Assembly: GCA_022710975.1 (NCBI GenBank)
Contig: JAKLGA010000001.1
Location: 434,001 to 498,000, forward strand
Length of the DNA stretch: 64,000 nucleotides
DNA from: Myxococcota bacterium
Lineage (GTDB): Bacteria > Myxococcota > B64-G9
Reading direction: 5' to 3'
Below the pieces are notes generated by a model. The model made no database searches. It saw nothing but the letters and a program-made list of their open reading frames with translations, and had not been told where the DNA came from. Of the stretch, positions 1 to 64,000 are shown in pieces (the first letter of the stretch is position 1; each line of letters starts with the position of its first letter). Position numbers and translations under genes: made by a program.

Positions 1-1
1 G

Positions 2-1639
2 GCCGGCGCCGGGGACGCCGGGGCCGAGGAGGCCCACGACCGCGGCGTGCTGGGCGGTCTGGCCGAGATCCGGGCCGCCAGCGCCCGTGCCCTGACCAGC
101 TTCGACGGGTACCCGGCCGTGCTGGCCGAGTACGAGCTGGGCCTCGGGCCGGCCAGCGGCCCGGAGGTGGCAGGCCAGCTCGCCCAGGCCCTGTTCGGGG
201 CCGAGCCGCTGTCCGGCCTGCTCCCGGCCGCCGGTCCGGCCTCGGACGACTGGCGGTTGTCGACCGAGACCGTGGTGCGCGGGGCGGCGGTGCTGGTGCT
301 GGGCCTGCTGCTCTCGGACGGCGACGCGGATGAGTCCCACCTGGTGCGCCAGGCCGACGTGACCAACGCCACGGCCCTGGCGGGCTACACCGACCAGGCC
401 GCCCTGCAGTGCGACGCCTTCGGCTCCCTGGGGGTGCAGCCCCTGGACATCATCTGGGTGGTGGACAACTCGGACTCGATGGGCGAGGAGCAGCAGGCGG
501 TCGCCAACGCGGCCGCCGCCATGGCCGACCTCCTGGCCACCACCAGCCTGGACTGGCGCATCGGGGTGACCATCACCGACACCGCCACCTGGGGCGGCTC
601 GCTGTGGTCCGGGTTCATCCGCGACATCGACCGGTTCCGCACCGACATCCGCCAGGGGACGAGCGGCTCGCCGCTCGAGCGCACCCTGGAGGCGGGGCTC
701 CTGGCCATCGACAACTCGCTGCCCTGCACGGCGCCGGGCCAGGCCGAGAACCAGTACCGGCTGCGCTGCGCTGCCAGCCGCGTGGTGGTCGTGCTGACCG
801 ACGAGGAGGACGAGACCATCGAGGACGCCACCGGGGGTGTCGAGGACTACCCAGGCCCGCCGGACCCGGCCCAGGTGGCCGACTTCATCGCGCGCTACCG
901 GCAGCGCTCGGTCACCCTGTTCTCCATCTCCGGGGGCGATCCGAAGTGCCCCACGGCCATGAACCACTCCCGCGGCATCGACGCCGTGGTGCGCGGCGTG
1001 GGCAGCGGCTCGGTGGGCTCGATCTGCGAGGTGGACCAGACGCGCAACATGGAGAACATCATCCGGGCGGCCTTCGGGGCGTCCTCGACCTACCGCCTGA
1101 CCCAGCCGCCCATCTCCGCGACCCTCGAGGTGGCCGAGGTGCTGCAGCCCGGCGGCTCGCCCGTCGAGGTGCCGCGCAGCCGCACCGACGGGTTCGACTA
1201 CGACGGGGTGTCGAACGCGGTCGTGTTCTACGGCAGCTACCGGCCCACCGTGGACGGTCTGGACGTGGTGGCTTCCTACCAGCGCTTCATCGACTGCGTG
1301 CCGCAGGCCGAGGACTGCAACGCCCTGGACGACGACTGCGACGGGCTGACCGACGAGGGTTTCGACGCTGACGCCGATGGTTTCACGCGCTGCGGCGGGG
1401 ACTGCGACGACGCCCTGGCGGCCGATCACCCCGGCGCCGAGGAGCTGTGCGACGGCCGGGACAACGACTGCGATGGCGACACCGACGAGGGTTTCGACGG
1501 GGACGGAGACGGGTTCCGCACCTGCGACGACGACTGCGAGGTGAACGACGCCAGCGTGTTCCCCGGCGCACCCGAGCTGTGCGACGGCAAGGACAACGAC
1601 TGCGACGGCGAGATCGATCCGGAGTGGGCTTGCGGGTGA
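2..1639 (+). CDS. vWA-domain protein with C-terminal MopE-type repeats (5' end outside window)
   Basis: The frame is open to the left edge, so the true start lies upstream; the first internal start is a GTG at 47. Counting from that GTG, a von Willebrand A domain begins near residue 134, with the metal-site motif D-N-S-D-S at 140-144 and a later VVVLTDEEDE strand. The last 110 residues carry three MopE-type units of the form CDGxDNDCDGxxDEGF separated by DCDD segments. These Cys/Asp-rich units occur in exported surface proteins and probably bind metal such as calcium. vWA domains bind ligands or metals in adhesion and protein assembly. An exported or surface location is inferred from the disulfide-rich repeats, since the N-terminus is missing. 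It is followed by a promoter and ihfA. The domain assignment is firm and the role is unknown. Confidence 0.85.
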   Translation, partial: AGAGDAGAEEAHDRGVLGGLAEIRAASARALTSFDGYPAVLAEYELGLGPASGPEVAGQLAQALFGAEPLSGLLPAAGPASDDWRLSTETVVRGAAVLVLGLLLSDGDADESHLVRQADVTNATALAGYTDQAALQCDAFGSLGVQPLDIIWVVDNSDSMGEEQQAVANAAAAMADLLATTSLDWRIGVTITDTATWGGSLWSGFIRDIDRFRTDIRQGTSGSPLERTLEAGLLAIDNSLPCTAPGQAENQYRLRCAASRVVVVLTDEEDETIEDATGGVEDYPGPPDPAQVADFIARYRQRSVTLFSISGGDPKCPTAMNHSRGIDAVVRGVGSGSVGSICEVDQTRNMENIIRAAFGASSTYRLTQPPISATLEVAEVLQPGGSPVEVPRSRTDGFDYDGVSNAVVFYGSYRPTVDGLDVVASYQRFIDCVPQAEDCNALDDDCDGLTDEGFDADADGFTRCGGDCDDALAADHPGAEELCDGRDNDCDGDTDEGFDGDGDGFRTCDDDCEVNDASVFPGAPELCDGKDNDCDGEIDPEWACG

Positions 1640-1670
1640 GCGGACGGGGCGGAGAGGGGAAAAAAAGATC

Positions 1671-1700
1671 TTGCATTGACGGCGGGATTCGTCCTATAGC
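1671..1700 (+). promoter_or_regulatory. Candidate sigma-70-type promoter of the IHF-like gene
   Basis: TTGCAT (1671-1676) and TATAGC (1695-1700) are separated by 18 nt, just downstream of an A-tract, and lie 46 nt before the ATG. The same TTGCAT hexamer recurs in the candidate promoters at 12575 and 61718. Prediction by eye only. Confidence 0.4.
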
Positions 1701-1746
1701 TGCATTCCGCCAACGTAATGATATCGCTGGACAAGGAGTGCCGGAC

Positions 1747-2037
1747 ATGGCCATGACGAAGGCGAACATCGTCGAGGAAGTCTACAAGAAGGTCGGCTTC
1801 TCGAAGAGCCAGGCGGCCGAGATCGTCGAGTCGGTCTTCGAGACGATGAAGGAGACCCTCGAGCGCGGCGAGAAGCTCAAGATCTCCGGGTTCGGCAACT
1901 TCACGCCCAGGGACAAGAAAACCCGCATCGGCCGCAACCCGAAGACGGGCGAGGCCATCGAGATCTCCGCCCGGCGGGTGGTGACCTTCAAGGCCAGCCC
2001 GGTCCTCAAGGCCCGCATGAACGAGAAGGCGCCCTGA
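1747..2037 (+). CDS. ihfA: Integration host factor alpha-like (HU/IHF family) DNA-binding protein
   Basis: This 96-residue protein has the full HU/IHF fold: an N-terminal helical dimerisation part, the GEKLKISGFGNF segment, and the beta-arm RIGRNPKTGEAIEISARR that carries the Pro-tipped loop inserted into the DNA minor groove. The arm closely matches the IHF alpha subunit (GRNPKTGE-I-I-ARRVVTF) rather than HU. IHF bends DNA and helps recombination, replication and transcription complexes. The ATG at 1747 has AAGGAG about 8 nt upstream; an in-frame extension to 1447 overlaps the preceding gene and is rejected. A candidate promoter lies at 1671-1700. It appears monocistronic, since the next gene is on the other strand. 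The beta partner is not in the window. Confidence 0.93.
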   Translation: MAMTKANIVEEVYKKVGFSKSQAAEIVESVFETMKETLERGEKLKISGFGNFTPRDKKTRIGRNPKTGEAIEISARRVVTFKASPVLKARMNEKAP

Positions 2038-2133
2038 GCGCCCGCTCGTCCTCCCCCGACCCCCACACATCCGTGGTCTGGGTGGGCCGAGAGAAGGCTC
2101 TGCCCGGATTTCCCAGCGAGAAACGCGGGGTGG

Positions 2134-3186
2134 CTAGAAACGCAGGGTGAGGCTCGCGCCGCAGCCCTCGGGGCCGCAGCCTACCGACGGCAGGCAGCCC
2201 GGCGTGGCCCCGCCGGCGGGCGCGGGCTCCCCGCGTGAGCCGGCCGCGGGCGGAGGGGGCTCCTCGGAAGGACCGGAGACGGCGTCCACGATGAACAGCA
2301 CGACGCCCGTCAGGACCAGCGCGCCGCCCACGCCGTAGGAGATGTTGGCCCCCAGGGCCAGATCCCCCGCGTCCTGGACCAGCCCGTAGGCCTCCTGCGG
2401 GCGGCCCAGGTTGGCCGCGCTGGTGGCGTCGGACTCTTTCTGGTCGGCCAGGACACCCAGCGCCACGCCGGCCCCGATCGCGGCGATCCCCACGCCGAAC
2501 GTGCTCCAGGTCCAGGGGTTGGTCCAGGGGCTCGGCCCGTCCGGGGCCTCGATCGCGGCCGCCGGCGGGGCGGCCGCCTCGGGCGCGGCGGCCGGAGGCT
2601 TGCCCCCGGCCGTGGCGGCGCCCTTGCCGGCCTCCAGCCCGGCCTCGTCCGGGGCGGGCTTGGGGGCGACCTTGGGCGGCTCGGGCGGCGGGGGCTTGGG
2701 GAGGCCGAGCAGCTCGCGCACCAGATCGCCGGCCTGCTGGACCAGGGGGCCGTCCCTGGTGAACTGCCCGAACCGCTCGTCGGCCTGCTTCTTCGCCAGG
2801 GTGTCGAGCAGCACCAGGTGCAGGATGACCTTCTTGCCGTCGAAGGATAGCTTGGCGTCCCCGTACATCAGGAAGGCGGCGTGGACCTCCGTGGTCAGAT
2901 CGGAGATGCAGCCCGGATCCTGGTTGCAGAAGGCCAGGTTCTCGGCCGGATCCATGATGAGGTGCTCGCCGAGCTGGTCCTGCGACATGAGCCGGTACTT
3001 GCCGCCCGCCTCCAGGGCGATGAACACCTCCGCGTTGATGAGCGGCAGCAGCTCCTCCATGCGTTCGTCACCCGTGATGGCGAAGTGCACCAGGAGCGGC
3101 TTGTCCTCGGCCCGGGCCGGCCCGGACAGCGCGGCGCAGGCGAGCAGGGCGAGCAGGGCGGTCCGCAGGTGACGTGTGGCGCTCAT
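2134..3186 (-). CDS. Exported CsgG/LpoB-like protein with C-terminal membrane segments
   Basis: The 350-residue product has a signal peptide ending near residue 26 (GPARA). A CsgG-like alpha/beta domain (about 28-165) follows, containing a DPGCISDL segment and the strand [11 protein letters not shown]-like region. Next come a Pro/Ala-rich linker (about 165-240) and two hydrophobic helices near the C-terminus. Overall layout and the GC-I-S/A-E/D motif match the product at 10996-11925, so the two look like paralogues. Related proteins sit in the periplasm or outer membrane and sense or report on envelope assemblies, but this one's function is unknown. The ATG overlaps the stop of the upstream NHL gene (ATGA), so the pair is translationally coupled. 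Confidence 0.75.
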
Positions 3187-4580
3187 GGCTGGCTCACCCT
3201 CAGCGCGTGGTTCTTCGTGTCGGCGACGACCACCCTGCCGTCGGGCAGCACGGCCACCCCGCTCGGGTAGCGGAAGGTGGCCTCGGCCGCGGGCCCGTCG
3301 TCCAGGCCCAGGGCGCCCGAGCCCAGGCGGGTGCTGACCTGGCTCACGCCCACCCGCCGTACGCGGTGGTTGCCGTAGTCCGCCACCAGCAGCTCGCCGC
3401 CGGCCGCCTCGAGCGCCAGCCCGGCAGGCTTCCAGAAGCGCGCCTCGAGCAGCGGCCCGTCGGCGAAGCCCGCCTGGCCCGCGCCGGCGAGCGTGCTCAC
3501 GCTGCCGTCCGTGGCCACCACCCGCAACGCGTGGCTGGACTCCTCGCTCACCACCAGGCGCCCGTCGGCCAGGAAGAGGAGGTCGGTCGGCCCGTTGAAG
3601 CGGGCGTCCGCGGCTGCTCCGTCGACGAACCCCGGCGACTCGCAGCGTCCGGCGAAGGTGCTCACCTCCCCCGCGGCGATGCGGCGCAGGCAGTGGTTCC
3701 CGGTGTCGGCCACGTACACCGCGCCATCGGTCCCCACCGCGACCCCGGTGGGCAGGGCGAACTGGGCCTGCGCCGCGGGGCCATCCTGGAAGTCGGCGAA
3801 GCCCGAGCCGGCCACGGTCTCGACCTGGCCAGCCGGGGTCAACCTGCGGATGCGGTTGTTCAGGCTGTCGGCCACCAGCAGGCTGCCGTCCGGAGCGTAC
3901 GCCAGCGCGGTCGGCTCGCGGAAGCGGGCCTCGGCCGCCGGGCCGTCCGTGTCGCCGAACTGGCCATCGCCGGCCAGGGTGGTGACGCTGCCGTCGAGGG
4001 CCACCCGCCGGAGCGCGTGGTTGTTGCGGTCGGCCACCACCAGCCCGCCGGCCGGGTCCACGGCCAGGCCGCGCGGCTCGTCGAAGCGGGCCGCGGCGCC
4101 CTGGCCGTCCTGCAGGCCGGGGCCCGGGCCACCCGCCAGGGTGCACACCAGGCCCGTGTCCGTCTGCCCGTCGCAGTCGTTGTCCTGGCCGTCGCAGGAG
4201 CGCTCGACCTCCTCGTAGCCCGTGCCGCACAGCCACACCCCCCCGGTGCAGGTGGGGCTGGCATCCTGGCAGTCGGGCAGGGTCTTGCAGGCCGGCGGGG
4301 CCTGGTCGCAGGTCGGCGGCCCGTCGGCGCCGTCCGTGCCGTCCTCGCCGTCCTCGCCGTCACCGCCGTCGCCGCCATCGGTGGCGGCGGGGTGGCTGCG
4401 GCACAGCGAGCACAGGTACCCGACCCCGCAGGCCTCGCGCACGCAGGTGTAGCCGGGCGCGCAGCTCCCGTCCGGCGCGCAGGGCTTGCCGTCCAGCACG
4501 GCTGCTTCGTCGATCAGACAGGCCCCCAGGCACAGGAGCGCCAGGCAGGCCCCGGTCAGGAGGAGGTGGCTCGTCCGCAT
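3183..4580 (-). CDS. NHL six-bladed propeller lipoprotein with one MopE-type motif
   Basis: The 465-residue product starts with a lipoprotein signal peptide (LCLGAC, lipidated Cys at 21). A Cys-rich segment follows, then a Gly/Asp low-complexity tract (about 68-88), then one MopE-like motif (SCDGQDNDCDGQTDTG, about 128-143). From about 145 to the end are six NHL repeats. Each has a blade of the form F-x-x-P-x-G-L-A-V, a NHALRRV-type strand and VSTLAG. NHL propellers are binding scaffolds for proteins, RNA or sugars; here the lipid anchor implies an outer-membrane or periplasmic binding role. The ATG at 4580 is the only start giving a signal peptide. It overlaps the next gene by 4 bp. Confidence 0.85.
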   Translation of the reverse strand: MRTSHLLLTGACLALLCLGACLIDEAAVLDGKPCAPDGSCAPGYTCVREACGVGYLCSLCRSHPAATDGGDGGDGEDGEDGTDGADGPPTCDQAPPACKTLPDCQDASPTCTGGVWLCGTGYEEVERSCDGQDNDCDGQTDTGLVCTLAGGPGPGLQDGQGAAARFDEPRGLAVDPAGGLVVADRNNHALRRVALDGSVTTLAGDGQFGDTDGPAAEARFREPTALAYAPDGSLLVADSLNNRIRRLTPAGQVETVAGSGFADFQDGPAAQAQFALPTGVAVGTDGAVYVADTGNHCLRRIAAGEVSTFAGRCESPGFVDGAAADARFNGPTDLLFLADGRLVVSEESSHALRVVATDGSVSTLAGAGQAGFADGPLLEARFWKPAGLALEAAGGELLVADYGNHRVRRVGVSQVSTRLGSGALGLDDGPAAEATFRYPSGVAVLPDGRVVVADTKNHALRVSQP

Positions 4581-4696
4581 GGCGATAGGTTGCCAGAGCT
4601 GCCCGGTGGTGTAAAGGCCGGCGCAGAACTGGCCTTGCCTCGGCGCCGCAGAGTATGATGTGGCCCGGAGCCCGCCGTGGCTCGGGAGCGTCCCGG

Positions 4697-6433
4697 ATGA
4701 ATGCGCGCAGCCTGGCGATCGCCCTGGTGGTCCTGGCGGCGGTCCTGAGCGCGGTCCTGCTGGGCCTGGCCGGCCTGACCTCCAGGCCGGAGGATGCGCG
4801 ACCGGCGGAGCACGACGAGGCCCTGGCGCGGCTGGTCGCCCGGGCCCTGGACCGGGACCTGACCGCGACCGCCCGCGGGGTGGAGCTGGGCGCGCGCCTG
4901 TTCGACCTGCCCAGCCTGCCGGCGGCGGAGACCACCGGCGTGCTGCGTATCCTCTACAAGCAGGACGAGGATCTGACCGCGGTGGTGCTCCTGGACGGCC
5001 AGGACCAGGCCGTGGTGGAGCCCGTTTTCTTGCGCGTCGAGCAGGTCGCCAGCCGCGGCGACGAGGCGGGGCACCTGCCACTCTCGGCCGAGGGGCTGGT
5101 GCGCTGCCTGCACAACCTGCCGGTGCAGGTCGCGCGCGAGAAGGGCTTCGCCATGTCGGACGCCTACGTGGATCCGCACACGAACGCCGTGCTGGTGGCG
5201 GGCGCCCTGGCCGTGTCCGCCGGCCCCGACCAGCCGGCCTGGATCCTGGGTTTCGAGCGCAACCTGCGCCGGGTGCAGAAGGTGGTGACCGCCGGCCTGG
5301 GCGGCTCCGAGCAGACCCTGTGGGTGGTGGACGGCGGCGGGCGGCTGCTGGCCCACCCGGATGGCCGGCGGGCGCTGGCCCGGGAGCCGTGGGCCGAGCA
5401 CCCGCTGGTGGCCGCCTTCCTCCAGGGCCAGCGCGCGCTGCAGCGCACCTGGCAGGGCGCCGACGGGCGCACGATGTTCGGGGCCCTCCAGCGGCTGGAC
5501 ACGGCGGACTGGGCCGTGGGGCTCGAGCTCGCGGGCCCGGCGGCCTCCCCCGGCCTGCCGCTCGGGTGGCGCTGGGCGGCCTGGTTCGCGGCCGTCCTGG
5601 CGCTGGCCGCGGTGGGGCTGCTCGGGGCGCGCAACCTCCAGCGCAAGCTGGACGCCATCGAGGCCCTGCGCCAGGAGGCCGAGCGGCAGCAGGTCGAGCT
5701 GGGCCGCGTGCAGGCCTCGCTGCTCGAGTCGCGGAAGCTGAACGCCATCGGCGATCTGGGGGCGGGGGTGGCCCACGAGTTCAACAACCCCCTGGGCGGC
5801 ATCCTGGGCCTGACCCAGCTGCTGCTGCGCAAGAAGAAGGACGGCGATCCCGACGTCGAGTTCCTGCGGCGCATCGAGACCGAGGCCAAGCGCTGCAAGG
5901 CCATCACCGACAACCTGCTGCGCTTCTCCGAGCAGGCGGGCAGCAACCACCGCGAGCCGCTGCGCATCGAGCGGGTCATGGACAAGGCGGTCGACCTGGT
6001 GCTGAGCAAGCTGGACCGCCAGCGCATCCGCATCGTGCGCGACTACGCCGCGGAGCTGCCGCGCGTCTTCGGCAGCGAGGGCGATCTGCAGCGGGCCTAC
6101 CTCAACCTGCTGCTGAACGCCGAGACCGCCATGCCCGAGGGCGGGGAGCTGCGCCTGTCCACGGCGACCGACGGAGACTGGATCGTGACCCGCGTGGCGG
6201 ACACCGGCCGCGGCATCCCGCCCGAGAACCTGGAGCGCGTGTTCGAGCCCTTCTTCACCACCAAGGACAACTGGAAGGGCGCCGGGCTGGGGCTGTGGGT
6301 GGTCTACCAGACAGTGCAGGAGCACGGCGGCTCGGTCGCCATCGAGAGCCAGCTGGGCCGCGGCACGGTGGTGACCTTCCGCCTGCCGCGGGAGGGCCGG
6401 GAGCAGCCCGATCCGGGCGTGCAGGCAGCCTGA
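4697..6433 (+). CDS. Membrane sensor histidine kinase (extracytoplasmic sensor, HisKA, HATPase)
   Basis: This 578-residue kinase has one TM helix at about 5-27, a periplasmic sensor region (about 30-285, perhaps Cache-like) and a second TM near 292-315. A short coiled coil leads to the HisKA domain with the phospho-acceptor His360 in GVAHEFNNPLGG. The ATPase domain has an N-box (NLLLNAETAM), a G1 box (DTGRGIP) and a G2 box (GAGLGLW). It should autophosphorylate on signal binding and pass phosphate to a response regulator, but none is encoded nearby. The start at 4697 follows GGGAGCG and puts the TM at the N-terminus; a TATGAT at 4654-4659 could be its -10. It heads a rightward signalling cluster. 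Confidence 0.92.
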   Translation: MNARSLAIALVVLAAVLSAVLLGLAGLTSRPEDARPAEHDEALARLVARALDRDLTATARGVELGARLFDLPSLPAAETTGVLRILYKQDEDLTAVVLLDGQDQAVVEPVFLRVEQVASRGDEAGHLPLSAEGLVRCLHNLPVQVAREKGFAMSDAYVDPHTNAVLVAGALAVSAGPDQPAWILGFERNLRRVQKVVTAGLGGSEQTLWVVDGGGRLLAHPDGRRALAREPWAEHPLVAAFLQGQRALQRTWQGADGRTMFGALQRLDTADWAVGLELAGPAASPGLPLGWRWAAWFAAVLALAAVGLLGARNLQRKLDAIEALRQEAERQQVELGRVQASLLESRKLNAIGDLGAGVAHEFNNPLGGILGLTQLLLRKKKDGDPDVEFLRRIETEAKRCKAITDNLLRFSEQAGSNHREPLRIERVMDKAVDLVLSKLDRQRIRIVRDYAAELPRVFGSEGDLQRAYLNLLLNAETAMPEGGELRLSTATDGDWIVTRVADTGRGIPPENLERVFEPFFTTKDNWKGAGLGLWVVYQTVQEHGGSVAIESQLGRGTVVTFRLPREGREQPDPGVQAA

Positions 6434-6436
6434 AGT

Positions 6437-6465
6437 TTGCCCCACCGCCGGGGACGGGCTACGAT
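6437..6465 (+). promoter_or_regulatory. Candidate promoter before the FecR-like gene
   Basis: TTGCCC (6437-6442) and TACGAT (6460-6465) are 17 nt apart, and the hexamers fit the pattern seen at other starts in this window. It would let the FecR/kinase/hydrolase genes be transcribed apart from the first kinase. Prediction by eye. Confidence 0.4.
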
Positions 6466-6484
6466 GGGTTGAGGGAGTGCTCGC

Positions 6485-7378
6485 ATGACCCGCCGGACCG
6501 CCGGTGTCCTCATCGGCCTGAACCTGGTCGCGCTGGCCGGCCTCGTGGGCTTCCACGTGGCCGCGCCCCCCGAGCCCCCGACGCTCGCGCCGCAGGGCTC
6601 CCGGGCCGTGCTGGGGGCCCTGGTGGGGCAGGTGGAGGTCCGCCGCCAAGGGACGAAGGTCTGGAGCGTCGCCCAGATCGGGGTGCTGCTCGAGGAGGGC
6701 GACGAGGTCCGCACCGGGCTGTTCTCCGAGGCCAGCCTTCTGCTGAAGGGCGCCTCCGAGGTCACCGTGGACCCCAACTCGAGCTTCGTGGTGGGCCGGG
6801 AGAAGGATCTGGCCTCGGCCTTCGAGCTGGCGGAGGGGCGCATCACCGCGGACCTGGCCCGCCAGGGGGAACGGGAGTACCTGTTCTACTCGCGCGGCAG
6901 CGACGCGGTGGCCACGGGCAAGGCGGGCGAGTTCTCGGTGGCCACCGACGGCAAGGGCACGGTGGTCGTGGACGCGCTCGAGGGCGAGGTCAAGCTGGTG
7001 GCCAAGGGCGGGGAGGTGCTCGTGCCGAAGGGCCGGCGCTCGATCGTGCTGCCTGACGCGCAGCCTGCCCCGGTCCTGCCCATCCCGTCCTCGGTGGCGT
7101 TGCAGGTGCGCTGGCCCGCCGCCAAGACCGACAAGACCTCGGTGCGCCTCGAGGGCAGCACGGTGGCCGGCGCCGTGGTGATGGTCAACGGCCTCATGGT
7201 GCGGGCGGACGGCGCGGGCAGCTTCCAGGTGGACGTGCCGCTGCGCGAGGGGCCCAACAAGCTCGTGGTCAACGCCACCGACAACGCGGGCAACGCCGCG
7301 CTCAAGGAGTCGCCGACCATCCTGGTGGACACCAAGCCACCCGCCCTGGACGTGGACGCCAAGGGGCTGTGGAAATGA
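6485..7378 (+). CDS. FecR-domain protein with Ig-like C-terminal domain, N-terminally anchored
   Basis: The 297-residue protein has one N-terminal hydrophobic helix (about 6-26), so most of it is extracytoplasmic. Residues about 45-190 match the FecR fold: GQVEVRRQGTKVW, EEGDEVRTG and later ATGKAGEFSVATDGKGTVV, the usual beta-roll with two similar halves. A C-terminal part (about 205-290) looks like a bacterial Ig domain, with GSTVAGAVVMVNG and the strand PNKLVVNATDNAGN. FecR domains relay signals across the envelope or bind partners in the periplasm. Its position between two histidine kinases suggests an accessory role in sensing, which is inference. Its stop overlaps the start of the next kinase (ATGA). 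Confidence 0.85.
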   Translation: MTRRTAGVLIGLNLVALAGLVGFHVAAPPEPPTLAPQGSRAVLGALVGQVEVRRQGTKVWSVAQIGVLLEEGDEVRTGLFSEASLLLKGASEVTVDPNSSFVVGREKDLASAFELAEGRITADLARQGEREYLFYSRGSDAVATGKAGEFSVATDGKGTVVVDALEGEVKLVAKGGEVLVPKGRRSIVLPDAQPAPVLPIPSSVALQVRWPAAKTDKTSVRLEGSTVAGAVVMVNGLMVRADGAGSFQVDVPLREGPNKLVVNATDNAGNAALKESPTILVDTKPPALDVDAKGLWK

Positions 7379-8187
7379 GCCGCGCGCCCGAGCACCCGCA
7401 GGACGAGCTCGGCGAGGCGCTGCAGCGCTCGCCCGAGGCGCTCCACCAGCTCGCCAAGCTGGCGGAGCTCGGACAGCAGGTCGCGGTCGTGGTGCACGAG
7501 CTCAGCCAGCCGCTGCTGGGCATCAAGGCCTTCGCCCAGATCCTGCAGCGCAAGTACCAGGACGACGCCTTCCTGGGGCCCAAGCTCGAGATCATCGTCA
7601 GGCAGGCCGAGCTGATGGACGAGATGCTCTCGGGCCTGCGGCAGTACGGGCGCACGGCCGTCGGCGCCCGCCCGCGCGCGGAGCCGGGGGCGGTGGTGCG
7701 CTCCTGCGTGGAGCTCCTGGGCGAGCGCGCCCGCAAGCTGCGGGTGCAGGTGCTGGTGGACGGCGATCAGGGCGGACCGGAGGCTCCGGCGCGGGAGGTG
7801 CGCTGCAGCCCGGGCAAGCTGCAGCAGATCGTGGTCAATCTCCTGACCAACGCCCTCGACGAGCTCGAGCCGCGCCACGGCGGGCGGATCCTGCTGCGGC
7901 TCTCGCGCGAGGAGGCCGGCCTGCGGCTGCTCGTGGCCGACAGCGGGGCGGGGGTCCCGGAGGAGCACCGCGCGCGCTTGTTCGAGGCCTTCTACACGTC
8001 CAAGGCGCCGGGCCGCGGCACGGGCCTGGGGCTGTCCATCTGCCGGGACATCCTGCAGCGCTGCGGCGGGGACATCCGCCTGCTCTCGCGCGAGGAGGCC
8101 GCGGCCGTCTTCGGGCAGGAGCTGGGCGCGTCCTTCGAGGTCAGGCTGCCCTGGGCCGAGCCGGAGGGGGCCGCCGCCGCGACATGA
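7375..8187 (+). CDS. Soluble histidine kinase without a recognisable sensor domain
   Basis: This 270-residue protein has no TM helix. HisKA begins near residue 25, with His41 in VVVHELSQPLLG. The HATPase domain has an N-box (NLLTNALDEL), G1 (DSGAGVP), an F-box-like FEAFYTSK and G2 (GTGLGLSICRD), so all catalytic motifs are present. The ATG at 7375 overlaps the previous stop, while the GTG at 7369 gives no better context. It may act on the same unknown regulator as the membrane kinase or take its signal from a partner protein. No response regulator or phosphotransfer protein is nearby. It is coupled by ATGA overlaps to both neighbours. Confidence 0.88.
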   Translation: MSRAPEHPQDELGEALQRSPEALHQLAKLAELGQQVAVVVHELSQPLLGIKAFAQILQRKYQDDAFLGPKLEIIVRQAELMDEMLSGLRQYGRTAVGARPRAEPGAVVRSCVELLGERARKLRVQVLVDGDQGGPEAPAREVRCSPGKLQQIVVNLLTNALDELEPRHGGRILLRLSREEAGLRLLVADSGAGVPEEHRARLFEAFYTSKAPGRGTGLGLSICRDILQRCGGDIRLLSREEAAAVFGQELGASFEVRLPWAEPEGAAAAT

Positions 8188-9206
8188 AGACCGCCCTGCA
8201 GCCGCGCCTGGTGAACGGGCCCGCCGGCGATCCGGCCCTGTTCGTGGACATCCTGCGCGAGCGCCGCGCCCTGCTGTTCGACTGCGGGCAGCTGCACGTC
8301 CTGGCGGCGGCCGAGTTGCTGCGCATCTCGGACGTGTTCGTCTCCCACGCCCACATCGACCACTTCATCGGTTTCGATCACCTGCTCCGGCTCCAGCTCG
8401 GCCGGCGCAGCCGGGTGCGGGTGTTCGGCCCGCCGGGCATACGGGACTGCGTGGGCGGCAAGCTCAGCGGTTACACCTGGAACCTGCTGCACAGCCAGCG
8501 CCTGGTGTTCGAGGTGCACGAGCTGGGCGAGGACGAAGAGGTGGTGACCGAGTTCGCCTGCCGGCGGCGCTTCCGCCCGACCCCCGGGTGCCGGCAGCCG
8601 CGCCACGAGCCCGTGCTGCGGGACGACCTGCTGGAGGTGCGGGCCGCGTTGCTCGACCACCGCATCCCGTCGGTGGCCTACGCGGTCCGCGAGCGGGACT
8701 TCTACAACGTCGATCCGGTGGCCCTGGAGGCCACGGGCCACCGGGCCGGGCCCTGGCTGGGCCGGCTCAAGGACTGGGCCCGGGCCGGCCGGCCGGAGGA
8801 CGCGCGGGTGGAGGTGGAGGGCAAGCTCTACCCCGCCCGGGAGCTGGCCGACGCGCTGCTGCTGCACTCCCCGGGCCACCTGCTGGCCTACGCCGCCGAC
8901 GCGCTGGGCAGCCCGCAGAACCGGAGCCGCCTGTGCGAGCTCGCCCGCGGGGCCGATTTGCTCTACTGCGAGGGGGCCTTCCTGCACGAGGATCTGGAGC
9001 GGGCCCGCGAGACCTACCACCTCACCGCCCGGCAGGCCGGCGAGATCGCGCGCGAGGCCGGCGCCAGGCGCCTGGTGGTGTTCCACCACTCCCCGAAGTA
9101 CGAGGGCCGTTTCCAGGATCTGGAGGCCGAGGCCGAGCGGGCCTTCCGCGGGGAGGCCGGGGCAGGCGACAGCCCGCCCGAGGTGGCCGACCAACCCGCG
9201 GAGTGA
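8184..9206 (+). CDS. RNase Z-like metallo-beta-lactamase-fold hydrolase
   Basis: The 340-residue product has the metal-binding HAHIDH motif at 55-60 near the N-terminus. Further on it has YAADALGSPQN (bridging Asp), an LYCEGAFLHEDLERARETYH segment and FHHSPKYEGRF. This order (HxHxDH, D, then the HLTARQAGEIAREAGA helix and a final His) is the RNase Z layout. RNase Z removes 3' tails from tRNA precursors, but several relatives have lost that job. The exosite arm is not obvious, so the substrate is open. Its ATG overlaps the kinase stop, an unusual setting for a tRNA-processing enzyme and a reason to suspect another role. Confidence 0.8.
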   Translation: MKTALQPRLVNGPAGDPALFVDILRERRALLFDCGQLHVLAAAELLRISDVFVSHAHIDHFIGFDHLLRLQLGRRSRVRVFGPPGIRDCVGGKLSGYTWNLLHSQRLVFEVHELGEDEEVVTEFACRRRFRPTPGCRQPRHEPVLRDDLLEVRAALLDHRIPSVAYAVRERDFYNVDPVALEATGHRAGPWLGRLKDWARAGRPEDARVEVEGKLYPARELADALLLHSPGHLLAYAADALGSPQNRSRLCELARGADLLYCEGAFLHEDLERARETYHLTARQAGEIAREAGARRLVVFHHSPKYEGRFQDLEAEAERAFRGEAGAGDSPPEVADQPAE

Positions 9207-9212
9207 GCCAGG

Positions 9213-9485
9213 TCAGCTCCCGCGGGCCGAGGCCAGGACCCTGTCCTTCCAGTCCTCCCGCAGGCGGATGTAGCTCTTGCCCGTGGTGGGTGGGCGCAGC
9301 TGGTAGACGTCCGCGTCGGGCCGCTCCACGCCCACCTCGATCACGTCGCCCTTGTCGAAGGTGATGTGGGTGGTCTTCTTGTAGACCACCATGGACTCCT
9401 CGGACTGGGCCGAGGCCAGGACGGGCAGGAGCAGCGCCAGGCCGAGCACCAGGGCCAGGATCAGGCGGAGCCACGGAGCGCGCAT
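9213..9485 (-). CDS. Small exported protein of unknown function
   Basis: This 90-residue product has a clear signal peptide (hydrophobic 8-24, cleavage near ASA-Q at 26-27). The remaining 64 residues are polar and beta-prone (YKKTTHITFDKGDVIEVGVERP). I recognise no family. The ATG follows GGGAGG and lies 26 nt below a TACAAT hexamer (complement of 9511-9516) that could be a -10 box. It faces the RNase Z-like gene, with 6 bp between the two stops. Confidence 0.65.
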   Translation of the reverse strand: MRAPWLRLILALVLGLALLLPVLASAQSEESMVVYKKTTHITFDKGDVIEVGVERPDADVYQLRPPTTGKSYIRLREDWKDRVLASARGS

Positions 9486-9544
9486 GCGGCACCTCCCGGG
9501 TTACGTCTCCATTGTACGGCGAAATCGGGACGGGTGGGGGAGCG

Positions 9545-10099
9545 TCACTCCTCGGCCGGGCTGAACTCGAGCGGGAACTCGTAGCCCATGCTGGTGACGG
9601 TCAGGCCGTCCTCCTTCTTGCCCGAGAACTTCGGGAACTTCCAGGAGGCCACCTTGGGCTGCAGGCACTTGCCGAACTGGTGCTCGGCCATGTCCTCGGG
9701 CTCGATGGCCACCTTCTCCACGGAGCCGGAGGTCTTGATCTTGAGCCCCACGATGGCCTCGCCCTCGAACTCGGGGTCGGCCTTGAGCGCCTTGCAGTAG
9801 CAGAACTTGACCGTGCGCAGGTTGCGGTTGACCACCGAGTTGATGTCGTCGTCGCCCAGCATGTCCTTGGGCGCCTCGTCCCCGCGGGAGACCGAGATGG
9901 TCGCGCCCGGGCCGAAGGCCAGGTTGAGGGTGGCCTCGGGGATCTCCTCGCCCGGCCGGGCGGTGACCTTGAACACGCCCGCCCCGCCCTTGGACAGGGC
10001 CGCGAACTTGGACTTGAAGTCCTTGGGGGGATCGGCCGCCACCGCCACCGCCGCGGCCAGCAGGAGCGTCACCACCAGGATCCAGGTCGTCCGCCTCAT
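9545..10099 (-). CDS. Exported AgmX/PglI C-terminal-domain protein
   Basis: The 184-residue product has a signal peptide (about 1-21, ending AVAA). A linker is followed by a domain with INSVVNRNLRTVKFCYCKAL, then FEGEAIVGLKIKTSGSVEKV and a Cys near KCLQPKVASWKFPK. This pattern, V-x-x-N-x-x-x-x-x-C-Y with paired Cys and W-x-F-P, is typical of the AgmX/PglI C-terminal domain of Myxococcota, named after gliding-motility genes and found in many envelope proteins. No motility genes are nearby, so a gliding role should not be assumed. The ATG at 10099 has GGAGGTGG upstream; the longer reading to 10210 has no signal peptide. Confidence 0.78.
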   Translation of the reverse strand: MRRTTWILVVTLLLAAAVAVAADPPKDFKSKFAALSKGGAGVFKVTARPGEEIPEATLNLAFGPGATISVSRGDEAPKDMLGDDDINSVVNRNLRTVKFCYCKALKADPEFEGEAIVGLKIKTSGSVEKVAIEPEDMAEHQFGKCLQPKVASWKFPKFSGKKEDGLTVTSMGYEFPLEFSPAEE

Positions 10100-10110
10100 C
10101 GTCCACCTCC

Positions 10111-10128
10111 CTCGGGTAGGAACCCGAG
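10111..10128 (-). promoter_or_regulatory. Leader hairpin just upstream of the AgmX-like gene's ribosome site
   Basis: CTCGGGT and ACCCGAG form a perfect 7-bp stem around a 4-nt loop. On the minus strand it ends right before GGGAGGTGG and the ATG. It could protect or occlude the ribosome site. No ligand-binding structure is visible. Confidence 0.3.
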
Positions 10129-10184
10129 CACTCCTCCTGTGTAACACATCCCTCGGCCCCGGAACAGTGACCTGGAGCACGTGG

Positions 10185-10228
10185 GACCTGGGGTAGGTGA
10201 TTCCGCGCACACCGGATGTCCCCAGGTC
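10185..10228. repeat. Inverted repeat downstream of the leftward Cys-rich lipoprotein gene
   Basis: GACCTGGGG (10185-10193) and CCCCAGGTC (10220-10228) are exact inverted copies separated by 26 nt, directly after the stop of the gene ending at 10232. It may form a hairpin at the mRNA 3' end, but no T-run follows, so it is not a standard intrinsic terminator. Confidence 0.35.
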
Positions 10229-10231
10229 ACC

Positions 10232-10993
10232 CTACCAGCCATTCCATTCGCAGTAGTCGACCTCCGGCAGGGTCGCGCTCGTGCATGACTGCGCGCTACT
10301 GGTGCAGTTTCCTAGAGGACAGGGCTCCACGCAGACCTCGTGCCCTGTGCCCTCGATCTCCACCGCTTGGCAGATTAGAGAGGCCGCGAACAACTCGCAG
10401 GGCGGAAGAAGGCCGGAATCATCGCATTGGGCGCCATGACCTCCAGACCATTCATCCAGGGCGCAGAACGGTCCGACCTCATTGCCGCTTTCACCCGGCG
10501 CGAAGGTGCACCTGAGCTTCGTGAACCGACAATCGGAGTTGGAAGCGCACCGGTTCGCGCAACGATGGACCACGACGTCTGTGTCCGGGCGGCGGAAGGT
10601 AGCACACGTCAGATCGGAGGGGCAAGGGGCAGTTCCGGGAATGCATTCAGTCGTCCGTCCGCTGCAGGGGGTGACATCGTAGGTGCACTCCTGGTCATGG
10701 CCTTTCGGATGGCAGTTGGGTGTCCCCGCGCCCAGGCCGAGAGCCTCGCAGCTGTCGTAGACCCCGCCGGAGTCGCAGTCCTCAGAGGGATCGACGACGC
10801 CATCGTCGCAGATGTTGATTTCGTCCTGGGCACAGTTGCCCTTGTAGCACCAGGTACCTCCGCGGCACTGGCTGTCGTCGTTGCAGGGCCAGCCCCGGAG
10901 CCCCCAGTCCTCGGGCAGGAAGATCTCGCAGCCAGAGGAGAGTCCGCAGGCCAGCGCCAGGGCTACCGCGCAGGTCAGTGCAGGCGTATGCAT
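10232..10993 (-). CDS. Cys-rich lipoprotein, function unknown
   Basis: The 253-residue product has a lipoprotein signal peptide (GLSSGC, lipidated Cys at 22). About two dozen further Cys follow in Dickkopf-like units such as CNDDSQCRGGTWCYKGNC, plus a DDGVVDPSEDCDSGG segment common in myxobacterial surface proteins. It should be a disulfide-bonded outer-surface or periplasmic protein. Its GC content looks nearer 60% than the roughly 70% of its neighbours, which may mark an unusual origin or relaxed codon choice. It starts 2 bp after the stop of the CsgG-like gene, so the two form an operon. Confidence 0.72.
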   Translation of the reverse strand: MHTPALTCAVALALACGLSSGCEIFLPEDWGLRGWPCNDDSQCRGGTWCYKGNCAQDEINICDDGVVDPSEDCDSGGVYDSCEALGLGAGTPNCHPKGHDQECTYDVTPCSGRTTECIPGTAPCPSDLTCATFRRPDTDVVVHRCANRCASNSDCRFTKLRCTFAPGESGNEVGPFCALDEWSGGHGAQCDDSGLLPPCELFAASLICQAVEIEGTGHEVCVEPCPLGNCTSSAQSCTSATLPEVDYCEWNGW

Positions 10994-10995
10994 GT

Positions 10996-11925
10996 TCACC
11001 ACCTCCCGCCCAGGCCGAGCACCAGCCCCTGGCCGTCCGGGGTCGGCGCCAGTCCGCCCGAGGTGACCGCGGCCTCCCCCTCCGCCGGCTCGGTGAACCA
11101 GAGGGTCAGGCCGGTGACCATCAGGGCGACGCCCAGGCCGAGGCCCGCGTACATGCCCGCCGCGTAGGCCTTGGCCGGCCCCACCGCGTCGGGCTCGCCG
11201 TCGCGGTAGGCCTGACCTTCCTGGTAGCCGAGCACGCCCGCCACCCCGCCCAGCACCGTGAGCCCGACCCCCGTCCACAGGGTGATGTGGGCCGCCAGGC
11301 GCTGCTTGCTGCGGGGCTTGGCCGGGGCCTCCTCGACCACCGCGGGCTCCGGGGTATCCCCGGGCCGGACGTCGGCGGGCGTGTCCCCGGGCTGGCCCTC
11401 GGGCGGCTTGTCGGCGGGCGGGGCCTGCAGGGCGGCGGCCAGCGGCACGAAGATCTGGCGCACGGCCGCCGAGGTGGCGTCCAGCAGCGCGTCCTGGCCG
11501 CCCTTGATCTTCTCCGACACGCCCTTGACCACGCTGATCTTCTTGACGTCCAGCACCTTGAGGTTGAGCAGGTAGGTCTCGCCGAACAGCGACACGCTGC
11601 CCACCACCACGTACTGGGCGCCGAGCGCGCCGCCGATCTCGGCGATGCAGGAGTCGTCGTTGCAGCCGGCCAGGGTCTTCTTCTCCTCGTACTGCAGCAC
11701 GGCCTGGATGTCCGACTTGCCGATGACCCTGAACGTGCCGAGCTCGCGGATGTCGTTGGCCAGCAGCTCGCCCAGCGCGTCCATCTGCTCCTGGGTGACG
11801 CCACCCTTGCTGGCGAACTCCATGACCGCCACCGCGGGCAGGCCCTCGTCCGCGGCCCGGGCCGCCCCGGACCCGAGCAGGGCCAGGATCCAGCCCCCCA
11901 CCAACCAAGCCGAGCGTGTCCTCAT
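10996..11925 (-). CDS. Exported CsgG/LpoB-like protein, paralogue of the product at 2134-3186
   Basis: The 309-residue product has a signal peptide (about 1-25, GAARA). A CsgG-like domain follows, with AVAVMEFASKGGV, LGELLANDIRELGTFRVIG, GCNDDSCIAEIGGALGAQYV and LLNLKVLDV, the usual start of families that read 'which protein, at which level' in the periplasm. A Pro-rich linker and two C-terminal hydrophobic helices complete it. The SCIAEIGGAL element and overall order match the protein at 2134-3186. Members include curli-secretion CsgG and penicillin-binding-protein activators; the exact role here is unknown. The ATG at 11925 is preceded by GGAGG. It leads an operon with the Cys-rich lipoprotein. 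Confidence 0.78.
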   Translation of the reverse strand: MRTRSAWLVGGWILALLGSGAARAADEGLPAVAVMEFASKGGVTQEQMDALGELLANDIRELGTFRVIGKSDIQAVLQYEEKKTLAGCNDDSCIAEIGGALGAQYVVVGSVSLFGETYLLNLKVLDVKKISVVKGVSEKIKGGQDALLDATSAAVRQIFVPLAAALQAPPADKPPEGQPGDTPADVRPGDTPEPAVVEEAPAKPRSKQRLAAHITLWTGVGLTVLGGVAGVLGYQEGQAYRDGEPDAVGPAKAYAAGMYAGLGLGVALMVTGLTLWFTEPAEGEAAVTSGGLAPTPDGQGLVLGLGGRW

Positions 11926-12038
11926 GGGAGTCCTCCGAAGGAATGATCGCAGGTTACAGGCAGGCGCCGGGCGGCGCAAGGCTCTTGCCCGCGCTGCCGG
12001 GGGCGTGCTCTGCTCCCGCACCGGAGGAGGTGCCCGCC

Positions 12039-12545
12039 GTGCGCGAGTTCGAGACCGTCATCCGCCCGACCCAGGTGGACACGTTCGGCCACCTGAACCA
12101 CGCCGTGTACCTGGAGATCTTCGAGTGGGCCCGCTGGGAGTGGGCCGCGGCCGAGGGCATGGGCCTCGACCGGCTGGTCGCCGAGGAGCGCACCGCCCCG
12201 GCCGTGCTGCACGTCGATCTGTCCTTCCTCAAGGAGCTGCGCATGCACGAGGCGGTGCGTGTGCGCACCTGGGTGCAGGCCCTGGAGTCGGTCAAGGGCG
12301 TGATCGGCCAGGAGATGGTGAAGGCCGACGGCGCGGTGGCCGCCCGGCTGTGGCTCACCTTCACCATGTTCCACCTGGACAGGCGCCGGGCCGTGGCCCT
12401 GCCGGCGGCGCTGCGAGCCTCCTTCGAGGCCGACGGCCCCTACCGGGCGGAGCGGGCCGCGGAGGAGGCCGCCCGGGAGGCCCGCCGCCAGGCCGCGCTC
12501 GGCCGGGGCAGGGGCGGGGGCCCTCCTCCGGATCCGGAGGGTTGA
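12039..12545 (+). CDS. Acyl-CoA thioesterase (hotdog fold, YbgC/FadM-like)
   Basis: The 168-residue product opens with the 4HBT signature TQVDTFGHLNHAVYLEIFEW, in which the Asp acts as the catalytic base and the GHLNH turn lines the active site. It should hydrolyse acyl-CoA thioesters in the cytoplasm. I chose the GTG at 12039 because GGAGGAGG lies 8 nt upstream and this gives the normal family start. An open frame to 11916 would overlap the upstream region of the leftward operon. The C-terminal 45 residues are Arg/Ala-rich and unlike the family, probably a tail. It is separated by 117 bp from the DUF1015-ser operon, so a functional link is not implied. Confidence 0.87.
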   Translation: MREFETVIRPTQVDTFGHLNHAVYLEIFEWARWEWAAAEGMGLDRLVAEERTAPAVLHVDLSFLKELRMHEAVRVRTWVQALESVKGVIGQEMVKADGAVAARLWLTFTMFHLDRRRAVALPAALRASFEADGPYRAERAAEEAAREARRQAALGRGRGGGPPPDPEG

Positions 12546-12574
12546 GCCCGACCAGGGGCGCGCCCGTTTTCCTC

Positions 12575-12602
12575 TTGCATTCATGGCGCGCGGGGGTATA
12601 AG
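12575..12602 (+). promoter_or_regulatory. Candidate promoter of the DUF1015-serA-serC operon
   Basis: TTGCAT (12575-12580) and TATAAG (12597-12602) are 16 nt apart and lie 60 nt before the GTG start, just after a T-tract. The -10 is one of the best in the window. Confidence 0.5.
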
Positions 12603-12662
12603 CGAGATGGTTTCGAAGAACCAACATACCGTTTTCCGGACGCTTTCGTAAGGAGGACTGCC

Positions 12663-13907
12663 GTGTCCGACATTCGACCCTTCCGCGGAATCCGTCCCCG
12701 CCCCGACCTCGCCGCCGCGATCGCCGCGCCGCCCTACGACGTGGTGGACTTCGACGAGGCCAAGGCCTACGTGGCCGACAAGCCCAACAGCTTCCTGCGC
12801 ATCGAGAAGTCCGAGATCCAGCTCGAGAAGGGGCTGGAGACCCTCGATCCGCGCATCTTCCAGAAGGGCCGCGACACCCTGCAGGCCTGGCTGAAGGAGG
12901 GCAAGCTCATCCAGGACGAGCAGCCCTGCTTCTACCTGTACCGCCAGAAGATGGGCAAGCACGTGCAGACCGGCGTGGTGGCCGGCGCCTCGGTGGACGA
13001 GTACCAGCGCGACCTGATCAAGAAGCACGAGCACACCCGCAAGGACAAGGAGGACGAGCGCACCCAGCACGTGGACACGCTGTCCGCCAACACCGGGCCG
13101 GTGTTCCTGACCTACCGGGCCATGCCCGCGCTGGACGCCTTCGTGAAGAAGGTCTGCAAGCGCAAGAAGACCGTGGACCTCGTCAGCGAGGACGGCATCG
13201 GGCACACCCTGTGGGTGATCTCCAAGCCGGCCGAGGTGGAGGAGCTGCGCCAGCTCTTCGCCGCCATCCCGCACCTGTACGTGGCTGACGGACACCACCG
13301 CTCGGCCGCGGCCTCCCGGGTGCAGCAGGTGCGCAAGGCCAGGAACCCGAAGCACACCGGGCAGGAGGCCTACAACTTCTTCCTGACGGTGATCTTCCCC
13401 CACGATCAGATGAAGATCATGGAGTACAACCGGGTGGTGAACGATCTGCGCGGGCTCAGCCCCGAGGCCTTCCTGAAGAAGGTCGAGGAGAAGTTCAGCG
13501 TGGTCGACGCGGACCAGGCCAGCCCCGACCGGCCGCGCTGCTTCGGCATGTACCTGGGCGGGCGCTGGCGGCGGCTCACGGCCAGGCCCGGCACCTTCCC
13601 GGAGAAAGATCCGGTCGACAGCCTGGACGTGGCGATCCTGCAGAACAACCTGCTCGGGCCGGTGCTGGGCATCGCGGATCCGCGCACCGACAAGCGCATC
13701 CAGTTCGTGGGCGGCATCCGCGGCACGGCCGAGCTCGAGCGCCGGGTGCAGAAGACCGGCGGCGCCGGCGTGGCCTTCGCCATGCACCCGACCAGCATCG
13801 AGCAGCTCATGGCCATCGCGGACGCCAGCAAGGTCATGCCCCCCAAGTCCACCTGGTTCGAGCCCAAGCTACGCTCGGGCATGGTGGTGCGAAGCCTCGA
13901 GGATTGA
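12663..13907 (+). CDS. DUF1015 family protein
   Basis: The 414-residue product matches DUF1015 over its whole length. It starts with PFRGIRPRPDLAAAIAAPPYDVV, has FLRIEKSE, a middle SANTGPVFLTY, and the hallmark LYVADGHHRSAAA (about 202-214). The family is soluble and of unknown activity, but is repeatedly found beside serine biosynthesis genes, exactly as here. The GTG start is preceded by AAGGAGG. Its stop is 17 bp before the serA start, so DUF1015-serA-serC is one operon ending at the terminator at 15919. A role in handling a phosphoserine-pathway intermediate is a reasonable guess but unproven. Confidence 0.92.
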   Translation: MSDIRPFRGIRPRPDLAAAIAAPPYDVVDFDEAKAYVADKPNSFLRIEKSEIQLEKGLETLDPRIFQKGRDTLQAWLKEGKLIQDEQPCFYLYRQKMGKHVQTGVVAGASVDEYQRDLIKKHEHTRKDKEDERTQHVDTLSANTGPVFLTYRAMPALDAFVKKVCKRKKTVDLVSEDGIGHTLWVISKPAEVEELRQLFAAIPHLYVADGHHRSAAASRVQQVRKARNPKHTGQEAYNFFLTVIFPHDQMKIMEYNRVVNDLRGLSPEAFLKKVEEKFSVVDADQASPDRPRCFGMYLGGRWRRLTARPGTFPEKDPVDSLDVAILQNNLLGPVLGIADPRTDKRIQFVGGIRGTAELERRVQKTGGAGVAFAMHPTSIEQLMAIADASKVMPPKSTWFEPKLRSGMVVRSLED

Positions 13908-13924
13908 TCGAAAGGAGGACCCCC

Positions 13925-14806
13925 GTGCTGATCCTGATCGCTGACAAGTTCGACGACGTGCTGCCCGAGAAGCTGAAGAAGTTCGGCGAGGTCACCACCG
14001 ACATCGGCCGGCTGGCCGAGGCCGAGGTGGTGCTGGTGCGGGCCGCCACCAAGGCCGACAAGGCCTTCTTCGAGAAGGCCAAGCAGTGCAAGCTGATCAT
14101 CCGCGGCGGCGTGGGCACGGACAACATCGACAAGGCCGCGGCCAAGGAGAAGGGCGTCGAGGTGCTGAACACGCCCAAGGCCTCCTCGGTGGCGGTGGCC
14201 GAGCTGGCCTTCGCCATGATGCTGGCGGTGCCCAACCGGCTGATCGAGGCGCACAACGCCATGCTGGAGGGCAAGTTCCTCAAGAAGGAGATCAAGCGCA
14301 CCGAGCTCTACCAGAAGACGCTCGGGCTGATCGGCATCGGGCGCATCGCCCAGGAGGTGGCCACCCGCGCCGCCGCCTTCGGCATGACCGTGCTGGCCTA
14401 CGATCCGTACGTGAAGAGCTCGCCGGTGGCCAAGATGGTGGCCAAGCTCGACGAGCTGGTGGCCAAGGCCGACTACGTGTCCCTGCACGTGCCGCTGACC
14501 GACGAGACCCGCGGCATGTTCAACTCCGCGCTGATCGCCAAGATGAAGAAGGGCGCGGTGGTGGTGAACGCGGGCCGCGGGGCGTGCGTGGTACCCGAGG
14601 ACGTCAAGGCGGCGCTCGACAGCGGCCAGCTCGGCGCCTACGCCACCGACGTGTGGCCGTCCGACCCGCCCCCAGCCGACTACCCGCTGCTCAAGCACCC
14701 CAAGGTGATCATGATCCCCCACCTGGGCGCCAGCACGAAGGAGAACCTGCTGCGCATCGGCGTGGAGGTCGTGGAGATCCTGTCCCAGCGCAAAGGAGGC
14801 AAGTGA
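13925..14806 (+). CDS. serA: D-3-phosphoglycerate dehydrogenase, short form
   Basis: The 293-residue protein is a D-2-hydroxyacid dehydrogenase lacking the C-terminal ACT domain. It has the substrate loop IIRGGVGTDNID, the NAD motif GLIGIGRIAQEVA, the catalytic Arg in NAGRGACV and the catalytic His in MIPHLGAST. It oxidises 3-phosphoglycerate to 3-phosphohydroxypyruvate, the first step to serine. One oddity: the position of the usual catalytic Glu (DVxxxEP in relatives) reads DVWPSDPP, with Asp247 replacing Glu. The absence of an ACT domain means no classical serine feedback site. The GTG at 13925 has AAAGGAGG 5 nt upstream. SerC follows after a single base. Confidence 0.9.
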   Translation: MLILIADKFDDVLPEKLKKFGEVTTDIGRLAEAEVVLVRAATKADKAFFEKAKQCKLIIRGGVGTDNIDKAAAKEKGVEVLNTPKASSVAVAELAFAMMLAVPNRLIEAHNAMLEGKFLKKEIKRTELYQKTLGLIGIGRIAQEVATRAAAFGMTVLAYDPYVKSSPVAKMVAKLDELVAKADYVSLHVPLTDETRGMFNSALIAKMKKGAVVVNAGRGACVVPEDVKAALDSGQLGAYATDVWPSDPPPADYPLLKHPKVIMIPHLGASTKENLLRIGVEVVEILSQRKGGK

Positions 14807-14807
14807 C

Positions 14808-15893
14808 ATGGCCCGCATCTTCAATTTCGCCGCTGGCCCGTCCACCCTGCCGCTGCCCGTCCTGGAGAAGGTCCGCGACGAGTTCGTGGATTACCAGGGC
14901 AAGGGCATGTCGATCGTGGAGATGAGCCACCGCGGCAAGGTGATCGACGAGATCCACAACCAGGCCCTGGCCCTCATCCGCGAGCTGCTCGGGGTGCCAG
15001 CCAGCTACAAGGTGATGATCCTGGGCGGCGGCGCCACCCTCCAGTTCGGCATGATCCCGATGAACTTCCTGTGGGGCGGCAAGAGCTGCGACTTCACCCA
15101 GACCGGCGCCTGGGCCAAGAAGGCCCTCGAGGACGCCAAGAAGGTCGGCAAGGTCAACGTGCTGTGGGACGGCAAGGCCGACAACTACCTGAACCTGCCG
15201 GATCCCAAGACCCTCAAGGTCAGCCCCGACGCCGCCTACCTGCACATGACCGCCAACGAGACCATCGGCGGGGTGGAGTGGCAGGACTGGCCCGAGACCG
15301 GCAAGGTGCCGCTGTTCTGCGACATGTCGTCCGACTTCATGAGCCGGCGCGTGCCGGTGGAGAAGTTCTCGCTGATCTACGCCGGGGCGCAGAAGAACGT
15401 GGGCCCGGCCGGCGCCACCATCGTCATCATGCGCGAGGAGCTGCTCGAGCGCTGCCCGCCCAGCATCGTGGCCTACCTGGACTACCGGCTGCACGCCAAA
15501 GAAAACTCGATGTACAACACCCCGCCGGTGTTCAGCATCTGGATGATCAAGCTGGTCATGGAGTGGCTGAAGGCCCAGGGCGGCCTGCCGGCCGCGGAGA
15601 AGCTGGCCGCCGAGCGCTCCAAGCTCATCTACGACGCCATCGAGCGCAACGCGGGCGTGTTCAACTGCCCGGTGCCCAAGGCCTGCCGCTCGAAGATGAA
15701 CCTGGTCTTCCGGCTGAAGACCGAGGAGCTCGAGGCCAAGTTCCTGGAGGAGGCCAAGAAGCACAAGCTCGACGGCCTCAAGGGCCACCGCTCGGTGGGC
15801 GGCTGCCGCGCCTCGGTGTACAACGCCATGCCGCTCGAGGGCGCCAAGGCCCTGGCCGGGCTGATCGACGAGTTCGCCAAGAAGAACGGCTGA
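14808..15893 (+). CDS. serC: Phosphoserine aminotransferase
   Basis: The 361-residue product has the full SerC pattern: FNFAAGPSTLPLPVLE at the start, SIVEMSHRGK, GGGATLQF, and the PLP-lysine region YAGAQKNVGPAG. It transfers an amino group from glutamate to 3-phosphohydroxypyruvate to give phosphoserine (and serves in pyridoxal phosphate synthesis in some bacteria). Length is normal. The ATG at 14808 has AAAGGAGG upstream and starts right after the serA stop. A strong terminator follows. SerB is not in the window. Confidence 0.96.
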   Translation: MARIFNFAAGPSTLPLPVLEKVRDEFVDYQGKGMSIVEMSHRGKVIDEIHNQALALIRELLGVPASYKVMILGGGATLQFGMIPMNFLWGGKSCDFTQTGAWAKKALEDAKKVGKVNVLWDGKADNYLNLPDPKTLKVSPDAAYLHMTANETIGGVEWQDWPETGKVPLFCDMSSDFMSRRVPVEKFSLIYAGAQKNVGPAGATIVIMREELLERCPPSIVAYLDYRLHAKENSMYNTPPVFSIWMIKLVMEWLKAQGGLPAAEKLAAERSKLIYDAIERNAGVFNCPVPKACRSKMNLVFRLKTEELEAKFLEEAKKHKLDGLKGHRSVGGCRASVYNAMPLEGAKALAGLIDEFAKKNG

Positions 15894-15918
15894 GCCACCC
15901 AGGTCCGTGACCGATCCG

Positions 15919-15948
15919 GGCCGCCCCCCCCTTGGGGGCGGCCTTTTT
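15919..15948 (+). terminator. Intrinsic terminator of the DUF1015-serA-serC operon
   Basis: A perfect 10-bp GC stem (GGCCGCCCCC / GGGGGCGGCC) around a 5-nt loop is followed by TTTTT (15944-15948), 25 bp after the serC stop. Confidence 0.9.
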
Positions 15949-16112
15949 GGTTTCGGGCAGGGCGTTGGCAGACCCTCCGTGTGTGGATCTCTCAGGACAT
16001 TCTTCAAGCAGGTGGGGAAGGGCAGGAGGGCAGGGCGGCGGGCGCCAGTTCGTTTCCTGCAGGGGCCCGGTTTGCAGGAGCCTGATGGCACCTGCGGAGG
16101 GGGTGAACTGGG

Positions 16113-16140
16113 TATCGGGTGTCGGGTATCGGGGGTCGGG
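16113..16140. repeat. Four degenerate 7-bp tandem units
   Basis: TATCGGG, TGTCGGG, TATCGGG and GGTCGGG run head to tail between the convergent serC and NicO-type genes. The rest of this 270-bp intergenic stretch shows only the terminator at 15919. No function assigned. Confidence 0.6.
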
Positions 16141-16163
16141 TCAGACTCGGCCGAAGCGTTGGC

Positions 16164-17603
16164 TCACACCCGCAGCAGGGCGAACACGGTCATGGCCGCG
16201 CCGATGATCAGGATCAGGCCCGCGCTCAGCGCGGGGGCCCAGCGCGACCAGGCCTGGAAGCGCGGGCCGGCCAGGCGCGCGGCCAACCCCTGCGCCTTGA
16301 CCACCAGGATGCCCAGCGTCACCAGGGTGGCGGCCAGCCCCAGGCTGAAGGCCGCGAGCAGGGCGAGCCCCAGCCCCACCCGGCCCAGGTAGAGGGCCAT
16401 CAACAGCACCACGGTCGCGGAGGGGCAGGGGACCAGCCCGCCCGTCACCCCCAGCCACACGAGCTCGCCGGTGCGCACCCCGGCGGGCGGCGCCTGGTCG
16501 TGCCCATGCTCATGCTCATGCGCGTGAGCGTGATCGTGGCCGTGCCCGTGGTCGTGCTCGTGCCCCGCCCCCTGGGCGTGGGCCAGGCGGTGGAGCAGCG
16601 CGGCCCGCAGCCGGCGGAGCAGCATGAGCGCGCCGAGCGCCGCCACCAGCAGCGCCGCGCCCACCTCGATCCACGGCAGCGCCCGCTCGGGCAGCGCGCG
16701 CTCCGAGGCCACCAGCGCCGCGAGCCCGAGGGCGAAGACCGCGGCCACGTGGGTGGCGCTCACCACCAGCCCGAGCAGCAGGGCGTGGCGCACCCGGCCG
16801 CGCGCGCCCACCAGGTAGGCGGCCACCAGCGTCTTGCCGTGGCCCGGCGAGAGCGCGTGCAGGGCGCCCAGGGCGAACGCCAGGCCGAGCGCCGCCAGCA
16901 GCCCGAGCAGGCCGAGCGCGGGATCCGCCAGGGCGCGCTTGAGCGGGTTCGACTCGTCCGCGAGCGGCGCGCCCGGCGCGGGTGCCTGGCCCGGCCCGAG
17001 GCGCTCGAACTGGATCCAGACCGCCCCGGGGGCCTCGCCCTGCTCCCAGAACATGTGCGGCACCACCCCCCGCTCGCGGGGCGGCCGCGAGGCGCGGGTG
17101 AGCCGGACCTCGGGGCCGGCCTGGACGAGCAGCTCGGTCTGCTCCAGCTCCTCGAACACCGCCCCGTCCTGGTAGACCAGGGTGTGGCGGCCCGGCCCGC
17201 AGGCGAGCACCAGGTGCAGCCGCAGCCGGAGCGGGGCCAGCAGCTCGACCTGATCGCTGACCAGCTCGAGCTCCGCCCCGACCACCTCGGGGGTCGCCGT
17301 CCGCTCGTCGAGGCGCAGGTGCAGGCCCTGCTCGACGCGCGCCCGCAGCTGCGCGAGCAGCGCCAGGCGCTCCGGCTCCGACACCACGCCGTCCCCGTCC
17401 GCGTCCAGCCGGGCGCGCAGGCGCTGGGCCGGCACGTCGCCCGCGGTGACGTCGTAGCGGACGTGCAGCCCGGGCGCCTCGAAGGTGAGCAGCGCGAAGC
17501 GGTTCAGGCTGAAGGGCTTGTACTGCGCGTGGGCGCCGGCCCCGCGGGGCGGGAGCGCCAGGGCGAGGGCGAGCAGCAGCAGGCCGGCGGCTCTCGAGGC
17601 CAT
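16164..17603 (-). CDS. NicO/RcnA-type metal exporter with extracytoplasmic N-terminal domain
   Basis: The 479-residue product has a signal peptide (about 1-24). An exported domain of about 200 residues follows, resembling DUF1007-type regions, with one EF-hand-like loop (DADGDGVVSEPE at 67-78). The C-terminal half (about 225-479) is a NicO transporter with about six TM helices and the motif HALSPGHGKTLVAAYL. Between helices lies a His-rich loop with repeated HxHxHD (about 340-375) that should bind nickel, cobalt or similar ions. The later motif GGLVPCPSATVVLL is also typical of the family. Ni/Co efflux is most likely, but substrate choice cannot be read from sequence. It diverges from the TPR gene with 83 bp between starts. 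Confidence 0.85.
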   Translation of the reverse strand: MASRAAGLLLLALALALPPRGAGAHAQYKPFSLNRFALLTFEAPGLHVRYDVTAGDVPAQRLRARLDADGDGVVSEPERLALLAQLRARVEQGLHLRLDERTATPEVVGAELELVSDQVELLAPLRLRLHLVLACGPGRHTLVYQDGAVFEELEQTELLVQAGPEVRLTRASRPPRERGVVPHMFWEQGEAPGAVWIQFERLGPGQAPAPGAPLADESNPLKRALADPALGLLGLLAALGLAFALGALHALSPGHGKTLVAAYLVGARGRVRHALLLGLVVSATHVAAVFALGLAALVASERALPERALPWIEVGAALLVAALGALMLLRRLRAALLHRLAHAQGAGHEHDHGHGHDHAHAHEHEHGHDQAPPAGVRTGELVWLGVTGGLVPCPSATVVLLMALYLGRVGLGLALLAAFSLGLAATLVTLGILVVKAQGLAARLAGPRFQAWSRWAPALSAGLILIIGAAMTVFALLRV

Positions 17604-17640
17604 GGCTCGGTCCTACACCGCGGCCCGGCCGGGTGGCAAC

Positions 17641-17669
17641 TTGCGCGGCCAGGGGGCTTGGGCCATCAT
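17641..17669 (+). promoter_or_regulatory. Candidate promoter of the TPR-protein gene
   Basis: TTGCGC (17641-17646) and CATCAT (17664-17669) are 17 nt apart. Transcription from here would begin after the GTG at 17633, so it supports the TTG at 17687 as the start. Confidence 0.3.
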
Positions 17670-17686
17670 GGGCCAGGGAGGCAACC

Positions 17687-18604
17687 TTGGCCCTGCTGAG
17701 CGCATGCTGTGCGTGGTTTCTGCTCGCCGCCGCCGAGGCTCCGGCCGCCGCGGCGCCCGCCCCCGCGGCCCCGGAGGCGGCGGCCCCGTCCCCCACCCCG
17801 AGCCGCGATCCCGCGGTGGGCGAGGCCCTGGCGAGGCTGGCGGCCGCCCGCGAGGCGCCCGCCCGGGAGGAGGCGGCCCGCGCGCTGGACGAGGCGCTGC
17901 AGCGCGCCCCCGGCGACGTGGAGGCGGGCCTGCAGCTCGGCCAGGCCTGGCTCGGGCTCGAGCGCTACCAGCACGCGCTGAACGCTTTCAGCGCCGTCTA
18001 CCTCGCGGACATGAGCTCCATCCCCGCCATGCTGGGCCGGGCGCGGGCCCTGGCCGGCCTGGCCGATCTCGCCAAGGCCGCCGAGTGGGCGCGCAAGGCC
18101 GCCGAGGCCCGGCCCGACGACCCGCGGGCCTGGGAGGTGCTGGGCGAGATCTACCTGGACGAGAGCCAGCTCGAGGCGGCCAAGGCCGAGGCGGCCTTCC
18201 GCGAGCTCAGCCGGCTGGACGCCGAGCGCCGCGCCGGTCCCCTGGGCCTGGCGCGCGCCCTGTCCTTCCAGAAGAAGGTGGATCAGGCCATCGAGGTGCT
18301 GCGCGCCTGGGTGGCGCGGCACCCGGAGGACACGGACGCCAGGCAGAAGCTGGCCGAATCCCTGTACGTGCAGGACGACCTGGCCGGCGCCGCGGAGATG
18401 CTGGATCAGGTGCTGGCGGCCGAACCCGCCCGGGCCGACGCCGCCAACCTGCGCTCCTCCATCCGCACCCGCAAGGCCATCGCCTTCTGGGTCCCGGTGG
18501 CGGCCGTGGTGCTGGTGCCGCTGCTCGCGCTGTGGCTGCGCAAGGTGCGCAAGGGCCGGGTGCCGAAGGTGGGCGACGACGCCGGGGACGGGGGTGTGGC
18601 GTGA
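17687..18604 (+). CDS. Tetratricopeptide-repeat protein, membrane-anchored
   Basis: The 305-residue product has an N-terminal hydrophobic segment, an Ala/Pro-rich linker, then about five TPR units (about 60-255) such as AGLQLGQAWLGLERYQHALNA and AWEVLGEIYLDESQLEAAKA. A single TM helix (FWVPVAAVVLVPLLALWL) sits near the C-terminus, with a basic tail. TPR arrays mediate protein-protein contacts. I favour TTG 17687 because GGGAGG lies 5-9 nt upstream and a promoter is possible just before it. GTG 17633 would add 18 residues, including two Arg that would suit a signal peptide, and cannot be excluded. The stop overlaps the next start (GTGA). Confidence 0.75.
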   Translation: MALLSACCAWFLLAAAEAPAAAAPAPAAPEAAAPSPTPSRDPAVGEALARLAAAREAPAREEAARALDEALQRAPGDVEAGLQLGQAWLGLERYQHALNAFSAVYLADMSSIPAMLGRARALAGLADLAKAAEWARKAAEARPDDPRAWEVLGEIYLDESQLEAAKAEAAFRELSRLDAERRAGPLGLARALSFQKKVDQAIEVLRAWVARHPEDTDARQKLAESLYVQDDLAGAAEMLDQVLAAEPARADAANLRSSIRTRKAIAFWVPVAAVVLVPLLALWLRKVRKGRVPKVGDDAGDGGVA

Positions 18605-19497
18605 GCCCGAGCGCGCTCGGACGGGCCGCGGCGCTGCTCGGCCTGCTGCTGGCTGGTCCCGGCGCGGCGGAGCAGGCGCCGGCGGACGGGGGCTGCGCCC
18701 GCCATGAGCTCACCCCCGCCGTCGTCAAGGAGGAGCTGCGCCGCTGGAGCGGGCTCGGGCCCTTCGCCCAGTGGAAGCTCGCCGAGGTGAGCCTGGAGCC
18801 CTGCGTCCGCGACGGCCAGGTGGCCGCCCGGCTCGAGCTGGCCCCGCCGGAGAAGTGGTCCCGGCGCGGCCTGCCCTACCGCCTGCGGCTCGGGCTCGCG
18901 CTGGACGAGGCCTCGGGCGATCCGCTGGCCGAGGCGCCCGCGGCCTGGCGCGCCTGGCCGGCGGAGGTGAAGCGCCTGGTGACCGAGCTGGAGGCGGACG
19001 AGGACGCGCTGCGCTTCCTGGAGCGTCACGGCGCGGTGCGCGTGGAGCTGAGGCCGGGGGAGGGCGGCGCCGGGATGCTGGCCGCGGTGCTGACCGATCC
19101 GGGGCCGCAGCAGCCGGTGGAGCGCGGCGCGGCCATGGGCTTCCGCCTGGGCGCCAAGGGCAGCGTGGTGAGCTACCAGCTCGCGCGCATGGACGCCTGG
19201 CCGGCCCGCCCGGAGCTGCTGCGCTTCCTCGAGGTGCTCAGCCAGCGCCACCCGCGCTGCCGGCCCGTGTGGATCGAGGCCCGTGTCCAGCCCGCGCCCC
19301 CGGTCGAGCCGATCCCCAGGAACCCGGCCGGGCCGCCGGCCAGGGTCCCGCCCGAGCCCCCCCCGCCCTGGACCGTACGGGCGGAGCTCCTGGCCGCCGC
19401 CGACTGCCCCGCCTCCTTCCAGGCCGCCATCGCCCCGGACGGGGTGGTGGCCGACGTGCTCGACGGCGCCAGCCCCGACGAGTCGAAGGGCGACTAG
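18601..19497 (+). CDS. Exported protein of unknown function
   Basis: The 298-residue product has a signal peptide (about 1-22, GAAEQ). It then has a conserved-looking segment with HELTPAVVKEELRRWS, a middle part with KWSRRGLPYRLRLGL, and a Pro-rich stretch (about 235-262). Three Cys lie in the mature part. No known family is recognised. The GTG overlaps the stop of the TPR gene by 4 bp, so the two are coupled and probably form one envelope-associated unit. Codon use is like that of its neighbours. Confidence 0.65.
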   Translation: MSPSALGRAAALLGLLLAGPGAAEQAPADGGCARHELTPAVVKEELRRWSGLGPFAQWKLAEVSLEPCVRDGQVAARLELAPPEKWSRRGLPYRLRLGLALDEASGDPLAEAPAAWRAWPAEVKRLVTELEADEDALRFLERHGAVRVELRPGEGGAGMLAAVLTDPGPQQPVERGAAMGFRLGAKGSVVSYQLARMDAWPARPELLRFLEVLSQRHPRCRPVWIEARVQPAPPVEPIPRNPAGPPARVPPEPPPPWTVRAELLAAADCPASFQAAIAPDGVVADVLDGASPDESKGD

Positions 19498-19518
19498 ACC
19501 CACCCGGGACCGCGAGCC

Positions 19519-20058
19519 ATGGATCCGCGTGAAGCCTACGCCGCGCTGCTCTCGCGCCTGGACGCGTTCTTCGCGCGCGTCCGGGCCGAGGCCGGGACGA
19601 GCATGCGCTGCGCGCCAGGCTGCGCCGACTGCTGCGCGCGGTCGCTCAGCCTGTTCCCGGTCGAGGTGCAGCGCCTGGTGGAGGCCGCGCGCGCGCTGCC
19701 ACCCGGGCTGCGCGCCGGCGTCCGGGCCCGGGCCGCGCTGGCCCTGAGGGAGCCCGAGGCCGCCTGCCCGCTGCTCGTGGACGGGCGCTGCGCGGTGTAC
19801 CCGGCCCGGCCGGTGATCTGCCGCACCCACGGGCTGCCGCTGCTGGTGCCCGGCCCGACGGGCCCGCCCGAGCTGTCCGTGTGCCCGCTCAACTTCCATG
19901 ACGTGGCCCGGTTCTCGGGGCTCGGGGTGCTGGACCTGGGGCCGGTCAACGCGGTGCTGGCCACGGTCAACCGGCTGCTCGCGGACGAGACCGGCGCGAG
20001 CCCGGAGCGGGTCGGCGTGGCCGAGGCGCTGTGCGCCGCGCTCGAGGAGGAGGAGTGA
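19519..20058 (+). CDS. YkgJ-like cysteine-cluster protein
   Basis: The 179-residue product carries CAPGCADCC at 31-39, then CPLLVDGRCAVYPARPVICRTHG and a C-terminal CPLNF. This is the Cys pattern of the YkgJ (CxxCxxCC) family, thought to bind zinc or iron. The enzymatic role is not established. The ATG at 19519 begins 21 bp after the preceding stop. The stop overlaps the start of the DUF4124-glutaredoxin gene (GTGA), so the two proteins are made together. Pairing of a metal-thiolate protein with a glutaredoxin suggests thiol redox chemistry, which is inference. Confidence 0.87.
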   Translation: MDPREAYAALLSRLDAFFARVRAEAGTSMRCAPGCADCCARSLSLFPVEVQRLVEAARALPPGLRAGVRARAALALREPEAACPLLVDGRCAVYPARPVICRTHGLPLLVPGPTGPPELSVCPLNFHDVARFSGLGVLDLGPVNAVLATVNRLLADETGASPERVGVAEALCAALEEEE

Positions 20059-20810
20059 GGCGCTCGCGCACGCTCGCGCTGGGGCTCGCGCTGGCCCTCC
20101 TGCAGGGGGTGCCCGGCTGCGACCCGGTCGGCCCCGGCGCGGGCCCCGGGCACGCGCCGGCTCCGCCCGCGGCCGCGGCGACGGCCGACGGGGGCGCGAC
20201 CGCGCAGGCGCCGGCCCCCGCCGGCCGGGTGGCCTACTCCTGGGTGGATCAGGACGGCCGTATCCGGCTGGCCGACTCGCCCGAGGACGTGCCGCCGGCC
20301 TTCCGCGACCGGGTGGTGGTGACCGATCTGTCGCGCGCGCGCGACGAGCGCCTGCGGGCCGACCGCGCCGTGCTGGTCGATCTGCGCCAGGTCGACAACG
20401 GCAAGCCGCTGAACTACTCGCTGGTGGATCTGGCGCGGCTGGCCCGGCCGGCGGAGCCGCTGGCCGGCGCGCGCGAGCCGGGCGAGCTGGCCCGCCGCCT
20501 GGTGCGCCTGGGGCTCGAGCGGCTGGGGGAGGCCGTGGGTCTGAGCCCGCCCCGCCCGACCCGGGCGAGGGTGGTGCTGTACACCGCCCCGTGGTGCGGC
20601 TTCTGCCGCAAGGCGGCCGCGTTCCTGCGCGAGCGCGGGGTGGCCTTCGAGCTGCGCGACATCGAGGCCGAGCCGGAGGCGGCCGCGGAGCTCGCGCGGA
20701 AGCTCCGCCAGGCGGGGCTGCGGGACGCGGGCATCCCGGTGCTCGACATCGGCGGCCAGCTCGTGGTGGGCTTCGACCGCCCGCGCATCACCGCCCTGCT
20801 GGGCGGCTGA
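20055..20810 (+). CDS. Envelope glutaredoxin-like protein with N-terminal DUF4124
   Basis: The 251-residue product has a signal peptide ending in VPGC, consistent with a lipoprotein. A DUF4124 domain follows (about 57-90), with YSWVDQDGRIRLADSPEDVP. After a linker, a glutaredoxin domain (about 170-251) has YTAPWCGFCRKAAAFL with the redox pair Cys181/Cys184, then IPVLDIGGQLVVGFD, the cis-Pro and glutathione-site region. DUF4124 is common in exported proteins. Unlike cytoplasmic glutaredoxins, this one should work in the periplasm on disulfides. The GTG at 20055 overlaps the upstream stop and follows GGAGGAG. Confidence 0.85.
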   Translation: MRRSRTLALGLALALLQGVPGCDPVGPGAGPGHAPAPPAAAATADGGATAQAPAPAGRVAYSWVDQDGRIRLADSPEDVPPAFRDRVVVTDLSRARDERLRADRAVLVDLRQVDNGKPLNYSLVDLARLARPAEPLAGAREPGELARRLVRLGLERLGEAVGLSPPRPTRARVVLYTAPWCGFCRKAAAFLRERGVAFELRDIEAEPEAAAELARKLRQAGLRDAGIPVLDIGGQLVVGFDRPRITALLGG

Positions 20811-20825
20811 GGGGGGGCCTCTCGC

Positions 20826-21572
20826 GTGTGCACCCTGGTGGTCGCCTGGCGGGCCTGGCCCGGGACCTGGTTGCTGGTGGCGGCCAACCGCGACGAGCGC
20901 CTGGCGCGGCCCTCGGGCCCGCCCCACCTGCGCCGGGACGGACCCATGGCGCTGGTGGCCCCCGAGGATCTGCAGGCGGGCGGCACCTGGCTGGGGGTGA
21001 ACTCGGCCGGCGTGTTCGCCGGGCTGACCAACCGCTTCGGCGCGCCGCCGGTGAGCGGCCTGCGCTCGCGGGGCGCGCTGGTGGCCGACGCCCTGGCCCA
21101 CCCGGACGCGGCCGCGGCCGCGCGGGCCCTGGCGGCCCTCGAGCCCGGGAGCACGAACCGCTTCCACCTGCTCGTGGCCGATCGGCGCTCGGCCTGGCTG
21201 GCGTGGAGCGACGGCGCGCGGTTGCGCCGCCAGGCGCTCGCCCCCGGGGTGCACGTGCTCACCGAGCGCAGCCTGGGCGCGGCGCCGGGCGGCCGCGAGG
21301 CGCGGGTGCGCGCGGCCTTCCGGGCCTGGCCCGGGCCGGAGGCGCCCGGCGACTCCTGGCTGCAGGCGCTGCTCACCCAGCACGACCCGCTCGATCCCTT
21401 CGAGGGCACCTGCGTGCACGCGGACGCCTGGCAGTACGGCACCCGCTCGGCCACCCGCCTGTGGCTGCCCGAGGAGGGCCGGGGCGCTCCGCGCCTGCTG
21501 CACCGCGAGGGCCCGCCCTGCCGCACCCCGCCCGAGGATCTGTCACCACTGCTGGTGGAGCTGGGGGTCTAG
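20826..21572 (+). CDS. TANGO2-like (NRDE family) protein
   Basis: The 248-residue product starts MCTLVVAWRAW and has AANRDERLARPS, the hallmark NRDE motif, with the N-terminal Cys2 that could act as an Ntn-type nucleophile. It continues with GGTWLGVNSAGVFAGLTNR and ends near HTSSRLWL-like sequence (GTRSATRLWL). The family is conserved from bacteria to animals; human TANGO2 affects heme and lipid metabolism, but the biochemical activity is unsettled. It starts at a GTG after GGGGG, 15 bp after the glutaredoxin stop, and is probably in the same operon. Its TAG and the stop of the facing gene share one CTAG. Confidence 0.9.
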   Translation: MCTLVVAWRAWPGTWLLVAANRDERLARPSGPPHLRRDGPMALVAPEDLQAGGTWLGVNSAGVFAGLTNRFGAPPVSGLRSRGALVADALAHPDAAAAARALAALEPGSTNRFHLLVADRRSAWLAWSDGARLRRQALAPGVHVLTERSLGAAPGGREARVRAAFRAWPGPEAPGDSWLQALLTQHDPLDPFEGTCVHADAWQYGTRSATRLWLPEEGRGAPRLLHREGPPCRTPPEDLSPLLVELGV

Positions 21573-22462
21573 CCCGCGTGTCTCTTGGCCTGCTCCAGGA
21601 AGGACGGCAGGTCGGGGTCCTGGGGGGTCTGCTCGAGCGCCTTCTGGAAGGCCTGCGCGGCCTCGGCGTACTGGCGCTGCTGGAACAGGATGATGCCTGC
21701 GGCCTTGGCCTCGGGGTAGGCCGGATCGCGCGACTTCAGGTAGCGCACCGCCTCCAGCCGCCGCGGGCGCAGCGCGGTGCGCGAGCGCTCGGCCACCCAG
21801 CGCTCGTACCACAGCCGCTCCACGTCGCTCAGCGCCCAGTCGAGCGGCTGGGTGGCCTCGGGCGCCATGCTGCTCCAGTACACCTTGAAGGCCAGGCGGG
21901 TGAAGAAGCGGCCCTCGGGGCTCATGTCCAGGCCCCGGCCGCCCTCGCCCGGGCGCACCAGATCGTTGGCGGCTGCCAGGAGGAGGAAGTCGCCGCCCAG
22001 CTCGGCGAAGTCGTGGTAGGCGGCCTTCAGCGCCGCGGGCGGCGGGGACCCGGTCAGCAGGGGGCCGGCCGAGCCGTCCACCTGGGCCGCGGCGGAGAGC
22101 AGGGCGTCCAGGCGCCGCTCGAACTCCTGGAGCTCGAGCAGCCCGACCCTGACCAGGCTGTCCTGGCCCTGGTCCTCCATGGCCCGCTTGGCGGCCATGC
22201 GCAGGTCCTGCTGGGCCCCGTCGGCGGCCGCCGGGTTGTCGCGCTGCTCGACCGCCAGGAGGTTCGCCTGGCGGAAGAGCTTGGACAGGCCCGCGGCCGG
22301 GCCCTGCGGGCTGAAGCCCTTGACGCGCTCGGCGTCGCGGGCGAGGAGCTCGCGGGCCAGCTCGGGCGGGGGGGGCGCGGGCGGGAAGGCCACGGGCCGA
22401 TCCGAGGACGGGCAGCCGCTCAGGCCGCAGGCCAGGCACAGGGCGAGCGCGCGGGCGTTCAT
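21569..22462 (-). CDS. Lipoprotein with C-terminal TPR-like unit
   Basis: The 297-residue product has a lipoprotein signal (CGLSGC, lipidated Cys at 17). A helical body of unknown family follows, and near the C-terminus (about 245-290) is one TPR-like pair (AGIILFQQRQYAEAAQAFQKALEQTPQDP). The ATG at 22462 overlaps the stop of the phosphoesterase gene by 4 bp, and malQ precedes that gene by 3 bp, so the three are cotranscribed. Likely envelope-anchored. No enzymatic motif seen. Confidence 0.72.
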   Translation of the reverse strand: MNARALALCLACGLSGCPSSDRPVAFPPAPPPPELARELLARDAERVKGFSPQGPAAGLSKLFRQANLLAVEQRDNPAAADGAQQDLRMAAKRAMEDQGQDSLVRVGLLELQEFERRLDALLSAAAQVDGSAGPLLTGSPPPAALKAAYHDFAELGGDFLLLAAANDLVRPGEGGRGLDMSPEGRFFTRLAFKVYWSSMAPEATQPLDWALSDVERLWYERWVAERSRTALRPRRLEAVRYLKSRDPAYPEAKAAGIILFQQRQYAEAAQAFQKALEQTPQDPDLPSFLEQAKRHAG

Positions 22463-25263
22463 CTCCAGCTCCTCCCGAGGGGCACGGGCAGCGCCTGGCG
22501 CGGCTCGGCCTCCTCCTCGAATTCGTCTTCCTCCGGCTCCGCCTCGGCCTCGAGCCGGGGCGGGACCGGCTCCCCCGGCCGGGTCGTCAGCCACAGCACC
22601 TTGCCCAGGCCACGGGCGCGATCCGGCCGGCTGAAGTCCATGCGGCTGGACTCCCAGGCGCCGGGCATGGCGTAGGAGTTCACCTCGTAGGGGATCTCCT
22701 GGGGCCGCGCGGTGTACGGGCTGAAGTCCGGCCGCGAGGTGAAGCACTCGTAGACCGGGGCCGCGGTGGCGTCCAGCAGGTTCAGCGCGGGCATGCCCAG
22801 GATCAGCCCGTAGGTGCGGATCAGGCTGGAGAAGTCGTGGTGCACCGAGCTGGTCATGCCGCGCTGGGTGTAGGGCGAGATGAGCAGCGCCAGCGAGCGG
22901 TGGTTGTCCACGTGGTCGGCGCCCGACTGGGGATCGTCCTCGGTGATGATGACGAGCGTGTCGGCCCAGTGGGGGCTGTGGCTGAGGAGCTCGATCAGCA
23001 GGCCGGTGGCGTAGTCGTTCTCGGCCACCATCCACTCCGGCGATGGCTGGCCCGGGCTGCGGCCGTAGGTGTGATCGTTCAGCAGGGACAGGAAGACGAA
23101 GGGCGGGAAGATGCCGGCCTCCACCTCCTCCCAGAACCAGCGCACCCGCTGGGTGTCGGGGGTGCTGTACAGGTTGAGCCCCAGATCGAGCATGTAGTCC
23201 GCGTTCACCCGGTCCTTGAAGCGGGGGTACTCCCCGGCGATGCCCAGGGGCTCGCCGTAGTCGCGGAAGTCGATCCCGGCCTTCTCCAGCTTGTGCCAGA
23301 TGAACTCGCCGGCCGGGTAGTCCGGCTGCTGGGTGCCGGTGGCCGGGATGCGGCTCTCGTCGCGGTAGGAGGCGTGCCACACCTTCTCCGCGTAGTCGTT
23401 GATGGTCGCGGCGGTCACCCAGTAGTGGCCCTGCACCGACACCTCGATGTCGGCGTGGAAGTTGTCCAGGTTGCAGAAGGTGCGCGCCAGCGCGTGCAGG
23501 TTGGGGGTGTGCCGCTCACCGAACATGACCAGGCTGGGATCGCCGTTGGTGCCCTCGAGGTCGCCCAGGTTCTGGTCGTAGGTCTTGTTCTCTCGCAGCA
23601 CGAAGATGACGTGCTTGATGGGGCTCGCCTCGCCCGGGCTGCGCGGCACCGGGTGGGCGCGGCCCACGCAGCGATCGGGGAAGAAACCCAGCGGGGCGGT
23701 GTTGTTGAGGTGCACCGCCTGCGCGCCGGCCTCCAGCCCGGCCTGATCGGGCACCGGGGCGATGCTGAGCGTGCCGTGCATGTTGGACTCGATGTCGAGG
23801 TCGCCCAGGTTGGGGCCGCTGCCGTGGCCCTTGCCGTTGAGCAGGTAGAGCTGCTGGCCGTCGCGGGAGAGCGCCACGCCGGTCGGGTACCAGCCCGCCG
23901 GCAGGCTGCCCAGGTGCCGCCCGTCGACGAGCGACAGGGCGTCCACGCTGTTCTTCTGGGCGCAGGCCACGTACAGCCGGCCGCGCGGCTCGTCCAGGGC
24001 GAGCGCCACCGGGCTCAGGCCCACCGGCTCGTCGGGGGTGCGGCGCAGGCTCCAGGTGGCCAGGCGCGTGTCGCCGGCGGTGTCGATCACCTCGACCGCG
24101 TCCGCGTCCGAGGCGGCCACGAACAGCCGCCCGTCGGAGGCCAGCGCCAGATCCTCGGGGTTCTTGCCCACCTCGATGCGCGCCAGCACCTCGCCCGTGG
24201 CCGGGTCCACCGCGGCCACCAGGCCCGGCTCGAACAGGCTGTCGCGGGCCCACAGGCTGACGTACAGCTTGGCGCCGCCAGGGCCGAGCTGCAGGTCGTA
24301 GGGGAACATGCCCACCCGCCGCCGGTAGAGCTCCAGGGGCCGCTCCGGCTCCGTGGCCGGATCGAAGGATACGTCCAGCGCCACCAGCTCGTTGGCGAGC
24401 TGGGCGGCCACGTACAGCACCCCGCGCGCCTCGTCCAGGGCCAGGCCGGCCGGGTAGCCCTCCACCGGGTAGGTGCGCACGAGCTCGAGGCCGGAGCCGT
24501 CGGGCCTGAGCGCGTAGAGCTCCACGTCGTCCGAGCCTCCGCCGGCCGCGAACAGCCGCTGGCCGTCTGCGGACAGCGCCAGCCCGTAGAAGAAGGCCGC
24601 CGGGCGGTCGTGCGGGATGGTCTGGAGGATTCGCCCGGCGCGCGGATCGATCAGCGTGAGCGACTGGATCTTGCGCGGGGCCAGGCCCTTGCCGTTGTCG
24701 GTGGTGATCAGCAGGTCGCGGTCCGGCCACACGAGCAGGTTCGTGGGGAAGGAGCCCACGTCGAGCTGCGCGCCGGCCGGGGTGATGCGCCGCCCGCCGG
24801 GGATCACCACGGCCCCGTCGGCGGTCGGCCCGGCCGGGGCGTGGGCCGCCGGGGAGGCCTGCAGCTCGCAGCCCGCCAGCACCTCGAAGCTCCAGCTGCG
24901 ATCCCCGTCCGGGTGGGTGCCGCCGAGCGTGCGCACCCCGGCCGCCCGCAGGCTGGCCGTGTAGGCGCGGCCCGCCAGCAACAGGTTGCGCGGGGTGAAG
25001 CGCAGCGGGCCGCCGCCCTCGCCCACGCTCACCTCCCCGGGCACCGCCGCGCCGTCCAGGCTGAGCTCGAGCGCAGGCCCGCCGCCGTGCAGCAGCACCG
25101 GCCGGTCGAAGGCCACCTCGAGCACCGCGTCGAGCGGCACCCCGCGGCCGCCCTCGGGCGGGTAGAGCGAGGTCACCCCCGGCCGCTCGTCTCCTCCGCA
25201 GCCCAGGCCGCCGCAGCCTGCGGCCAGCAGCGCGGCGAGCAGGCGTGTGCGCGCCCCCCGCAC
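22459..25263 (-). CDS. Exported YVTN beta-propeller and phosphoesterase fusion
   Basis: The 934-residue product has a signal peptide with LAAGC or GGLGC Cys (probable lipoprotein). An Ig-like domain (about 30-130) precedes YVTN-type beta-propeller repeats (about 150-490, such as GYPAGLALDEARGVLYVAA). A phosphoesterase domain (about 550-860) then has KHVIFVLRENKTYDQNLGD, the start typical of phospholipase-C/acid-phosphatase-like enzymes, and GHYWVTAATINDYAEK, LLNDHTYG and ITEDDPQSGADHVDNHRS, which provide metal ligands. An acidic tail ends the chain. It should hydrolyse phosphate esters outside the cytoplasm; the substrate is unknown. The GTG at 25263 lies 3 bp after malQ. Confidence 0.83.
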   Translation of the reverse strand: MRGARTRLLAALLAAGCGGLGCGGDERPGVTSLYPPEGGRGVPLDAVLEVAFDRPVLLHGGGPALELSLDGAAVPGEVSVGEGGGPLRFTPRNLLLAGRAYTASLRAAGVRTLGGTHPDGDRSWSFEVLAGCELQASPAAHAPAGPTADGAVVIPGGRRITPAGAQLDVGSFPTNLLVWPDRDLLITTDNGKGLAPRKIQSLTLIDPRAGRILQTIPHDRPAAFFYGLALSADGQRLFAAGGGSDDVELYALRPDGSGLELVRTYPVEGYPAGLALDEARGVLYVAAQLANELVALDVSFDPATEPERPLELYRRRVGMFPYDLQLGPGGAKLYVSLWARDSLFEPGLVAAVDPATGEVLARIEVGKNPEDLALASDGRLFVAASDADAVEVIDTAGDTRLATWSLRRTPDEPVGLSPVALALDEPRGRLYVACAQKNSVDALSLVDGRHLGSLPAGWYPTGVALSRDGQQLYLLNGKGHGSGPNLGDLDIESNMHGTLSIAPVPDQAGLEAGAQAVHLNNTAPLGFFPDRCVGRAHPVPRSPGEASPIKHVIFVLRENKTYDQNLGDLEGTNGDPSLVMFGERHTPNLHALARTFCNLDNFHADIEVSVQGHYWVTAATINDYAEKVWHASYRDESRIPATGTQQPDYPAGEFIWHKLEKAGIDFRDYGEPLGIAGEYPRFKDRVNADYMLDLGLNLYSTPDTQRVRWFWEEVEAGIFPPFVFLSLLNDHTYGRSPGQPSPEWMVAENDYATGLLIELLSHSPHWADTLVIITEDDPQSGADHVDNHRSLALLISPYTQRGMTSSVHHDFSSLIRTYGLILGMPALNLLDATAAPVYECFTSRPDFSPYTARPQEIPYEVNSYAMPGAWESSRMDFSRPDRARGLGKVLWLTTRPGEPVPPRLEAEAEPEEDEFEEEAEPRQALPVPLGRSWR

Positions 25264-25266
25264 CGC

Positions 25267-26784
25267 TCAGCCCCCGTCCGCCAGGCGCAGGTGCCGGCCG
25301 GCCAGCAGGCGGCAGCGAGCCGCGTGCGCGGCGGTGAGATCGCCGTCCTGGAAGCGCCAGGCCCAGTTGCCCTCGGCCGTGGAGGGGGTGTTCATGCGGG
25401 CCTCGTTTCCCAGGCCGAGCACGTCCTGGAGCGGCGCCACGGCCAGCCGGCCGGGGCTGCCCATGGCGAGATCCAGCATCGCCCAGGACACCTCGGGCTC
25501 GGGCTTGAAGGCGAGCTCGTAGCTCAGCAGGTAGTCCTGGAAGGCGCTGCGCAGCTTGCGCCCCAGGTTGCGGTACCAGCCCAGGCTGGTCTCGTTGTCG
25601 TGCGTGCCCGGGTAGACCACGTAGTTGCCGTGCTCGGGGTGCAGGTGGGGCAGGAAGGCGTTGCGCGGATCGCCGTCGAAGGCGAACTGCAGCACCTTCA
25701 TCCCGGGGAAGCCCAGCCCGTCCCGGAGCGCCTCCACCTCCGGGGTGATCACCCCCAGGTCCTCGGCCAGCACGGGCGCGTCGCCCAGCTTGGCGCGCAG
25801 GGCGTCGAACAGGGCCCGGCCCGGACCGGGCACCCAGCGGCCGCCGATGGCGTTCGGCGCGCCTACGGGCACCTGCCAGTAGGCCTCGAAGCCGCGGAAG
25901 TGATCGATGCGCACCAGGTCGCAGATCTCCAGCGCCGTGCGCAGGCGCTCCGTCCACCAGGCGTAGCCGTCCTCGGCCATGCGCTCCCAGCGGTACAGCG
26001 GGTTGCCCCACAGCTGGCCCGTGGCCGAGAAGTAGTCCGGCGGCACCCCGGCCACGACCGTGGGGTGGCCGGACTCGTCCATGTGGAACAGCTCCGGGTG
26101 GGCCCACACCTCGGGCGAGTCGTGGGCCACGAAGATGGGGATGTCGCCGAGCAGCCGCACGCCCCGCTCGCGGGCGTAGGCCCGCAGCGCCCCCCAGGCC
26201 TCGAAGAACTGCCACTGGGTCCACACGTGGAAGTCGATGTCCTCCGCGAGCGTCCGGCGCGCCTCGCCGAGCGCCGTATCGCCGCGGTGCTGCAGCGGCT
26301 CGGGCCAGCGATCCCAGGGCTGCTCCTGGTGCCGGGTCTTCAGCGCCCGGAAGAGCGCGTAGTCCTCCACCCAGAAGCGCTGCGCCTCGCGGAAGGCGCC
26401 CAGGCGGCGCTTGTCCGCGGCGCGGGCCTTGCGCTGGAAGCCGGCGAAGGCCTGCCGCAGCAGCGGCCAGCGCGAGGTGTAGATCCAGCCGTAGTCCACC
26501 CAGCCGGCGGGGAAGTCCGGCCGCTCCGGCGCCTGGAGCCAGCCGCGTTCGACCAGGCGTTCGGGATCGATCAGGTAGGGGTTGCCGGCGAAGGAGGACA
26601 CTGCCTGGTAGGGCGAGTCCCCGAACCCGGTCGGCCCGACCGGCAGGGTCTGCCACCAGCTCGCGCCGGCCGCCTGCAGCCAGTCCACGAAGGCACGCGC
26701 CGCGTCCCCGAGGTTGCCGATGCCCCAGGGCCCGGGCAGCGAGGTGGGGTGCAGCAGGATGCCGAAGCCGCGCGCGAGCTCCAT
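25267..26784 (-). CDS. malQ: 4-alpha-glucanotransferase (GH77)
   Basis: The 505-residue product is a complete GH77 enzyme. It starts RGFGILLHPTSLPGPWGIG and has the catalytic nucleophile Asp294 in VRIDHFRG, the acid/base Glu341 in VLAEDLG and the third carboxylate Asp396 in THDNET. It transfers alpha-1,4-glucan segments between maltodextrins and so helps recycle glycogen or trehalose-related glucans in the cytoplasm. Length matches the short bacterial type without the N-terminal extension. It precedes the phosphoesterase gene by 3 bp; the functional connection is unclear. Confidence 0.95.
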   Translation of the reverse strand: MELARGFGILLHPTSLPGPWGIGNLGDAARAFVDWLQAAGASWWQTLPVGPTGFGDSPYQAVSSFAGNPYLIDPERLVERGWLQAPERPDFPAGWVDYGWIYTSRWPLLRQAFAGFQRKARAADKRRLGAFREAQRFWVEDYALFRALKTRHQEQPWDRWPEPLQHRGDTALGEARRTLAEDIDFHVWTQWQFFEAWGALRAYARERGVRLLGDIPIFVAHDSPEVWAHPELFHMDESGHPTVVAGVPPDYFSATGQLWGNPLYRWERMAEDGYAWWTERLRTALEICDLVRIDHFRGFEAYWQVPVGAPNAIGGRWVPGPGRALFDALRAKLGDAPVLAEDLGVITPEVEALRDGLGFPGMKVLQFAFDGDPRNAFLPHLHPEHGNYVVYPGTHDNETSLGWYRNLGRKLRSAFQDYLLSYELAFKPEPEVSWAMLDLAMGSPGRLAVAPLQDVLGLGNEARMNTPSTAEGNWAWRFQDGDLTAAHAARCRLLAGRHLRLADGG

Positions 26785-26836
26785 GCCGGGTCGCCTCCTC
26801 CGACGGTCGCGGGAAGGATACCCCAGCCCCGGGGGC

Positions 26837-26866
26837 TTGTCATGCCCTCGCGCCCCGGTCCATGCT
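26837..26866 (+). promoter_or_regulatory. Candidate promoter implying a leaderless mRNA
   Basis: TTGTCA (26837-26842) and CATGCT (26861-26866) are 18 nt apart. The expected transcription start falls on the GTG at 26873, so the mRNA would have no leader. Confidence 0.35.
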
Positions 26867-26872
26867 GGGCGG

Positions 26873-27673
26873 GTGAAGACCCACCGCCCCCTCCGGCTCG
26901 CGCTCCTCCTGCTGCTCCCGCAGCTCTGGCCCGGGCCGAGCGCGCCGGCGCGGGCGGAGGACGAGCCCGCGGAGGCGAGCCCGGACGCGCCCGGGGACCG
27001 GACCGACTTCGCCGCCTGGTTCGAGGGCCGGCTGCCCAGCCCCCGGGCCGAGGAGCTCCTGGCCGCGGTGGACGGGGCGCTCGAGCGCCTGGAGAGCGAG
27101 CTGGCCGGGCTCGGCCAGGATCCGCGCGACCGGGAGGCCGTCCAGCGACAGCTCGCGCTGCTGGTCGAGGAGGATCAGGCCGTGCGCGGGGCGCTCGTCC
27201 TGGCGGTCGACGCCGAGCTCCTGCCGCCCGAGCTCAACTGGCTGGCGGACGAGCTCGGCGACCGGGCCCTGGCCCTCGATCGGCGCACCTCCCGCCGGCT
27301 GCGGGCGCTGCTCATGGTGCACGACTGGTTCACCATCTCGGCCTTCGGCCCGGAGGCGGACAAGCAGGGGCTGTGGCTGCTGGCCCGGGCCGGGAGCGAT
27401 CCCGAGCTGCAGCGGCTGGCGCTCGAGCGGCTGGAGCGGCTGGCCTTCCGCGGCGAGACCAGCATCTCGCACTACGCGGCGCTGCATGACGCGGTGAGCG
27501 TGGCCGGGGAGCGCCCCCAGCGCTACGGCACGCAGGGGCGCTGCGTCGGCCCCGGGGCGTGGGAACCGTGGCCGCTGGAGGAGCCCGCGGCCGAGGTGGA
27601 CACCCGCCGGGCCCGGGTCATGCTCGGCCCCCTGGCGGAGACCTGCGCGCTGCTGTCGCGCTCCTGCCCGTAG
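26873..27673 (+). CDS. Exported DUF6624-like protein
   Basis: The 266-residue product has a signal peptide (about 1-27, ending SAPARA). Its C-terminal half has WLLARAGSDPELQRLALERL followed by the marker QRYGTQGRC, matching DUF6624. No activity is known for this domain. The GTG at 26873 gives the signal peptide directly, and no clear Shine-Dalgarno precedes it, in line with the leaderless promoter proposed at 26837. The next gene starts 73 bp on and has its own candidate promoter. Confidence 0.75.
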   Translation: MKTHRPLRLALLLLLPQLWPGPSAPARAEDEPAEASPDAPGDRTDFAAWFEGRLPSPRAEELLAAVDGALERLESELAGLGQDPRDREAVQRQLALLVEEDQAVRGALVLAVDAELLPPELNWLADELGDRALALDRRTSRRLRALLMVHDWFTISAFGPEADKQGLWLLARAGSDPELQRLALERLERLAFRGETSISHYAALHDAVSVAGERPQRYGTQGRCVGPGAWEPWPLEEPAAEVDTRRARVMLGPLAETCALLSRSCP

Positions 27674-27691
27674 GGCGCGGACCTCGCGATC

Positions 27692-27721
27692 TTGGCCCGG
27701 CACCCGGCCTCGGTGTACGCT
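27692..27721 (+). promoter_or_regulatory. Candidate promoter of the DUF1963 gene
   Basis: TTGGCC (27692-27697) and TACGCT (27716-27721) are 18 nt apart, 25 nt before the GTG start; GGGGAGG follows as ribosome site. Confidence 0.35.
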
Positions 27722-27746
27722 GGGCGGGTCGTGGGGAGGTGCCCGG

Positions 27747-28694
27747 GTGGTGCTCTCGCATCCGCACGTACACAAGCTGCTCGGTGAAGGCGCGCAGGCC
27801 TGCGGCCTCGGAGAGCACCTGGCGCAGCTGCAGGCGGCCGCCCTGGTGGCCGTGGACCTGGCCCCGGCCGGCGGGGACGACCTGCTGCGGCTGGGCAACA
27901 GCCGCCTGGGCGGCTGCCCCGATCTGCCGGTGGGCGCCGAGTGGCCCGCGGAGGACGGGCGCCTGTACTCCTTCGTGCTGCAGGCCGATCTGGCCTCCGT
28001 GCCGCGCTTCGGGGATGGGCCGCTGCCCGCGGCCGGCCGCCTGTACCTGTTCCTGGGTGATCTCACGCCCGGCAAGGGCGTCCAGCACCGGGTGCTCTTC
28101 CGCCTGCCCACCGAGCTGCCGCTGCGCCTGGTCCCGGTGCCCGACGGGTCCGAGTTCCTCAACCCGGACATGGGGCTGCTGCCGGCCCACAAGCTGCGCC
28201 CGCGCCTGGCGGTCAGCCTGCCCGCGCCCGCCGATCCCGCCCTGGCCGGCGTCGCGGTCGCGCCGCTGGCGGAGCGCTACGCCAGCCTGCTCGCGCGGCT
28301 CGCGGGCGACGCGCCGGTGCGGCTGCTGGGGCACCCCTACAGCACGGGCGAGGATCCCGCGGCCAACGCCTTCTTCCACCAGCGCGGGCTGACCAACCCG
28401 CGCCTGCTCCGGCGCGAGGAGGTGCAGCGCGTGCTGGCGGGCTGGGAGGGCAAGGGCCAGCCGGCCATGGTGCGCTACCTGCGCCAGCAGCTCGACTCCC
28501 TGGCCTGGTACGAGCAGCACCGCGCCGAGGCGGACCGCGAGGTCGGGGCCTGGCGCTGCCTGCTGCGCGTGCGCTCCGCGCCCGAGGTGGCATTCCAGCT
28601 CTGGGGCGACGGGGTGCTGAACGTGATGGTCCGACGCGAGGACCTCCAGGAGCGCCGCTTCGATCGCACCTACGCCGAGCTGGTGGAGGAGTGA
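27747..28694 (+). CDS. DUF1963 (YwqG-like) family protein
   Basis: The 315-residue product shows RLGGCPDLPVGAEWP (about 53-67), then a middle LYLFLGD and near the end the strand EVAFQLWGDGVLNVMVRREDL, where DUF1963 has W-G-D-x-G-x-x-x-F. The family is soluble and widespread, with no known activity. The GTG start has GGGGAGG 8 nt upstream. It lies 33 bp before the kinase-reductase-rhodanese fusion gene and is probably cotranscribed with it. Confidence 0.82.
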   Translation: MVLSHPHVHKLLGEGAQACGLGEHLAQLQAAALVAVDLAPAGGDDLLRLGNSRLGGCPDLPVGAEWPAEDGRLYSFVLQADLASVPRFGDGPLPAAGRLYLFLGDLTPGKGVQHRVLFRLPTELPLRLVPVPDGSEFLNPDMGLLPAHKLRPRLAVSLPAPADPALAGVAVAPLAERYASLLARLAGDAPVRLLGHPYSTGEDPAANAFFHQRGLTNPRLLRREEVQRVLAGWEGKGQPAMVRYLRQQLDSLAWYEQHRAEADREVGAWRCLLRVRSAPEVAFQLWGDGVLNVMVRREDLQERRFDRTYAELVEE

Positions 28695-28727
28695 ACCCAC
28701 CGGCCCGCAGCACCGCCAGGGGGTAGC

Positions 28728-31127
28728 ATGTCCGCGCCAGACTCGCCCCACGACTCGCTGCAGTTCGCCGCCATCGTGGCCCACCAGCTCAAGAGCCCGG
28801 TGGTGGCCGTCTCCTCGCTGCTGCAGGTGCTGCTCGACGAGAGCCTGGGCGGGCTGTCCGCCCGCCAGCGCGACCTGCTGTGGCGCGCCCAGGGCCGCTG
28901 CGGCGAGGCCCTGGCGGCGGCCAGGCGCCTGCTTGAGCTGGCGCGGCCCACCCCCAGCGGCCAGGTGCCCGAGATCGTGGACGTGGCCCAGGTGGCCGAG
29001 CGCTTCGCGGTTCCCTTCCGTTCCCAGGCGGCCGAGCGCGAGATCGCCTTCAGCGCCGAGCTGCAGGGCCCGGCCCGGGCGGCGATGCGCGAGGCGGCGC
29101 TGGTGGAGGTGCTCTCGGCCCTGGTGTCCAACGCCATCAAGTACACCCCGCCGCGGGGGAAGGTGCGGTTGCGCGCCCTGCTCCAGGGGCGGGAGGTGCT
29201 GGTGCAGGTGGACGACTCCGGCGTCGGCGTGCCCGAGGCCGAGCGCGAGCGCATCTTCCTGCCGTTCGTGCGCTCGGCGCTGGCGGTCGCCTCCGCCCGG
29301 CCCGGGGTGGGGCTGGGGCTGTTCTTCGTCAAGGCCGTGGTGGAGGAGGCCGGGGGCACGGTGGCGGTGGAGCGGGGCGAGCTGGGCGGGGCCTGCTTCA
29401 GCGTGCGCCTGCCGGCCCAGGCGTCCGCCCCGGCGGCGGTGGCCGCGCCGGCCGGGCTGCGGGTGGTGATCGTGGGCGGCGCGGCCGCCGGGCCCAAGGT
29501 GGCCTCGCGCCTGTGCCGGTTGAAGCCGGACGCCCAGGTGACCATCCTGGAGCGCGGCCGCCACCTGGCCTTCACCGGCTGCGGCCTGCCGTACTACGTC
29601 TCGGGCGTGGTGGCCGATCGCAAGGAGCTGATGAGCACCGCCGCGGGCGCGCTCCGGGATCCGGTCTTCTTCCACGACGTGAAGCACGTCCAGGTGCGGC
29701 CGCGCACCGAGGCCCTGGAGATCGACCGCGCCGGCAAGCGGGTGCGGGTGCGCGATCTGGCCAGCGGCGAGGAGGACTGGCTGCCCTACGACGCGCTGGT
29801 GCTGGCCACGGGCGCCCGGGCCAGGCGCCTGGACGTGCCGGGCGTGGAGCTGCCGGGCATCTACTCGCTGCACGGCCCGGACGACGCCGACGGCATCCGG
29901 CGCGCGCTGGGCGAGGGCCGGGCGCTCGACGTGGCGGTGGTGGGCGGCGGCCTGCTGGGCGTCGAGGTGACCGAGGCCCTGGCCGCCAAGGGCTGCCGGG
30001 TGACCATCGTGGAGCTCGCCCGGCGCATCCTGGGCATGCTGGACGAGGAGATGGCCAGGCTGGTGGAGCGGCAGTTCGAGGCGCACGGCGTGCGGGTGCT
30101 CACCCAGACCGAGGTGCGCGGCTTCGCCGGCCGCGGGCGGGTGGAGCGCGTGCTGCTCGGGGACGGCGAGCTGCGCGCCGATCTGGTCATCCTGAGCGCC
30201 GGGGTCGAGCCCAACGTCGATCTGGCCCGGGCCGCGGGCCTGGCGCTGGGGCCCTTCGGTGGGCTGCGGGTGGACGCGCAGATGCGCACCTCCGATCCGT
30301 CCGTGTTCGCCGCCGGCGACTGCGTCGAGACCCCCCACCTGATGCTGGCCGAGCCGCGCTTCATGCCCATGGGCTCGACCGCCAACCGCCAGGGGCGGGT
30401 GCTGGCCGGAGTGCTGTGCGGCCGCGAGGACACCTACCCGGGCTCGCTGGCCACCGCCATCTGCCGGGTGTTCGACTGGTGCGTGGCCCGCACCGGGTTG
30501 ACCGAGGCCGAGGCCCGCGCCGAGCGGCGGGCCGTGGTCACCGCGCTCGTGCCCGGACCGGATCGGGCGTCCTACCTGCCCGACTCGCAGCCGCTGTACC
30601 TGAAGCTGGTGGTGGACGCCCGCAGCCGCCGGCTGCTGGGCGCGCAGGCGGTGGGCCCCGGGCGGGGCGACAAGCGCGTGGACGTGGCCGCGACGGCCAT
30701 CGCGCTCGGGGCCAGCGTGGATCACCTGGCCCACCTCGACCTGGCCTACGCGCCGCCCTACTCGGAGGCGCTCGACAACCTGATCACCGCCGCCAACGTG
30801 GTGCGCAACAAGCTGGACGGCCTGCTGCGGGGCATCTCGCCGCTCGAGCTGCAGGAGCGGCTCGAGCGCGGGGAGCCCCTGTGCCTGCTGGACGTGCGCT
30901 CCCCGGCCGAGTACGAGCGCGAGCGCCTGCCGGGCTCGACCCTCATCCCGCTCGGCGCGCTGCGCGGGCGGCTGCACGAGCTGCCCCGCGACCGGGACAT
31001 CGTGGCCTTCTGCAACCTGTCGCTGCGCGGCTACGAGGCGCAGATCATCCTGCGCGCGGCGGGCTTCGAGCGGGTGTGGGTGCTGGACGGGGGGCTGGCG
31101 ATGTGGCCCTTCGACAAGGCCTACTAG
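28728..31127 (+). CDS. Histidine kinase - CoA-disulfide reductase - rhodanese fusion
   Basis: This 799-residue soluble protein has three complete modules. Residues 1-230 are a histidine-kinase core: phospho-acceptor His19 in VAHQLKSPVVAV, N-box Asn135, G1 box DSGVGVP (from 163) and G2 box GVGLGLFF (193-200). Residues about 243-690 are a CoADR-type flavoprotein: FAD loop GGAAAG (250-255), redox Cys285 in FTGCGLPYYVSG, an NAD motif VVGGGLLGVE (about 400), AAGDC and YAPPYSEA. Residues about 700-799 are a rhodanese with Cys762 in FCNLSLRGYE. CoADR-rhodanese enzymes reduce CoA disulfide or persulfides. Joined to a kinase, the reductase probably acts as a thiol or sulfur-state sensor, which is inference. 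No response regulator is nearby. ATG at 28728 follows GGGGG. Confidence 0.92.
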   Translation: MSAPDSPHDSLQFAAIVAHQLKSPVVAVSSLLQVLLDESLGGLSARQRDLLWRAQGRCGEALAAARRLLELARPTPSGQVPEIVDVAQVAERFAVPFRSQAAEREIAFSAELQGPARAAMREAALVEVLSALVSNAIKYTPPRGKVRLRALLQGREVLVQVDDSGVGVPEAERERIFLPFVRSALAVASARPGVGLGLFFVKAVVEEAGGTVAVERGELGGACFSVRLPAQASAPAAVAAPAGLRVVIVGGAAAGPKVASRLCRLKPDAQVTILERGRHLAFTGCGLPYYVSGVVADRKELMSTAAGALRDPVFFHDVKHVQVRPRTEALEIDRAGKRVRVRDLASGEEDWLPYDALVLATGARARRLDVPGVELPGIYSLHGPDDADGIRRALGEGRALDVAVVGGGLLGVEVTEALAAKGCRVTIVELARRILGMLDEEMARLVERQFEAHGVRVLTQTEVRGFAGRGRVERVLLGDGELRADLVILSAGVEPNVDLARAAGLALGPFGGLRVDAQMRTSDPSVFAAGDCVETPHLMLAEPRFMPMGSTANRQGRVLAGVLCGREDTYPGSLATAICRVFDWCVARTGLTEAEARAERRAVVTALVPGPDRASYLPDSQPLYLKLVVDARSRRLLGAQAVGPGRGDKRVDVAATAIALGASVDHLAHLDLAYAPPYSEALDNLITAANVVRNKLDGLLRGISPLELQERLERGEPLCLLDVRSPAEYERERLPGSTLIPLGALRGRLHELPRDRDIVAFCNLSLRGYEAQIILRAAGFERVWVLDGGLAMWPFDKAY

Positions 31128-31130
31128 GGC

Positions 31131-32573
31131 TCAGAGCTGGATCTGCTTCCACTTCCCCTGGCGGAACTTCCAGGCCAGGATCGAGGTGAGCAGCACCGCG
31201 TAGACGGCCGCCGCGGACCAGGTGCCCAGCATCCCGCCGCCCAGGACGATGCCCAGCAGGTAGGACAGCGGGATCAGGCAGCCGAAGTGCAGCAGCAGCT
31301 CGACCTTCATGACGAACTTCGGGTTGCCCGCCCCGTACAGGGCCTGGACTAGGACCAGCCCGGCGCTGATCACCCCGGTGAAGGCGCCCATCAGGCGGAA
31401 GGCCGGCACGGCCACCTCGATGACCGCGACCTTGTCGGTGAAGATGGCCAGGAACACGCGCGGGAAGAGGATGATCGCCACGCCCAGCAGGCCCATCACG
31501 TAGCCGCCGATGCGCACCGACTGCCAGCCGTAGCGCTCGGCCAGATCGGGCTTGCCCGCGCCCAGGCTCTGGCCGACCAGGGTGGCGGTGGCGGTGCCGA
31601 AGGCGATCGAGATCATGAAGACCATCATCAGGAAGGAGATCATGATCCAGCTCGCGCTGGTGATGAGATCGGGCCGCAGGATCCCGGCCGCCTGGAGCAT
31701 CGCGCCGCCCAGCGGCAGCGTGGCGAGCTCGCGCAGGTACACGGGCGTGGGCTGGATGTGGCCCATGACCCACAGGAAGAACTCGAAGCCGCTCATGACG
31801 AAGATGGTGGCCAGGCCCGAGGGCACGCTCAGGCGCACGATCTCCCAGGCCACGTGGCGGTTCAGGTTGCTCAGGCGGAAGTAGCGGAAGGCCTCGCGGT
31901 TCTCCTTGCGCAGGCTCCAGTAGACCATGAAGCCCAGGCCGACGTAGGTGGCGATCAGCGTGGCCCAGGCCGAGCCGGCCACCTCCAGGCGCGGGAAACC
32001 CAGGTTGCCGTACACCAGCAGCAGCGCCATGCCGATGTTGACGAAGTTCATGGTGATCGAGGCGATCATGTGGACGTAGGTCTTGCCGATGGCGTCGAAG
32101 AAGGACTTGAAGCTGAAGGTGACCACCATCGAGAACACGTTCAGCATGCGGATCTGGCAGTAGGCGGCGCCGAGCCTCGCCACGTTGGGGTTGGGCGACA
32201 GCAGGGGGAACACCTCGGGGATGACGAACCAGCCGACGAGCGAGATGCACAGCCCGCAGGCCAGGGCGATCACCAGCGAGTTGCTGAGCGCCCGCCCGGC
32301 CAGCTCCATCTGGCCCTCGCCGAAGCGCCGGGCGGTGATGGCCTGGGTGCCGACCGAGATGGACGAGAAGAAGCCGCCGATGGCCCAGAAGAGCGGCAGG
32401 CTGAGGCCGATGGCGGCCACGCCGTCCACCCCGGTCGAGCCCGGCAGGCGCCCGACCAGGGCCGTGTCCACGTGGTTGACCAGGGTCTCGGTGAACATGC
32501 CCAGGATGACCGGGACGGCCAGGGTGCCGATGCGCTTGCTCAGGGTGGGGTCGATGCCCAGGTTCAAGGTCAC
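31131..32573 (-). CDS. MATE-family multidrug/cation efflux protein
   Basis: The 480-residue product is a typical MATE protein with about 12 TM helices in two halves. The first half begins LAVPVILGMFTETLVNHVDTALVGRL, and the second half repeats a similar pattern near FGTATATLVGQSLGAGKPD. MATE exporters use a Na+ or H+ gradient to expel cationic compounds. Which substrate or ion cannot be told. The gene ends 3 bp after the fusion protein's stop and faces it. A TTGACT-N17-TAGGTA promoter lies just upstream. Confidence 0.92.
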   Translation of the reverse strand: MTLNLGIDPTLSKRIGTLAVPVILGMFTETLVNHVDTALVGRLPGSTGVDGVAAIGLSLPLFWAIGGFFSSISVGTQAITARRFGEGQMELAGRALSNSLVIALACGLCISLVGWFVIPEVFPLLSPNPNVARLGAAYCQIRMLNVFSMVVTFSFKSFFDAIGKTYVHMIASITMNFVNIGMALLLVYGNLGFPRLEVAGSAWATLIATYVGLGFMVYWSLRKENREAFRYFRLSNLNRHVAWEIVRLSVPSGLATIFVMSGFEFFLWVMGHIQPTPVYLRELATLPLGGAMLQAAGILRPDLITSASWIMISFLMMVFMISIAFGTATATLVGQSLGAGKPDLAERYGWQSVRIGGYVMGLLGVAIILFPRVFLAIFTDKVAVIEVAVPAFRLMGAFTGVISAGLVLVQALYGAGNPKFVMKVELLLHFGCLIPLSYLLGIVLGGGMLGTWSAAAVYAVLLTSILAWKFRQGKWKQIQL

Positions 32574-32609
32574 CTCGCGCCCGTGCGGAACCTGCCCCCG
32601 AGATCTGCC

Positions 32610-32638
32610 TACCTATCCCCCACGCTGTCGGAAGTCAA
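32610..32638 (-). promoter_or_regulatory. Candidate promoter of the MATE gene
   Basis: On the minus strand TTGACT (32638-32633) and TAGGTA (32615-32610) are 17 nt apart, in the 69-bp gap after the beta-lactamase-fold gene. The -10 is weak. Confidence 0.3.
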
Positions 32639-32642
32639 AGGC

Positions 32643-34205
32643 TTATCGCGAGCCGACCGGGCCGAGGCCGAGCCCGGTGGCCCGGTGGGGCGGGTCGGCC
32701 TCGAGGTGCAGGGTGAGATCGATCTGGCCGCGCTCGCAGCCGAGCCGGATGACCGCGGCGTGCTCACCCAGCGCGCGCAGCGGCCGGGCCTCGGGGCAGG
32801 CCCCGGCCTGGTCGTGCACCTCCCGGAGGAGTTTGCGCAGGCGCTCGTCGGGGATGGCCTTGCGGAAGCTGGGGTGCAGCAGCGCCTCCAACGCGGCGTC
32901 GGTGGCCGCGTCTGGGTCGGCCAGCAGGGCCTGCACGCGGGCGAGCGCCCCCGTCAGGTCGGGGCCGAGGTCCGCCGCGGGCGCCGGCAGGCGGTCGAGC
33001 AGCAGCGCGGTCAGCACCTGGGCCAGGCCCGTCAGGCGCTGGGGCAGCTCGCCGCCGGCGTTGGCCAGCAGCACCACGCCCAGGCCGCGCTCGGGCAGCA
33101 GCCACACCACGGCCGCGTGGGTGGCGGTGCCGCCCGCGTGGGTCACCACCCAGCCTTGCTCGGGGTGGGAGAGCGTCACCCAGTTCACCCCGAAGAGCTG
33201 GCCGTCGGGCCGGGTGGGGCCGGCCGGCAGGTGGCTCTCGCGCACGCTGGCGCGCGCCACCGGGCCGGGATCGGGCTCGTCCCGGGGCGGCCAGGCGCGG
33301 AGCTGGAAGGCCGCGAAGCGGGTCATGTCCTCCAGGCTGGACCACAGCCCGCCCATGCCCTCGGCCGCGCCCATGGCCCAGGGCGCCTGGGCCTCGAAGG
33401 TGCCGTCGCGCGGTGCGTAGCCCCGGGCGAGCGAGCGGTCGGGGCGATCCTCCGGGTCGAAGGTGGTCTCGCCCAGCTCCAGGGGCTCGAGCACCTGCTC
33501 GCGCAGGAGCTCCCGCAGCGGCTTGCCCCCGGCCCGCGCGAGCGCCACGCCGGCCACGGCCATGCCCAGGTTGGAGTAGCTGGTGCGGGTGCCGGGCGCG
33601 GCCTCGAGGCGCTGGCCGTCGAGCGCGGCGAAGAGCTCCGCCTCGCCCGGCGGGCGCGCGGGGTCGGTGTACTCCAGCCGGCCCACGCGCGGCAGGCCGG
33701 AGGTGTGGGTGACCAGGTGCCGCAGCGTGATGCGCGGGCTGTCCCGGGTCGGGTACAGCACCCGGCCGAGCTCGGGCACCCAGCGCTCGAGCGGCTCGTC
33801 GAGGTCGAGCAGGCCGCGGTCGCGCAGCGCGAGCGCCGTGAGGCCGGTGAAGGTCTTGGTCAGCGAGCCGATGGCGAACAGGGTGTGGCCGGTGACCGGC
33901 TCGCCATCCTCCAGGCCGGCCAGCCCCAGGCCCAGCGACCACAGCCGGCCCTCGGGGGTGACCACCCCGAAGGCCAGGCCCGGGGCCTGACCCTGCGCGA
34001 ACCAGTCCTTCAGCCGCTGGCGGAGCTCGGGCACGGCCTCGAGCAGGCGCTCCCGATCCGGGCGGGCGGGCGCCGGCTGCGCCTCGGCGAAGCGCTGGAC
34101 GGGCAGGGGCGGCGGCCCCTGGAGCCCGGGCCCGGGACAGCCCGGCAGCAGGCACACGGCCCAGAGGCAGGCGGGCAGGCGGACGGGCCCAGGCAGGCAC
34201 GGCAT
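32643..34205 (-). CDS. Beta-lactamase-fold serine hydrolase lipoprotein
   Basis: The 520-residue product has a lipoprotein signal (VCLLPGC, Cys at 23). A class C beta-lactamase/DD-peptidase-type domain has AIGSLTKTFTG (nucleophile Ser in SxxK), the SYSNLG Tyr motif, and THAGGT in place of KTG. A C-terminal domain of about 130 residues follows, with no recognised family. Such proteins are often esterases or peptidases rather than true beta-lactamases, and the HxG motif favours that. The ATG at 34205 is preceded by GGAGG; an upstream ORF part to 34349 lacks a signal. It diverges from the ABC cluster across a palindrome at 34244. Confidence 0.87.
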   Translation of the reverse strand: MPCLPGPVRLPACLWAVCLLPGCPGPGLQGPPPLPVQRFAEAQPAPARPDRERLLEAVPELRQRLKDWFAQGQAPGLAFGVVTPEGRLWSLGLGLAGLEDGEPVTGHTLFAIGSLTKTFTGLTALALRDRGLLDLDEPLERWVPELGRVLYPTRDSPRITLRHLVTHTSGLPRVGRLEYTDPARPPGEAELFAALDGQRLEAAPGTRTSYSNLGMAVAGVALARAGGKPLRELLREQVLEPLELGETTFDPEDRPDRSLARGYAPRDGTFEAQAPWAMGAAEGMGGLWSSLEDMTRFAAFQLRAWPPRDEPDPGPVARASVRESHLPAGPTRPDGQLFGVNWVTLSHPEQGWVVTHAGGTATHAAVVWLLPERGLGVVLLANAGGELPQRLTGLAQVLTALLLDRLPAPAADLGPDLTGALARVQALLADPDAATDAALEALLHPSFRKAIPDERLRKLLREVHDQAGACPEARPLRALGEHAAVIRLGCERGQIDLTLHLEADPPHRATGLGLGPVGSR

Positions 34206-34243
34206 GGCGCGATCCTCCGTTCGCCCCAGGCATGCCACCTTTT

Positions 34244-34259
34244 GCTTCCCACGGGAAGC
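34244..34259. promoter_or_regulatory. 16-bp palindrome, possible operator
   Basis: GCTTCCC-AC-GGGAAGC is a perfect 7-bp inverted repeat with a 2-nt centre, in an AT-richer stretch between divergent genes. It overlaps the position expected for the -35 of a TAGTCT at 34270-34275 facing the ABC cluster. A repressor site is plausible but untested. Confidence 0.4.
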
Positions 34260-34342
34260 CCCTCCGGAATAGTCTCCGGGCTCGTCTGGTTGATGCGCCG
34301 GCCGGGGCGCGTGACGCCCCTGCCCGGCGAGGAGGAGGACGC

Positions 34343-35344
34343 ATGGCAACGCCCGCCTCGGGGCCCGTGCTGGAGACGCGCGGGCTGACCAAGCGCTTCG
34401 GCGGTACGCTGGCGGTGAATGGGGTGTCCTTCCAGGTCCAGCGGGGGGAGATCCTGGGTTTCCTCGGGCCCAACGGGGCCGGCAAGACCACCACGCTTCG
34501 CATGGCCACCGGCACCTTGCGGCCCAGCGCCGGCGAGGTGCGGGTGGCCGGCCTGGACGTGTCCGCGGCGCCGCTGGAGACGCGCCGGCGGATCGGCTAC
34601 CTGCCGGAGAACGCCCCGCTGTACGACGACATGCAGGTGCTGGACTTCCTGCGGCTCGCGGCGGCGCTGCGCGAGGTGCCCGCCCGGGGCCGCCGCGCGG
34701 CCATCTCCGCCATGGTGTCGCGCTGCGGGCTCGCGGAGGTGCTGGGCAAGGACATCCGCCAGCTCAGCAAGGGCTACCGCCAGCGCGTGGGCCTGGCCCA
34801 GGCCATGATCCACGACCCCGATCTGCTCATCCTGGACGAGCCCACCTCGGGCCTCGACCCCAACCAGATCGCCGAGATCCGCACCCTCATCCGCGAGCTG
34901 GGCCGGGAGAAGACGGTCATCCTCTCGACCCACATCTTGCCCGAGGTGCAGGCCACCTGCGATCGCATCGTCATCATCGCCGATGGGCGGCTGGTGGCCG
35001 ACGACACGCCCGCGGCCCTGGCGGCGCGCGGCAGCGGGCCCGTGGTGCGGCTGGTGGTGCGCGCCCAGGCGGGCCCGCCGCCCGGGCTGGACGAGCTCCG
35101 GGCGCGGCTGTCCGCGGTGCCGGGCGTGGCCGCGGTGCTGCCGGCCGACGGGGAGGGCGAGGGCAGCCTGGGGATGCGGGTGCAGGCCGCCCAGGGCGCG
35201 GACCCGCGCCCCGGCCTGTTCGCCGCCGTGGTGGCGGCCGGGCTGGTGCTGCTCGATCTGCACCGCGAGAGCGCCACCCTGGAGGACACCTTCCGCCGGC
35301 TGACGCTGGGGGCGGACGAGTCCGAGGGAGGCCGCCATGCGTAA
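34343..35344 (+). CDS. ABC transporter ATP-binding protein (GldA-like)
   Basis: The 333-residue product has Walker A GPNGAGKTT (about 42-50), signature LSKGYRQRV, Walker B LLILDEPTSGLDP and the switch His in STHILPEV. About 90 C-terminal residues follow the ATPase, as in GldA-type ABC-2 ATPases. It powers the permease encoded next, with which it overlaps by 8 bp. The ATG at 34343 follows GGAGGAGGA. The complex with the next genes resembles the Gld transporter of gliding Bacteroidetes but is common in non-gliding bacteria. Confidence 0.93.
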   Translation: MATPASGPVLETRGLTKRFGGTLAVNGVSFQVQRGEILGFLGPNGAGKTTTLRMATGTLRPSAGEVRVAGLDVSAAPLETRRRIGYLPENAPLYDDMQVLDFLRLAAALREVPARGRRAAISAMVSRCGLAEVLGKDIRQLSKGYRQRVGLAQAMIHDPDLLILDEPTSGLDPNQIAEIRTLIRELGREKTVILSTHILPEVQATCDRIVIIADGRLVADDTPAALAARGSGPVVRLVVRAQAGPPPGLDELRARLSAVPGVAAVLPADGEGEGSLGMRVQAAQGADPRPGLFAAVVAAGLVLLDLHRESATLEDTFRRLTLGADESEGGRHA

Positions 35345-36056
35345 GGTCGCCGTCCTGGCCCGGCGCGAGCTCAGGGCCTACTTCGACTCCCCGGTGGCCT
35401 ACATCGTGCTGGTGGTCTTCCTGCTGCTCAGCGGCTGGCTGGTGTTCTCCACCCTGTTCCTGCTCGGGGAGGCGGACCTGCGGCAGCTCTTCACGCCCGG
35501 GCTGCTCTCGCCGGCGCTGCTGCTGGTCATCCTGGCGCCGGCCATCACCATGCGGCTGGTGGCCGAGGAGCGCAAGAGCGGCAGCCTGGAGCTCCTGTGC
35601 AGCCTGCCGGTCAGCGACTGGCAGGTGGTGCTGGGCAAGTTCCTGGGCGCCCTCGGCCTGGCCACGGTGGCCCTGGCGCTGACGCTGGCCTACCCGCTGA
35701 CGGTGACCTGGCTCGGACCGCTCGACTGGGGCGGCGTCCTGGCTGGCTACCTGGGCCTGCTGCTGTTCAGCGCGGCGCTGCTGGCCATCGGCCTGGCGTG
35801 CTCGGCGCTGACCTCGAACCAGATCGTGGCCTTCATCGCCGCCTTCGGCATCTCGGCCGTGCTGTACTTCGTCTACTGGCTGCAGTTCTTCCTGCCCGAG
35901 TGGCTGGCGCCGGCGGCCGACTACCTGGCGCTGTCGGGCCACCTGGACAACCTGGCGCGCGGGGTGATCGATCTCCGCGACGTCACCTACTACCTGACGC
36001 TGACCGCGGGCGCGCTGCTGCTGTCCGAGCGCGCGCTGGCGCGCCAGCACGCCTGA
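35337..36056 (+). CDS. ABC-2 type permease (GldF-like)
   Basis: The 239-residue product has six TM helices, with an N-terminal RRELRAYFDSPVAYIVL motif typical of ABC-2/GldF permeases and EERKSGSLELLCSLPVSDWQVVLGK in the first cytosolic loop. It is the membrane part of the transporter with the upstream ATPase. The start overlaps the ATPase gene by 8 bp; the next gene begins 15 bp later. Substrate unknown. Confidence 0.92.
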   Translation: MRKVAVLARRELRAYFDSPVAYIVLVVFLLLSGWLVFSTLFLLGEADLRQLFTPGLLSPALLLVILAPAITMRLVAEERKSGSLELLCSLPVSDWQVVLGKFLGALGLATVALALTLAYPLTVTWLGPLDWGGVLAGYLGLLLFSAALLAIGLACSALTSNQIVAFIAAFGISAVLYFVYWLQFFLPEWLAPAADYLALSGHLDNLARGVIDLRDVTYYLTLTAGALLLSERALARQHA

Positions 36057-36071
36057 GGCGGGGAGGCTCGC

Positions 36072-37694
36072 ATGCGCGCCGTCCGTCGCCTGGATGTCTG
36101 GCTCCGCACGCTGGCCGTGCTGGGCTGCCTGGTGCTCGCGAACCTGCTGGCGCTCGGCCTGGTGGCCCGCCTGGATCTCACCCGGGACCGCGTCTACACC
36201 CTGGACGCGGCCACCCTCGCGACCCTGACGGGCCTGCAGGACCCGGTCACCGTCCGGGCCTACGTGACCCGCGATCTGCCGGCGCCCCTGTCCACGCTGG
36301 CCCGCTACCTGGGGGACGTGCTGGAGGAGTACCACGCCCGCAGCCACGGCCAGGTGCGCTACGAGGTGATCGACCCGGCCGCGGTGGAGACCGAGGCCGA
36401 CCGGCAGAAGAAGAAGGAGCTGAAGCGCGATCCCTTCGGCAACCTGGTGCGCGAGATGACCAGCGTGGAGCAGGAGCTGCAGGGCCTGGGCATCCCCTCC
36501 ATCCCGCTCAAGGTGAACCAGGGCGACAAGGTCGAGTCCATGCGCGGCTACCTGGGGCTGGTGATCTCCGCCGGGGGCAAGCGCGAGGTGCTGCCGCTCG
36601 TCCAGCGCAGCGAGACGCTGGAGTACGAGCTGACCAGCCGCATCCGCAAGGTGACGCGCGCGCGCGCCCCCAAGATCGCGCTGCTGGCCGGCGCCGCCGG
36701 GCCCGAGGAGCAGACGCAGCTCGCGAACCTGGGCGGCCTGCTGGGCTCCCTCTACCAGGTGGAGCCCGTGGATCCCACCCGCAAGCCGACCATCCCCGAC
36801 GACGCCGATCTCCTCTGGGTGGTGGGCCCGCGGGCGCCGCTGGGCGAGGAGGCGCTGCGGGCCGTGGACCGCTTCGTCATGTCCGGCCGGGGGGCGGCCT
36901 TCTTCCTCGGGCCGGTCGACGTGGATCTGAAGACGCTGGGGACGACCCCCCTCCAGCACGGGCTGGAGGGCCTGCTGGCCGGCTGGGGGGTGCGGCTCGG
37001 GCCCGGGTTGGTGGTGGACGGCGAGAACGTGGCCATGACCGTCAGCCGCCAGGACGGCCCGATGCGGGTCACGCAGCAGGTGCCCTACCCCTACCTGGTC
37101 GCCCCGCGCCGGCTGGGCCCGCCCCACCCCGTGACCCGCGGGCTGGGCGGGGTGATGTTCCCCTTCGCCGCGCCGCTCTCGCTCCAGCAGCCGCTGCCCG
37201 AGGGCGTGCAGGCCGAGGTGCTGGCCCGCTCGTCGGAGTCCGCCGGCGTGGTGCAGCCGCCCTACGACCTGGATCCCTTCCGTCGGCTGACCCAGGCGGA
37301 CGTGGGCGCGCAGGGGGCGCAGGATCTGGCGCTGGCCCTCCGGGGCGCGCTGCCCAGCCAGGTGCCGGCCGCGCCCGGCGAGGCCGAGCCGCCGGCGCGC
37401 GCCAGCCAGGCCCGGGTGGTGGTGATCGGCGCCCACGGCATGCTCCAGGACGCCTACCTGGGCAAGGCCAACCAGGCCCTGGTCCTGAACCTGGTGGACT
37501 GGCTGCTGGCCGACGAGGCGCTCATGGGCATGCGCGCGCGCGGCCTGCGGGCGGCCCCGCTGGAGCCCGTGTCCGAGGGCGTGCGCCAGACCCTCAAGCT
37601 GGCCAACATCGCCGGCCTGCCGCTGCTGCTGGTGGGCTTCGGCCTGGTGCGCTGGCGCCTGCGCGAGGCGCGGCGCAAGCGCGTGCGGGTCTAG
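36072..37694 (+). CDS. GldG-like ABC accessory protein
   Basis: The 540-residue product has an N-terminal TM helix (about 13-34), then LDLTRDRVYTLDAAT and a long extracytoplasmic region with EVIDPAAVETEADRQKKKEL. It ends with a TM helix (about 515-533) and a basic tail. This is the GldG/ABC_transp_aux layout seen beside GldF permeases. It is thought to form part of the membrane complex, possibly binding substrate outside. Not an ATPase. The next gene is DUF4340. Confidence 0.9.
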   Translation: MRAVRRLDVWLRTLAVLGCLVLANLLALGLVARLDLTRDRVYTLDAATLATLTGLQDPVTVRAYVTRDLPAPLSTLARYLGDVLEEYHARSHGQVRYEVIDPAAVETEADRQKKKELKRDPFGNLVREMTSVEQELQGLGIPSIPLKVNQGDKVESMRGYLGLVISAGGKREVLPLVQRSETLEYELTSRIRKVTRARAPKIALLAGAAGPEEQTQLANLGGLLGSLYQVEPVDPTRKPTIPDDADLLWVVGPRAPLGEEALRAVDRFVMSGRGAAFFLGPVDVDLKTLGTTPLQHGLEGLLAGWGVRLGPGLVVDGENVAMTVSRQDGPMRVTQQVPYPYLVAPRRLGPPHPVTRGLGGVMFPFAAPLSLQQPLPEGVQAEVLARSSESAGVVQPPYDLDPFRRLTQADVGAQGAQDLALALRGALPSQVPAAPGEAEPPARASQARVVVIGAHGMLQDAYLGKANQALVLNLVDWLLADEALMGMRARGLRAAPLEPVSEGVRQTLKLANIAGLPLLLVGFGLVRWRLREARRKRVRV

Positions 37695-37720
37695 GCCGAC
37701 CGCGCGCGAGGAGATGTGCG

Positions 37721-39145
37721 GTGAGCAAGAGCACGATCGCGTCCCTGGTGGTGTTCGGCGGCCTGCTGGCCGCGCTGCTCGGCCTGCGCCTGGGCGAGGG
37801 CGCCTCGCGCGGCATCCGCCGCCTGGAGCTCGGGCTCGAGCCGGCCTCCGTCGAGCGCGTGGTCATCCGCGGCAAGAACCCCGTGGAGCTGCGCAGGCAG
37901 GGCGAGGGCTGGCAGCTGGCCGACGGGCGCGCGGCCGACCCCGGCGCGGTGAAGCAGCTGCTGGACTCCCTCGGCCGGCTGGAGTCCAGCGAGGTGGTGG
38001 CCGAGGGCGAGGCGCGCGACGCGGAGTACGAGGTGGCAGGGGAGAAGGCCCAGCAGGTGGAGATCCACGCCGGAGGCGCCCTGGCGGCCTCGTTCAGCGT
38101 GGGCAAGGCCGCCCCGGGCGGGGTGTACCTGAAGGCCGGGGGCGCGACCTACCTGGTGCCCAAGGTGTTCCCCTACGCCTTCTCCCGTGCCCCGAGCGGC
38201 TGGTACCAGCTGAAGCTCTTCGACGCCAAGGTGGAGGACGCCCGGCGGCTGGAGGTGGCCCTGGCCGGAGAGCCCGCCTACGCCCTGCGCCAGCAGGACG
38301 GCGTGTGGGCGCTCGACGGCGCCTCGCCGCCCGGCTTCCGCTTCGACGCGGGCGCGGGGCGCGCGCTGGGCATGGCGCTCGTCAACGCCCGGGCCATCGA
38401 CCTGGTGCTCGAGCCCCTGGCCCCGGAGAAGACCGGCCTGGCCGGGGCGGTGGACCGGCTGGCCTTCGTCGACGCCCAGGGCCAGCGGCACGCGCTCGCC
38501 CTGGGCGCCGCCACCGACAAGCAGGATGTCTACGCCCAGGTGGAGGGCAGCCAGGACGTGCTGGTGCTGGCCAAGGCCTCGGCCGCGCTGCTGCGCAAGC
38601 GCCTGGCGGAGCTGCGCGACCTGCGCCCGATGGCGCTGGCGCCCGATCAGGTGAAACGCCTGCGGTTGGAGGAGGGCGCGCGCCGCCTGGTGTTCGAGCG
38701 CGGGCAGGCCGGCTGGGGGCTGCTGGAGACCAGCGAGCCCGCGCCCGCCGGCTTCGAGCTCGAGCCCGCGGCGGTGGAGCGGCGGCTGCAGGCCCTGGCC
38801 CAGGCCCGGGCCTACGCCCTGGCCCCGCAGGGCACCCGCGGCCGGTCGAGCCCGGAGCGGCCCACGGCCCGGGTGGTCGCGGAGCTCGCCCAGGGCGGCG
38901 AGGCGACGCTCGCCTTCGGGGCCCGCGACAAGGTCCAGGATCGCGAGGGCGTGTACGCGCGGGGCAACGCCGACGCCGAGGTCTACATGCTGGACCCGGC
39001 CACCCAGCGCTCCCTGCTGGGCGGCCTGGAGACCTTCAAGAAGTCCGTCCGGCCGGGGCCTCCGCCGGGCAGGATGCCCCAGGGCCTCGAGCAGCTCCCG
39101 CCGGAGGTCCGCGCCAAGCTCATGCAGCAGCTCCAGGGCCGCTGA
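37721..39145 (+). CDS. DUF4340 protein of the ABC cluster
   Basis: The 474-residue product has one N-terminal TM helix (about 6-23) and an extracytoplasmic body built of DUF4340 repeats, with VVIRGKNPVELRRQGEGWQLADG and SWQL-type strands (WGLLETSEPAPAGFELE) recurring about every 120-150 residues. DUF4340 genes accompany GldG-like genes in many phyla. It probably sits on the outer face of the transporter. The GTG at 37721 lies 26 bp after GldG, with GAGGAG upstream. An ORF running back to 35597 in the same frame covers GldG in another frame and is not real. Confidence 0.88.
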   Translation: MSKSTIASLVVFGGLLAALLGLRLGEGASRGIRRLELGLEPASVERVVIRGKNPVELRRQGEGWQLADGRAADPGAVKQLLDSLGRLESSEVVAEGEARDAEYEVAGEKAQQVEIHAGGALAASFSVGKAAPGGVYLKAGGATYLVPKVFPYAFSRAPSGWYQLKLFDAKVEDARRLEVALAGEPAYALRQQDGVWALDGASPPGFRFDAGAGRALGMALVNARAIDLVLEPLAPEKTGLAGAVDRLAFVDAQGQRHALALGAATDKQDVYAQVEGSQDVLVLAKASAALLRKRLAELRDLRPMALAPDQVKRLRLEEGARRLVFERGQAGWGLLETSEPAPAGFELEPAAVERRLQALAQARAYALAPQGTRGRSSPERPTARVVAELAQGGEATLAFGARDKVQDREGVYARGNADAEVYMLDPATQRSLLGGLETFKKSVRPGPPPGRMPQGLEQLPPEVRAKLMQQLQGR

Positions 39146-39216
39146 GGTTGATCGACTCCGCCCAGTGCGTGTAACTTCCTGGCGAGCTGGCCTGGCGGCC
39201 GGGACGGAGGGCACGC

Positions 39217-40185
39217 GTGAGGACTCCAACTTCTCTGCTAGGGCGCGGTCTGGCCGGGCTGCTGCTGCTCGCGGCGGCGGGCTGCGCCAGGAGCCCCGCG
39301 GACGGAGACGCCGGCGCGGTGGCCGCCTCCGACGAGCGGCTGCGCAACGCCATCGGCTCCTACGTCGAGGGCTACAACCTTCTGGGCGAGTCGGTGAACG
39401 CGCTGCTCGCGCGCTACGCCGCGTCCGTGCCCGCGGCCGGCGCCGCCGACCCGGCCAAGGTGCGCCTCGAGCCGGCGCACGTCGAGCTGGGCGCCCGCCT
39501 GAAGAGCGCCCGCGAGGAGTTCGAGGTGGGCAAGCGCGACGGCGGCGAGGCGCTGGCCGGGCTGGCGCCGCTGGCCGACCGGCTGCGCGCCACCGCGCGC
39601 AAGGTGATGAAGACCTACGCCGAGGCGGAGCACTACTACAGCTCGGGCGGTTTCAAGGCCGACGCCGGCGCCGGCGCGGCCAAGTACCACGAGGAGATGC
39701 GCGCGCGGGGTGCGGACTTCCGCCAGGCGCTGTCGGACCTGGCCGTGGCGCTGGACGGCGTGGAGGATCGCCAGGCCCAGGCGGAGATCGAGGCCCTGGC
39801 GGCGGCCAAGGGCCCGGCCTACTGGTTCCGGCGCGCCAACCAGGCCGCCAAGCGCATGCTGGGCGCGGTGCGCGCGCTGCCCGACGCGCGGCCCTTCGAG
39901 GCCGAGCGCGCGGCGCTCCAGTCGCTGGCCGGGGAGCTCGACGCCTTCGCCGCGAGCCACGCGCAGGCGCTGCCCGGCGCCTTCACCGCCTACCGTGAGG
40001 CCCTGACCCGCACGCTGGCCAGCGCCGGCCGCCTCGGCGCGGCGGTGCAGCCCGGCGATGGCGGCGCCCCCCCCGCCGAGGCCGCCTGGGCCCAGGCCAA
40101 GCAGGCGCTGTTCGACGACTACAACGCGCTCATCCAGGCCGGCAACGCGCTCTACGATCTCGAGGAGCAGGGCCCGCCGCGGTAG
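39217..40185 (+). CDS. DUF3829-like lipoprotein
   Basis: The 322-residue product has a lipoprotein signal (LLAAAGC, Cys at 23) and a mostly helical mature part. Repeated Y-N motifs (YVEGYNLLGESVNALL near the start; FDDYNALIQAGNALYDL near the end) are characteristic of DUF3829 lipoproteins. Function unknown. It starts at a GTG 71 bp after DUF4340 and could be the last gene of the ABC operon. Confidence 0.75.
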   Translation: MRTPTSLLGRGLAGLLLLAAAGCARSPADGDAGAVAASDERLRNAIGSYVEGYNLLGESVNALLARYAASVPAAGAADPAKVRLEPAHVELGARLKSAREEFEVGKRDGGEALAGLAPLADRLRATARKVMKTYAEAEHYYSSGGFKADAGAGAAKYHEEMRARGADFRQALSDLAVALDGVEDRQAQAEIEALAAAKGPAYWFRRANQAAKRMLGAVRALPDARPFEAERAALQSLAGELDAFAASHAQALPGAFTAYREALTRTLASAGRLGAAVQPGDGGAPPAEAAWAQAKQALFDDYNALIQAGNALYDLEEQGPPR

Positions 40186-40234
40186 CCGCGGCCCGGCGGA
40201 CGGGGTCGAGGAGCACCGCGCACGCCACCGCGGG

Positions 40235-40264
40235 CTGGCCTCCGACGGCCCCTGCGCGTAGACT
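40235..40264 (+). promoter_or_regulatory. Candidate promoter implying a leaderless mRNA
   Basis: CTGGCC (40235-40240) and TAGACT (40259-40264) are 18 nt apart; the expected start is within one base of the ATG at 40272. The -35 is weak. Confidence 0.3.
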
Positions 40265-40271
40265 GCCCCGG

Positions 40272-41477
40272 ATGAGGCGCCTGCTGCAGCTCGCCGTGTT
40301 CGCCGTCCTGGCCCTGGCCGTGCTGGGGGGGCTGCACCTCTACCTGTGGACCCGCCTGCTGCTCGAGCCCGGCTGGGGCGAGGGCGTGGCCGCGGCCGGG
40401 GCCTGGGCCCTGGCAGGCCTGGTGCTGGGTTCGCCGCTGGGCATGCTGGTCGCGCGGCGGCTGCCCCAGGCGCAGGCCCGCCTGGTGCTGGCGCTGCCCT
40501 TCACCTGGCTGGGCGTGGCGCTGCTCTTGCTCTTCAGCCTGCTGGCCCTGGACGCGCTGCGCCTGGCGGCCTGGGCCGGCTTCCACCTCGCGGGGGAGGA
40601 GGCCGCCTGGGCCGCGCTGCGCGACTCGATCGGCCTGGACCGGCTGGTGGCCTGCGCCGCGTTCGGCCTGGCGGGGCTGGGCAGCCTGCTCGGCTTCCTG
40701 GGCGCGGCCCTGCCCCCGAGGGTGGTGACCCACACCCTCCGCCTGCCGCGCTGGCCCGCGGCCCTGGACGGCTTCCGCCTGGTGCTGCTGGCCGATCTGC
40801 ACCTGGGGGAGATGCTGGGCCGGCGTTTCCTCGGCCGGGTGGTGGCGCAGGTCCAGGGGTTGCGCCCGGACCTGGTGGCCGTGGTCGGGGATCTGGTGGA
40901 CGGCCCGCCGGGCGTGGTGATGCCCGAGCTCGAGGCGCTGCGCGCCCTCAACCCGCCCCTCGGGGTGTGGTTCACCAGCGGCAACCACGAGCTGTACTCT
41001 GGCTACCGGGCCTGGCTCGAGGCCCTGCCCGGGCTGGGGTTGCAGGTGCTCGACAACCGCCGGGTGACCCTCGGGCGGGACGGGGCGGCCTTCGAGCTGT
41101 GCGGCCTGCCCGATCTCGAGGCTGCCCGCATGGAGCCCGCCGCCCGGCCGGATCTGGCCCGGGTGCTCGCGGGTCGCGCCGCGGAGCTGCCGGTGGTGCT
41201 CCTGTCGCACCAGGCCCGCGTCGTGGGCGAGGCCGCGGCGCAGGGCGTGGAGCTGGTGCTCGCGGGCCACAACCACGCGGGGCAGATCTGGCCCTTCGGC
41301 TACTTCGTGCGCCTGCAGCAGCCGGTGGTCTCGGGCTTCCTGCGGCGCGGGTCGACCCTGGTGTACGTCAGCGCCGGGACCGGCTTCTGGGGCCCGCCCA
41401 TGCGGCTGTTCACCCGGGGAGAGGTGAGCCTGCTCGAGCTGCGCCCGGAGGGCGGGGATCCGGGGGCCGCGCCATGA
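40272..41477 (+). CDS. Membrane-anchored metallophosphoesterase
   Basis: The 401-residue product has four N-terminal TM helices (about 5-150) and a calcineurin-like phosphoesterase domain. Its metal motifs are LLADLHLG, VVGDLVDG, TSGNHELYSG, LLSHQAR and LAGHNHAGQIWPF. The domain faces the cytoplasm or periplasm depending on topology. Relatives (YaeI-type) include UDP-lipid and sugar-lipid phosphatases, but the substrate is unknown. It heads an operon with the next flavoprotein, 10 bp on, and the PLD gene. Confidence 0.9.
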   Translation: MRRLLQLAVFAVLALAVLGGLHLYLWTRLLLEPGWGEGVAAAGAWALAGLVLGSPLGMLVARRLPQAQARLVLALPFTWLGVALLLLFSLLALDALRLAAWAGFHLAGEEAAWAALRDSIGLDRLVACAAFGLAGLGSLLGFLGAALPPRVVTHTLRLPRWPAALDGFRLVLLADLHLGEMLGRRFLGRVVAQVQGLRPDLVAVVGDLVDGPPGVVMPELEALRALNPPLGVWFTSGNHELYSGYRAWLEALPGLGLQVLDNRRVTLGRDGAAFELCGLPDLEAARMEPAARPDLARVLAGRAAELPVVLLSHQARVVGEAAAQGVELVLAGHNHAGQIWPFGYFVRLQQPVVSGFLRRGSTLVYVSAGTGFWGPPMRLFTRGEVSLLELRPEGGDPGAAP

Positions 41478-41487
41478 GGGAGGCGTG

Positions 41488-42591
41488 ATGGGCGAGACGC
41501 GCGAGGTGGTGCTCGTGGGCGCGGGCCCGGCCGGCGCCGCGGCGGCCCTGGGGCTGGCCCGCGCGGGCGTGCCGGGGGTGCTCGTGCTCGAGCGCCAGGC
41601 GCTGCCGCGCGACAAGGCCTGCGCCGGCGGGCTGGGCCCCAAGGCGCGGGCCGAGCTCCAGCGCCTCGGGCTGTGGGAGCAGGTGGCCGCGCGGGCCTAC
41701 CCCATCTCGGGCGTGCGCCTGGTGAGCCCAGGCGGGCGGGAGGCGGTCGCGGCCGGGCGGGCCAGCGCCCACGTGCTGCGGCGGCGCGTGCTGGACGGGT
41801 TGCTGGTGGAGGCCGCCCGGGCCGCCGGGGTCGAGGTGCACACGCGCTGCAAGGCCGAACGGCTCCTGTGGCGCGCCGGCCGGGTGGTGGGGGTGCGCGC
41901 GGCGGGCCAAGACCTCGAGGCGGGCTGGGTGCTGCTCGCCCACGGGGCCACCGGCCACCTCGGCGTGGCCGCCGAGCCGCGCCCGCGCCGGCTGCTGCAG
42001 ACCTGCCTGGGCTGGTACGAGGATCTGGCGCTGCGGCCGAACACCGTCGAGATGCTGTGGGACGAGGAGCTCGCGCCCCACTACGGCTGGTTGTTCCCGG
42101 AGTCGGACCGCGTGGCCAACCTCGGCGTGTGCATCGCCGCCGAGCGGCTGGGGCGCCGCTCGGTGCGGGCGCTGTTCGCCCGTTTCCTGGAGCGGCAGTT
42201 CGGCCCGCGTGTGCGGGCCGCCCGCCAGGTGGGCGGGTGGCTGAGCCACCCCATCTCCGTCTCGACCCGCGTGCGGCCCGCGGCCCCGCCGGGCTGCCTG
42301 GCGCTCGGCGAGGCCGCCCGGCTGGTGAACCCGGCCACGGGCGAGGGTATCGCCCAGGCGCTGACCAGCGGGCGCCTGGCCGCCGAGGCGCTGCTGGCGA
42401 TGCGCGCCGGCCTGCCGGAGCGCGAGGCCGTGCGCCGCTACGCCCGCGGGCTCTCGCGCGAGCTGCAGCTCGGGTTCCTCCTGGGGGAGGCCTTCATGCG
42501 CCTGGGCGTGCCGGCGCTGGACGTGGTGGTCGGCCTGGCCCGCAGCCGCTGGCTCGGCGGGCTCACCTCGGACGCCATGGCCAAGATGTGA
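41488..42591 (+). CDS. FAD-dependent geranylgeranyl-reductase-like oxidoreductase
   Basis: The 367-residue product opens with an FAD loop VVLVGAGPAGAAAALGLARAG, then KACAGGLGPKARAELQ, and GEAARLVNPATGEGIAQAL, the second FAD-binding signature of geranylgeranyl-reductase/digeranylglycerophospholipid-reductase relatives. These enzymes reduce double bonds in isoprenoid chains. Bacterial members may act on menaquinone side chains or other polyprenyl lipids. A GTG at 41485 also exists; the ATG at 41488 follows GGAGG-like GGGAGG. Its neighbour is a membrane phosphoesterase, which hints at a lipid pathway. Confidence 0.88.
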   Translation: MGETREVVLVGAGPAGAAAALGLARAGVPGVLVLERQALPRDKACAGGLGPKARAELQRLGLWEQVAARAYPISGVRLVSPGGREAVAAGRASAHVLRRRVLDGLLVEAARAAGVEVHTRCKAERLLWRAGRVVGVRAAGQDLEAGWVLLAHGATGHLGVAAEPRPRRLLQTCLGWYEDLALRPNTVEMLWDEELAPHYGWLFPESDRVANLGVCIAAERLGRRSVRALFARFLERQFGPRVRAARQVGGWLSHPISVSTRVRPAAPPGCLALGEAARLVNPATGEGIAQALTSGRLAAEALLAMRAGLPEREAVRRYARGLSRELQLGFLLGEAFMRLGVPALDVVVGLARSRWLGGLTSDAMAKM

Positions 42592-42607
42592 CCGCTGGAG
42601 GGTGACC

Positions 42608-45283
42608 ATGTCCAACCGAATAGCCCAGTGTCTCTGGCTGCTCCTCGTCCTGGCCGCGGCGGCCTGCGGCTCGTCCCCGGACCCGGAGCCGTCCTGCACC
42701 GACCCCGACGGCGATCGCTACGGCCAGGGCGCGGGCTGCCTGGGCGCGGACTGCGACGAGGACGACGCGCGCTGCTGGACCGGGCTGTGCTGTCCGGTGG
42801 ACTGCAGCGATCCCGACGGGGACGGGTACGGGCAGGGCGGCGCCTGCCTGGGCGCGGACTGCGACGAGGGCGCGCCCGGCTGCCACGCGGGCGCGTGCTG
42901 CCCGGCCGCGTGCGAGGACCTCGACGGGGACGGGTACGGCCTGGGCGCTGGCTGCGCGGGCCCGGACTGCAACGACGCCGGCTCGGGCATCCACCCCGGC
43001 GCGCCCGAGGTGTGCGACACGCTGGACCAGGACTGCGACGGCCAGACGGACGAGGACGGGGTGTGCCCGGGCTGCACGGACCCCGACGGCGACGGGTTCG
43101 GCCAGGGCACGGGTTGCCTGGGGCCGGACTGCGACGAGGGGGACGCGGGCTGCAGCCAGGGGGCCTGCTGCGGCCCGGCCATCCCGCGCCTGGAGCTCTG
43201 GGCGCTCGATCTGTGGGCCCAGCCGCTGCCGCAGGGCGAGGCCCAGCTCTCGCTGGTCTGGAACGGCCAACCCGTCGAGGCCTCGGGCTGGCCCCGGGCG
43301 GTGCTGCTCCTGCGGGCCCCTGGCACGCTGGAGGGCCGGCTGGCGGCCCCGGATCACGAGGAGCTGTACTTCTCGGTCGAGGTCGTCGATCCCGCCGGCG
43401 CGGGCGGGGTGAGCGCGAGCCTGGACGCCGGCGTGCGCGACGCGGGCCTGACCTCCTCCTACGATCTGCGGCTGGTGGACGGCCAGCAGACGCCGGTGCA
43501 CAGCGTGTACCTGGGGCTGCGCCACGCCTGGTTCTCGGCCCAGGGCCGGCCGGCCCGCCGGGGCAACCTGGCCGAGCTGCTGGTCAACGGCGAGGAGGCG
43601 TTCGGCAGGCTGCACCAGGACCTCGTCGCCGCCCAGGGCGAGGTGCTCCTGTCGAGCTGGTGGTGGATGTCGGACTTCGAGCTGGTGCGGGACGCCGCCA
43701 CCCACGCCGACCTGACCCAGGCCGAGCGCTGGGCCAACACGGTGCTGGGCGTGCTCGAGCGCCTGCCGGCCACCGTCCGCATCCTGGTGGGCGAGTTCTG
43801 GGGCTCGCACGACGTGATGGACTGGCTCACCACCGACTCGACCCTGCTGGCCTACGCCGAGACCGCGGGCGACGGCATCGAGTTCATGGGCCAGGGGAAC
43901 GCCTCCTTCGGCGAGTTCGCCTGGGATCCGTCGGACTTCGTGTTCGGCGACCGGGTGCGCGGCGCCTTCCCGGAGACCGCCGGGCGCGCCTTCGAGGCCG
44001 AGCAGCCCACCGCCTCGCGCCTGCCGGCGGCCTGGGTGGACATGACCGACTGGCCCTTCATCGACCTCGAGGTCGAGCTGGCCTCCTGGCACCAGAAGTT
44101 CAGCGTGGTGGACCACCAGGTGGCCTACGTGGGCGGCATGAACATCAAGAGCACCGACTGGGACGGCCCGCAGCACCTGGTCTTCGAGCACCGCCGCATG
44201 GAGTTCGACGCCACGTCGGCCGAGCGGCACGCGGTCATGGCCAAGGAGCGCCTGCCCGACCTGGGTCCGCGGCGCGACTACATCCTGCGGCTGGAGGGCC
44301 CGGCCGCCCAGGACGCGGCCGAGGTGTTCCAGGCCCGCTGGCGCCAGGCGCGGGCCGACGGCGTGACCTACGCCGAGAACACCACCGACTTCGAGGTGGA
44401 GCGCGCCATCCCGGAGCGGGCCGGGGGCATCCAGCTCCAGGTGACCGCCACCATGCCCCAGCCCTTCTGGGAGCACGCCATCGCCGAGACCTGGTTCAAC
44501 GCGGTCGTCCAGGCGGAGCGCTACATCCTGATCGAGGACCAGTACTGGCGCATCCCGCTGCTCGTGGACGCCATCGCCAGGCGCATGCGCGAGCAGCCGG
44601 GGCTGCTCCTGGTGGTGGTGACCAAGGCCATCGACGAGTGGACCGATCCGGGCTGCGAGTGGACCTACACGACCCACCAGCAGCTGCTGGGGGAGTTCGG
44701 GCCGACGCGCTACCGCACCTATCAGCTCCGCTCCTTCGACACCAGCCCGTCCGCGCAGGCCGGGGAGGTCGCGGCCAACTTCGTGGACATCGACACCCAC
44801 TCGAAGCTCCTGGTGGTGGACGACCGCTTCCTCAGCGTGGGCTCCTGCAACAAGAACAACCGCGGCATGCTGTACGAGGGCGAGCTGAACGTGGCCGCGC
44901 TGGACGAACCGCTGACCCGCGGGGCGCGCCGCCGGGTGGTCGGCGACTGGCTGGGCGCGGGCGCCACCCCGTCCGAGGACACGGCCACCTGGTTCGCCCA
45001 GCTCGTGGCCGCGGCCGACTGGAACGCGGCGGTGCGCGCGCGCTGGGAGGCGCTCGGCGACAGCGCCGATCTCGGCGGCGGGGCGCTGCCGGCCGACCTC
45101 ACCCCGGCGGGCCTGCTCTACCCGCTGCCCTTCGGCGTCCCGGACGACTGCTTCCTCGAGGGGGTAGGCCCGGACATGACCCGCGAGGAGCTGCCCCCCG
45201 TGGTGGGGACCTGGACGGGCGGCGCCGGCCGCGGCGCGGTCAGGGCAGGCGGCGCCGGGAGTAGGCCCGCACCAGCTCGCTGA
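42608..45283 (+). CDS. Secreted phospholipase D-like protein with MopE-type repeats
   Basis: The 891-residue lipoprotein (LAAAACGS signal) has about four Cys/Asp units in its first 190 residues, of the form CTDPDGDxYGQGxGCLGADCDE, including one true MopE unit (VCDTLDQDCDGQTDEDG). The rest is a phospholipase D fold with both HKD motifs: HQKFSVVD at about 495-502 and HSKLLVVD at about 731-738, so the catalytic pair is intact. It should cleave phosphodiester bonds, likely in phospholipids, outside the cell or in the envelope. ATG 42608 has GGAGG 6 nt upstream; GTG 42602 is possible. The last 44 bp overlap the facing gene. Confidence 0.9.
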   Translation: MSNRIAQCLWLLLVLAAAACGSSPDPEPSCTDPDGDRYGQGAGCLGADCDEDDARCWTGLCCPVDCSDPDGDGYGQGGACLGADCDEGAPGCHAGACCPAACEDLDGDGYGLGAGCAGPDCNDAGSGIHPGAPEVCDTLDQDCDGQTDEDGVCPGCTDPDGDGFGQGTGCLGPDCDEGDAGCSQGACCGPAIPRLELWALDLWAQPLPQGEAQLSLVWNGQPVEASGWPRAVLLLRAPGTLEGRLAAPDHEELYFSVEVVDPAGAGGVSASLDAGVRDAGLTSSYDLRLVDGQQTPVHSVYLGLRHAWFSAQGRPARRGNLAELLVNGEEAFGRLHQDLVAAQGEVLLSSWWWMSDFELVRDAATHADLTQAERWANTVLGVLERLPATVRILVGEFWGSHDVMDWLTTDSTLLAYAETAGDGIEFMGQGNASFGEFAWDPSDFVFGDRVRGAFPETAGRAFEAEQPTASRLPAAWVDMTDWPFIDLEVELASWHQKFSVVDHQVAYVGGMNIKSTDWDGPQHLVFEHRRMEFDATSAERHAVMAKERLPDLGPRRDYILRLEGPAAQDAAEVFQARWRQARADGVTYAENTTDFEVERAIPERAGGIQLQVTATMPQPFWEHAIAETWFNAVVQAERYILIEDQYWRIPLLVDAIARRMREQPGLLLVVVTKAIDEWTDPGCEWTYTTHQQLLGEFGPTRYRTYQLRSFDTSPSAQAGEVAANFVDIDTHSKLLVVDDRFLSVGSCNKNNRGMLYEGELNVAALDEPLTRGARRRVVGDWLGAGATPSEDTATWFAQLVAAADWNAAVRARWEALGDSADLGGGALPADLTPAGLLYPLPFGVPDDCFLEGVGPDMTREELPPVVGTWTGGAGRGAVRAGGAGSRPAPAR

Positions 45284-48002
45284 GCCGGTCGAGGTCGTCC
45301 CCGTCGAAGGCCACCAGCTCCTCGAAGCCCAGCCCGCCGGAGAGCGCGATGGCGGCCAGCGAGGCCGTCGCCCCGGTGGCGCGGTCCTCGAGCCCCGCCG
45401 GCGGCAGGGGCAGGCTCAGGAGCAGCGGATCCGCGGCCGGCAGGTACACCAGCCAGCGGCCGTTCGGGGCGGCCAGCTCGAGCCGCTGGACGCCGGCGCC
45501 AGGCACCGCGCCGGCCACCAGCTCGCGCGTGGCCACGTCCCAGCTCGCCCCCTCGGGGAAGGGCAGGAAGCCGGGCTCGAAGGTCACCGCCGTGGGCAGA
45601 TCGGCGGCCACGTGCAGCACCGCCGCCGCGTCCTCGGGGGTGGCCAGGCCGGCGCCGGCCGGCATGGCCAGCGCCAGCACCCCGTAGGCGCCCACCTCCA
45701 GGCCGTCGTGGGCCGGGGCCAGGCGCATGACCAGCGAGGCCCCGCTGCCCGAGGCCTGCGCGGCGGAGAGCCCGAGCGGGGTGAAGCCCAGCCCGGAGAA
45801 GCCGCCGGCCACCACCACGACCGTGGACAGCGGCGCGCCGTCCAGGCTGGGCGGTTGCGGGGTGAGCACCTCGAGCGCCAGCGTCTGGGGCTGGTCCGGG
45901 GCCAGATCGAGATCGGGCAGGTTGGCCCAGTCCGGCCGGAGCTCGGCGAGGTCCCCGTCCCGATCGCGATCGTCCGCGTCGGCGACCAGCGGCAGGGGGA
46001 ACACCTCGAAGGCCGGCCGCAGCCCGTGCTGCAGGGCGGAGAAGGCCGGGAAGAGCGCCAGCACCAGCTCCTCCAGCGAGCCGATCCCGCCCAGCAGCTC
46101 GCCCAGCAGGCTCATGTCCACCTTGCCGCCCAGCGCCCAGGCGTTTCGCAGCCCCGCCGGCCCGGTCACGTCGTAGCCAGGCTTGATCGAGATGGGCAGC
46201 CCCTGGAGCTCGAGGCCGAGCGTCATGTGCGCCGGCAGCGGCAGGTCGAACACCTGCCCGAGCAGGTTCACCTCCACCTGGTAGGTGGGCCCGAGCAGCG
46301 CGGCGAAGTCGATGGCCAGCAGATCTCCGGACAGGCTGGTGCCGGCCAGCCCCATGGCCAGCGGGCCCACGCCCGGGAAGGTCATCTGCCCGCTGAAGCC
46401 GCCGGCGGTGGCCACCCCGGTGCGGGGCGGCAGGGCGACGAACAGGTCGCGAGACGCGCTGCCGGCGATCGACACCCAGTCGTACTCCGCGTGGAACAGG
46501 TGCACGTCCGCCGGGCCGGCCGGGGCCGGGAAGGAGGCCGCGCCCAGCGCGTCGGTCTCGGCCTGCAGCGTCTGGCCGTCGGCCACCAGCAGCACCGCGG
46601 CGCCGGCGATCGGCCGCCGGCCCACCGCCGAGACCGCGGTCACGCGCAGCGTGTCCGCGGCCGGCTCCAGCACGTTGGTGAAGGTGACCGGGCGGCTGCG
46701 GCGGCCCGCGTCCACCGCCTCGGCCGTGACCAGGGTGGCGCCGGCCTCGGCCCCGCCCACCAGCTCCCGGCCCTCGATGGCGGCGCGGGGCGGGTCGCTG
46801 GAGGTCCAGGCGAAGGTGATCCCGGGCACGGCCTGGCCGGCCTGGTTGAGGGCCAGGGCCTCGAGGCGCACCCGCTGGCCCGGCCGGATCGGCCCGCCCG
46901 GGGTGAGCACCAGCACCTCGTAGACGGAGGTCGGGTTGCCGGGCTCCACGCACGCCCCGCCGCTGCACACCAGGGGGGCCTGGCAGTCGGCCGGCCCGCG
47001 GCACACGTGCGGCCGGCACAGGCCGCCCACGCAGTCCTGGTCCGGAGAGCAGTCGGCCTCGGCCTGGCAGCCCGCGGCCGGGTGGCAGTGCCCGTCCTCG
47101 CAGGTGGCCCCGGCCCCGCAGCTCCCGTCCAGGCTGCAGGCCGGCAGCTCCTCGCAGCGGCCGGCCAGGCAGACGAAGTTCCAGTCCGGGCAGTCCCCGT
47201 CGGCCTGGCACGGCGTGTAGACCTCGCAGCGGCCGGCCTGGCAGCGCATGAGCTCGCCCGGGCAGTCGGCGTCCGCCTGGCACTCGGCCGGGACGCACAC
47301 GTAGTCCACGCAGATGGTGCCGGCCTGGAAGCAGGTCGCGTCGCTCAGGCAGCGCAGGCTGCAGCGGCCGTCCACGCAGGCCCGCAGCTGTCCGCAGTCC
47401 TCGTCCGCCGCGCAGCCCAGCTCGCAGAACCAGCCGTTGCACACCTGGCCGGCGGGGCACTCCTCGTCGGTCGCGCAGCGGGAGGGCAGCGTGCAGGCCC
47501 CCTCCACGCACAGCTCGAAGGGCAGGCAGTCCGCCGGGTCCAGGCACGGCCGGGTCTGGGTGGCGCAGGCGCAGTCCACGCACACCTCGAACAGGCCGCA
47601 GTCCTGGTCCGCCTCGCACTCGCACGACCGGCAGGTCCCCTCGAAGCAGCGCTGGCCGCCGGGGCAGTCCTCGTCGTCGCTGCACTCCTGGGAGCGGCAC
47701 AGGCCGTCCAGGCAGCGCAGCCCCTCGGGGCAGTCCGCGTCCAGGGAGCAGTTGCCGCAGCGGCCGTCAGCCTGGCAGATCATGCCGCCCTCGCAGTCCG
47801 AGGAGTCCTGGCAAGGGCGGAAGCCCTCCCGGCAGTGCTGCTCGACGCAGATCTGGCCGGGCTCGCACTGGCCGTCGTCGGTGCAGATGCTGCCCAGGCC
47901 GTAGTCCTGGCAGCCGGAGCCGAGCAGCGCGAGCAGGCCCAGGACCGCGGGCAGACACGGGGACCGTCCGGCGGACCGGCGGATGGCGGCGCGGGCGCTC
48001 AT
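45240..48002 (-). CDS. Large lipoprotein with many Dickkopf-like Cys repeats
   Basis: The 920-residue product has a lipoprotein signal (LLGSGC, Cys at 31). From about 35 to 390 there are about a dozen units C-x-x-D-x-x-C-x-x-G-x-x-C-x-x-G-x-C, as in CTDDGQCEPGQICVEQHC. An Ig-like domain with TPGGPIRPGQRVRLEALALNQ, another Ig-type region and a long Leu/Ala-rich C-terminal half follow, with DADDRDRDGDLAEL resembling a calcium loop. Such proteins are abundant on myxobacterial surfaces and probably form disulfide-bonded fibres or receptors. No enzymatic motif. It faces the PLD gene with a 44-bp overlap at the ends. Confidence 0.83.
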   Translation of the reverse strand: MSARAAIRRSAGRSPCLPAVLGLLALLGSGCQDYGLGSICTDDGQCEPGQICVEQHCREGFRPCQDSSDCEGGMICQADGRCGNCSLDADCPEGLRCLDGLCRSQECSDDEDCPGGQRCFEGTCRSCECEADQDCGLFEVCVDCACATQTRPCLDPADCLPFELCVEGACTLPSRCATDEECPAGQVCNGWFCELGCAADEDCGQLRACVDGRCSLRCLSDATCFQAGTICVDYVCVPAECQADADCPGELMRCQAGRCEVYTPCQADGDCPDWNFVCLAGRCEELPACSLDGSCGAGATCEDGHCHPAAGCQAEADCSPDQDCVGGLCRPHVCRGPADCQAPLVCSGGACVEPGNPTSVYEVLVLTPGGPIRPGQRVRLEALALNQAGQAVPGITFAWTSSDPPRAAIEGRELVGGAEAGATLVTAEAVDAGRRSRPVTFTNVLEPAADTLRVTAVSAVGRRPIAGAAVLLVADGQTLQAETDALGAASFPAPAGPADVHLFHAEYDWVSIAGSASRDLFVALPPRTGVATAGGFSGQMTFPGVGPLAMGLAGTSLSGDLLAIDFAALLGPTYQVEVNLLGQVFDLPLPAHMTLGLELQGLPISIKPGYDVTGPAGLRNAWALGGKVDMSLLGELLGGIGSLEELVLALFPAFSALQHGLRPAFEVFPLPLVADADDRDRDGDLAELRPDWANLPDLDLAPDQPQTLALEVLTPQPPSLDGAPLSTVVVVAGGFSGLGFTPLGLSAAQASGSGASLVMRLAPAHDGLEVGAYGVLALAMPAGAGLATPEDAAAVLHVAADLPTAVTFEPGFLPFPEGASWDVATRELVAGAVPGAGVQRLELAAPNGRWLVYLPAADPLLLSLPLPPAGLEDRATGATASLAAIALSGGLGFEELVAFDGDDLDRLSELVRAYSRRRLP

Positions 48003-48086
48003 GGGGGGCACCTCCTGGAGGTGGCGTGGTCCCTCCATGCCTACCACCCCGGGCGGGCTGGCCACAAGCCGTGTCCGGCCGGCCGG

Positions 48087-48116
48087 TTGACGCGCGCCCC
48101 GCGTGGGTGCTGGAAT
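48087..48116 (+). promoter_or_regulatory. Candidate promoter implying a leaderless mRNA
   Basis: TTGACG (48087-48092) and TGGAAT (48111-48116) are 18 nt apart. The expected start is 1-2 bases before the ATG at 48125, and no Shine-Dalgarno is visible. Confidence 0.35.
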
Positions 48117-48124
48117 GCCCGCCC

Positions 48125-49093
48125 ATGACCGCCTCCCCGCACATCTACTTCTTCTCGGGCAAGGGCGGGGTGGGCAAGACCACCCTGGCCGCGGCCACCG
48201 CGGTGTGGCTCGCGCGCCGGGGCGAGCGGGTGCTGCTCACCTCGACCGACCCGGCGCACAACCTCTCGGACGTGTTCGACCGCGCCATCGGTCACCACGG
48301 GGCGTGGATCGAGCCCAACCTGTTCGCCCTGGAGATCGACGCCACCGCCCGCTGGGCCGAGGCCACCGGGCAGGCCGCGCCCGCGGACGGGGCGGTGCCC
48401 AGGCCGGCGGGTCGCCTGCAGCGCAAGCTGGCCGAGGCGGTCCAGGTGCTGGGTGAGGCCCCCGGCGTGGACGAGATGATCTCGCTCGACCTGCTGCTGC
48501 AGGCCGCCAGCTCACCCGACCACGACGCGGTCATCTTCGACACCGCCCCGACCGGGCACACGCTCCGGCTGATGTCTCTGCCGCACATGCTGGAGGGCTG
48601 GTTCGGCGCGCTGCTCTCGCTGCGCGGCCACTTCTCCCGCCTGGGGCGCGTGTTCCGGCGGCTGCTGCCGCGCTCGCGCGAGGGCGAGGCCGAGCCGCCC
48701 GATCTGGGCGCGGAGATGGCCTCGGCCCGCGAGCGGGTGGGCGCGCTGCGCGGGCTACTCGGCGACGCGGCCCGCACCTCCTTCGTGCTGGTCAGCATCC
48801 CCGAGGCGCTCAGCGTGCTGGAGAGCCAGCGCACCCTGGCCAGCCTCGCCCAGCAGGGCATCCCCGTGGCGCGCGTGCTGGCCAACCAGGTGCAGCCCGA
48901 GTCGCCGGGCTGCGTCCACTGCCAGGCCCGGCGGACCATCCACCTGCGCGAGCTCGAGCACCTGCGGCAGGTGGTCGGCGCGGTGCCGGTGCAGGTGGTG
49001 GAGGCCAAGCCCCGCGTGGTGCGCGGCCCGGACGAGTTGGCGCGCCTGGGGGCCGAGCTGTGGGGCGCGCCGGCCGGGACGGCAGGAGGGTGA
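48125..49093 (+). CDS. ArsA/Get3-like ATPase
   Basis: The 322-residue product has the ArsA-type P-loop SGKGGVGKTT (11-20), TSTDPAHNLSDVFD (switch region) and FDTAPTGHTLRLMSLP. A CVHC pair near 261-264 matches the CxxC zinc motif of Get3. It is a single-domain ATPase, unlike the two-domain arsenite pump ATPase, and no ars genes are near. Targeting of membrane proteins or a metal-dependent assembly task is more likely. The stop is followed at once by the Rieske gene (GTG 49090 would overlap it), so both work together. Confidence 0.88.
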   Translation: MTASPHIYFFSGKGGVGKTTLAAATAVWLARRGERVLLTSTDPAHNLSDVFDRAIGHHGAWIEPNLFALEIDATARWAEATGQAAPADGAVPRPAGRLQRKLAEAVQVLGEAPGVDEMISLDLLLQAASSPDHDAVIFDTAPTGHTLRLMSLPHMLEGWFGALLSLRGHFSRLGRVFRRLLPRSREGEAEPPDLGAEMASARERVGALRGLLGDAARTSFVLVSIPEALSVLESQRTLASLAQQGIPVARVLANQVQPESPGCVHCQARRTIHLRELEHLRQVVGAVPVQVVEAKPRVVRGPDELARLGAELWGAPAGTAGG

Positions 49094-49098
49094 GCGGC

Positions 49099-49437
49099 GT
49101 GGAGATGGTCAAGGCAGGCCGCGTCGGCGAGGTGCGCGAGCGCGGGCGCAAGGTGCTGGCGCTGCTCGGGCGCAAGGTGGGCGTGTTCGCGGACGGGGAC
49201 GGGTTCTTCGCCCTGGAGCTGACCTGCAAGCACCAGGGCGCGGATCTGTCCGCTGGCCGGGTCGTGGGCGGGGTGGTCACCTGCCCGCGCCACGGCTGGC
49301 GCTACGAGCTGGCCACCGGTCGCTGCCTGGATCACGCCTCGGCGCCGCTGAGGCGGCACGCCCTGGAGCTGCGGGGGGAGGAGATCTGGATCTCGCTCGG
49401 GCCGGTGGAGGGCGGGGCGCCGGGCTCCAATCGCTAG
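49099..49437 (+). CDS. Rieske [2Fe-2S] ferredoxin-like protein
   Basis: The 112-residue product has both Rieske half-sites: CKHQGADL (Cys43/His45) and CPRHGWRYEL (Cys62/His65). It should bind a [2Fe-2S] cluster and act as an electron carrier or as a redox-active part of another protein. No TM or Tat signal is seen, so it is cytoplasmic. I chose GTG 49099 because AGGAGG at 49084-49089 lies 9 nt upstream; GTG 49090 overlaps the ArsA stop, and ATG 49105 is also possible. Its TAG and the facing stop share CTAG. Confidence 0.88.
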   Translation: MEMVKAGRVGEVRERGRKVLALLGRKVGVFADGDGFFALELTCKHQGADLSAGRVVGGVVTCPRHGWRYELATGRCLDHASAPLRRHALELRGEEIWISLGPVEGGAPGSNR

Positions 49438-49901
49438 TGGGCCGCCTCGAAGACGCCGATCACCTCGTCGACCAGCCCCTCGGCCTGGTCCTCGGTGAGC
49501 CCGAGCGCCGAGCGCAGCCGCTGATCGTACTCGAACTCGCAGGTGTTCGTGTCGTAGTCGGCCATGGCCATGGCGTAGGCCAGCTTGTAGGCCTGGTCGC
49601 GGGCGAAGGGGCGTGACAGCCTGGCGGCGGCCTTGCCCAGGCGCTTCTCCTGGCCCTCGGCCGAAGCGCGCTCGGACAGCTCGCCCGCCTTGGCGCGCAC
49701 CGAGCCCTTGTTCACCTGCGGCCCGTACAGCACCAGCATGGCCTTGACGAAGGCGTCCAGCTCCTCGTCGGACAGCACGCCGTCGGAGGCGATGGCCAGG
49801 TAGGCCACCTCCATCATCGCCTCCCGCTCCGCGTCCGACACCTCGGCCGCGACCCCCGGCGGGAAGGCCTTCTCCAGGTCGAGCTTGAACATGCGCTTCA
49901 T
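49434..49901 (-). CDS. TerB-like helical protein
   Basis: The 155-residue product has VSDAEREAMMEVAYLAIASDGVLSDEELDAFVKAML, the D-G-x-x-x-x-E-E helical pattern of TerB-like/DUF533-type proteins. A second part has EFEYDQRLRSALGLTEDQAEGLVDEV. It is acidic and all-helical, without a signal peptide. TerB proteins bind metal or membrane partners in stress islands, but no ter genes are here. The ATG at 49901 has GAGGAGAA upstream. Confidence 0.7.
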   Translation of the reverse strand: MKRMFKLDLEKAFPPGVAAEVSDAEREAMMEVAYLAIASDGVLSDEELDAFVKAMLVLYGPQVNKGSVRAKAGELSERASAEGQEKRLGKAAARLSRPFARDQAYKLAYAMAMADYDTNTCEFEYDQRLRSALGLTEDQAEGLVDEVIGVFEAAH

Positions 49902-49995
49902 GGGTTCTCCTCGTCGCACATCCGGCGCCACGCTAGCACGCCGGGGGACCGGGGGGAAGGGCGCATGCTGAAACGCGAGGGGGACCGGCCTCCCG

Positions 49996-50274
49996 TCACT
50001 TCTTGGAGGGCTTGCCGTTCTTGATGATCCAGGTCTCGCCGTCCTTCATCTCGTAGCCGGGCTTCTTCTCGTCGATGCACAGCCAGCCCGGGCCCACGCC
50101 CGTGGTGGTGTTGCTGGAGATGGAGGTGTGGGTGCCGGAGAAGCACGAGTCCGAGCTCGCGATGAGCAGCTTGTAGCTCTGGGAGTCCTGGTTGGACAGG
50201 GTCACGCCCGCCAGGGCCGACAGGGCGAACAGGCTGATACCGAGCACCGCCACGATGCACGCGATCCGCTTCAT
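49996..50274 (-). CDS. Small exported protein with two Cys
   Basis: The 92-residue product has a signal peptide (about 1-22, LSALA-G). The mature part is 70 residues with SDSCFSGTHTSISSNTTTGVG, a PGWLCIDEKKPGYEMKDG segment and a basic end. Two Cys could form one disulfide. No family recognised. GGAGGG precedes the ATG, and the promoter TTGACG-N18-TACGCT is one of the cleanest in the window, so it may be well expressed. Its length and secretion suggest a surface or signalling peptide, but this is a guess. Confidence 0.65.
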   Translation of the reverse strand: MKRIACIVAVLGISLFALSALAGVTLSNQDSQSYKLLIASSDSCFSGTHTSISSNTTTGVGPGWLCIDEKKPGYEMKDGETWIIKNGKPSKK

Positions 50275-50304
50275 GACATCCCTCCAGGGTTTGGGTTCGT
50301 CGGC

Positions 50305-50334
50305 AGCGTAGCCCCAGCGGCGGAAGCCCGTCAA
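50305..50334 (-). promoter_or_regulatory. Strong candidate promoter of the small exported-protein gene
   Basis: On the minus strand TTGACG (50334-50329) and TACGCT (50310-50305) are 18 nt apart. The ATG follows 30 nt later after GGAGGG. Confidence 0.5.
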
Positions 50335-50362
50335 GCCCCGGGCCTGCGCGCCCCCCTCCGAC

Positions 50363-50392
50363 TTGCCAGGCCGGGGCGAACTGCGGTAAGCC
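50363..50392 (+). promoter_or_regulatory. Candidate promoter of the DUF6918 gene
   Basis: TTGCCA (50363-50368) and TAAGCC (50387-50392) are 18 nt apart, with CCGGAGG between the -10 and the ATG. It is divergent from the promoter at 50305-50334. Confidence 0.35.
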
Positions 50393-50413
50393 GGAGCCGG
50401 AGGTGAACGCCCG

Positions 50414-50860
50414 ATGGACAAGCTGGCGGCGCGCTTGCCGCTCCCGGAGCGGCGCAAGGAGATCGTGGAGGCCTGCGTGGGCTTGCTGGAGACCGAGGTC
50501 GGCCGCAAGACCGGCATGTCTGGCCTGGCGGTCAAGACCGCCTACAAGGTGTTCAAGGCCATCAAGCCGGGGCTGGCGCGGGAGGCCATCGACGGGCTCC
50601 TGGACGACTTCGTGGACTCGCTCGATCCGCTGCACGGGCAGTTCCAGGCGGAACCCCGGGGCAGCTTCGGCGGCTTCCTGAAGGGGCGGGCGCACGAGGC
50701 GGCCGAGGCCCTGCTGGGGGTGACCGACCGCCGGGCCGACGGGAGCCGCCACACCACCCTGGTGAAGCTGTACCGGAAGCTCCGCCCCGCGGCTCTCCGC
50801 AACGTAGAGGAGGCCGTGCCTGGGCTGGGGGATCTGTTCGATCGCTTCTACCGTCCCTGA
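50414..50860 (+). CDS. DUF6918-like protein
   Basis: The 148-residue product has RRKEIVEACVGLLETEVGRK, GLAVKTAYKVFKAIKPG, then DFVDSLDPLHGQF and LLGVTDRRADG, ending NVEEAVPGLGDLFDRFY. This matches a family known to me as DUF6918, found in actinobacteria and Myxococcota, of unknown function. The last 24 codons and stop lie in the first of two 133-bp tandem copies, so a non-coding remnant of its 3' end follows. Promoter at 50363. No TM or signal. Confidence 0.8.
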   Translation: MDKLAARLPLPERRKEIVEACVGLLETEVGRKTGMSGLAVKTAYKVFKAIKPGLAREAIDGLLDDFVDSLDPLHGQFQAEPRGSFGGFLKGRAHEAAEALLGVTDRRADGSRHTTLVKLYRKLRPAALRNVEEAVPGLGDLFDRFYRP

Positions 50861-51051
50861 GCCTCTGGGGTGTTGGGCTGGAAACTCTTCGCGCGGGACG
50901 GCGCGCTCGAGTTTCTCGCCCGCGGCTCTCCGCAACGTAGAGGAGGCCGTGCCTGGGCTGGGGGATCTGTTCGATCGCTTCTACCGTCCCTGAGCCTCTG
51001 GGGCGTTGGGCTGGAAACTCTTCGCGCGGGACGGCGCGCTCGAGTTTCTCG
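50786..51051. repeat. 133-bp tandem duplication containing the DUF6918 3' end and a hairpin
   Basis: Bases 50786-50918 and 50919-51051 are identical except for one position (T versus C in the CTGGGGyGTTGGG stretch). Each copy holds the last 24 DUF6918 codons and stop plus 58 bp downstream. In each copy GAAACTC/GAGTTTC and CGCGC/GCGCG form an imperfect hairpin (50881-50915 and 51014-51048). A 4-base start of a third copy follows. It looks recent, since only one change has accumulated. The rest of 50861-51089 holds no gene. Confidence 0.95.
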
Positions 51052-51089
51052 CCCGACCTCTTCGACCGGCTCTGCGGCCGGGACCGAGC

Positions 51090-51932
51090 TCAGGCGGGGG
51101 CGCCGAAGGCGGCGCGCTGCTCCTCGGTGACCCCGAGCAGCAGCGGCTTCTTGTAGGAGCGCCTGGCCGGGGGCAGCGCGGCGCGGGCCTCGTTGCGGGC
51201 CTTGGCACGGGCCTTGAGCTGGGCGCGGGGCTGCAGGGCGGCCAGCTTCTGCTGGGTCGAGCGTAGCTCGCTCGAGGCGATGCGCAGCTTCTGCTCGGCC
51301 TGCTCGAGCTTGTTCAGCCGGATCTCGTACTGCTGGATGCGCTGGATGGCGCCGGCCAGGGCGGTCAGGTGGGCCTTGGACTGGCGCCTGGCCCAGTCCA
51401 GGTCCTCGGCCAGCTTCTTGGCCACGGCCGCCTCGCGCAGCGCCTCCTCGGCCCGCTTCTTGGCCACGGCCGCCTGCTCCTCGGCCTGCTTGACCCGCTC
51501 CTCGGCCCGGCGCACGGTGCCGCGCGCCTCGGTCAGCTCCATCTCGAAGCGGTTGCGCTCGAGCGGGGTGGCCTCGGTCTTGAACTTCTGGTCCAGGAGG
51601 TCCTTGGCCGCCTCGCGCTTCTGGTGGGTCAGCCGCACCACCTGCTCGAGCAGGTCCTTGTTGCGCTCCTGGGCGTCCTGGAGCTCCTTGCGCACGGCCG
51701 CCTCGCGGCCCATCCAGGTCAGGCGCTCCTCGCGCGCCTTGTCCAGCTCCGCCTTGGCCTGGGCCAGGCCGGCCTCGGCCTGCTGGAGCGAGGCCGTGAG
51801 CTGCTCGGACTGGCGGCGCCGGTCGTTCGCCTCGCTGCGGGCCTGCTGCAGCGCCGGGGGCTCTCCCAGCACCTGGATCAGCGTGTCCCAGCCTTTGTGG
51901 GGGAAGTTGGAGCGGATCAGATCGATCAGCAT
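51090..51932 (-). CDS. Coiled-coil protein of unknown function
   Basis: The 280-residue product is almost wholly helical from about 25 to 230, rich in Ala, Glu, Lys, Arg and Gln, with clear heptads (AEERVKQAEEQAAVAKKRAEE and similar). Residues 1-25 (SNFPHKGWDTLIQVLGE) and the C-terminus (PPARRSYKKPLLLGVTEEQ) are less repetitive. No signal peptide or TM. It follows dusB after 6 bp and shares its transcript. Structural or scaffolding work is likely; the family is not recognised. Confidence 0.7.
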   Translation of the reverse strand: MLIDLIRSNFPHKGWDTLIQVLGEPPALQQARSEANDRRRQSEQLTASLQQAEAGLAQAKAELDKAREERLTWMGREAAVRKELQDAQERNKDLLEQVVRLTHQKREAAKDLLDQKFKTEATPLERNRFEMELTEARGTVRRAEERVKQAEEQAAVAKKRAEEALREAAVAKKLAEDLDWARRQSKAHLTALAGAIQRIQQYEIRLNKLEQAEQKLRIASSELRSTQQKLAALQPRAQLKARAKARNEARAALPPARRSYKKPLLLGVTEEQRAAFGAPA

Positions 51933-51938
51933 GGCGTG

Positions 51939-52952
51939 CTATGACCTCGTGTGTTCCGGGCCGTGGTTCTCTGTCTCCGGGAGCCCGACCAGGCGGGCGA
52001 AGGCGGCCTCGAGCTCCGCGGCGGTGCTCATCCTTCCCAGGCTGCGTCGCAGCTCCGTCGCGCCTCGCAGGCCTCGGGAATACCAGATGAGGTGCTTGCG
52101 CATGGGCGGCACCGCGTGCCGCTCCGAACCCACCCAGGCTAGCATGAGGCCGAGGTGGGTGCAAAACACTTCGTGGCGCTCGCGCGCCGGGGGCGGGTAG
52201 GCGGGCGCGCCGGGCGCGCCGAGCTGGCCGAGCGCCCGCGGCAGCCAGGGGTTACCCAGCGCCCCGCGCCCGATCATCAGCCCGGCGCAGCCGGTCTCGG
52301 CCCGCATGCGCTCGCCGTCCTCGGGCGTGTGCAGATCCCCGTTGCCCAGCACCGGGATGCGCAGGCGGGCCACCAGCCGGCCGATCAGGGCCCAGTCGGC
52401 GCGGCCCGCGTAGCCCTGGGCCCGCGTGCGGGCGTGCAGCGCGACGGCGTCCGCGCCGGCGTCCTGCAGCCGCTCGGCCACCTCCAGCGCGTTCACCTCG
52501 TCGGCCGACCAGCCCGCGCGGATCTTGGCCGTCAGCGGACAGGCGACCACCTTGCGCACGGCCCGCACGATGGCCTCGGCCCGCCCGGGATCGCGCATGA
52601 GCGCGGCGCCGCTGCCCTGGCGCACGATCTTGGGCACCGGGCAGCCCATGTTGAGGTCGATCCCGTCGAAGCCCAGCGCCACCACCTGCTCGGCCGCGGC
52701 CGCCAGGCGCGCCGGCTCCCGGCCGAAGAGCTGGGCGAACAGGGGGCGCTCCTCCGGGTCGAAGGCGAGCAGCGCCCGCGTCGGGCGCTGGGCGCGCAGC
52801 AGGCCCTCGGCCGAGATCATCTCGGTCACCACCGCCGGGCAGCCCAGGCGGCGCAGCACCCGCCGGAAGGGCGAGTCGGTCACCCCGGCCATGGGGGCCA
52901 TCCAGACCGCGGGGGCGACCCGCAGGCCGCCGAGCACGAGCGGGGGGATCAT
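51939..52952 (-). CDS. dusB: tRNA-dihydrouridine synthase
   Basis: The 337-residue product has the DusB/NifR3 pattern: APMAGVTDSPFRRVLRRLG, VVTEMISAEG, then GIDLNMGCPVPKIVRQGSGAAL with catalytic Cys104, AKIRAGW, and LMIGRGALGNPW. It is an FMN enzyme that reduces uridines in the D-loop of tRNA in the cytoplasm. Full length. The ATG is 6 bp after the upstream hydrolase gene's stop, so the three genes 53852-51090 are an operon. Confidence 0.95.
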   Translation of the reverse strand: MIPPLVLGGLRVAPAVWMAPMAGVTDSPFRRVLRRLGCPAVVTEMISAEGLLRAQRPTRALLAFDPEERPLFAQLFGREPARLAAAAEQVVALGFDGIDLNMGCPVPKIVRQGSGAALMRDPGRAEAIVRAVRKVVACPLTAKIRAGWSADEVNALEVAERLQDAGADAVALHARTRAQGYAGRADWALIGRLVARLRIPVLGNGDLHTPEDGERMRAETGCAGLMIGRGALGNPWLPRALGQLGAPGAPAYPPPARERHEVFCTHLGLMLAWVGSERHAVPPMRKHLIWYSRGLRGATELRRSLGRMSTAAELEAAFARLVGLPETENHGPEHTRS

Positions 52953-52958
52953 GGCGGC

Positions 52959-53852
52959 TCAGCGCTCCTCGAGCACGGCCCGGATCATGGCCTCCAGGTT
53001 GAGCTGGAAGGCCTTCTCGGGCTGCCCGGCCGACAGCCCGTGCCGCAGCTCGCCGGTGAGCGCGGCGGCCAGGGCGGCCGGCGCGAGGCCCTGCGCGTGC
53101 AGCTCCCGCACGCGGGCCCGGAACCGCCGGGCCGTCTCCAGCGCCACCGGGATGTGGCTGCGGGCGTCGGCGCCCGTGCGCACGCCGTGGTGGGGCAGCG
53201 CGATGGCCTCGAGCTCCAGGCCGGCCAGCCGCTCCAGGCTGGCCACGTACTCGCGGAACGAGGACACCGACTGGGCCTGCACCTCGTCCGGGCTGACGTA
53301 GGCGCCCAGCGCCTCGCCGCCCACGAGCAGCCGGTCGGGCTCGACCAGGTAGACCATCGAGCAGCGGGTGTGCCCGGGCGCCTCCAGCGCCTGGACCCGC
53401 ACGCCGGCCCCCAGGTCCAGGTGCTCGCCGTCCCGCAGCACCCGGTCCACGCGCAGATCCTCGGGCTCGAGCGGCACCTCGCGATCGCCCCACACCTGGG
53501 CGAGGCCGTACATGCCCTCCTCCTGGCGGTTCATGCGCAGGACGAACTCCCGCACCCGCGGCTTCTCGAGGGTCGCGGCGGCCACGGCCGAGCCGGCCAC
53601 CTGGAGGCCGGGCAGCAGGCGGCGGAGCAGGCCCAGCCCCCCCACGTGGTCGTAGTGGGTGTGGGTCAGCAGCACCCACGCGGGCGTGAGCTTGCCCGGG
53701 CCGAAGTGCTCCTCGAGCAGCGGCGCGGCCGAGCTGATGGCCCCGTCCACGAGGGCCGCGCGCTCGCCGGTCACCAGGTAGCAGGGGAAGGCCATGGCGC
53801 CCACGGCGCGCGTGTGGGCGCTCACCGGTCCGGACTCGGTCAGCCAGGCCAT
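52959..53852 (-). CDS. Metallo-beta-lactamase-fold hydrolase
   Basis: The 297-residue product has the motif LLTHTHYDHVGG with His64, His66, Asp68 and His69, then EAPGHTRCSMVYLV and later LPHHGVRTG, giving the usual metal ligands of glyoxalase II/lactonase-type enzymes. The first 60 residues form the usual beta start with FPCYLVTGERAALVDGAI. Substrate unknown. The ATG is preceded by GGAGGAGGCGACC. Just upstream of dusB; no obvious functional link. Confidence 0.85.
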   Translation of the reverse strand: MAWLTESGPVSAHTRAVGAMAFPCYLVTGERAALVDGAISSAAPLLEEHFGPGKLTPAWVLLTHTHYDHVGGLGLLRRLLPGLQVAGSAVAAATLEKPRVREFVLRMNRQEEGMYGLAQVWGDREVPLEPEDLRVDRVLRDGEHLDLGAGVRVQALEAPGHTRCSMVYLVEPDRLLVGGEALGAYVSPDEVQAQSVSSFREYVASLERLAGLELEAIALPHHGVRTGADARSHIPVALETARRFRARVRELHAQGLAPAALAAALTGELRHGLSAGQPEKAFQLNLEAMIRAVLEER

Positions 53853-53874
53853 GCGTCGGTCGCCTCCTCCCCCC

Positions 53875-56310
53875 TCAGGGGGGCGCCATTGTAGGCGGCG
53901 GGGCCGCGGCGGGCAACCGCCGGCGGCGCCGCAGGTCGAGCCCGAGCCCGAGCAGGAGCAGGGCGGTCAGCAGCCCGAGGCTCAGCAGCGACAGGCGCGC
54001 GGCCCGGCCCGGGCCGGCCGGCTCGAAGCTGAGCTCCAGGCGGCCGTCGTCCGGGCCGAGGCGCACCGCCATGCCCAGGTAGTCGGCGCGCAGGATGGGG
54101 ATCTCCCGGCCGTCGACCCGCGCCCGCCAGCCCGGGTGGAAGGTGTCCCGCACGACCAGCCAGCCCGGCCCGGTCAGCGCCAGCGCCCAGGCGCGCCGCG
54201 AGGTGCTGCGCTCCTCGAGCCGCACCTCTCCGGGCGGCGGCTGGACCGCTCCGCACGCGGGCAGGCGCTCCGCGGGCAGCGCGGCCCGCGCCGCGGATCC
54301 CGGCCGCCGCCCCTCGAACAGGAGCTCGGCCGGCTCGAGCAGCGCCACCCGGCGCTCCGGCCCGAGCCCGGCGATCTGCGCCCGGGCCTCTGCCGGGCCC
54401 GAGACCAGCGCGCAGCCGCCGAACAGCTCGTGCGGCGCGCCGGCCGGGTGCACCGCCAGCACGGCCACGTTCTCCTCGGGCAGGGTCTCCACGAGCTCGA
54501 GCCGGCCCTGCTCGGCCAGCGCCCGGAGCCCGGGCGCGGCCGGCCGCACCGTGGTCAGCACGTGGGTCACCCCCAGCGCGCGGGCCCAGCTGGGCAGCCC
54601 GGCGAAGACCTCCCCGCCGTGCAGGGTCATGAACCGGGACGGCACGGTGGGCGCGTAGCCGAAGGTGTAGCGCAGCCCCTCCAGCAGCCCCCAGTTGTGG
54701 CGCAGGCTGGCCCGGCCCACGCGGTCGTCCAGCCCGGGCGGCTGGCGGTCGAGCTGCCCGTCGCGCAGCAGCTTGGTCCAGCCTGGCCCGGCCAGCAGCC
54801 CGCCGGCCCGCGAGGGCTGGTCCAGCGCGGCGGACGGGGCCCGCCAGGAGGTCGGCGCCCAGAGCAGCGCGTCCAGCAGCGCGAGCGCCATGAAGCCCGC
54901 CAGCAGGCGCTGGCGCCGGAGCGGGCTGCCGGGGCCCAGGCAGGCGAGCAGCAGCATGAGCGCGGCCGCCAGCCCCAGCCCGCCGGCGGTCAGCGCGTTC
55001 TGCCGGAGCAGCTCCGCCGCCCCGTCTGCGCCCCCGCCGGGCGAGAGCCCCAGGGCCAGTCCGGCGGACAGGCCGCACAGCGCGACCAGCGCGCCCAGCC
55101 CGAGCCGCAGCGGACGATCCTCCGCGCGGGCGCGCGCGCGCAGGTGGGCCAGCCCCAGGCCGATCAGGCCGAACAGGAACAGGTTCGCGTAGCTCCAGAA
55201 CTTGGCCGGGAAGCGCAGGTGCGCGTAGACGGGCGCGTGCGCGTGCAGCAGCGGGTGGAGCACGAAGGCGTCGCCGAGCGCCACGCCCAGGAAGACGAGC
55301 ACCGCCAGGAGCAGGCCGAGGTTGCGTGGGGCGCGCAGGGCGCGCCAGGCGCCCAGGCCGGCCAGCAGCAGCAGCGGCAGCCCGAGGTAGAGGGAGTCGT
55401 GCCAGAACCGGCGGGCGTAGGGCAGATCCGGGGCGGTGAGCGCCTGGCCCCAGAAGGTGCCCTCGGCCGCCCGGCCCCACAGCCCCGGGACCACGAGCTG
55501 GGCGAGCTGGCCGGGCGCCAGGGAGAACCAGCTCGCCTCCGGGTAGGGCACACCCTCCGCCCGCAGGCTCTCCCCCAGCGTGTCGAAGGCGGGCAGCCAG
55601 GCCGGGGCGCTGACCCCCACCGCCAGCAGGCCGGCCAGCAGCAGGCCCAGCAGCACCCTCCGCCGGCCGCGCAGGCCGCCCAGCAGCGCGTCGAGCAGCA
55701 GGATGCCCGACATCCAGAACACGCCGAAGGGGTCGCCCTCCAGGACCGGCCAGGCCAGGCAGACCGTCAGCACGGCCAGCCGCGCCGGGCTGGGCCGGAC
55801 CTGCCAGCGGCCGGAGGCCCACAGCGCCCAGGGGAACAGGCAGATGCCGGCCAGGAAGGGGGAGCCCGAGACCGTGGACAGCACCACGCCGCTGAGGGGG
55901 TAGCAGGCGCCGACCAGCCAGGCGGTGGGCTCGTCACGGGTCAGGGCGCGCAGCCACATGGCCATGCCGAGCCCGCCCAGCGCGAGCAGCGCGATCAGGT
56001 ACAGCTCGTGGACCAGGTAGCTGTCGCCGAGCAGGTAGAGCCAGCCGAGCGGCGCGTAGAGCCCGAGCTGGGGATCGGCCACCTGCTCCAGGCCGGAGAA
56101 CAGGCCGTCGTTCCACAGCGGCACGCTGCCGTCCTCGACAAGCCGCCGCCAGAACCAGCGGCGCAGCGCGTAGACGAAGCTCGACGTGTCCCGGGCGGCC
56201 AGCCACTGGCCGCCGAGCAGGCCGGGCAGCAGGAGCAGCACCGGAGCCAGCGGCGGGAGCAGCCAGGCGAACCACCGCAGCCGGGCGGTGCGGTCAGCCG
56301 GAGGAGGCAT
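53875..56310 (-). CDS. YfhO-like polytopic membrane protein
   Basis: The 811-residue product has about 13 TM helices and the family's C-terminal marker DTFHPGWRARVDGREIPILRADYL, which in YfhO proteins reads Y-P-G-W-x-A-x-V-D-G. N-terminal sequence DTSSFVYALRRWFWRR is also typical. YfhO members are GT-C-like and assist glycosylation of surface polymers in Gram-positives, and may transfer sugars from lipid carriers here. The ATG at 56310 is chosen because the family begins here; upstream frame to 56664 overlaps the divergent gene. A candidate promoter lies at 56320-56349. Confidence 0.85.
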   Translation of the reverse strand: MPPPADRTARLRWFAWLLPPLAPVLLLLPGLLGGQWLAARDTSSFVYALRRWFWRRLVEDGSVPLWNDGLFSGLEQVADPQLGLYAPLGWLYLLGDSYLVHELYLIALLALGGLGMAMWLRALTRDEPTAWLVGACYPLSGVVLSTVSGSPFLAGICLFPWALWASGRWQVRPSPARLAVLTVCLAWPVLEGDPFGVFWMSGILLLDALLGGLRGRRRVLLGLLLAGLLAVGVSAPAWLPAFDTLGESLRAEGVPYPEASWFSLAPGQLAQLVVPGLWGRAAEGTFWGQALTAPDLPYARRFWHDSLYLGLPLLLLAGLGAWRALRAPRNLGLLLAVLVFLGVALGDAFVLHPLLHAHAPVYAHLRFPAKFWSYANLFLFGLIGLGLAHLRARARAEDRPLRLGLGALVALCGLSAGLALGLSPGGGADGAAELLRQNALTAGGLGLAAALMLLLACLGPGSPLRRQRLLAGFMALALLDALLWAPTSWRAPSAALDQPSRAGGLLAGPGWTKLLRDGQLDRQPPGLDDRVGRASLRHNWGLLEGLRYTFGYAPTVPSRFMTLHGGEVFAGLPSWARALGVTHVLTTVRPAAPGLRALAEQGRLELVETLPEENVAVLAVHPAGAPHELFGGCALVSGPAEARAQIAGLGPERRVALLEPAELLFEGRRPGSAARAALPAERLPACGAVQPPPGEVRLEERSTSRRAWALALTGPGWLVVRDTFHPGWRARVDGREIPILRADYLGMAVRLGPDDGRLELSFEPAGPGRAARLSLLSLGLLTALLLLGLGLDLRRRRRLPAAAPPPTMAPP

Positions 56311-56319
56311 CGCGCTCGG

Positions 56320-56349
56320 AGCAGACCACGTCCGGGTCTCGGGAGTCAA
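56320..56349 (-). promoter_or_regulatory. Candidate promoter of the YfhO-like gene, near-leaderless
   Basis: On the minus strand TTGACT (56349-56344) and TCTGCT (56325-56320) are 18 nt apart; transcription would start about 3 bases before the ATG at 56310. Confidence 0.35.
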
Positions 56350-56375
56350 CCCGGCCCGCCGCGCGATCTTTCGGG

Positions 56376-56405
56376 TTGCCCTGGGTCGGCCGGGCTGGGT
56401 AGTCT
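56376..56405 (+). promoter_or_regulatory. Candidate promoter of the transglycosylase gene, near-leaderless
   Basis: TTGCCC (56376-56381) and TAGTCT (56400-56405) are 18 nt apart. The expected start is 2 bases before the ATG at 56414, and no Shine-Dalgarno is visible. Confidence 0.4.
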
Positions 56406-56413
56406 TGCTGCCC

Positions 56414-57850
56414 ATGAGATCCGCCTGGCTGTTCGCCCTGCTGCTGCTGTCGCTCCCGGCCACCCCGGCCCGGGCGCAGGCCGAGCCGGGGCCGCCGCCC
56501 GCGGCCGTGGAGGCCGCGGCCGGCGAGGGCAGCGCGCCCGCGGCCGAGGCGCCCTCGACCGACGAGCTGGCCGGCCAGGATGAGCTCGAGGCCATGGCCA
56601 AGGCCGAGGACCAGGAGCTCGGCGGGGCGGCCTGGGTCGGGCCCGATCCCCGGGAGCAGAGCATCTACGAGGGGCTCGCCCCACCCGTCCGCGCCGGCGT
56701 GCTGCGGACCGACCGCCTGGAGTGGGAGCTGGGCACCGGCGGGCGCATGTCCGGCAGCGCGCGGCCGGGTGGCGGGCCGACCGGCCGCGCCGAGGGAGGG
56801 GAGGCCGACGGGTTCGACATCCCCGTGGTGATGAACCCGGCCGTGGAGCAGCTGCTGGGGTTTTTGCAGGGGCCCGGACGGAGGTGGTTCGCCCGCTGGC
56901 TGGGGCGCTCGACGCGCTACTACCCGCTCATGCGCTCGATCCTGAAGAAGCACGGGCTGCCCGAGGACCTGGTGTTCGTGGCCCTGGTCGAGAGCGGGCT
57001 GAACTACGCGGCCTACTCGCCCGCCCACGCCAGCGGCCCCTGGCAGTTCATCAAGGCCACCGGCGAGCGCTACGGGCTGAAGTCAGACTTCTGGCTGGAC
57101 GAGCGGCGCGACTACCTCAAGGCCACCGACGCGGCCGCCCGCCACCTGCGGGATCTGTACGCGCGCTTCGGCGATTGGCTGCTGGCCTGGGCGGCCTACA
57201 ACACCGGGGAGGGGGCCGTGGACCGCGCCCTCAAGCGCTCGGGCGCCGAGGACTTCTGGGGCCTGCTGGCGGCCGGCGAGCTGGCCGACGAGACCCGCCG
57301 CTACGTGCCCAAGATCCTGGCTGCGGCCATCATCTCCAAGGACCCCGAGCAGTACGGCTTCGGAGACGTGGAGTACCTCAGGCCGCTGGAGTGGGAGGAC
57401 GTCCAGGTGCAGGGCATGGTGGACCTCAAGGCCGCCGCCCGGGCGGTGGGCGCGAACCTGGAGGAGCTGAAGGAGCTGAACCCCGAGCTGCGCTTCTGGT
57501 GCAGCCCGCCCTACCTCAAGTCCTACCTGCTGCGCATCCCCAAGGGCCGCGCCGAGCGCTTCCGCAAGGGCTACAACCCCTCGGCCCGCGACCGCGGGGT
57601 GACCTTCACCCGGCACGTGCTGCGCCCGGGCGAGACGCTCAGCCACGTGGCGCTCACCTACAAGACCTCGATCGAGGCGCTGATGAGCGCCAACCGCATC
57701 ACCGACGCCCGCCGCGTCCGGGCTGGCAAGGCGCTGATCGTGCCCATCCAGCCCTGCGGCACCCCGGTGGGCGCCTCGGCCGCGGCGGTGGACAAGAAGG
57801 CGGACAAGAAGGCGAGCAAGAAGGCGGGCGGGAAGCCCAAGCCGCGCTAG
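56414..57850 (+). CDS. Lytic murein transglycosylase with LysM (MltD-like)
   Basis: The 478-residue product has a signal peptide (about 1-21, PARAQ). A linker leads to the SLT domain (about 155-330), with catalytic Glu193 in FVALVESGLNYAAYSPAHASGPWQF and AYNTGEGAVDRAL. A LysM motif (about 405-450, HVLRPGETLSHVALTYKTS...NRITD) binds peptidoglycan. A Lys-rich tail (KKADKKASKKAGG) ends the protein. It cleaves glycan strands to form 1,6-anhydro-MurNAc ends in the periplasm and is likely active in cell wall remodelling. Confidence 0.93.
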   Translation: MRSAWLFALLLLSLPATPARAQAEPGPPPAAVEAAAGEGSAPAAEAPSTDELAGQDELEAMAKAEDQELGGAAWVGPDPREQSIYEGLAPPVRAGVLRTDRLEWELGTGGRMSGSARPGGGPTGRAEGGEADGFDIPVVMNPAVEQLLGFLQGPGRRWFARWLGRSTRYYPLMRSILKKHGLPEDLVFVALVESGLNYAAYSPAHASGPWQFIKATGERYGLKSDFWLDERRDYLKATDAAARHLRDLYARFGDWLLAWAAYNTGEGAVDRALKRSGAEDFWGLLAAGELADETRRYVPKILAAAIISKDPEQYGFGDVEYLRPLEWEDVQVQGMVDLKAAARAVGANLEELKELNPELRFWCSPPYLKSYLLRIPKGRAERFRKGYNPSARDRGVTFTRHVLRPGETLSHVALTYKTSIEALMSANRITDARRVRAGKALIVPIQPCGTPVGASAAAVDKKADKKASKKAGGKPKPR

Positions 57851-57857
57851 GCCGATC

Positions 57858-59765
57858 TCAGGGCAGGCGCACGCGGCCTGTCTCGCGCGTGTCGTAGCCC
57901 CCGAGGGCCCGGACCCGGGCCTGGAACTCGGCCGAGCCCAGGATCGAGAGCAGCGCCTGGATGCGCCCATCGCCGAGCGCCTCGCGCGGGATGACCAGGT
58001 CGTAGCGCTCCTCGGCCAGCGGCACGAAGTCCAGCCCCAGGGCGAGCGCCGCGGCGCGGATCACCAGGGCGCAGTCGGACAGGCCCGAGCGGACCGCCTC
58101 GGCCGCCGCCGCGTGGGTGAACTCCTCGTGTCCGTAACCGAGTAGCGCGGAGGTCGGGACGCCCTCCTGCCTGAGCCGCTGATCGGTCAGCAGCCGGGTG
58201 CCCGAGCCGCCCTGGCGGTTGGCGAAGCGCAGCCCCCGCGCGACCACCTCGCGGAAGGAGCCGGCCGCGCGCGCGTCGCCGCGGCGGAAGCACAGCCCCT
58301 GCTGCCGGTGGGCCAGGCAGACCAGCTCGAGCTCCCGGCCGGGCAGCACCGCGCGCACCTGGGGCAGGTTGTACTCGCCGCTCGGCGGATCCAGCAGGTG
58401 GCAGCCGGCCAGGTGGGCCTCCCCGCGCGCGAGCGCCCCCAGGCCGCCCAGGCTGCCCAGCGGGGTGACGCTCAGACCCGCCCCGGGGCGCGTCGCGCTC
58501 AGGGCGTCGTCCACGAGCGCCAGGGCCAGATCGTGCGAGCCGGCGAACAGCAGCCCCTGCTCGACCTCGGGCCGCGGCCGCAGGAGCTCCACCTCCACCT
58601 CGGCGCCGGCCTCCAAGCCCTCCAGGGCGGCCGGCACGACCAGCAGCCCGTGGGCCCGGCTGAGGGAGGCGATGGCCCCGGCCCCGCGCCCCATCGGCGC
58701 GGCCACCCAGCCGTGCGCGAAGCGCCCCAGCACCACCCGCACCACCTCCTCCAGCCCCGGCCGGCTGGGCAGCGCGCGCAGCAGCCGGGCGCGCACCGCC
58801 TCGGGCTGCTCCGGCGCCACCCCCAGCAGGTGGGCGAGCAGCGGCCGGAGCAGGCGCTCGGCCGCCAGGGCCGCGCTGACCGGGAAGCCGGGCACGCCCA
58901 GCACCGGCCGGCCGTCCACCAGCCCGGCCGCTGTGGGCTTGCCGGGCATGAGCGCCAGGCCGTGGAACAGGAGCTCGCCGGCCGAGGCCAGCACCCGCGG
59001 GGTGAAGTCGCCCCGGCCGGCCGAGGAGCCGGCCAGCACCAGCAGCGCGTCGGCGCCCCGGGCGAAGGCCTGGCGGACGCGGTCCGCCAGGCGCTCCGGC
59101 TCGTCCCGCTCGGGCGGGAGCCGCTCGGCCGCGCCGCCCCAGGCCTCCACCATGGCCGCCAGCATGCGCGAGTTGGAGTCGATCACCCGGCCGTCGGAGG
59201 GATCCTCCCCGGGCTCGCACAGCTCGTCCCCGGTGGGCAGGATGGCCACGCGCGGGCGGCGACGGACCCGGACGCGGGTGACGTTGGCCGACAGCAGCGC
59301 GCCCAGCTGGGCCGGGCCGAGCCTGCGGCCGCGCGCCAGCAGCAGCTCGCCGGACACCACGTCCTCGCCCTTGAGGCGCACGTGCTGGCGCTCGGCCGCG
59401 GCCTGCAGGATCTCGAACCCGCCGGGCGCGTCGTTGAGCTGCTCGACCGGGATGACCGCATCGAAACCGGGCGGCAGCGGATCCCCGGTGTCCAGCGGCA
59501 GCGCCTCGGCCGGGCTGGCCAGCACCCGCGGGCGGGTGGGGGCCGCGCCGAGCGTGTCCGCGGCCCGCACGGCGATGCCGTCCATGGCGGCCGCGTGGTA
59601 GGGCGGCGAGCTCAGCGCGGCGAACACGGGCTCGGCGCTCACCCGGCCGCAGGCCGCCTCGACGGCCACCTCCTCCGCGGGCAGGCTGCCCGGCGGGCCG
59701 AGCCGGCCGAGCAGGCGCGCGAGCGCCTCGGCTGGCGAGACCAGCTCCCGGTAGCGGGGCTTCAT
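57858..59765 (-). CDS. moeA: MoeA fused to a C-terminal substrate-binding-like domain
   Basis: The 635-residue product has an N-terminal MoeA (about 1-400): AAMDGIAVRAADT, VAILPTGDEL, VLAGSSAGRGDFTP, and HGLALMPGKPTAAGLVDG. The C-terminal part (about 410-635) is a PBP-like/LysR-substrate-type domain with FAGSHDLALALV and GGSGTRLLTDQRLRQEG, as in MoeA proteins with an added molybdate- or ligand-binding domain. MoeA inserts molybdate into molybdopterin-AMP. The extra domain may sense or hold the oxyanion. Its start ATG overlaps the upstream moeA stop (ATGA). Tungsten instead of molybdenum cannot be excluded. Confidence 0.9.
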   Translation of the reverse strand: MKPRYRELVSPAEALARLLGRLGPPGSLPAEEVAVEAACGRVSAEPVFAALSSPPYHAAAMDGIAVRAADTLGAAPTRPRVLASPAEALPLDTGDPLPPGFDAVIPVEQLNDAPGGFEILQAAAERQHVRLKGEDVVSGELLLARGRRLGPAQLGALLSANVTRVRVRRRPRVAILPTGDELCEPGEDPSDGRVIDSNSRMLAAMVEAWGGAAERLPPERDEPERLADRVRQAFARGADALLVLAGSSAGRGDFTPRVLASAGELLFHGLALMPGKPTAAGLVDGRPVLGVPGFPVSAALAAERLLRPLLAHLLGVAPEQPEAVRARLLRALPSRPGLEEVVRVVLGRFAHGWVAAPMGRGAGAIASLSRAHGLLVVPAALEGLEAGAEVEVELLRPRPEVEQGLLFAGSHDLALALVDDALSATRPGAGLSVTPLGSLGGLGALARGEAHLAGCHLLDPPSGEYNLPQVRAVLPGRELELVCLAHRQQGLCFRRGDARAAGSFREVVARGLRFANRQGGSGTRLLTDQRLRQEGVPTSALLGYGHEEFTHAAAAEAVRSGLSDCALVIRAAALALGLDFVPLAEERYDLVIPREALGDGRIQALLSILGSAEFQARVRALGGYDTRETGRVRLP

Positions 59766-60997
59766 CGCAGCAGCTCCACCTCGACCTCGTCGCCCTCGGC
59801 CAGCCCCTCGCGCGCGGCCGGGATGCAGGCCAGCCCGTCGCAGCCCAGCAGGGAGGAGTACACGGCCGAATCCCCGCGCACCGGCACCACCCGCACGCCC
59901 TCTGGATCCTCCGCCAGGCGCACGCGCACGTAGGTGTCGCGACCCGCGGCGCCGGGCAGGTTCTGGGTCAGCCGCCCGCGCACCCGCGGGCGCAGGCGGG
60001 CGCGGGCGCGTCCGCCCAGGCGATCGAGCAACGGCCCCACCAGCACCTGGAAGACCACGAAGGAGGACACCGGGTGGCCAGGCAGTCCCAGCGCCGGACG
60101 GCCGCCCGCGTCGGCCACCAGGGTGGGCTTGCCCGGGGCCAGGGCCACCCCGGACACGAGCAGGCCCGGAGGCCCCAGCGCGGCCAGGACGCGGGCCGTG
60201 TGGTCGCGGACCCCCACCGAGGAGCCGCCCGACAGCAGCAACACGTCCGCGCGCGCCAGCCCCGCCTGGGCGGCCTGGAGCAGCTCCGCGTACACGTCGC
60301 CGGAGCGCGGCAGCACCTCGGGCTCGCCGCCCCAGGCCCGCACCTGGGCCGCCAGGGTGAGCGCGTTGGTGTCGCGCACCTGGCCGGGGCCGACCGGTGC
60401 CCCGGGCTCCACCAGCTCGTCCCCGGTGGACAGCACCGCCACCCGCGGGCGGGCGTGCACACGTGCGTGGGTGAGCCCGGCGGTCAGCAGCGCGCCCAGG
60501 TCGAGCGGCGAGAGGGCGTGGCCGGCGGGCATGAGCAGGCCGCCTCCGGGGACGTCCTGGCCCGCCTGGAGCACGTGCTCGCCGCTGGCCACGGCGCGGC
60601 AGATCTCCACGGCGGAGCCGCCCAGCGGGCGGGTGTGCTCGACCATCACCACCGCGTCCGCGCCCTCGGGCAGCATGCCGCCGGTGGGGATGGCCATGGC
60701 CTGGCCGGGCGGGAGCGGGCCGGGCGGCGGCTGGCCCATGCGGACCTCGCCGGCCAGCTCCAGCACCTGGGGCGAGGTCTCGCGGGCGGCGGCCACCTCG
60801 CGCGCGCGCACGGCGAAACCGTCCATGAGGGAGCGGGCGAAGGCGGGCACGGGCTCCGCCGCCCGCAGCTCCTCGGCGGTCACCCGGCCGACGGCCTCGG
60901 CCAGCGGCAGGCGCTCGACGCGGGTGAGGGGGGTGAAGCGCGTGAAGAGTTCGAGAACCTCCGCCGCCGGTCTGAGCTCCATGAACCCCTTGGCCAC
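59762..60997 (-). CDS. moeA: Molybdopterin molybdenumtransferase
   Basis: The 411-residue product is a full MoeA: PAFARSLMDGFAVRA, VAVLSTGDELVEPG, LLSGGSSVGVRDHTA, and SGVALAPGKPTLVADAGG with LGLPGHPVSSFVVFQ. It inserts molybdate into adenylylated molybdopterin in the cytoplasm. The GTG at 60997 follows GGGAGG and makes the usual N-terminus. It is the first of two tandem MoeA genes, so the pathway may have two metal-insertion steps or two metals. No moa, mob or modABC genes are in the window. Confidence 0.93.
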   Translation of the reverse strand: MAKGFMELRPAAEVLELFTRFTPLTRVERLPLAEAVGRVTAEELRAAEPVPAFARSLMDGFAVRAREVAAARETSPQVLELAGEVRMGQPPPGPLPPGQAMAIPTGGMLPEGADAVVMVEHTRPLGGSAVEICRAVASGEHVLQAGQDVPGGGLLMPAGHALSPLDLGALLTAGLTHARVHARPRVAVLSTGDELVEPGAPVGPGQVRDTNALTLAAQVRAWGGEPEVLPRSGDVYAELLQAAQAGLARADVLLLSGGSSVGVRDHTARVLAALGPPGLLVSGVALAPGKPTLVADAGGRPALGLPGHPVSSFVVFQVLVGPLLDRLGGRARARLRPRVRGRLTQNLPGAAGRDTYVRVRLAEDPEGVRVVPVRGDSAVYSSLLGCDGLACIPAAREGLAEGDEVEVELLR

Positions 60998-61007
60998 AGG
61001 ACCTCCC

Positions 61008-61691
61008 TCAGCCCGGCGCCTGGCCCGGCTCCATGGGCTCGATCTGGCCGGGCACCGGCGGATTCCACTGGCGCTCGATCCAGCTGTCGAAGCAAGCCCG
61101 GAAGATGAACGAGGCCACGATCAGGCCGAGCGCGATCCACAGGATGAGCTTGAGCTTGGCCGACGAAGTGCCGCGCTCTGGCCGGGATGGCGCCGGGGCG
61201 CCGGCGCCGAGCTCGGCCGCGCCCACCACCCCCAGGTGGAATTCGTAGGCCCGCCGCCACGAGGACAGGATGCGCTCGTGGTCGGCCTTGGTCACCAGGC
61301 GGCCGAGCTGGGGATCGAACACCACCCAGCCGAGCTGCTCGGCGGTGAGCAGCACGACGGCCACGGCCCGGTCGCCCTGGGCGTCCTGCAGCCCCAGGGG
61401 GAAGGAGGCGTTCAGTCCGTCGAGGAGCGGGCGCGCGGCCGGCGGGGACGCAGGCTGGGGGAGCGCGGCGGGTGGCGCCTCGGCCGGCGGGGCCGCGGGA
61501 GGTGGCTGGGCTGCAGCCGGGCGGTGGAAGGCCTCGAGGCGCAGGCGTCCCTGGCTCGCCTCGAGCTCGGCCGGCAACCCCTGGGCGGTCTGGACGCCGG
61601 CCAGGGCCAGGGCGTCCTGCACCACCTCCCAGGGGAGGGGGGCGCCGGCGGCGGAGTCGTCGCCGGGGCGGAGGTAGAGTTCGTAGCGCAC
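61008..61691 (-). CDS. Protein with one C-terminal TM helix, unknown function
   Basis: The 227-residue product begins VRYELYLRPGDDSA and has a Pro/Ala-rich linker (about 60-90). A middle domain has GLQDAQGDRAVAVVLLTAEQLGWVVFDPQLGRLV, and one TM helix (about 181-200, KLILWIALGLIVASFIF) precedes a short Pro-rich tail. It starts at a GTG. It lies 10 bp upstream of the moeA pair and could be their cotranscribed partner. No family recognised. Confidence 0.65.
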   Translation of the reverse strand: MRYELYLRPGDDSAAGAPLPWEVVQDALALAGVQTAQGLPAELEASQGRLRLEAFHRPAAAQPPPAAPPAEAPPAALPQPASPPAARPLLDGLNASFPLGLQDAQGDRAVAVVLLTAEQLGWVVFDPQLGRLVTKADHERILSSWRRAYEFHLGVVGAAELGAGAPAPSRPERGTSSAKLKLILWIALGLIVASFIFRACFDSWIERQWNPPVPGQIEPMEPGQAPG

Positions 61692-61717
61692 GGCGCCTGG
61701 GACCCCTCGTGGCCCGG

Positions 61718-61746
61718 TTGCATCCGGCGGGCCGGTGGTCTATTAG
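61718..61746 (+). promoter_or_regulatory. Candidate promoter in an AT-rich island
   Basis: TTGCAT (61718-61723) and TATTAG (61741-61746) are exactly 17 nt apart at the start of an AT-rich run (TATTAGTATTTAGTTTTTTC), rare in this genome. It points to the gene at 61783; the run could also serve the leftward gene. Confidence 0.45.
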
Positions 61747-61782
61747 TATTTAGTTTTTTCTGGGGTTGCAAGCGCAGGCAGG

Positions 61783-62643
61783 ATGGCGATGCAGGTCGGC
61801 GGCTGGCAGATCCACACGTTGCTCGAGGGCACCTTCCTGCTCGACGGGGGCTCGATGTTCGGGATCGTGCCCCGGTCGAGGTGGGCGCGCCACCACCCGC
61901 CCGACGGCGAGGGGCGCATCGTGATGGCGCTGCGCACCCTGCTGTGCGTGGGGCACGGGCGCCGCGTGCTGGTGGACACGGGCATGGGCGACCGCCTGGA
62001 CGATCGCCGGCAGGCCCTGTACCAGCACACGCCGCGGGCGGGCGGGCTGCCCGCCGGGCTGGCTGCGCTCGGGCTCGCCTGCCAGGACGTGACCGACGTG
62101 GTGCTCACCCACCTGCACTTCGATCACGCCGGCGGGCTGTTCGCGCCCGATGGGCGGGGCGGCCTGGCGCCCGCCTTCCCCCGGGCCCAGGTGCACGTCC
62201 AGGAGGCCGCCTGCCGCTGGGCCGCCGCGCCCAGCCTGGTCGACCAGGCCTCGTTCCTGCCTGGCGACGCAGCCCGCTGCGAGGCGGAGCTCGATCTGCG
62301 TCTGCTGCAGGGGGACGAGACCCTGGCCGAGGGGCTGCGGGTCCAGGTGACCGCGGGGCACACCCCCGGCCACCAACTCGTGGTGGTGGGCGAGGGCCCG
62401 GACACGCTGGTGTTCTGCGCCGATCTGATCCCCACCGCGACCCACGTGCGCCTGCCGTGGATCATGGCCTACGATCAGCGGCCGCTGCTGACCCTGGACG
62501 AGAAGAAGGTGCTGGTGGCCCAGGCGGTCGAGGAGGGCTGGGCCCTGGTGTTCGAGCACGATCCGCTCACCGCCGCCTGCCGGCTGGTCGAGCGAGACGG
62601 GCAGGTGGTGCCCGGAGAGACGCTGTGCCTCGACCCCGCCTGA
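61783..62643 (+). CDS. Metallo-beta-lactamase-fold hydrolase (lactonase-like)
   Basis: The 286-residue product has LVDTGMGDRL, then VLTHLHFDHAGGL with His110, His112, Asp114 and His115, VTAGHTPGHQLVVV and a later D in FCADLIPTATH, with a final FEHDPL His. This order matches N-acyl-homoserine-lactone lactonase-type and related esterase-like enzymes, but the substrate is not fixed. ATG 61783 or ATG 61789 can start it. A promoter lies at 61718. It precedes a Cys-rich lipoprotein by 26 bp. Confidence 0.85.
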   Translation: MAMQVGGWQIHTLLEGTFLLDGGSMFGIVPRSRWARHHPPDGEGRIVMALRTLLCVGHGRRVLVDTGMGDRLDDRRQALYQHTPRAGGLPAGLAALGLACQDVTDVVLTHLHFDHAGGLFAPDGRGGLAPAFPRAQVHVQEAACRWAAAPSLVDQASFLPGDAARCEAELDLRLLQGDETLAEGLRVQVTAGHTPGHQLVVVGEGPDTLVFCADLIPTATHVRLPWIMAYDQRPLLTLDEKKVLVAQAVEEGWALVFEHDPLTAACRLVERDGQVVPGETLCLDPA

Positions 62644-62669
62644 GCGGGGCGAGCGAGAGGGTGCACGCG

Positions 62670-64000
62670 ATGAGGAGCTGGCTTGGACTGGGTCTGCTGG
62701 CGGTCGCCGTGTGGAGCTGGGGCCCGGCCGGGTGCGGCGGGGGGCAGGCCGGAGACGTCGACGCCGGCGAGGACGGGGATCAGGCCGCGGACGGCGACGG
62801 CGGCGGGCTGTGCGCCATGGACGCCGACTGCGGAGGGGACGCCCGCTGCGTGGACGGCGTGTGCCGTCCGGCCGGCTGGTGCGCCGACGAGGGGGACTGC
62901 CCGGAGGGCAGCCTGTGCAACCAGCTCAACCACGCCTGCGTGGCGGCCGAGTGCCTGGTGGACGGGGATTGCCCGGCGGCGGAGCGTTGCCAGGACGGCG
63001 TGTGCCTGCCGCGCTGCGAGGGCGTGGCCTGCCAGCCGGACGAGCGCTGCAACCCGGACACGGGGCTGTGCGAGCGCCTGACCTGCACGGTGGGCAGCGC
63101 CACCTGCGCGGCCGACGCCGACTGCCGCCCGGGGCTCTACTGCGATCCCGTCGGCCGCGGCTGCACCGAGTGCCCCACGGGCACCTTCTGCAACTTCCAC
63201 GAGTGCTTCCCGCTGCAGGCCGAGTGCCAGGTGCACGCGGACTGCGGCGCGGACGAGCGCTGCAACCCCGTCTCGCAGCGCTGCGAGGCCTACCCCGACA
63301 GCTGCTCGTCCGACGACGAGTGCGCCCCGCGCTACTGCAACCTATACGTGCACACCTGTCAGCCCGACCCCTTCACCGGGGACTGCTCGAGCGACCTCGA
63401 GTGCCAGGCGGCCTACGGCCCCGACTACTACTGCCATGAGCGCCTGCGCTCCTGCGTCCTGCCGCTGGGCCCGGGCGAGTGCTACGACACCGAGGACTGC
63501 GCCGACGCGGAGCTGGTGTGCAACCCGAAGGACAACAGCTGCGTCCCGCGGGGCTCCATCTGCGTCACCGACGCGGACTGCAACGCCGGCGACATCTGCC
63601 TGGCCGGCACCTGCGTGTTCCAGTGCCAGACCCCCTGCGAGACCGACGCCGAGTGCCTCAACGGCTACGCCTGCCGCAGCGGCTGCTGCGTCCTGGGCTC
63701 GACCTGCGTGGACGACTGGGACTGCCCGGCGGGCCAGGTGTGCCTGCAGGCCTGGTGCAGCCCGGCCTGCGGCGCGGACGATCCCTTCGAGGACAACGAC
63801 ACCAGCCTGACGGCCTCGCCCCTGCCCGGGCTGGTGCCCGGCGGCGCGGCGGAGTACCCGGGCCTGACGGTGTGCGACGGGGACGACGACTGGTACGCCA
63901 TCCTGGTACCGGCCAACCACCGGCTGCGGGTGCGGGTGGAGTTCTCCGACGCGCTGGGCGACATCGACATCGCGCTGTACGACTCCGCCGGCGGCTACTC
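62670..64000 (+). CDS. Cys-rich lipoprotein with PPC domain (3' end outside window)
   Basis: The frame is open from the ATG at 62670 to the window edge, at least 443 codons. The signal peptide ends WGPAGC (lipoprotein, Cys about 22). About twelve Dickkopf-like units follow, such as CAMDADCGGDARCVDGVC. Near the end begins a PPC (prepeptidase C-terminal) domain: CDGDDDWYAILVPANHRLRVRV and GDIDIALYD. PPC domains accompany secreted enzymes and surface proteins. It is likely an anchored surface protein; any catalytic part would be beyond the window. Confidence 0.85.
   Translation, partial: MRSWLGLGLLAVAVWSWGPAGCGGGQAGDVDAGEDGDQAADGDGGGLCAMDADCGGDARCVDGVCRPAGWCADEGDCPEGSLCNQLNHACVAAECLVDGDCPAAERCQDGVCLPRCEGVACQPDERCNPDTGLCERLTCTVGSATCAADADCRPGLYCDPVGRGCTECPTGTFCNFHECFPLQAECQVHADCGADERCNPVSQRCEAYPDSCSSDDECAPRYCNLYVHTCQPDPFTGDCSSDLECQAAYGPDYYCHERLRSCVLPLGPGECYDTEDCADAELVCNPKDNSCVPRGSICVTDADCNAGDICLAGTCVFQCQTPCETDAECLNGYACRSGCCVLGSTCVDDWDCPAGQVCLQAWCSPACGADDPFEDNDTSLTASPLPGLVPGGAAEYPGLTVCDGDDDWYAILVPANHRLRVRVEFSDALGDIDIALYDSAGGY

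Follow-up and report, generated by a model that had tools for sequence, protein, structure and literature searches.

A single intact gene in the window (the whole stretch of 64,000 nucleotides that was analysed) was found to encode a complete histidine kinase joined to a complete FAD-dependent reductase with a C-terminal rhodanese domain, and we recovered the same full-length fusion from 20 genomes of three phyla. Judging from the conservation of their residues, the kinase half and the reductase half are both retained as working modules. As to the role of the protein, we regard the chances as evenly balanced that it is a soluble redox-sensing kinase, in which an NADH-dependent persulfide reductase (Npsr) would serve as the sensor and which would signal to separate response regulators in the control of H2, NADH and sulfur redox metabolism. 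The gene, its parts and its immediate neighbours in the window are as follows.

27747..28694, + strand: upstream DUF1963 gene (Pfam), 33 nt from the fusion
28718..28723, + strand: Shine-Dalgarno-like AGGGGG, 4 nt 5' of the fusion ATG, read from the sequence
28728..31127, + strand: complete kinase-reductase-rhodanese fusion gene, 799 aa, with full-length homologues in 19 further genomes
28752..28952, + strand: DHp (HisKA) domain, residues 9-75 (Pfam HisKA); 52% mean pairwise identity over the 20 fusions
28782..28787, + strand: phospho-acceptor His19 followed by Gln20, in the H-box AHQLKSP; H and Q invariant in 20/20
28965..29417, + strand: ATP-binding domain, residues 80-230 (HATPase_c), with N135; D163, G165, G167; F180; G193, G195, G197, all invariant in 20/20
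29418..29459, + strand: Ala/Pro-rich linker from kinase to reductase, about 15 aa (13-20 aa and 19% identity over the 20 fusions)
29460..30797, + strand: FAD/NADH persulfide-reductase (CoADR-type) domains, residues 245-690 (Pfam Pyr_redox_2, Pyr_redox_dim; PDB 6pfz)
29580..29582, + strand: redox-active Cys285 (TGCGLPYY); Cys in 20/20 fusions and in 41/41 compared stand-alone enzymes
30825..31118, + strand: C-terminal rhodanese domain, about residues 700-797 (Pfam Rhodanese 705-793)
31011..31013, + strand: rhodanese active Cys762 (CNLSLRGYEA); Cys in 20/20
31131..32573, - strand: convergent MATE-family efflux transporter gene, 3 nt past the fusion stop (Pfam/NCBIfam)

The open reading frame of the fusion starts with ATG and runs through 799 codons without an internal stop, and its GC3 (0.983 in the kinase part vs 0.980 in the reductase part) matches that of the rest of the window's genes. 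Pfam placed HisKA at residues 12-74, HATPase_c at 122-231, Pyr_redox_2 at 245-538, Pyr_redox_dim at 578-684 and Rhodanese at 705-793, so that the original prediction of one frame with a complete kinase core and a complete reductase-rhodanese was borne out. The residues named in that prediction (His19, Asn135, D163-G165-G167, G193-G195-G197, GGAAAG 250-255, Cys285, YAPPYS 674-679 and Cys762) were found at the positions given for them, and no stop or frameshift, the sign of two separate genes, was present near codon 235. It was also right that the protein has no other sensor domain, since only 8 residues precede the DHp domain and no additional Pfam domain was detected; the source of any input must therefore be either the reductase-rhodanese half or a second protein. 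The DUF1963 gene and the fusion may be co-transcribed; in the neighbourhoods of the relatives, no DUF1963 gene was found adjoining the fusion. The convergent MATE gene is the downstream limit of the fusion unit. Elsewhere in the window, at 4697-9206, there are four same-strand genes, among them genes for two more histidine kinases, one at 4697-6433 that matches dCache weakly and the other, a soluble protein, at 7375-8187, and genes for a FecR-domain protein and a metallo-beta-lactamase-fold protein.

The first half appears to be a kinase of the HisKA type, having the H-box His in the DHp domain and the N, G1, F and G2 boxes. The HATPase_c match reached 76.7 bits (Pfam); the HisKA match (26.6 bits, E 6e-6) lay 0.3 bits below the Pfam cut-off of 26.9, and its H-box AHQLKSP is clear. 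In the fusion sequences that were inspected by eye, no conserved Cys that might act as a direct thiol switch was seen in the kinase part. The nearest unfused kinases in the six genomes searched were receiver-kinase hybrids (G968:C93, G195:C40 and G250:C40). Two of these hybrids, G195:C40 and G250:C40, join the fusion kinases at 90/85 and adjoin hydrogenase genes; they have an N-terminal receiver, no reductase and HE in the H-box, whereas the fusion kinases have HQ.

The second half gave its best PDB match to the Archaeoglobus fulgidus enzyme 6PFZ (470 bits over residues 245-793), followed by the Bacillus anthracis and Shewanella enzymes. The A. fulgidus protein, AfNpsr, is an NADH-dependent persulfide reductase that is specific for NADH and has NADH oxidase activity; it prefers persulfides and polysulfides, and its activity with CoA disulfide was not detectable (PMC7969121). 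The route proposed for it leads sulfur from the rhodanese Cys via bound CoA to the flavin Cys (PMC7969121). An earlier reading of this half as a CoA-disulfide reductase had to be given up, because the protein did not reach the CoA-disulfide-reductase equivalog TIGR03385 of NCBIfam (376.7 bits vs a cut-off of 578.8) and its closest solved relative is inactive on CoA disulfide. For the same reasons, the missed cut-off and the persulfide reductase as the best solved relative, the second half is best called an Npsr whose substrate is putative, and sulfane sulfur or a persulfide seems likelier as that substrate than CoA disulfide. Features of Npsr are present in the fusion, namely the FAD/NAD domains with the CG(L)PYY Cys and the C-terminal rhodanese with its acceptor Cys. 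In addition, the CoA-closing loop of AfNpsr, TTYGAVR, aligns with STAAGALR of the window protein, and Glu429, which ends the second Rossmann strand and is invariant in 20/20, would fit a preference for NADH. The active-site residues of the fusions are those of the 41 stand-alone Npsr proteins compared, and thus the enzyme does not seem to have decayed into a pure sensor.

The known Npsr/CoADR-RHD enzymes (A. fulgidus 6PFZ, Shewanella loihica 3NTA and B. anthracis 3ICR) share with the window protein the FAD/NAD(P)H domains, the CGLPYY Cys and the C-terminal rhodanese Cys; they are enzymes without a kinase, whereas the window protein adds a complete N-terminal histidine kinase. CoADR (TIGR03385) has the flavoprotein fold and the context of the redox Cys in common with it but lacks the rhodanese domain.

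A scan with a single genome taken per species yielded L025 (57% identity to the window protein over residues 5-799), and the own family yielded G006 (42% over residues 10-795). A search profile was built from these three proteins and run against whole genomes. Full-length fusions were found in 2 of 195 genomes of the own phylum (its own genome and G006), in 11 of 388 genomes sampled from the phylum of L025, with three additional ones from the class of L025 and three from another class of that phylum, and in 1 of 247 genomes sampled from the phylum to which a Deferrisomatales MAG belongs. The 20 genomes thus comprise two Myxococcota-like ones (own and G006), 17 Verrucomicrobiota and one from the third phylum, which is probably Desulfobacterota. 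In an rpoB tree, read without G408 and placing two of the three phyla, the own genome and G006 adjoin the Polyangiaceae (99/99) and the L025 genome falls with Verrucomicrobia, in a larger group whose sister is Chlamydiae (97/97).

The kinase residues His19, Gln20, Pro24, Asn135, Tyr139, Asp163, Gly165, Gly167, Phe180, Gly193, Gly195 and Gly197 are invariant in all 20 proteins, and so are Lys257, Cys285, Arg310, Glu429, Asp531, Asp722, Cys762 and Glu770. Support had been expected from repeated co-occurrence of the halves in one protein across taxa and doubt from a loss of key residues among relatives; the former was observed in 20 genomes, none of which has lost the kinase boxes or either Cys. 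By mean pairwise identity the reductase stands at 62%, the rhodanese domain at 54%, the DHp domain at 52% and the ATP-binding domain at 44%, as against 19% for the linker. In the five pairs compared, the kinase gave dN/dS values of 0.05-0.31; those of the reductase were 0.06-0.16 and those of the rhodanese 0.08-0.15, so that purifying selection acts on both halves. In the fusion of G1016 (L287) an in-frame TAG separates the reductase from the rhodanese, at codon 697 of the aligned stretch; it marks either a truncated form or a sequencing error.

Trees of the reductase and of the kinase took in the 17 fusions known at that stage. In the reductase tree, 16 of the 17, those of the window and of G968 included, form one clade (100/98) with stand-alone enzymes as its sister, and G006, a long branch, lies outside this clade, set off by supported branches. 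In the kinase tree, for which unfused kinases were sampled from six genomes, all 17 form one clade (97/93); G006 branches first and the window's kinase adjoins those of G628 and G624 (99/91). The trees allow two readings: a single origin of the fusion followed by its loss in the stand-alone lines, or two separate joinings of the same kinase lineage. The patchy distribution suggests lateral transfer of the fusion.

We then compared the neighbourhoods of the fusions. Neighbouring genes in the relatives were called with a simple codon-usage caller, and the key ones were confirmed by NCBIfam/Pfam or by similarity to confirmed ones. The arrangements that bear on possible partners are these.

G628: hypE-hypA-FUSION-hypB-CBS, with the fusion 8 nt past hypA
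G624: hypD-hypE-hypA-FUSION-hypB-CBS
G575: hypE-hypA-hypB upstream of the fusion
G250: NiCoT and Rex on one side; on the other hydF-hydE-hydG, a receiver-kinase hybrid, an [FeFe]-hydrogenase-kinase protein, hydrogenase subunit genes and hox-type genes
G487: a divergent HoxE-like gene by the fusion
G1016: a hox operon whose last gene is a single-domain response regulator
G006: fusion last after a complex-I-like/Mrp-like operon, with Rex preceding the operon and a single-domain response regulator beyond
G543 and G343 (L106:3263-6429, - strand; L108:2669-6240, + strand): fusion, then a PAS kinase and a protein with a receiver domain at each end
L248:7601-7987 (- strand), L202:7223-7594 (- strand), L287:1656-2063 (- strand): single-domain response regulators of one type (DLMMEEVDxG)

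Structural or maturation genes of hydrogenases lie within 6.5 kb of 6/20 fusion loci vs 0/25 stand-alone Npsr loci (p=0.005), and a [NiFe]-hydrogenase large subunit is encoded in 15/17 fusion genomes vs 7/19 stand-alone genomes (p=0.002), both tests treating loci as independent regardless of kinship, with the six linked loci representing about five lineages. Neither this gene context nor the kinship with hydrogenase-associated kinases had been part of the original prediction. The remaining 14/20 fusion loci have no hydrogenase gene within 6.5 kb, some of them owing to contig ends. The presence of an [FeFe]-hydrogenase did not discriminate, being equally common in genomes with stand-alone Npsr. 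Beside the window's own fusion there is no hydrogenase or response regulator; in its genome an Mvh-type [NiFe]-hydrogenase is encoded on a different contig, and [FeFe]-hydrogenase is lacking (PF02906 absent).

The fusions do not share any one response regulator as a conserved neighbour. The DLMMEEVDxG regulators, which lie in hox-type operons of G1016, G195 and G250, are candidate partners of the hydrogenase-linked kinases, and in G543 and G343 the PAS kinase and the two-receiver protein could form one phosphorelay with the fusion.

Some candidate links were tried and rejected. A lead from kinase-domain matches labelled HydS at L106, L108, L112 and L135 was dropped, since the matches fall on PAS-kinase proteins in L106 and L108 and on the fusion's own kinase in L112, and not on hydrogenase domains. 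The operon next to the G006 fusion was considered as a [NiFe]-hydrogenase/MBS complex, and its D subunit proved to be the NuoD equivalog. A small gene beside five fusions was considered as the TM1266 hydrogenase regulator; it belongs to the CPF_0552 family, with TIGR03959 below cut-off in the three checked, and was left out of the hydrogenase evidence. This TM1266-related gene is found directly or closely 3' of the fusion in one subclade (L102, L103, L104, L105 and L192).

Taken as a sensor kinase, the fusion would be a soluble, cytoplasmic, homodimeric protein whose sensory module is an intact Npsr with FAD, Cys285, probably bound CoA, and Cys762. As the conserved residues suggest, Cys762 would accept sulfane sulfur and pass it through CoA to Cys285, and NADH would reduce it to H2S, the known chemistry of Npsr. 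Changes of the reductase dimer in its redox, persulfide or NADH-occupancy state might then alter the access of the ATP-binding domain to His19 via the short flexible tether. The phosphate would be passed from His19 to a response regulator with a gene of its own, which in several relatives plausibly lies within or close to the hydrogenase genes, and the output would adjust H2, NADH and sulfur redox metabolism. A sensor usually lies N-terminal to the DHp domain. The reductase lies C-terminal to the ATP-binding domain, contrary to this placement, which counts against the sensor model, and with an unconserved linker of 13-20 aa in this position there is no obvious route for helical signal transmission. 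Since the linker is unconserved, coupling, if any, would go through domain contact and not through a rigid helix. A structure prediction from two sequences (window and L025) gave no confident model of the full fusion (pLDDT 41). The more specific claim, that an undescribed family of soluble sensor kinases reads reactive sulfur or NADH through an intact C-terminal persulfide reductase and so makes the phosphorelay control of hydrogenases in anaerobic bacteria depend on the sulfane-sulfur/CoA-persulfide redox state, is one that we make tentatively, with the balance somewhat against it.

A variant that overlaps with the sensor model takes the NADH/NAD+ ratio or O2 as the cue instead of sulfur, the redox state of the flavin setting the kinase and the rhodanese being inherited. 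The NADH specificity and NADH oxidase activity of AfNpsr (PMC7969121) point this way, as do the invariant Glu429 at the position expected for NADH preference, the NADH sensor Rex near two fusions and the NAD-linked hox genes near two. The rhodanese Cys, however, is retained in 20/20 and the domain is under purifying selection (the dN/dS given above), so sulfur transfer is probably still in use, and we consider a cue of this kind rather doubtful, although a serious candidate.

It is also conceivable, but unlikely, that control runs in the reverse direction, with the reductase as the effector; the kinase would respond to ATP/ADP, to a partner protein or to a membrane complex, and would control persulfide reduction in cis. 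All catalytic residues of the reductase are retained as in the stand-alone enzymes, as for a working enzyme, no response regulator is conserved next to the fusion, and a sensor past the ATP-binding domain would be unusually placed. On the other hand, the normal target of a histidine kinase core is a receiver domain, which this protein lacks, and we know of no precedent in which a DHp/ATPase pair regulates a reductase fused to it; the linker, being flexible and unconserved, speaks against tight allostery in either direction.

That same short linker, together with the completeness of the reductase and the fact that its close stand-alone relatives work as an enzyme without a kinase, would suit a protein in which the halves are merely tethered. 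The kinase would then serve hydrogenase or redox signalling and the reductase the local removal of sulfane sulfur or the oxidation of NADH, the two being joined for co-expression or placement with no mutual control. The join has been retained in 20 genomes of three phyla, the kinase is under purifying selection in every tested pair and a 16-member fusion clade appears in both trees; together these suggest that the join itself matters, and mere tethering seems unlikely as well. Finally, an artefact, whether two genes merged through faulty sequencing or assembly or a kinase fragment in decay, can be set aside as having practically no chance, for although HisKA alone scores slightly below the Pfam cut-off, homologues in 20 separately assembled genomes carry the identical join with invariant catalytic residues, and the gene has one ATG, an RBS-like site and uniform GC3.

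For the preferred reading, that of a kinase with the reductase as its sensor, a similar design is found in the group C and D sensory [FeFe]-hydrogenases (HydS), in which a redox enzyme acts as the putative sensor (PMC13104023). The window protein shares with HydS the idea of a redox enzyme as the putative sensor of a kinase, but no H-cluster or FeS domain was found in it by Pfam, and its flavin persulfide reductase is C-terminal to the kinase, whereas the enzyme of HydS is N-terminal. About 6 kb from the G250 fusion there is an [FeFe]-hydrogenase-domain protein of 672 aa (L202:616-2631, - strand) with a C-terminal histidine kinase domain, in a cluster of hox-type and [FeFe]-hydrogenase genes with two single-domain response regulators. 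This protein, related to HydS in its design idea, is a precedent for an enzyme as a kinase's sensor. A full-text search of 5.4 million open-access papers on domain-name combinations found no description of the fusion. We rated the enzyme type, its C-terminal position and the sulfur/NADH chemistry as new, and a kinase with an enzyme-type sensor as known.

To our knowledge, little has been established on how reactive sulfur and NADH state are coupled to two-component signalling in bacteria, and the persulfide sensors that we know of, CstR, SqrR and FisR, are transcription factors, none of them a kinase. The fusion is a single polypeptide in which such a coupling is directly testable: its putative sensor has an enzymatic turnover that can be measured and active-site cysteines that are known, and the output is autophosphorylation. 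The hydrogenase link suggests co-control of sulfur redox and H2 metabolism in poorly studied Verrucomicrobiota and Myxococcota-like bacteria, which would be new physiology.

The stand-alone Npsr genes have neighbours of another kind, as seen mostly by eye: BASS-type transporters, thioredoxin, peroxiredoxin, OsmC-like, DsrE-like and Mrp-like genes. The stand-alone enzymes of Verrucomicrobiota (L114-L125) often adjoin genes for BASS-type transporters, NifX-like and Mrp-like proteins, peroxiredoxin, thioredoxin and OsmC-like proteins. Another stand-alone reductase-rhodanese, L015 (G035:C27:23518-25146, an open frame of 833 aa), apparently continues in frame into TusA-like (CGLQCPGP) and DsrE-like domains, and appears to be a multi-part sulfur-transfer protein.

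Follow-up and report, generated by a model that had tools for sequence, protein, structure and literature searches.

A dispersed family of CTAG-footed, REP-like hairpins abutting stop codons in a Myxococcota genome

The hairpin that lies beyond the DUF6918 gene in the DNA considered here (the window, a stretch of 64,000 nucleotides from a Myxococcota bacterium) is not private to that gene but belongs to a family with at least about 60 members dispersed through the genome. An earlier, sequence-only reading had called attention to a 133-bp tandem duplication that includes the hairpin, and its interpretation is partly supported. By itself, the duplication is ordinary. The point of interest is the family of hairpins, which are dispersed, covary in their stems, nest within one another, and abut stop codons. 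I consider it probable that they constitute a lineage-specific family of mobile palindromes, tagged by CTAG and similar to REPs and BIMEs, and that the copy in the window has decayed and been doubled along with 89 bp of neighbouring DNA, most of which belongs to the end of DUF6918.

The DUF6918 gene (window positions 50414..50860, plus strand, 148 amino acids) is an open reading frame that matches PF21893 (E 1.9e-42; 145.5 bits, as compared to a gathering cut-off of 27), with homologues of up to 66% identity in named genomes, from Myxococcales and from Deltaproteobacteria MAGs, a relationship that would assign the window to Myxococcota. Genes were called by a home-made codon model rather than by a standard caller. 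The TGA stop of DUF6918 (50858-50860) lies within the first copy of the tandem unit (50786..50918, plus strand), which by coordinate arithmetic begins in frame 24 codons ahead of the stop and ends with the hairpin. The second copy (50919..51051, plus strand) is noncoding, and the reading frame of the gene is intact after the duplication. The two adjacent 133-bp copies, one base apart, had been described correctly and given correct coordinates: TRF finds a repeat of period 133 over 50786-51055 (2.0 copies, 99% match, score 533), a repeat finder gives the same unit, and the sole mismatch is a T at 50871 facing a C at 51004. The coordinates of the open reading frame and the PF21893 match likewise bear out the claim that each copy carries the last 24 codons of DUF6918 and its stop, and I accept the view that the duplication is recent.

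One breakpoint of the unit coincides with the foot of the hairpin, and the second falls within DUF6918, 89 bp ahead of the hairpin. The four bases CCCG that open each copy (50786-50789 and 50919-50922) recur immediately after the second (51052..51055, plus strand), and a microhomology of 4 bp at breakpoints is typical of slippage or template switching. Beyond lies a convergent gene of unknown family (51090..51932, minus strand, stop at 51090). Several relatives (L028, L131, L132, L134) have DUF6918, the facing gene, and Dus in the same order, without the hairpin.

The hairpin itself, which I will call B, occupies 50875..50918 in the first copy and 51008..51051 in the second, on the minus strand in both cases. 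The earlier claim that it is real holds, in that both copies match the family model R2 (described below) at 62.7 bits (E 6.2e-16); the fold of one copy compared to shuffled sequences gives only z = -1.87. The B unit is 44 nt long and consists, read 5' to 3' on the minus strand of the window, of a foot, an 8-bp outer stem, GA, a 5-bp inner stem, and a loop, followed by the other side of the inner stem, GAA, the other side of the outer stem, and CTTG-like bases. In the first copy, on the minus strand, the foot is at 50915-50918, the outer stem at 50909-50916/50880-50887, and the inner stem at 50902-50906/50891-50895. The consensus of the foot is CTAG, found in 33 of 61 feet, and many of the remaining feet are one base off. 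At other loci a partner hairpin, A, stands at the place corresponding to 50861..50874, where sequence comparison by eye reveals no clear hairpin, A being either decayed or absent. The copies in the window thus depart from the rest in having CGAG, a degenerate CTAG, as foot, in that the foot is not the stop codon of a gene, and in lacking a recognizable A, and for these reasons they look decayed.

A DNA similarity search of the genome (7.13 Mb in 29 contigs, here designated C1, C2, and so forth) with the 133-bp unit found 18 places: the two copies plus 16 matches, all of these to the hairpin only. Covariance models extend the number. Model R1, built from 12 copies (alignment A1), has at least 44 matches at E<=0.001, and model R2, built from 37 copies (alignment A2), has at least 60 at E<=0.01, both numbers being lower bounds, since 150 of about 23,000-24,000 first-look candidates were scored. 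The catalogue used in what follows takes 61 of the 63 R2 matches at E<=0.1 (omitting two, with E 0.057 and 0.080), and these 61 represent 49 loci. The sequence-only reading had proposed looking for the unit elsewhere in the genome and in close relatives. The hairpin is indeed dispersed in the genome, but none was encountered in the relatives searched: R1 has no match in 38 genomes, eight of them from the same family (the nearest genomes belong to other genera), and R2, under stricter filters, has none in 194 other genomes of the phylum. Within the window, no Rfam family has a match at its gathering score.

Is the structure of the hairpin maintained from copy to copy? Candidates for A2 came from the first 48 of the 57 R1 matches. 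Among these, the matches with a length of 41, 42 or 44 nt amounted to 40 distinct sequences, of which the 37 that measure 44 nt make up the alignment. In this alignment 90.0% of the cells pair, as compared to 76.6 +- 1.1 in shuffled alignments, and the covariation is 0.344, as compared to 0.120, neither value being reached in any of 500 shuffles. Nine of the 13 pairs show change on both sides; further pair types are unexceptional in number (139 of 500 shuffles). Because the sequences of A2 were collected with a model that takes structure into account, which tilts the pair counts towards structure, the test was repeated with a sequence-only model, R3. Its nine full or near-full-length matches from outside the seed (two 36-nt array copies, partial matches, a 42-nt variant, and one match with a nested insert were omitted) form 107 of 117 pairs and break 10, and they show 13 compensatory double changes, where simulation leads one to expect 1.3 and reaches 13 in none of 5000 trials. 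In A2 and in the R3 control alike, pairing is kept with alternative complementary residues in the stems. Compensatory changes could also come from another source, hairpin-templated correction, without selection. G-U pairs are few, filling only six cells of A2, and the stems keep Watson-Crick pairing, in contrast to the frequent GT pairing reported for REPs of the GTAG and CGTC type (PMC3733652). The scarcity of G-U pairs is at least as compatible with single-stranded DNA as with RNA.

The hairpins occur in larger assemblies as well. In many copies, hairpin A (CTAG-CCCCGTGTCGCTTCGCGCCACGGG-like) adjoins B to make a doublet with CTAG at both outer ends, an arrangement read from a set of copies. 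A third hairpin, C, related to B, splits B at one and the same position in seven unrelated loci (C27:79530, C1:639123, C3:89361, C12:487269, C1:96483, C13:136065, and C4:64358). A fourth, D, lies within the loop of B, for example at C28:187965, C9:92044, and C12:2797, and at C24:316527 hairpin C is found within D within B. These nested composites at unrelated loci are signs of mobility. Arrays, with several units within 250 bp, account for seven of the 49 loci; examples are 37-bp arrays of B on C2 and 64-bp arrays of A-B at the end of C23. One stretch of C2 (L071, C2:100103-100289) is built of five hairpin monomers, 37 bp each, with CTAG as the link between them and with no hairpin A. A rare variant with CGATTG/CAATCG is present twice, at C1:721415 and C1:722032, in opposite orientation and about 600 bp apart.

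The doublets bring to mind a different kind of mobile element. IS630-like DDE transposons duplicate a TA/CTAG target, and the CTAGs that bound many A-B elements on either side resemble such a duplication. The family might then consist of plain MITEs, copies of a cut-and-paste DDE transposon in which the hairpins are incidental. I think this very improbable, given that the A and B ends differ and do not form a pair of inverted repeats, that B alone forms the 37-bp arrays, and that the conserved feature is the pairing within the hairpin.

The placement of the hairpins with respect to genes is far from even. Of the 49 loci, 27 lie between convergent genes, 13 between tandem genes, 3 between divergent genes, and 3, by the gene calls, inside genes (one of which, C26:7428, looks like an error of the gene caller), with 3 at contig ends unclassifiable. 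Convergent junctions thus account for 27 of 43 classifiable loci, while 858 kb of C1 contain 96 convergent, 468 tandem, and 95 divergent junctions. The excess is significant whether judged by junction counts (p = 6e-13) or by intergenic bases (p = 7e-11). The foot coincides exactly with the stop codon of the adjoining gene at 27 of the 49 loci and does not do so at the other 22. When only single-copy loci with CTAG as foot are considered, the foot is a stop in 21 of 24, as compared to 56 of the 178 CTAGs in C1 (p = 2e-8). CTAG is rare in C1 (178 occurrences versus 779 expected), and 34 of the 178 are in coding sequence. The genes at which the family sits are unrelated.

Bidirectional terminators or 3' mRNA stabilizers might well be placed between convergent genes and immediately at stops, and strong hairpins with compensatory changes would suit them too. 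On such an account the hairpins are alike by chance, and the copy in the window ends both DUF6918 and the gene that faces it. This seems to me improbable. An intrinsic terminator is a GC hairpin followed by a U-tract; the U-tract is missing here, there are no terminator-like sites in 45000-57000 of the window, and the variant outer stems (CAATTC/GAATTG and CGATTG/CAATCG) leave no common run of T. Moreover, the unpaired and foot positions are also alike, identical nested composites are found at unrelated genes, and relatives with the same gene order do not have the repeat, all of which argues for copying rather than convergence. Whatever cellular role the hairpins may have, the earlier suggestion that this one serves as a 3' mRNA element of DUF6918 is not supported, considering the lack of a U-tract, the unrelated host genes, and the few G-U pairs.

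The family has much in common with REPs. Its members are short imperfect palindromes in many copies (at least 60 at E<=0.01), mostly extragenic (only three of 49 loci in genes), with a conserved tetranucleotide at the foot of the hairpin and, in many copies, the inverted doublets with outer tags known from BIMEs and REPINs. They resemble the REPs of Di Nocera et al. 2013 (PMC3733652) in features of both elements and dimers, including a tag that can supply a stop codon. The superfamilies described there are tagged by GTAG and CGTC, whereas the tag here is CTAG, a word with no occurrence in the text of that article; neither GTAG (or a GYRG-like tag) nor CGTC appears among the 61 feet. Another difference from those superfamilies is the nesting of hairpins inside hairpins at fixed positions. 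The BIMEs and REPINs of E. coli (PMC8266576 and PMC6006769) also have a foot 5' of the hairpin, a mismatch in mid-stem, inverted doublets of two hairpin types, and mosaic arrays. Their guide, however, is GT[AG]G, not CTAG, and they are associated with TnpA_REP, while no flanking tnpA_REP was found here. A substrate from S. maltophilia mutated to CTAG was cut less (PMC8266576). The hairpins of class 3 TnpA_Y1 (PMC6006769) are similarly dispersed and have a foot other than GTAG, but that foot is CnGA and those hairpins are tied to a Y1 enzyme, whereas the hairpins here have CTAG and no linked gene. Among the open-licence full texts searched, none came to light that deals with REPs tagged by CTAG or with repeats of this kind in Myxococcota. 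Since the tag is neither GTAG nor CGTC and no RAYT gene is flanked by the hairpins, I call the family a REP-like, CTAG-tagged variant, outside the published superfamilies. Integron attC sites were considered too and were dropped, as no cassette array was seen.

Which enzyme might move such hairpins? The genome has five RAYT-like Y1 genes by Pfam Y1_Tnp and six by NF047646, the latter all under the cut-off (28.6-51.3 bits versus 80). No R2 match at E<0.1 lies near these genes (the best has E 0.18), so the REPtron arrangement, REPs flanking a tnpA_REP or RAYT gene, is not seen. Nonetheless, the genome does encode RAYT-like Y1 proteins, and an enzyme might thus act on the hairpins in trans. RAYT-like Y1 transposase genes are found at L022, L023, L024, and L025 (on C4, C1, C5, and C3), and C20 also encodes a RAYT-like protein; three of the genes are alike over 748-1198 bp, with a DNA identity of 88-89%, and from this likeness the gene may itself have been mobile.

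If the family is indeed mobile and REP/BIME-like, then a RAYT-type single-strand (HUH/Y1) nuclease, acting in trans, would move hairpins to positions next to CTAG sites. Insertion just 3' of CTAG would leave the TAG stop of a gene intact, and an element placed on the opposite strand of the palindromic CTAG would run into the gene and presumably be selected against. Copies would collect at gene ends because CTAG, seldom found in coding sequence, is common at stops and because insertion 3' of CTAG spares the stop. A bolder version of this idea, which I offer tentatively, is that CTAG marks a further class of REP, moved by a RAYT-like nuclease that inserts 3' of CTAG, with CTAG, found here for the most part at stops and between genes, providing a safe harbour at gene ends and with hairpins nesting in the loops and stems of earlier ones, up to three levels deep.

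The same hairpins may stall or misalign replication, leading to the growth of tandem arrays, sometimes with flanking DNA, and the 133-bp duplication would be one such event in the growth of a REP cluster, with CCCG as the microhomology. The earlier suggestion that the hairpin had a part in the copying is therefore plausible, in view of the breakpoint at the foot and the distribution of tandem repeats: of 10 repeats found by TRF with period >=35 and match >=90% in 858 kb of C1, seven are inside genes, and two of the three that are not (the one in the window and C1:330918) coincide with the hairpin family. That coincidence speaks against a random duplication unrelated to the hairpin, for which the 4-bp microhomology alone would be sufficient. 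It might also be supposed that the doubling is an assembly error, in a draft genome with contigs broken at repeats. The last 127 bases of C13 are the same as C23:1-127, an exact overlap of contig ends at a repeat break beside a family hairpin, as in a de Bruijn assembly with k=127. The two copies in the window differ by a SNP, and from its position their longest exact match is 85 nt, below the inferred k and short enough for an assembler of that kind to separate them. An assembly artefact is thus an unlikely source of the doubling, and I regard chance duplication and assembly error, even taken together, as unlikely. The overlap of C13 and C23 suggests that family repeats do break this assembly.

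Other observations concern repeats and contig ends. A repeat of 105-bp period at C1:855831-856310 (4.6 copies, 97% match) lies outside called genes and is without the family hairpin, and the window contains a 108-bp tandem repeat at 42694-42975 (2.6 copies, 78% match). The segment C23:1-112 was considered as the end of a mobile element and rejected, being the 127-nt overlap with C13, and C23:1-1500 compared with plasmids gave weak distant matches only.

A CTAG-tagged family in a lineage of Myxococcota would widen the REP class beyond its two main tagged superfamilies. A palindromic CTAG target could explain the placement at stop codons without selection for function, and the family could thereby serve to test how REPs choose their sites. 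The nested copies constitute a natural set of insertions whose order can be read.
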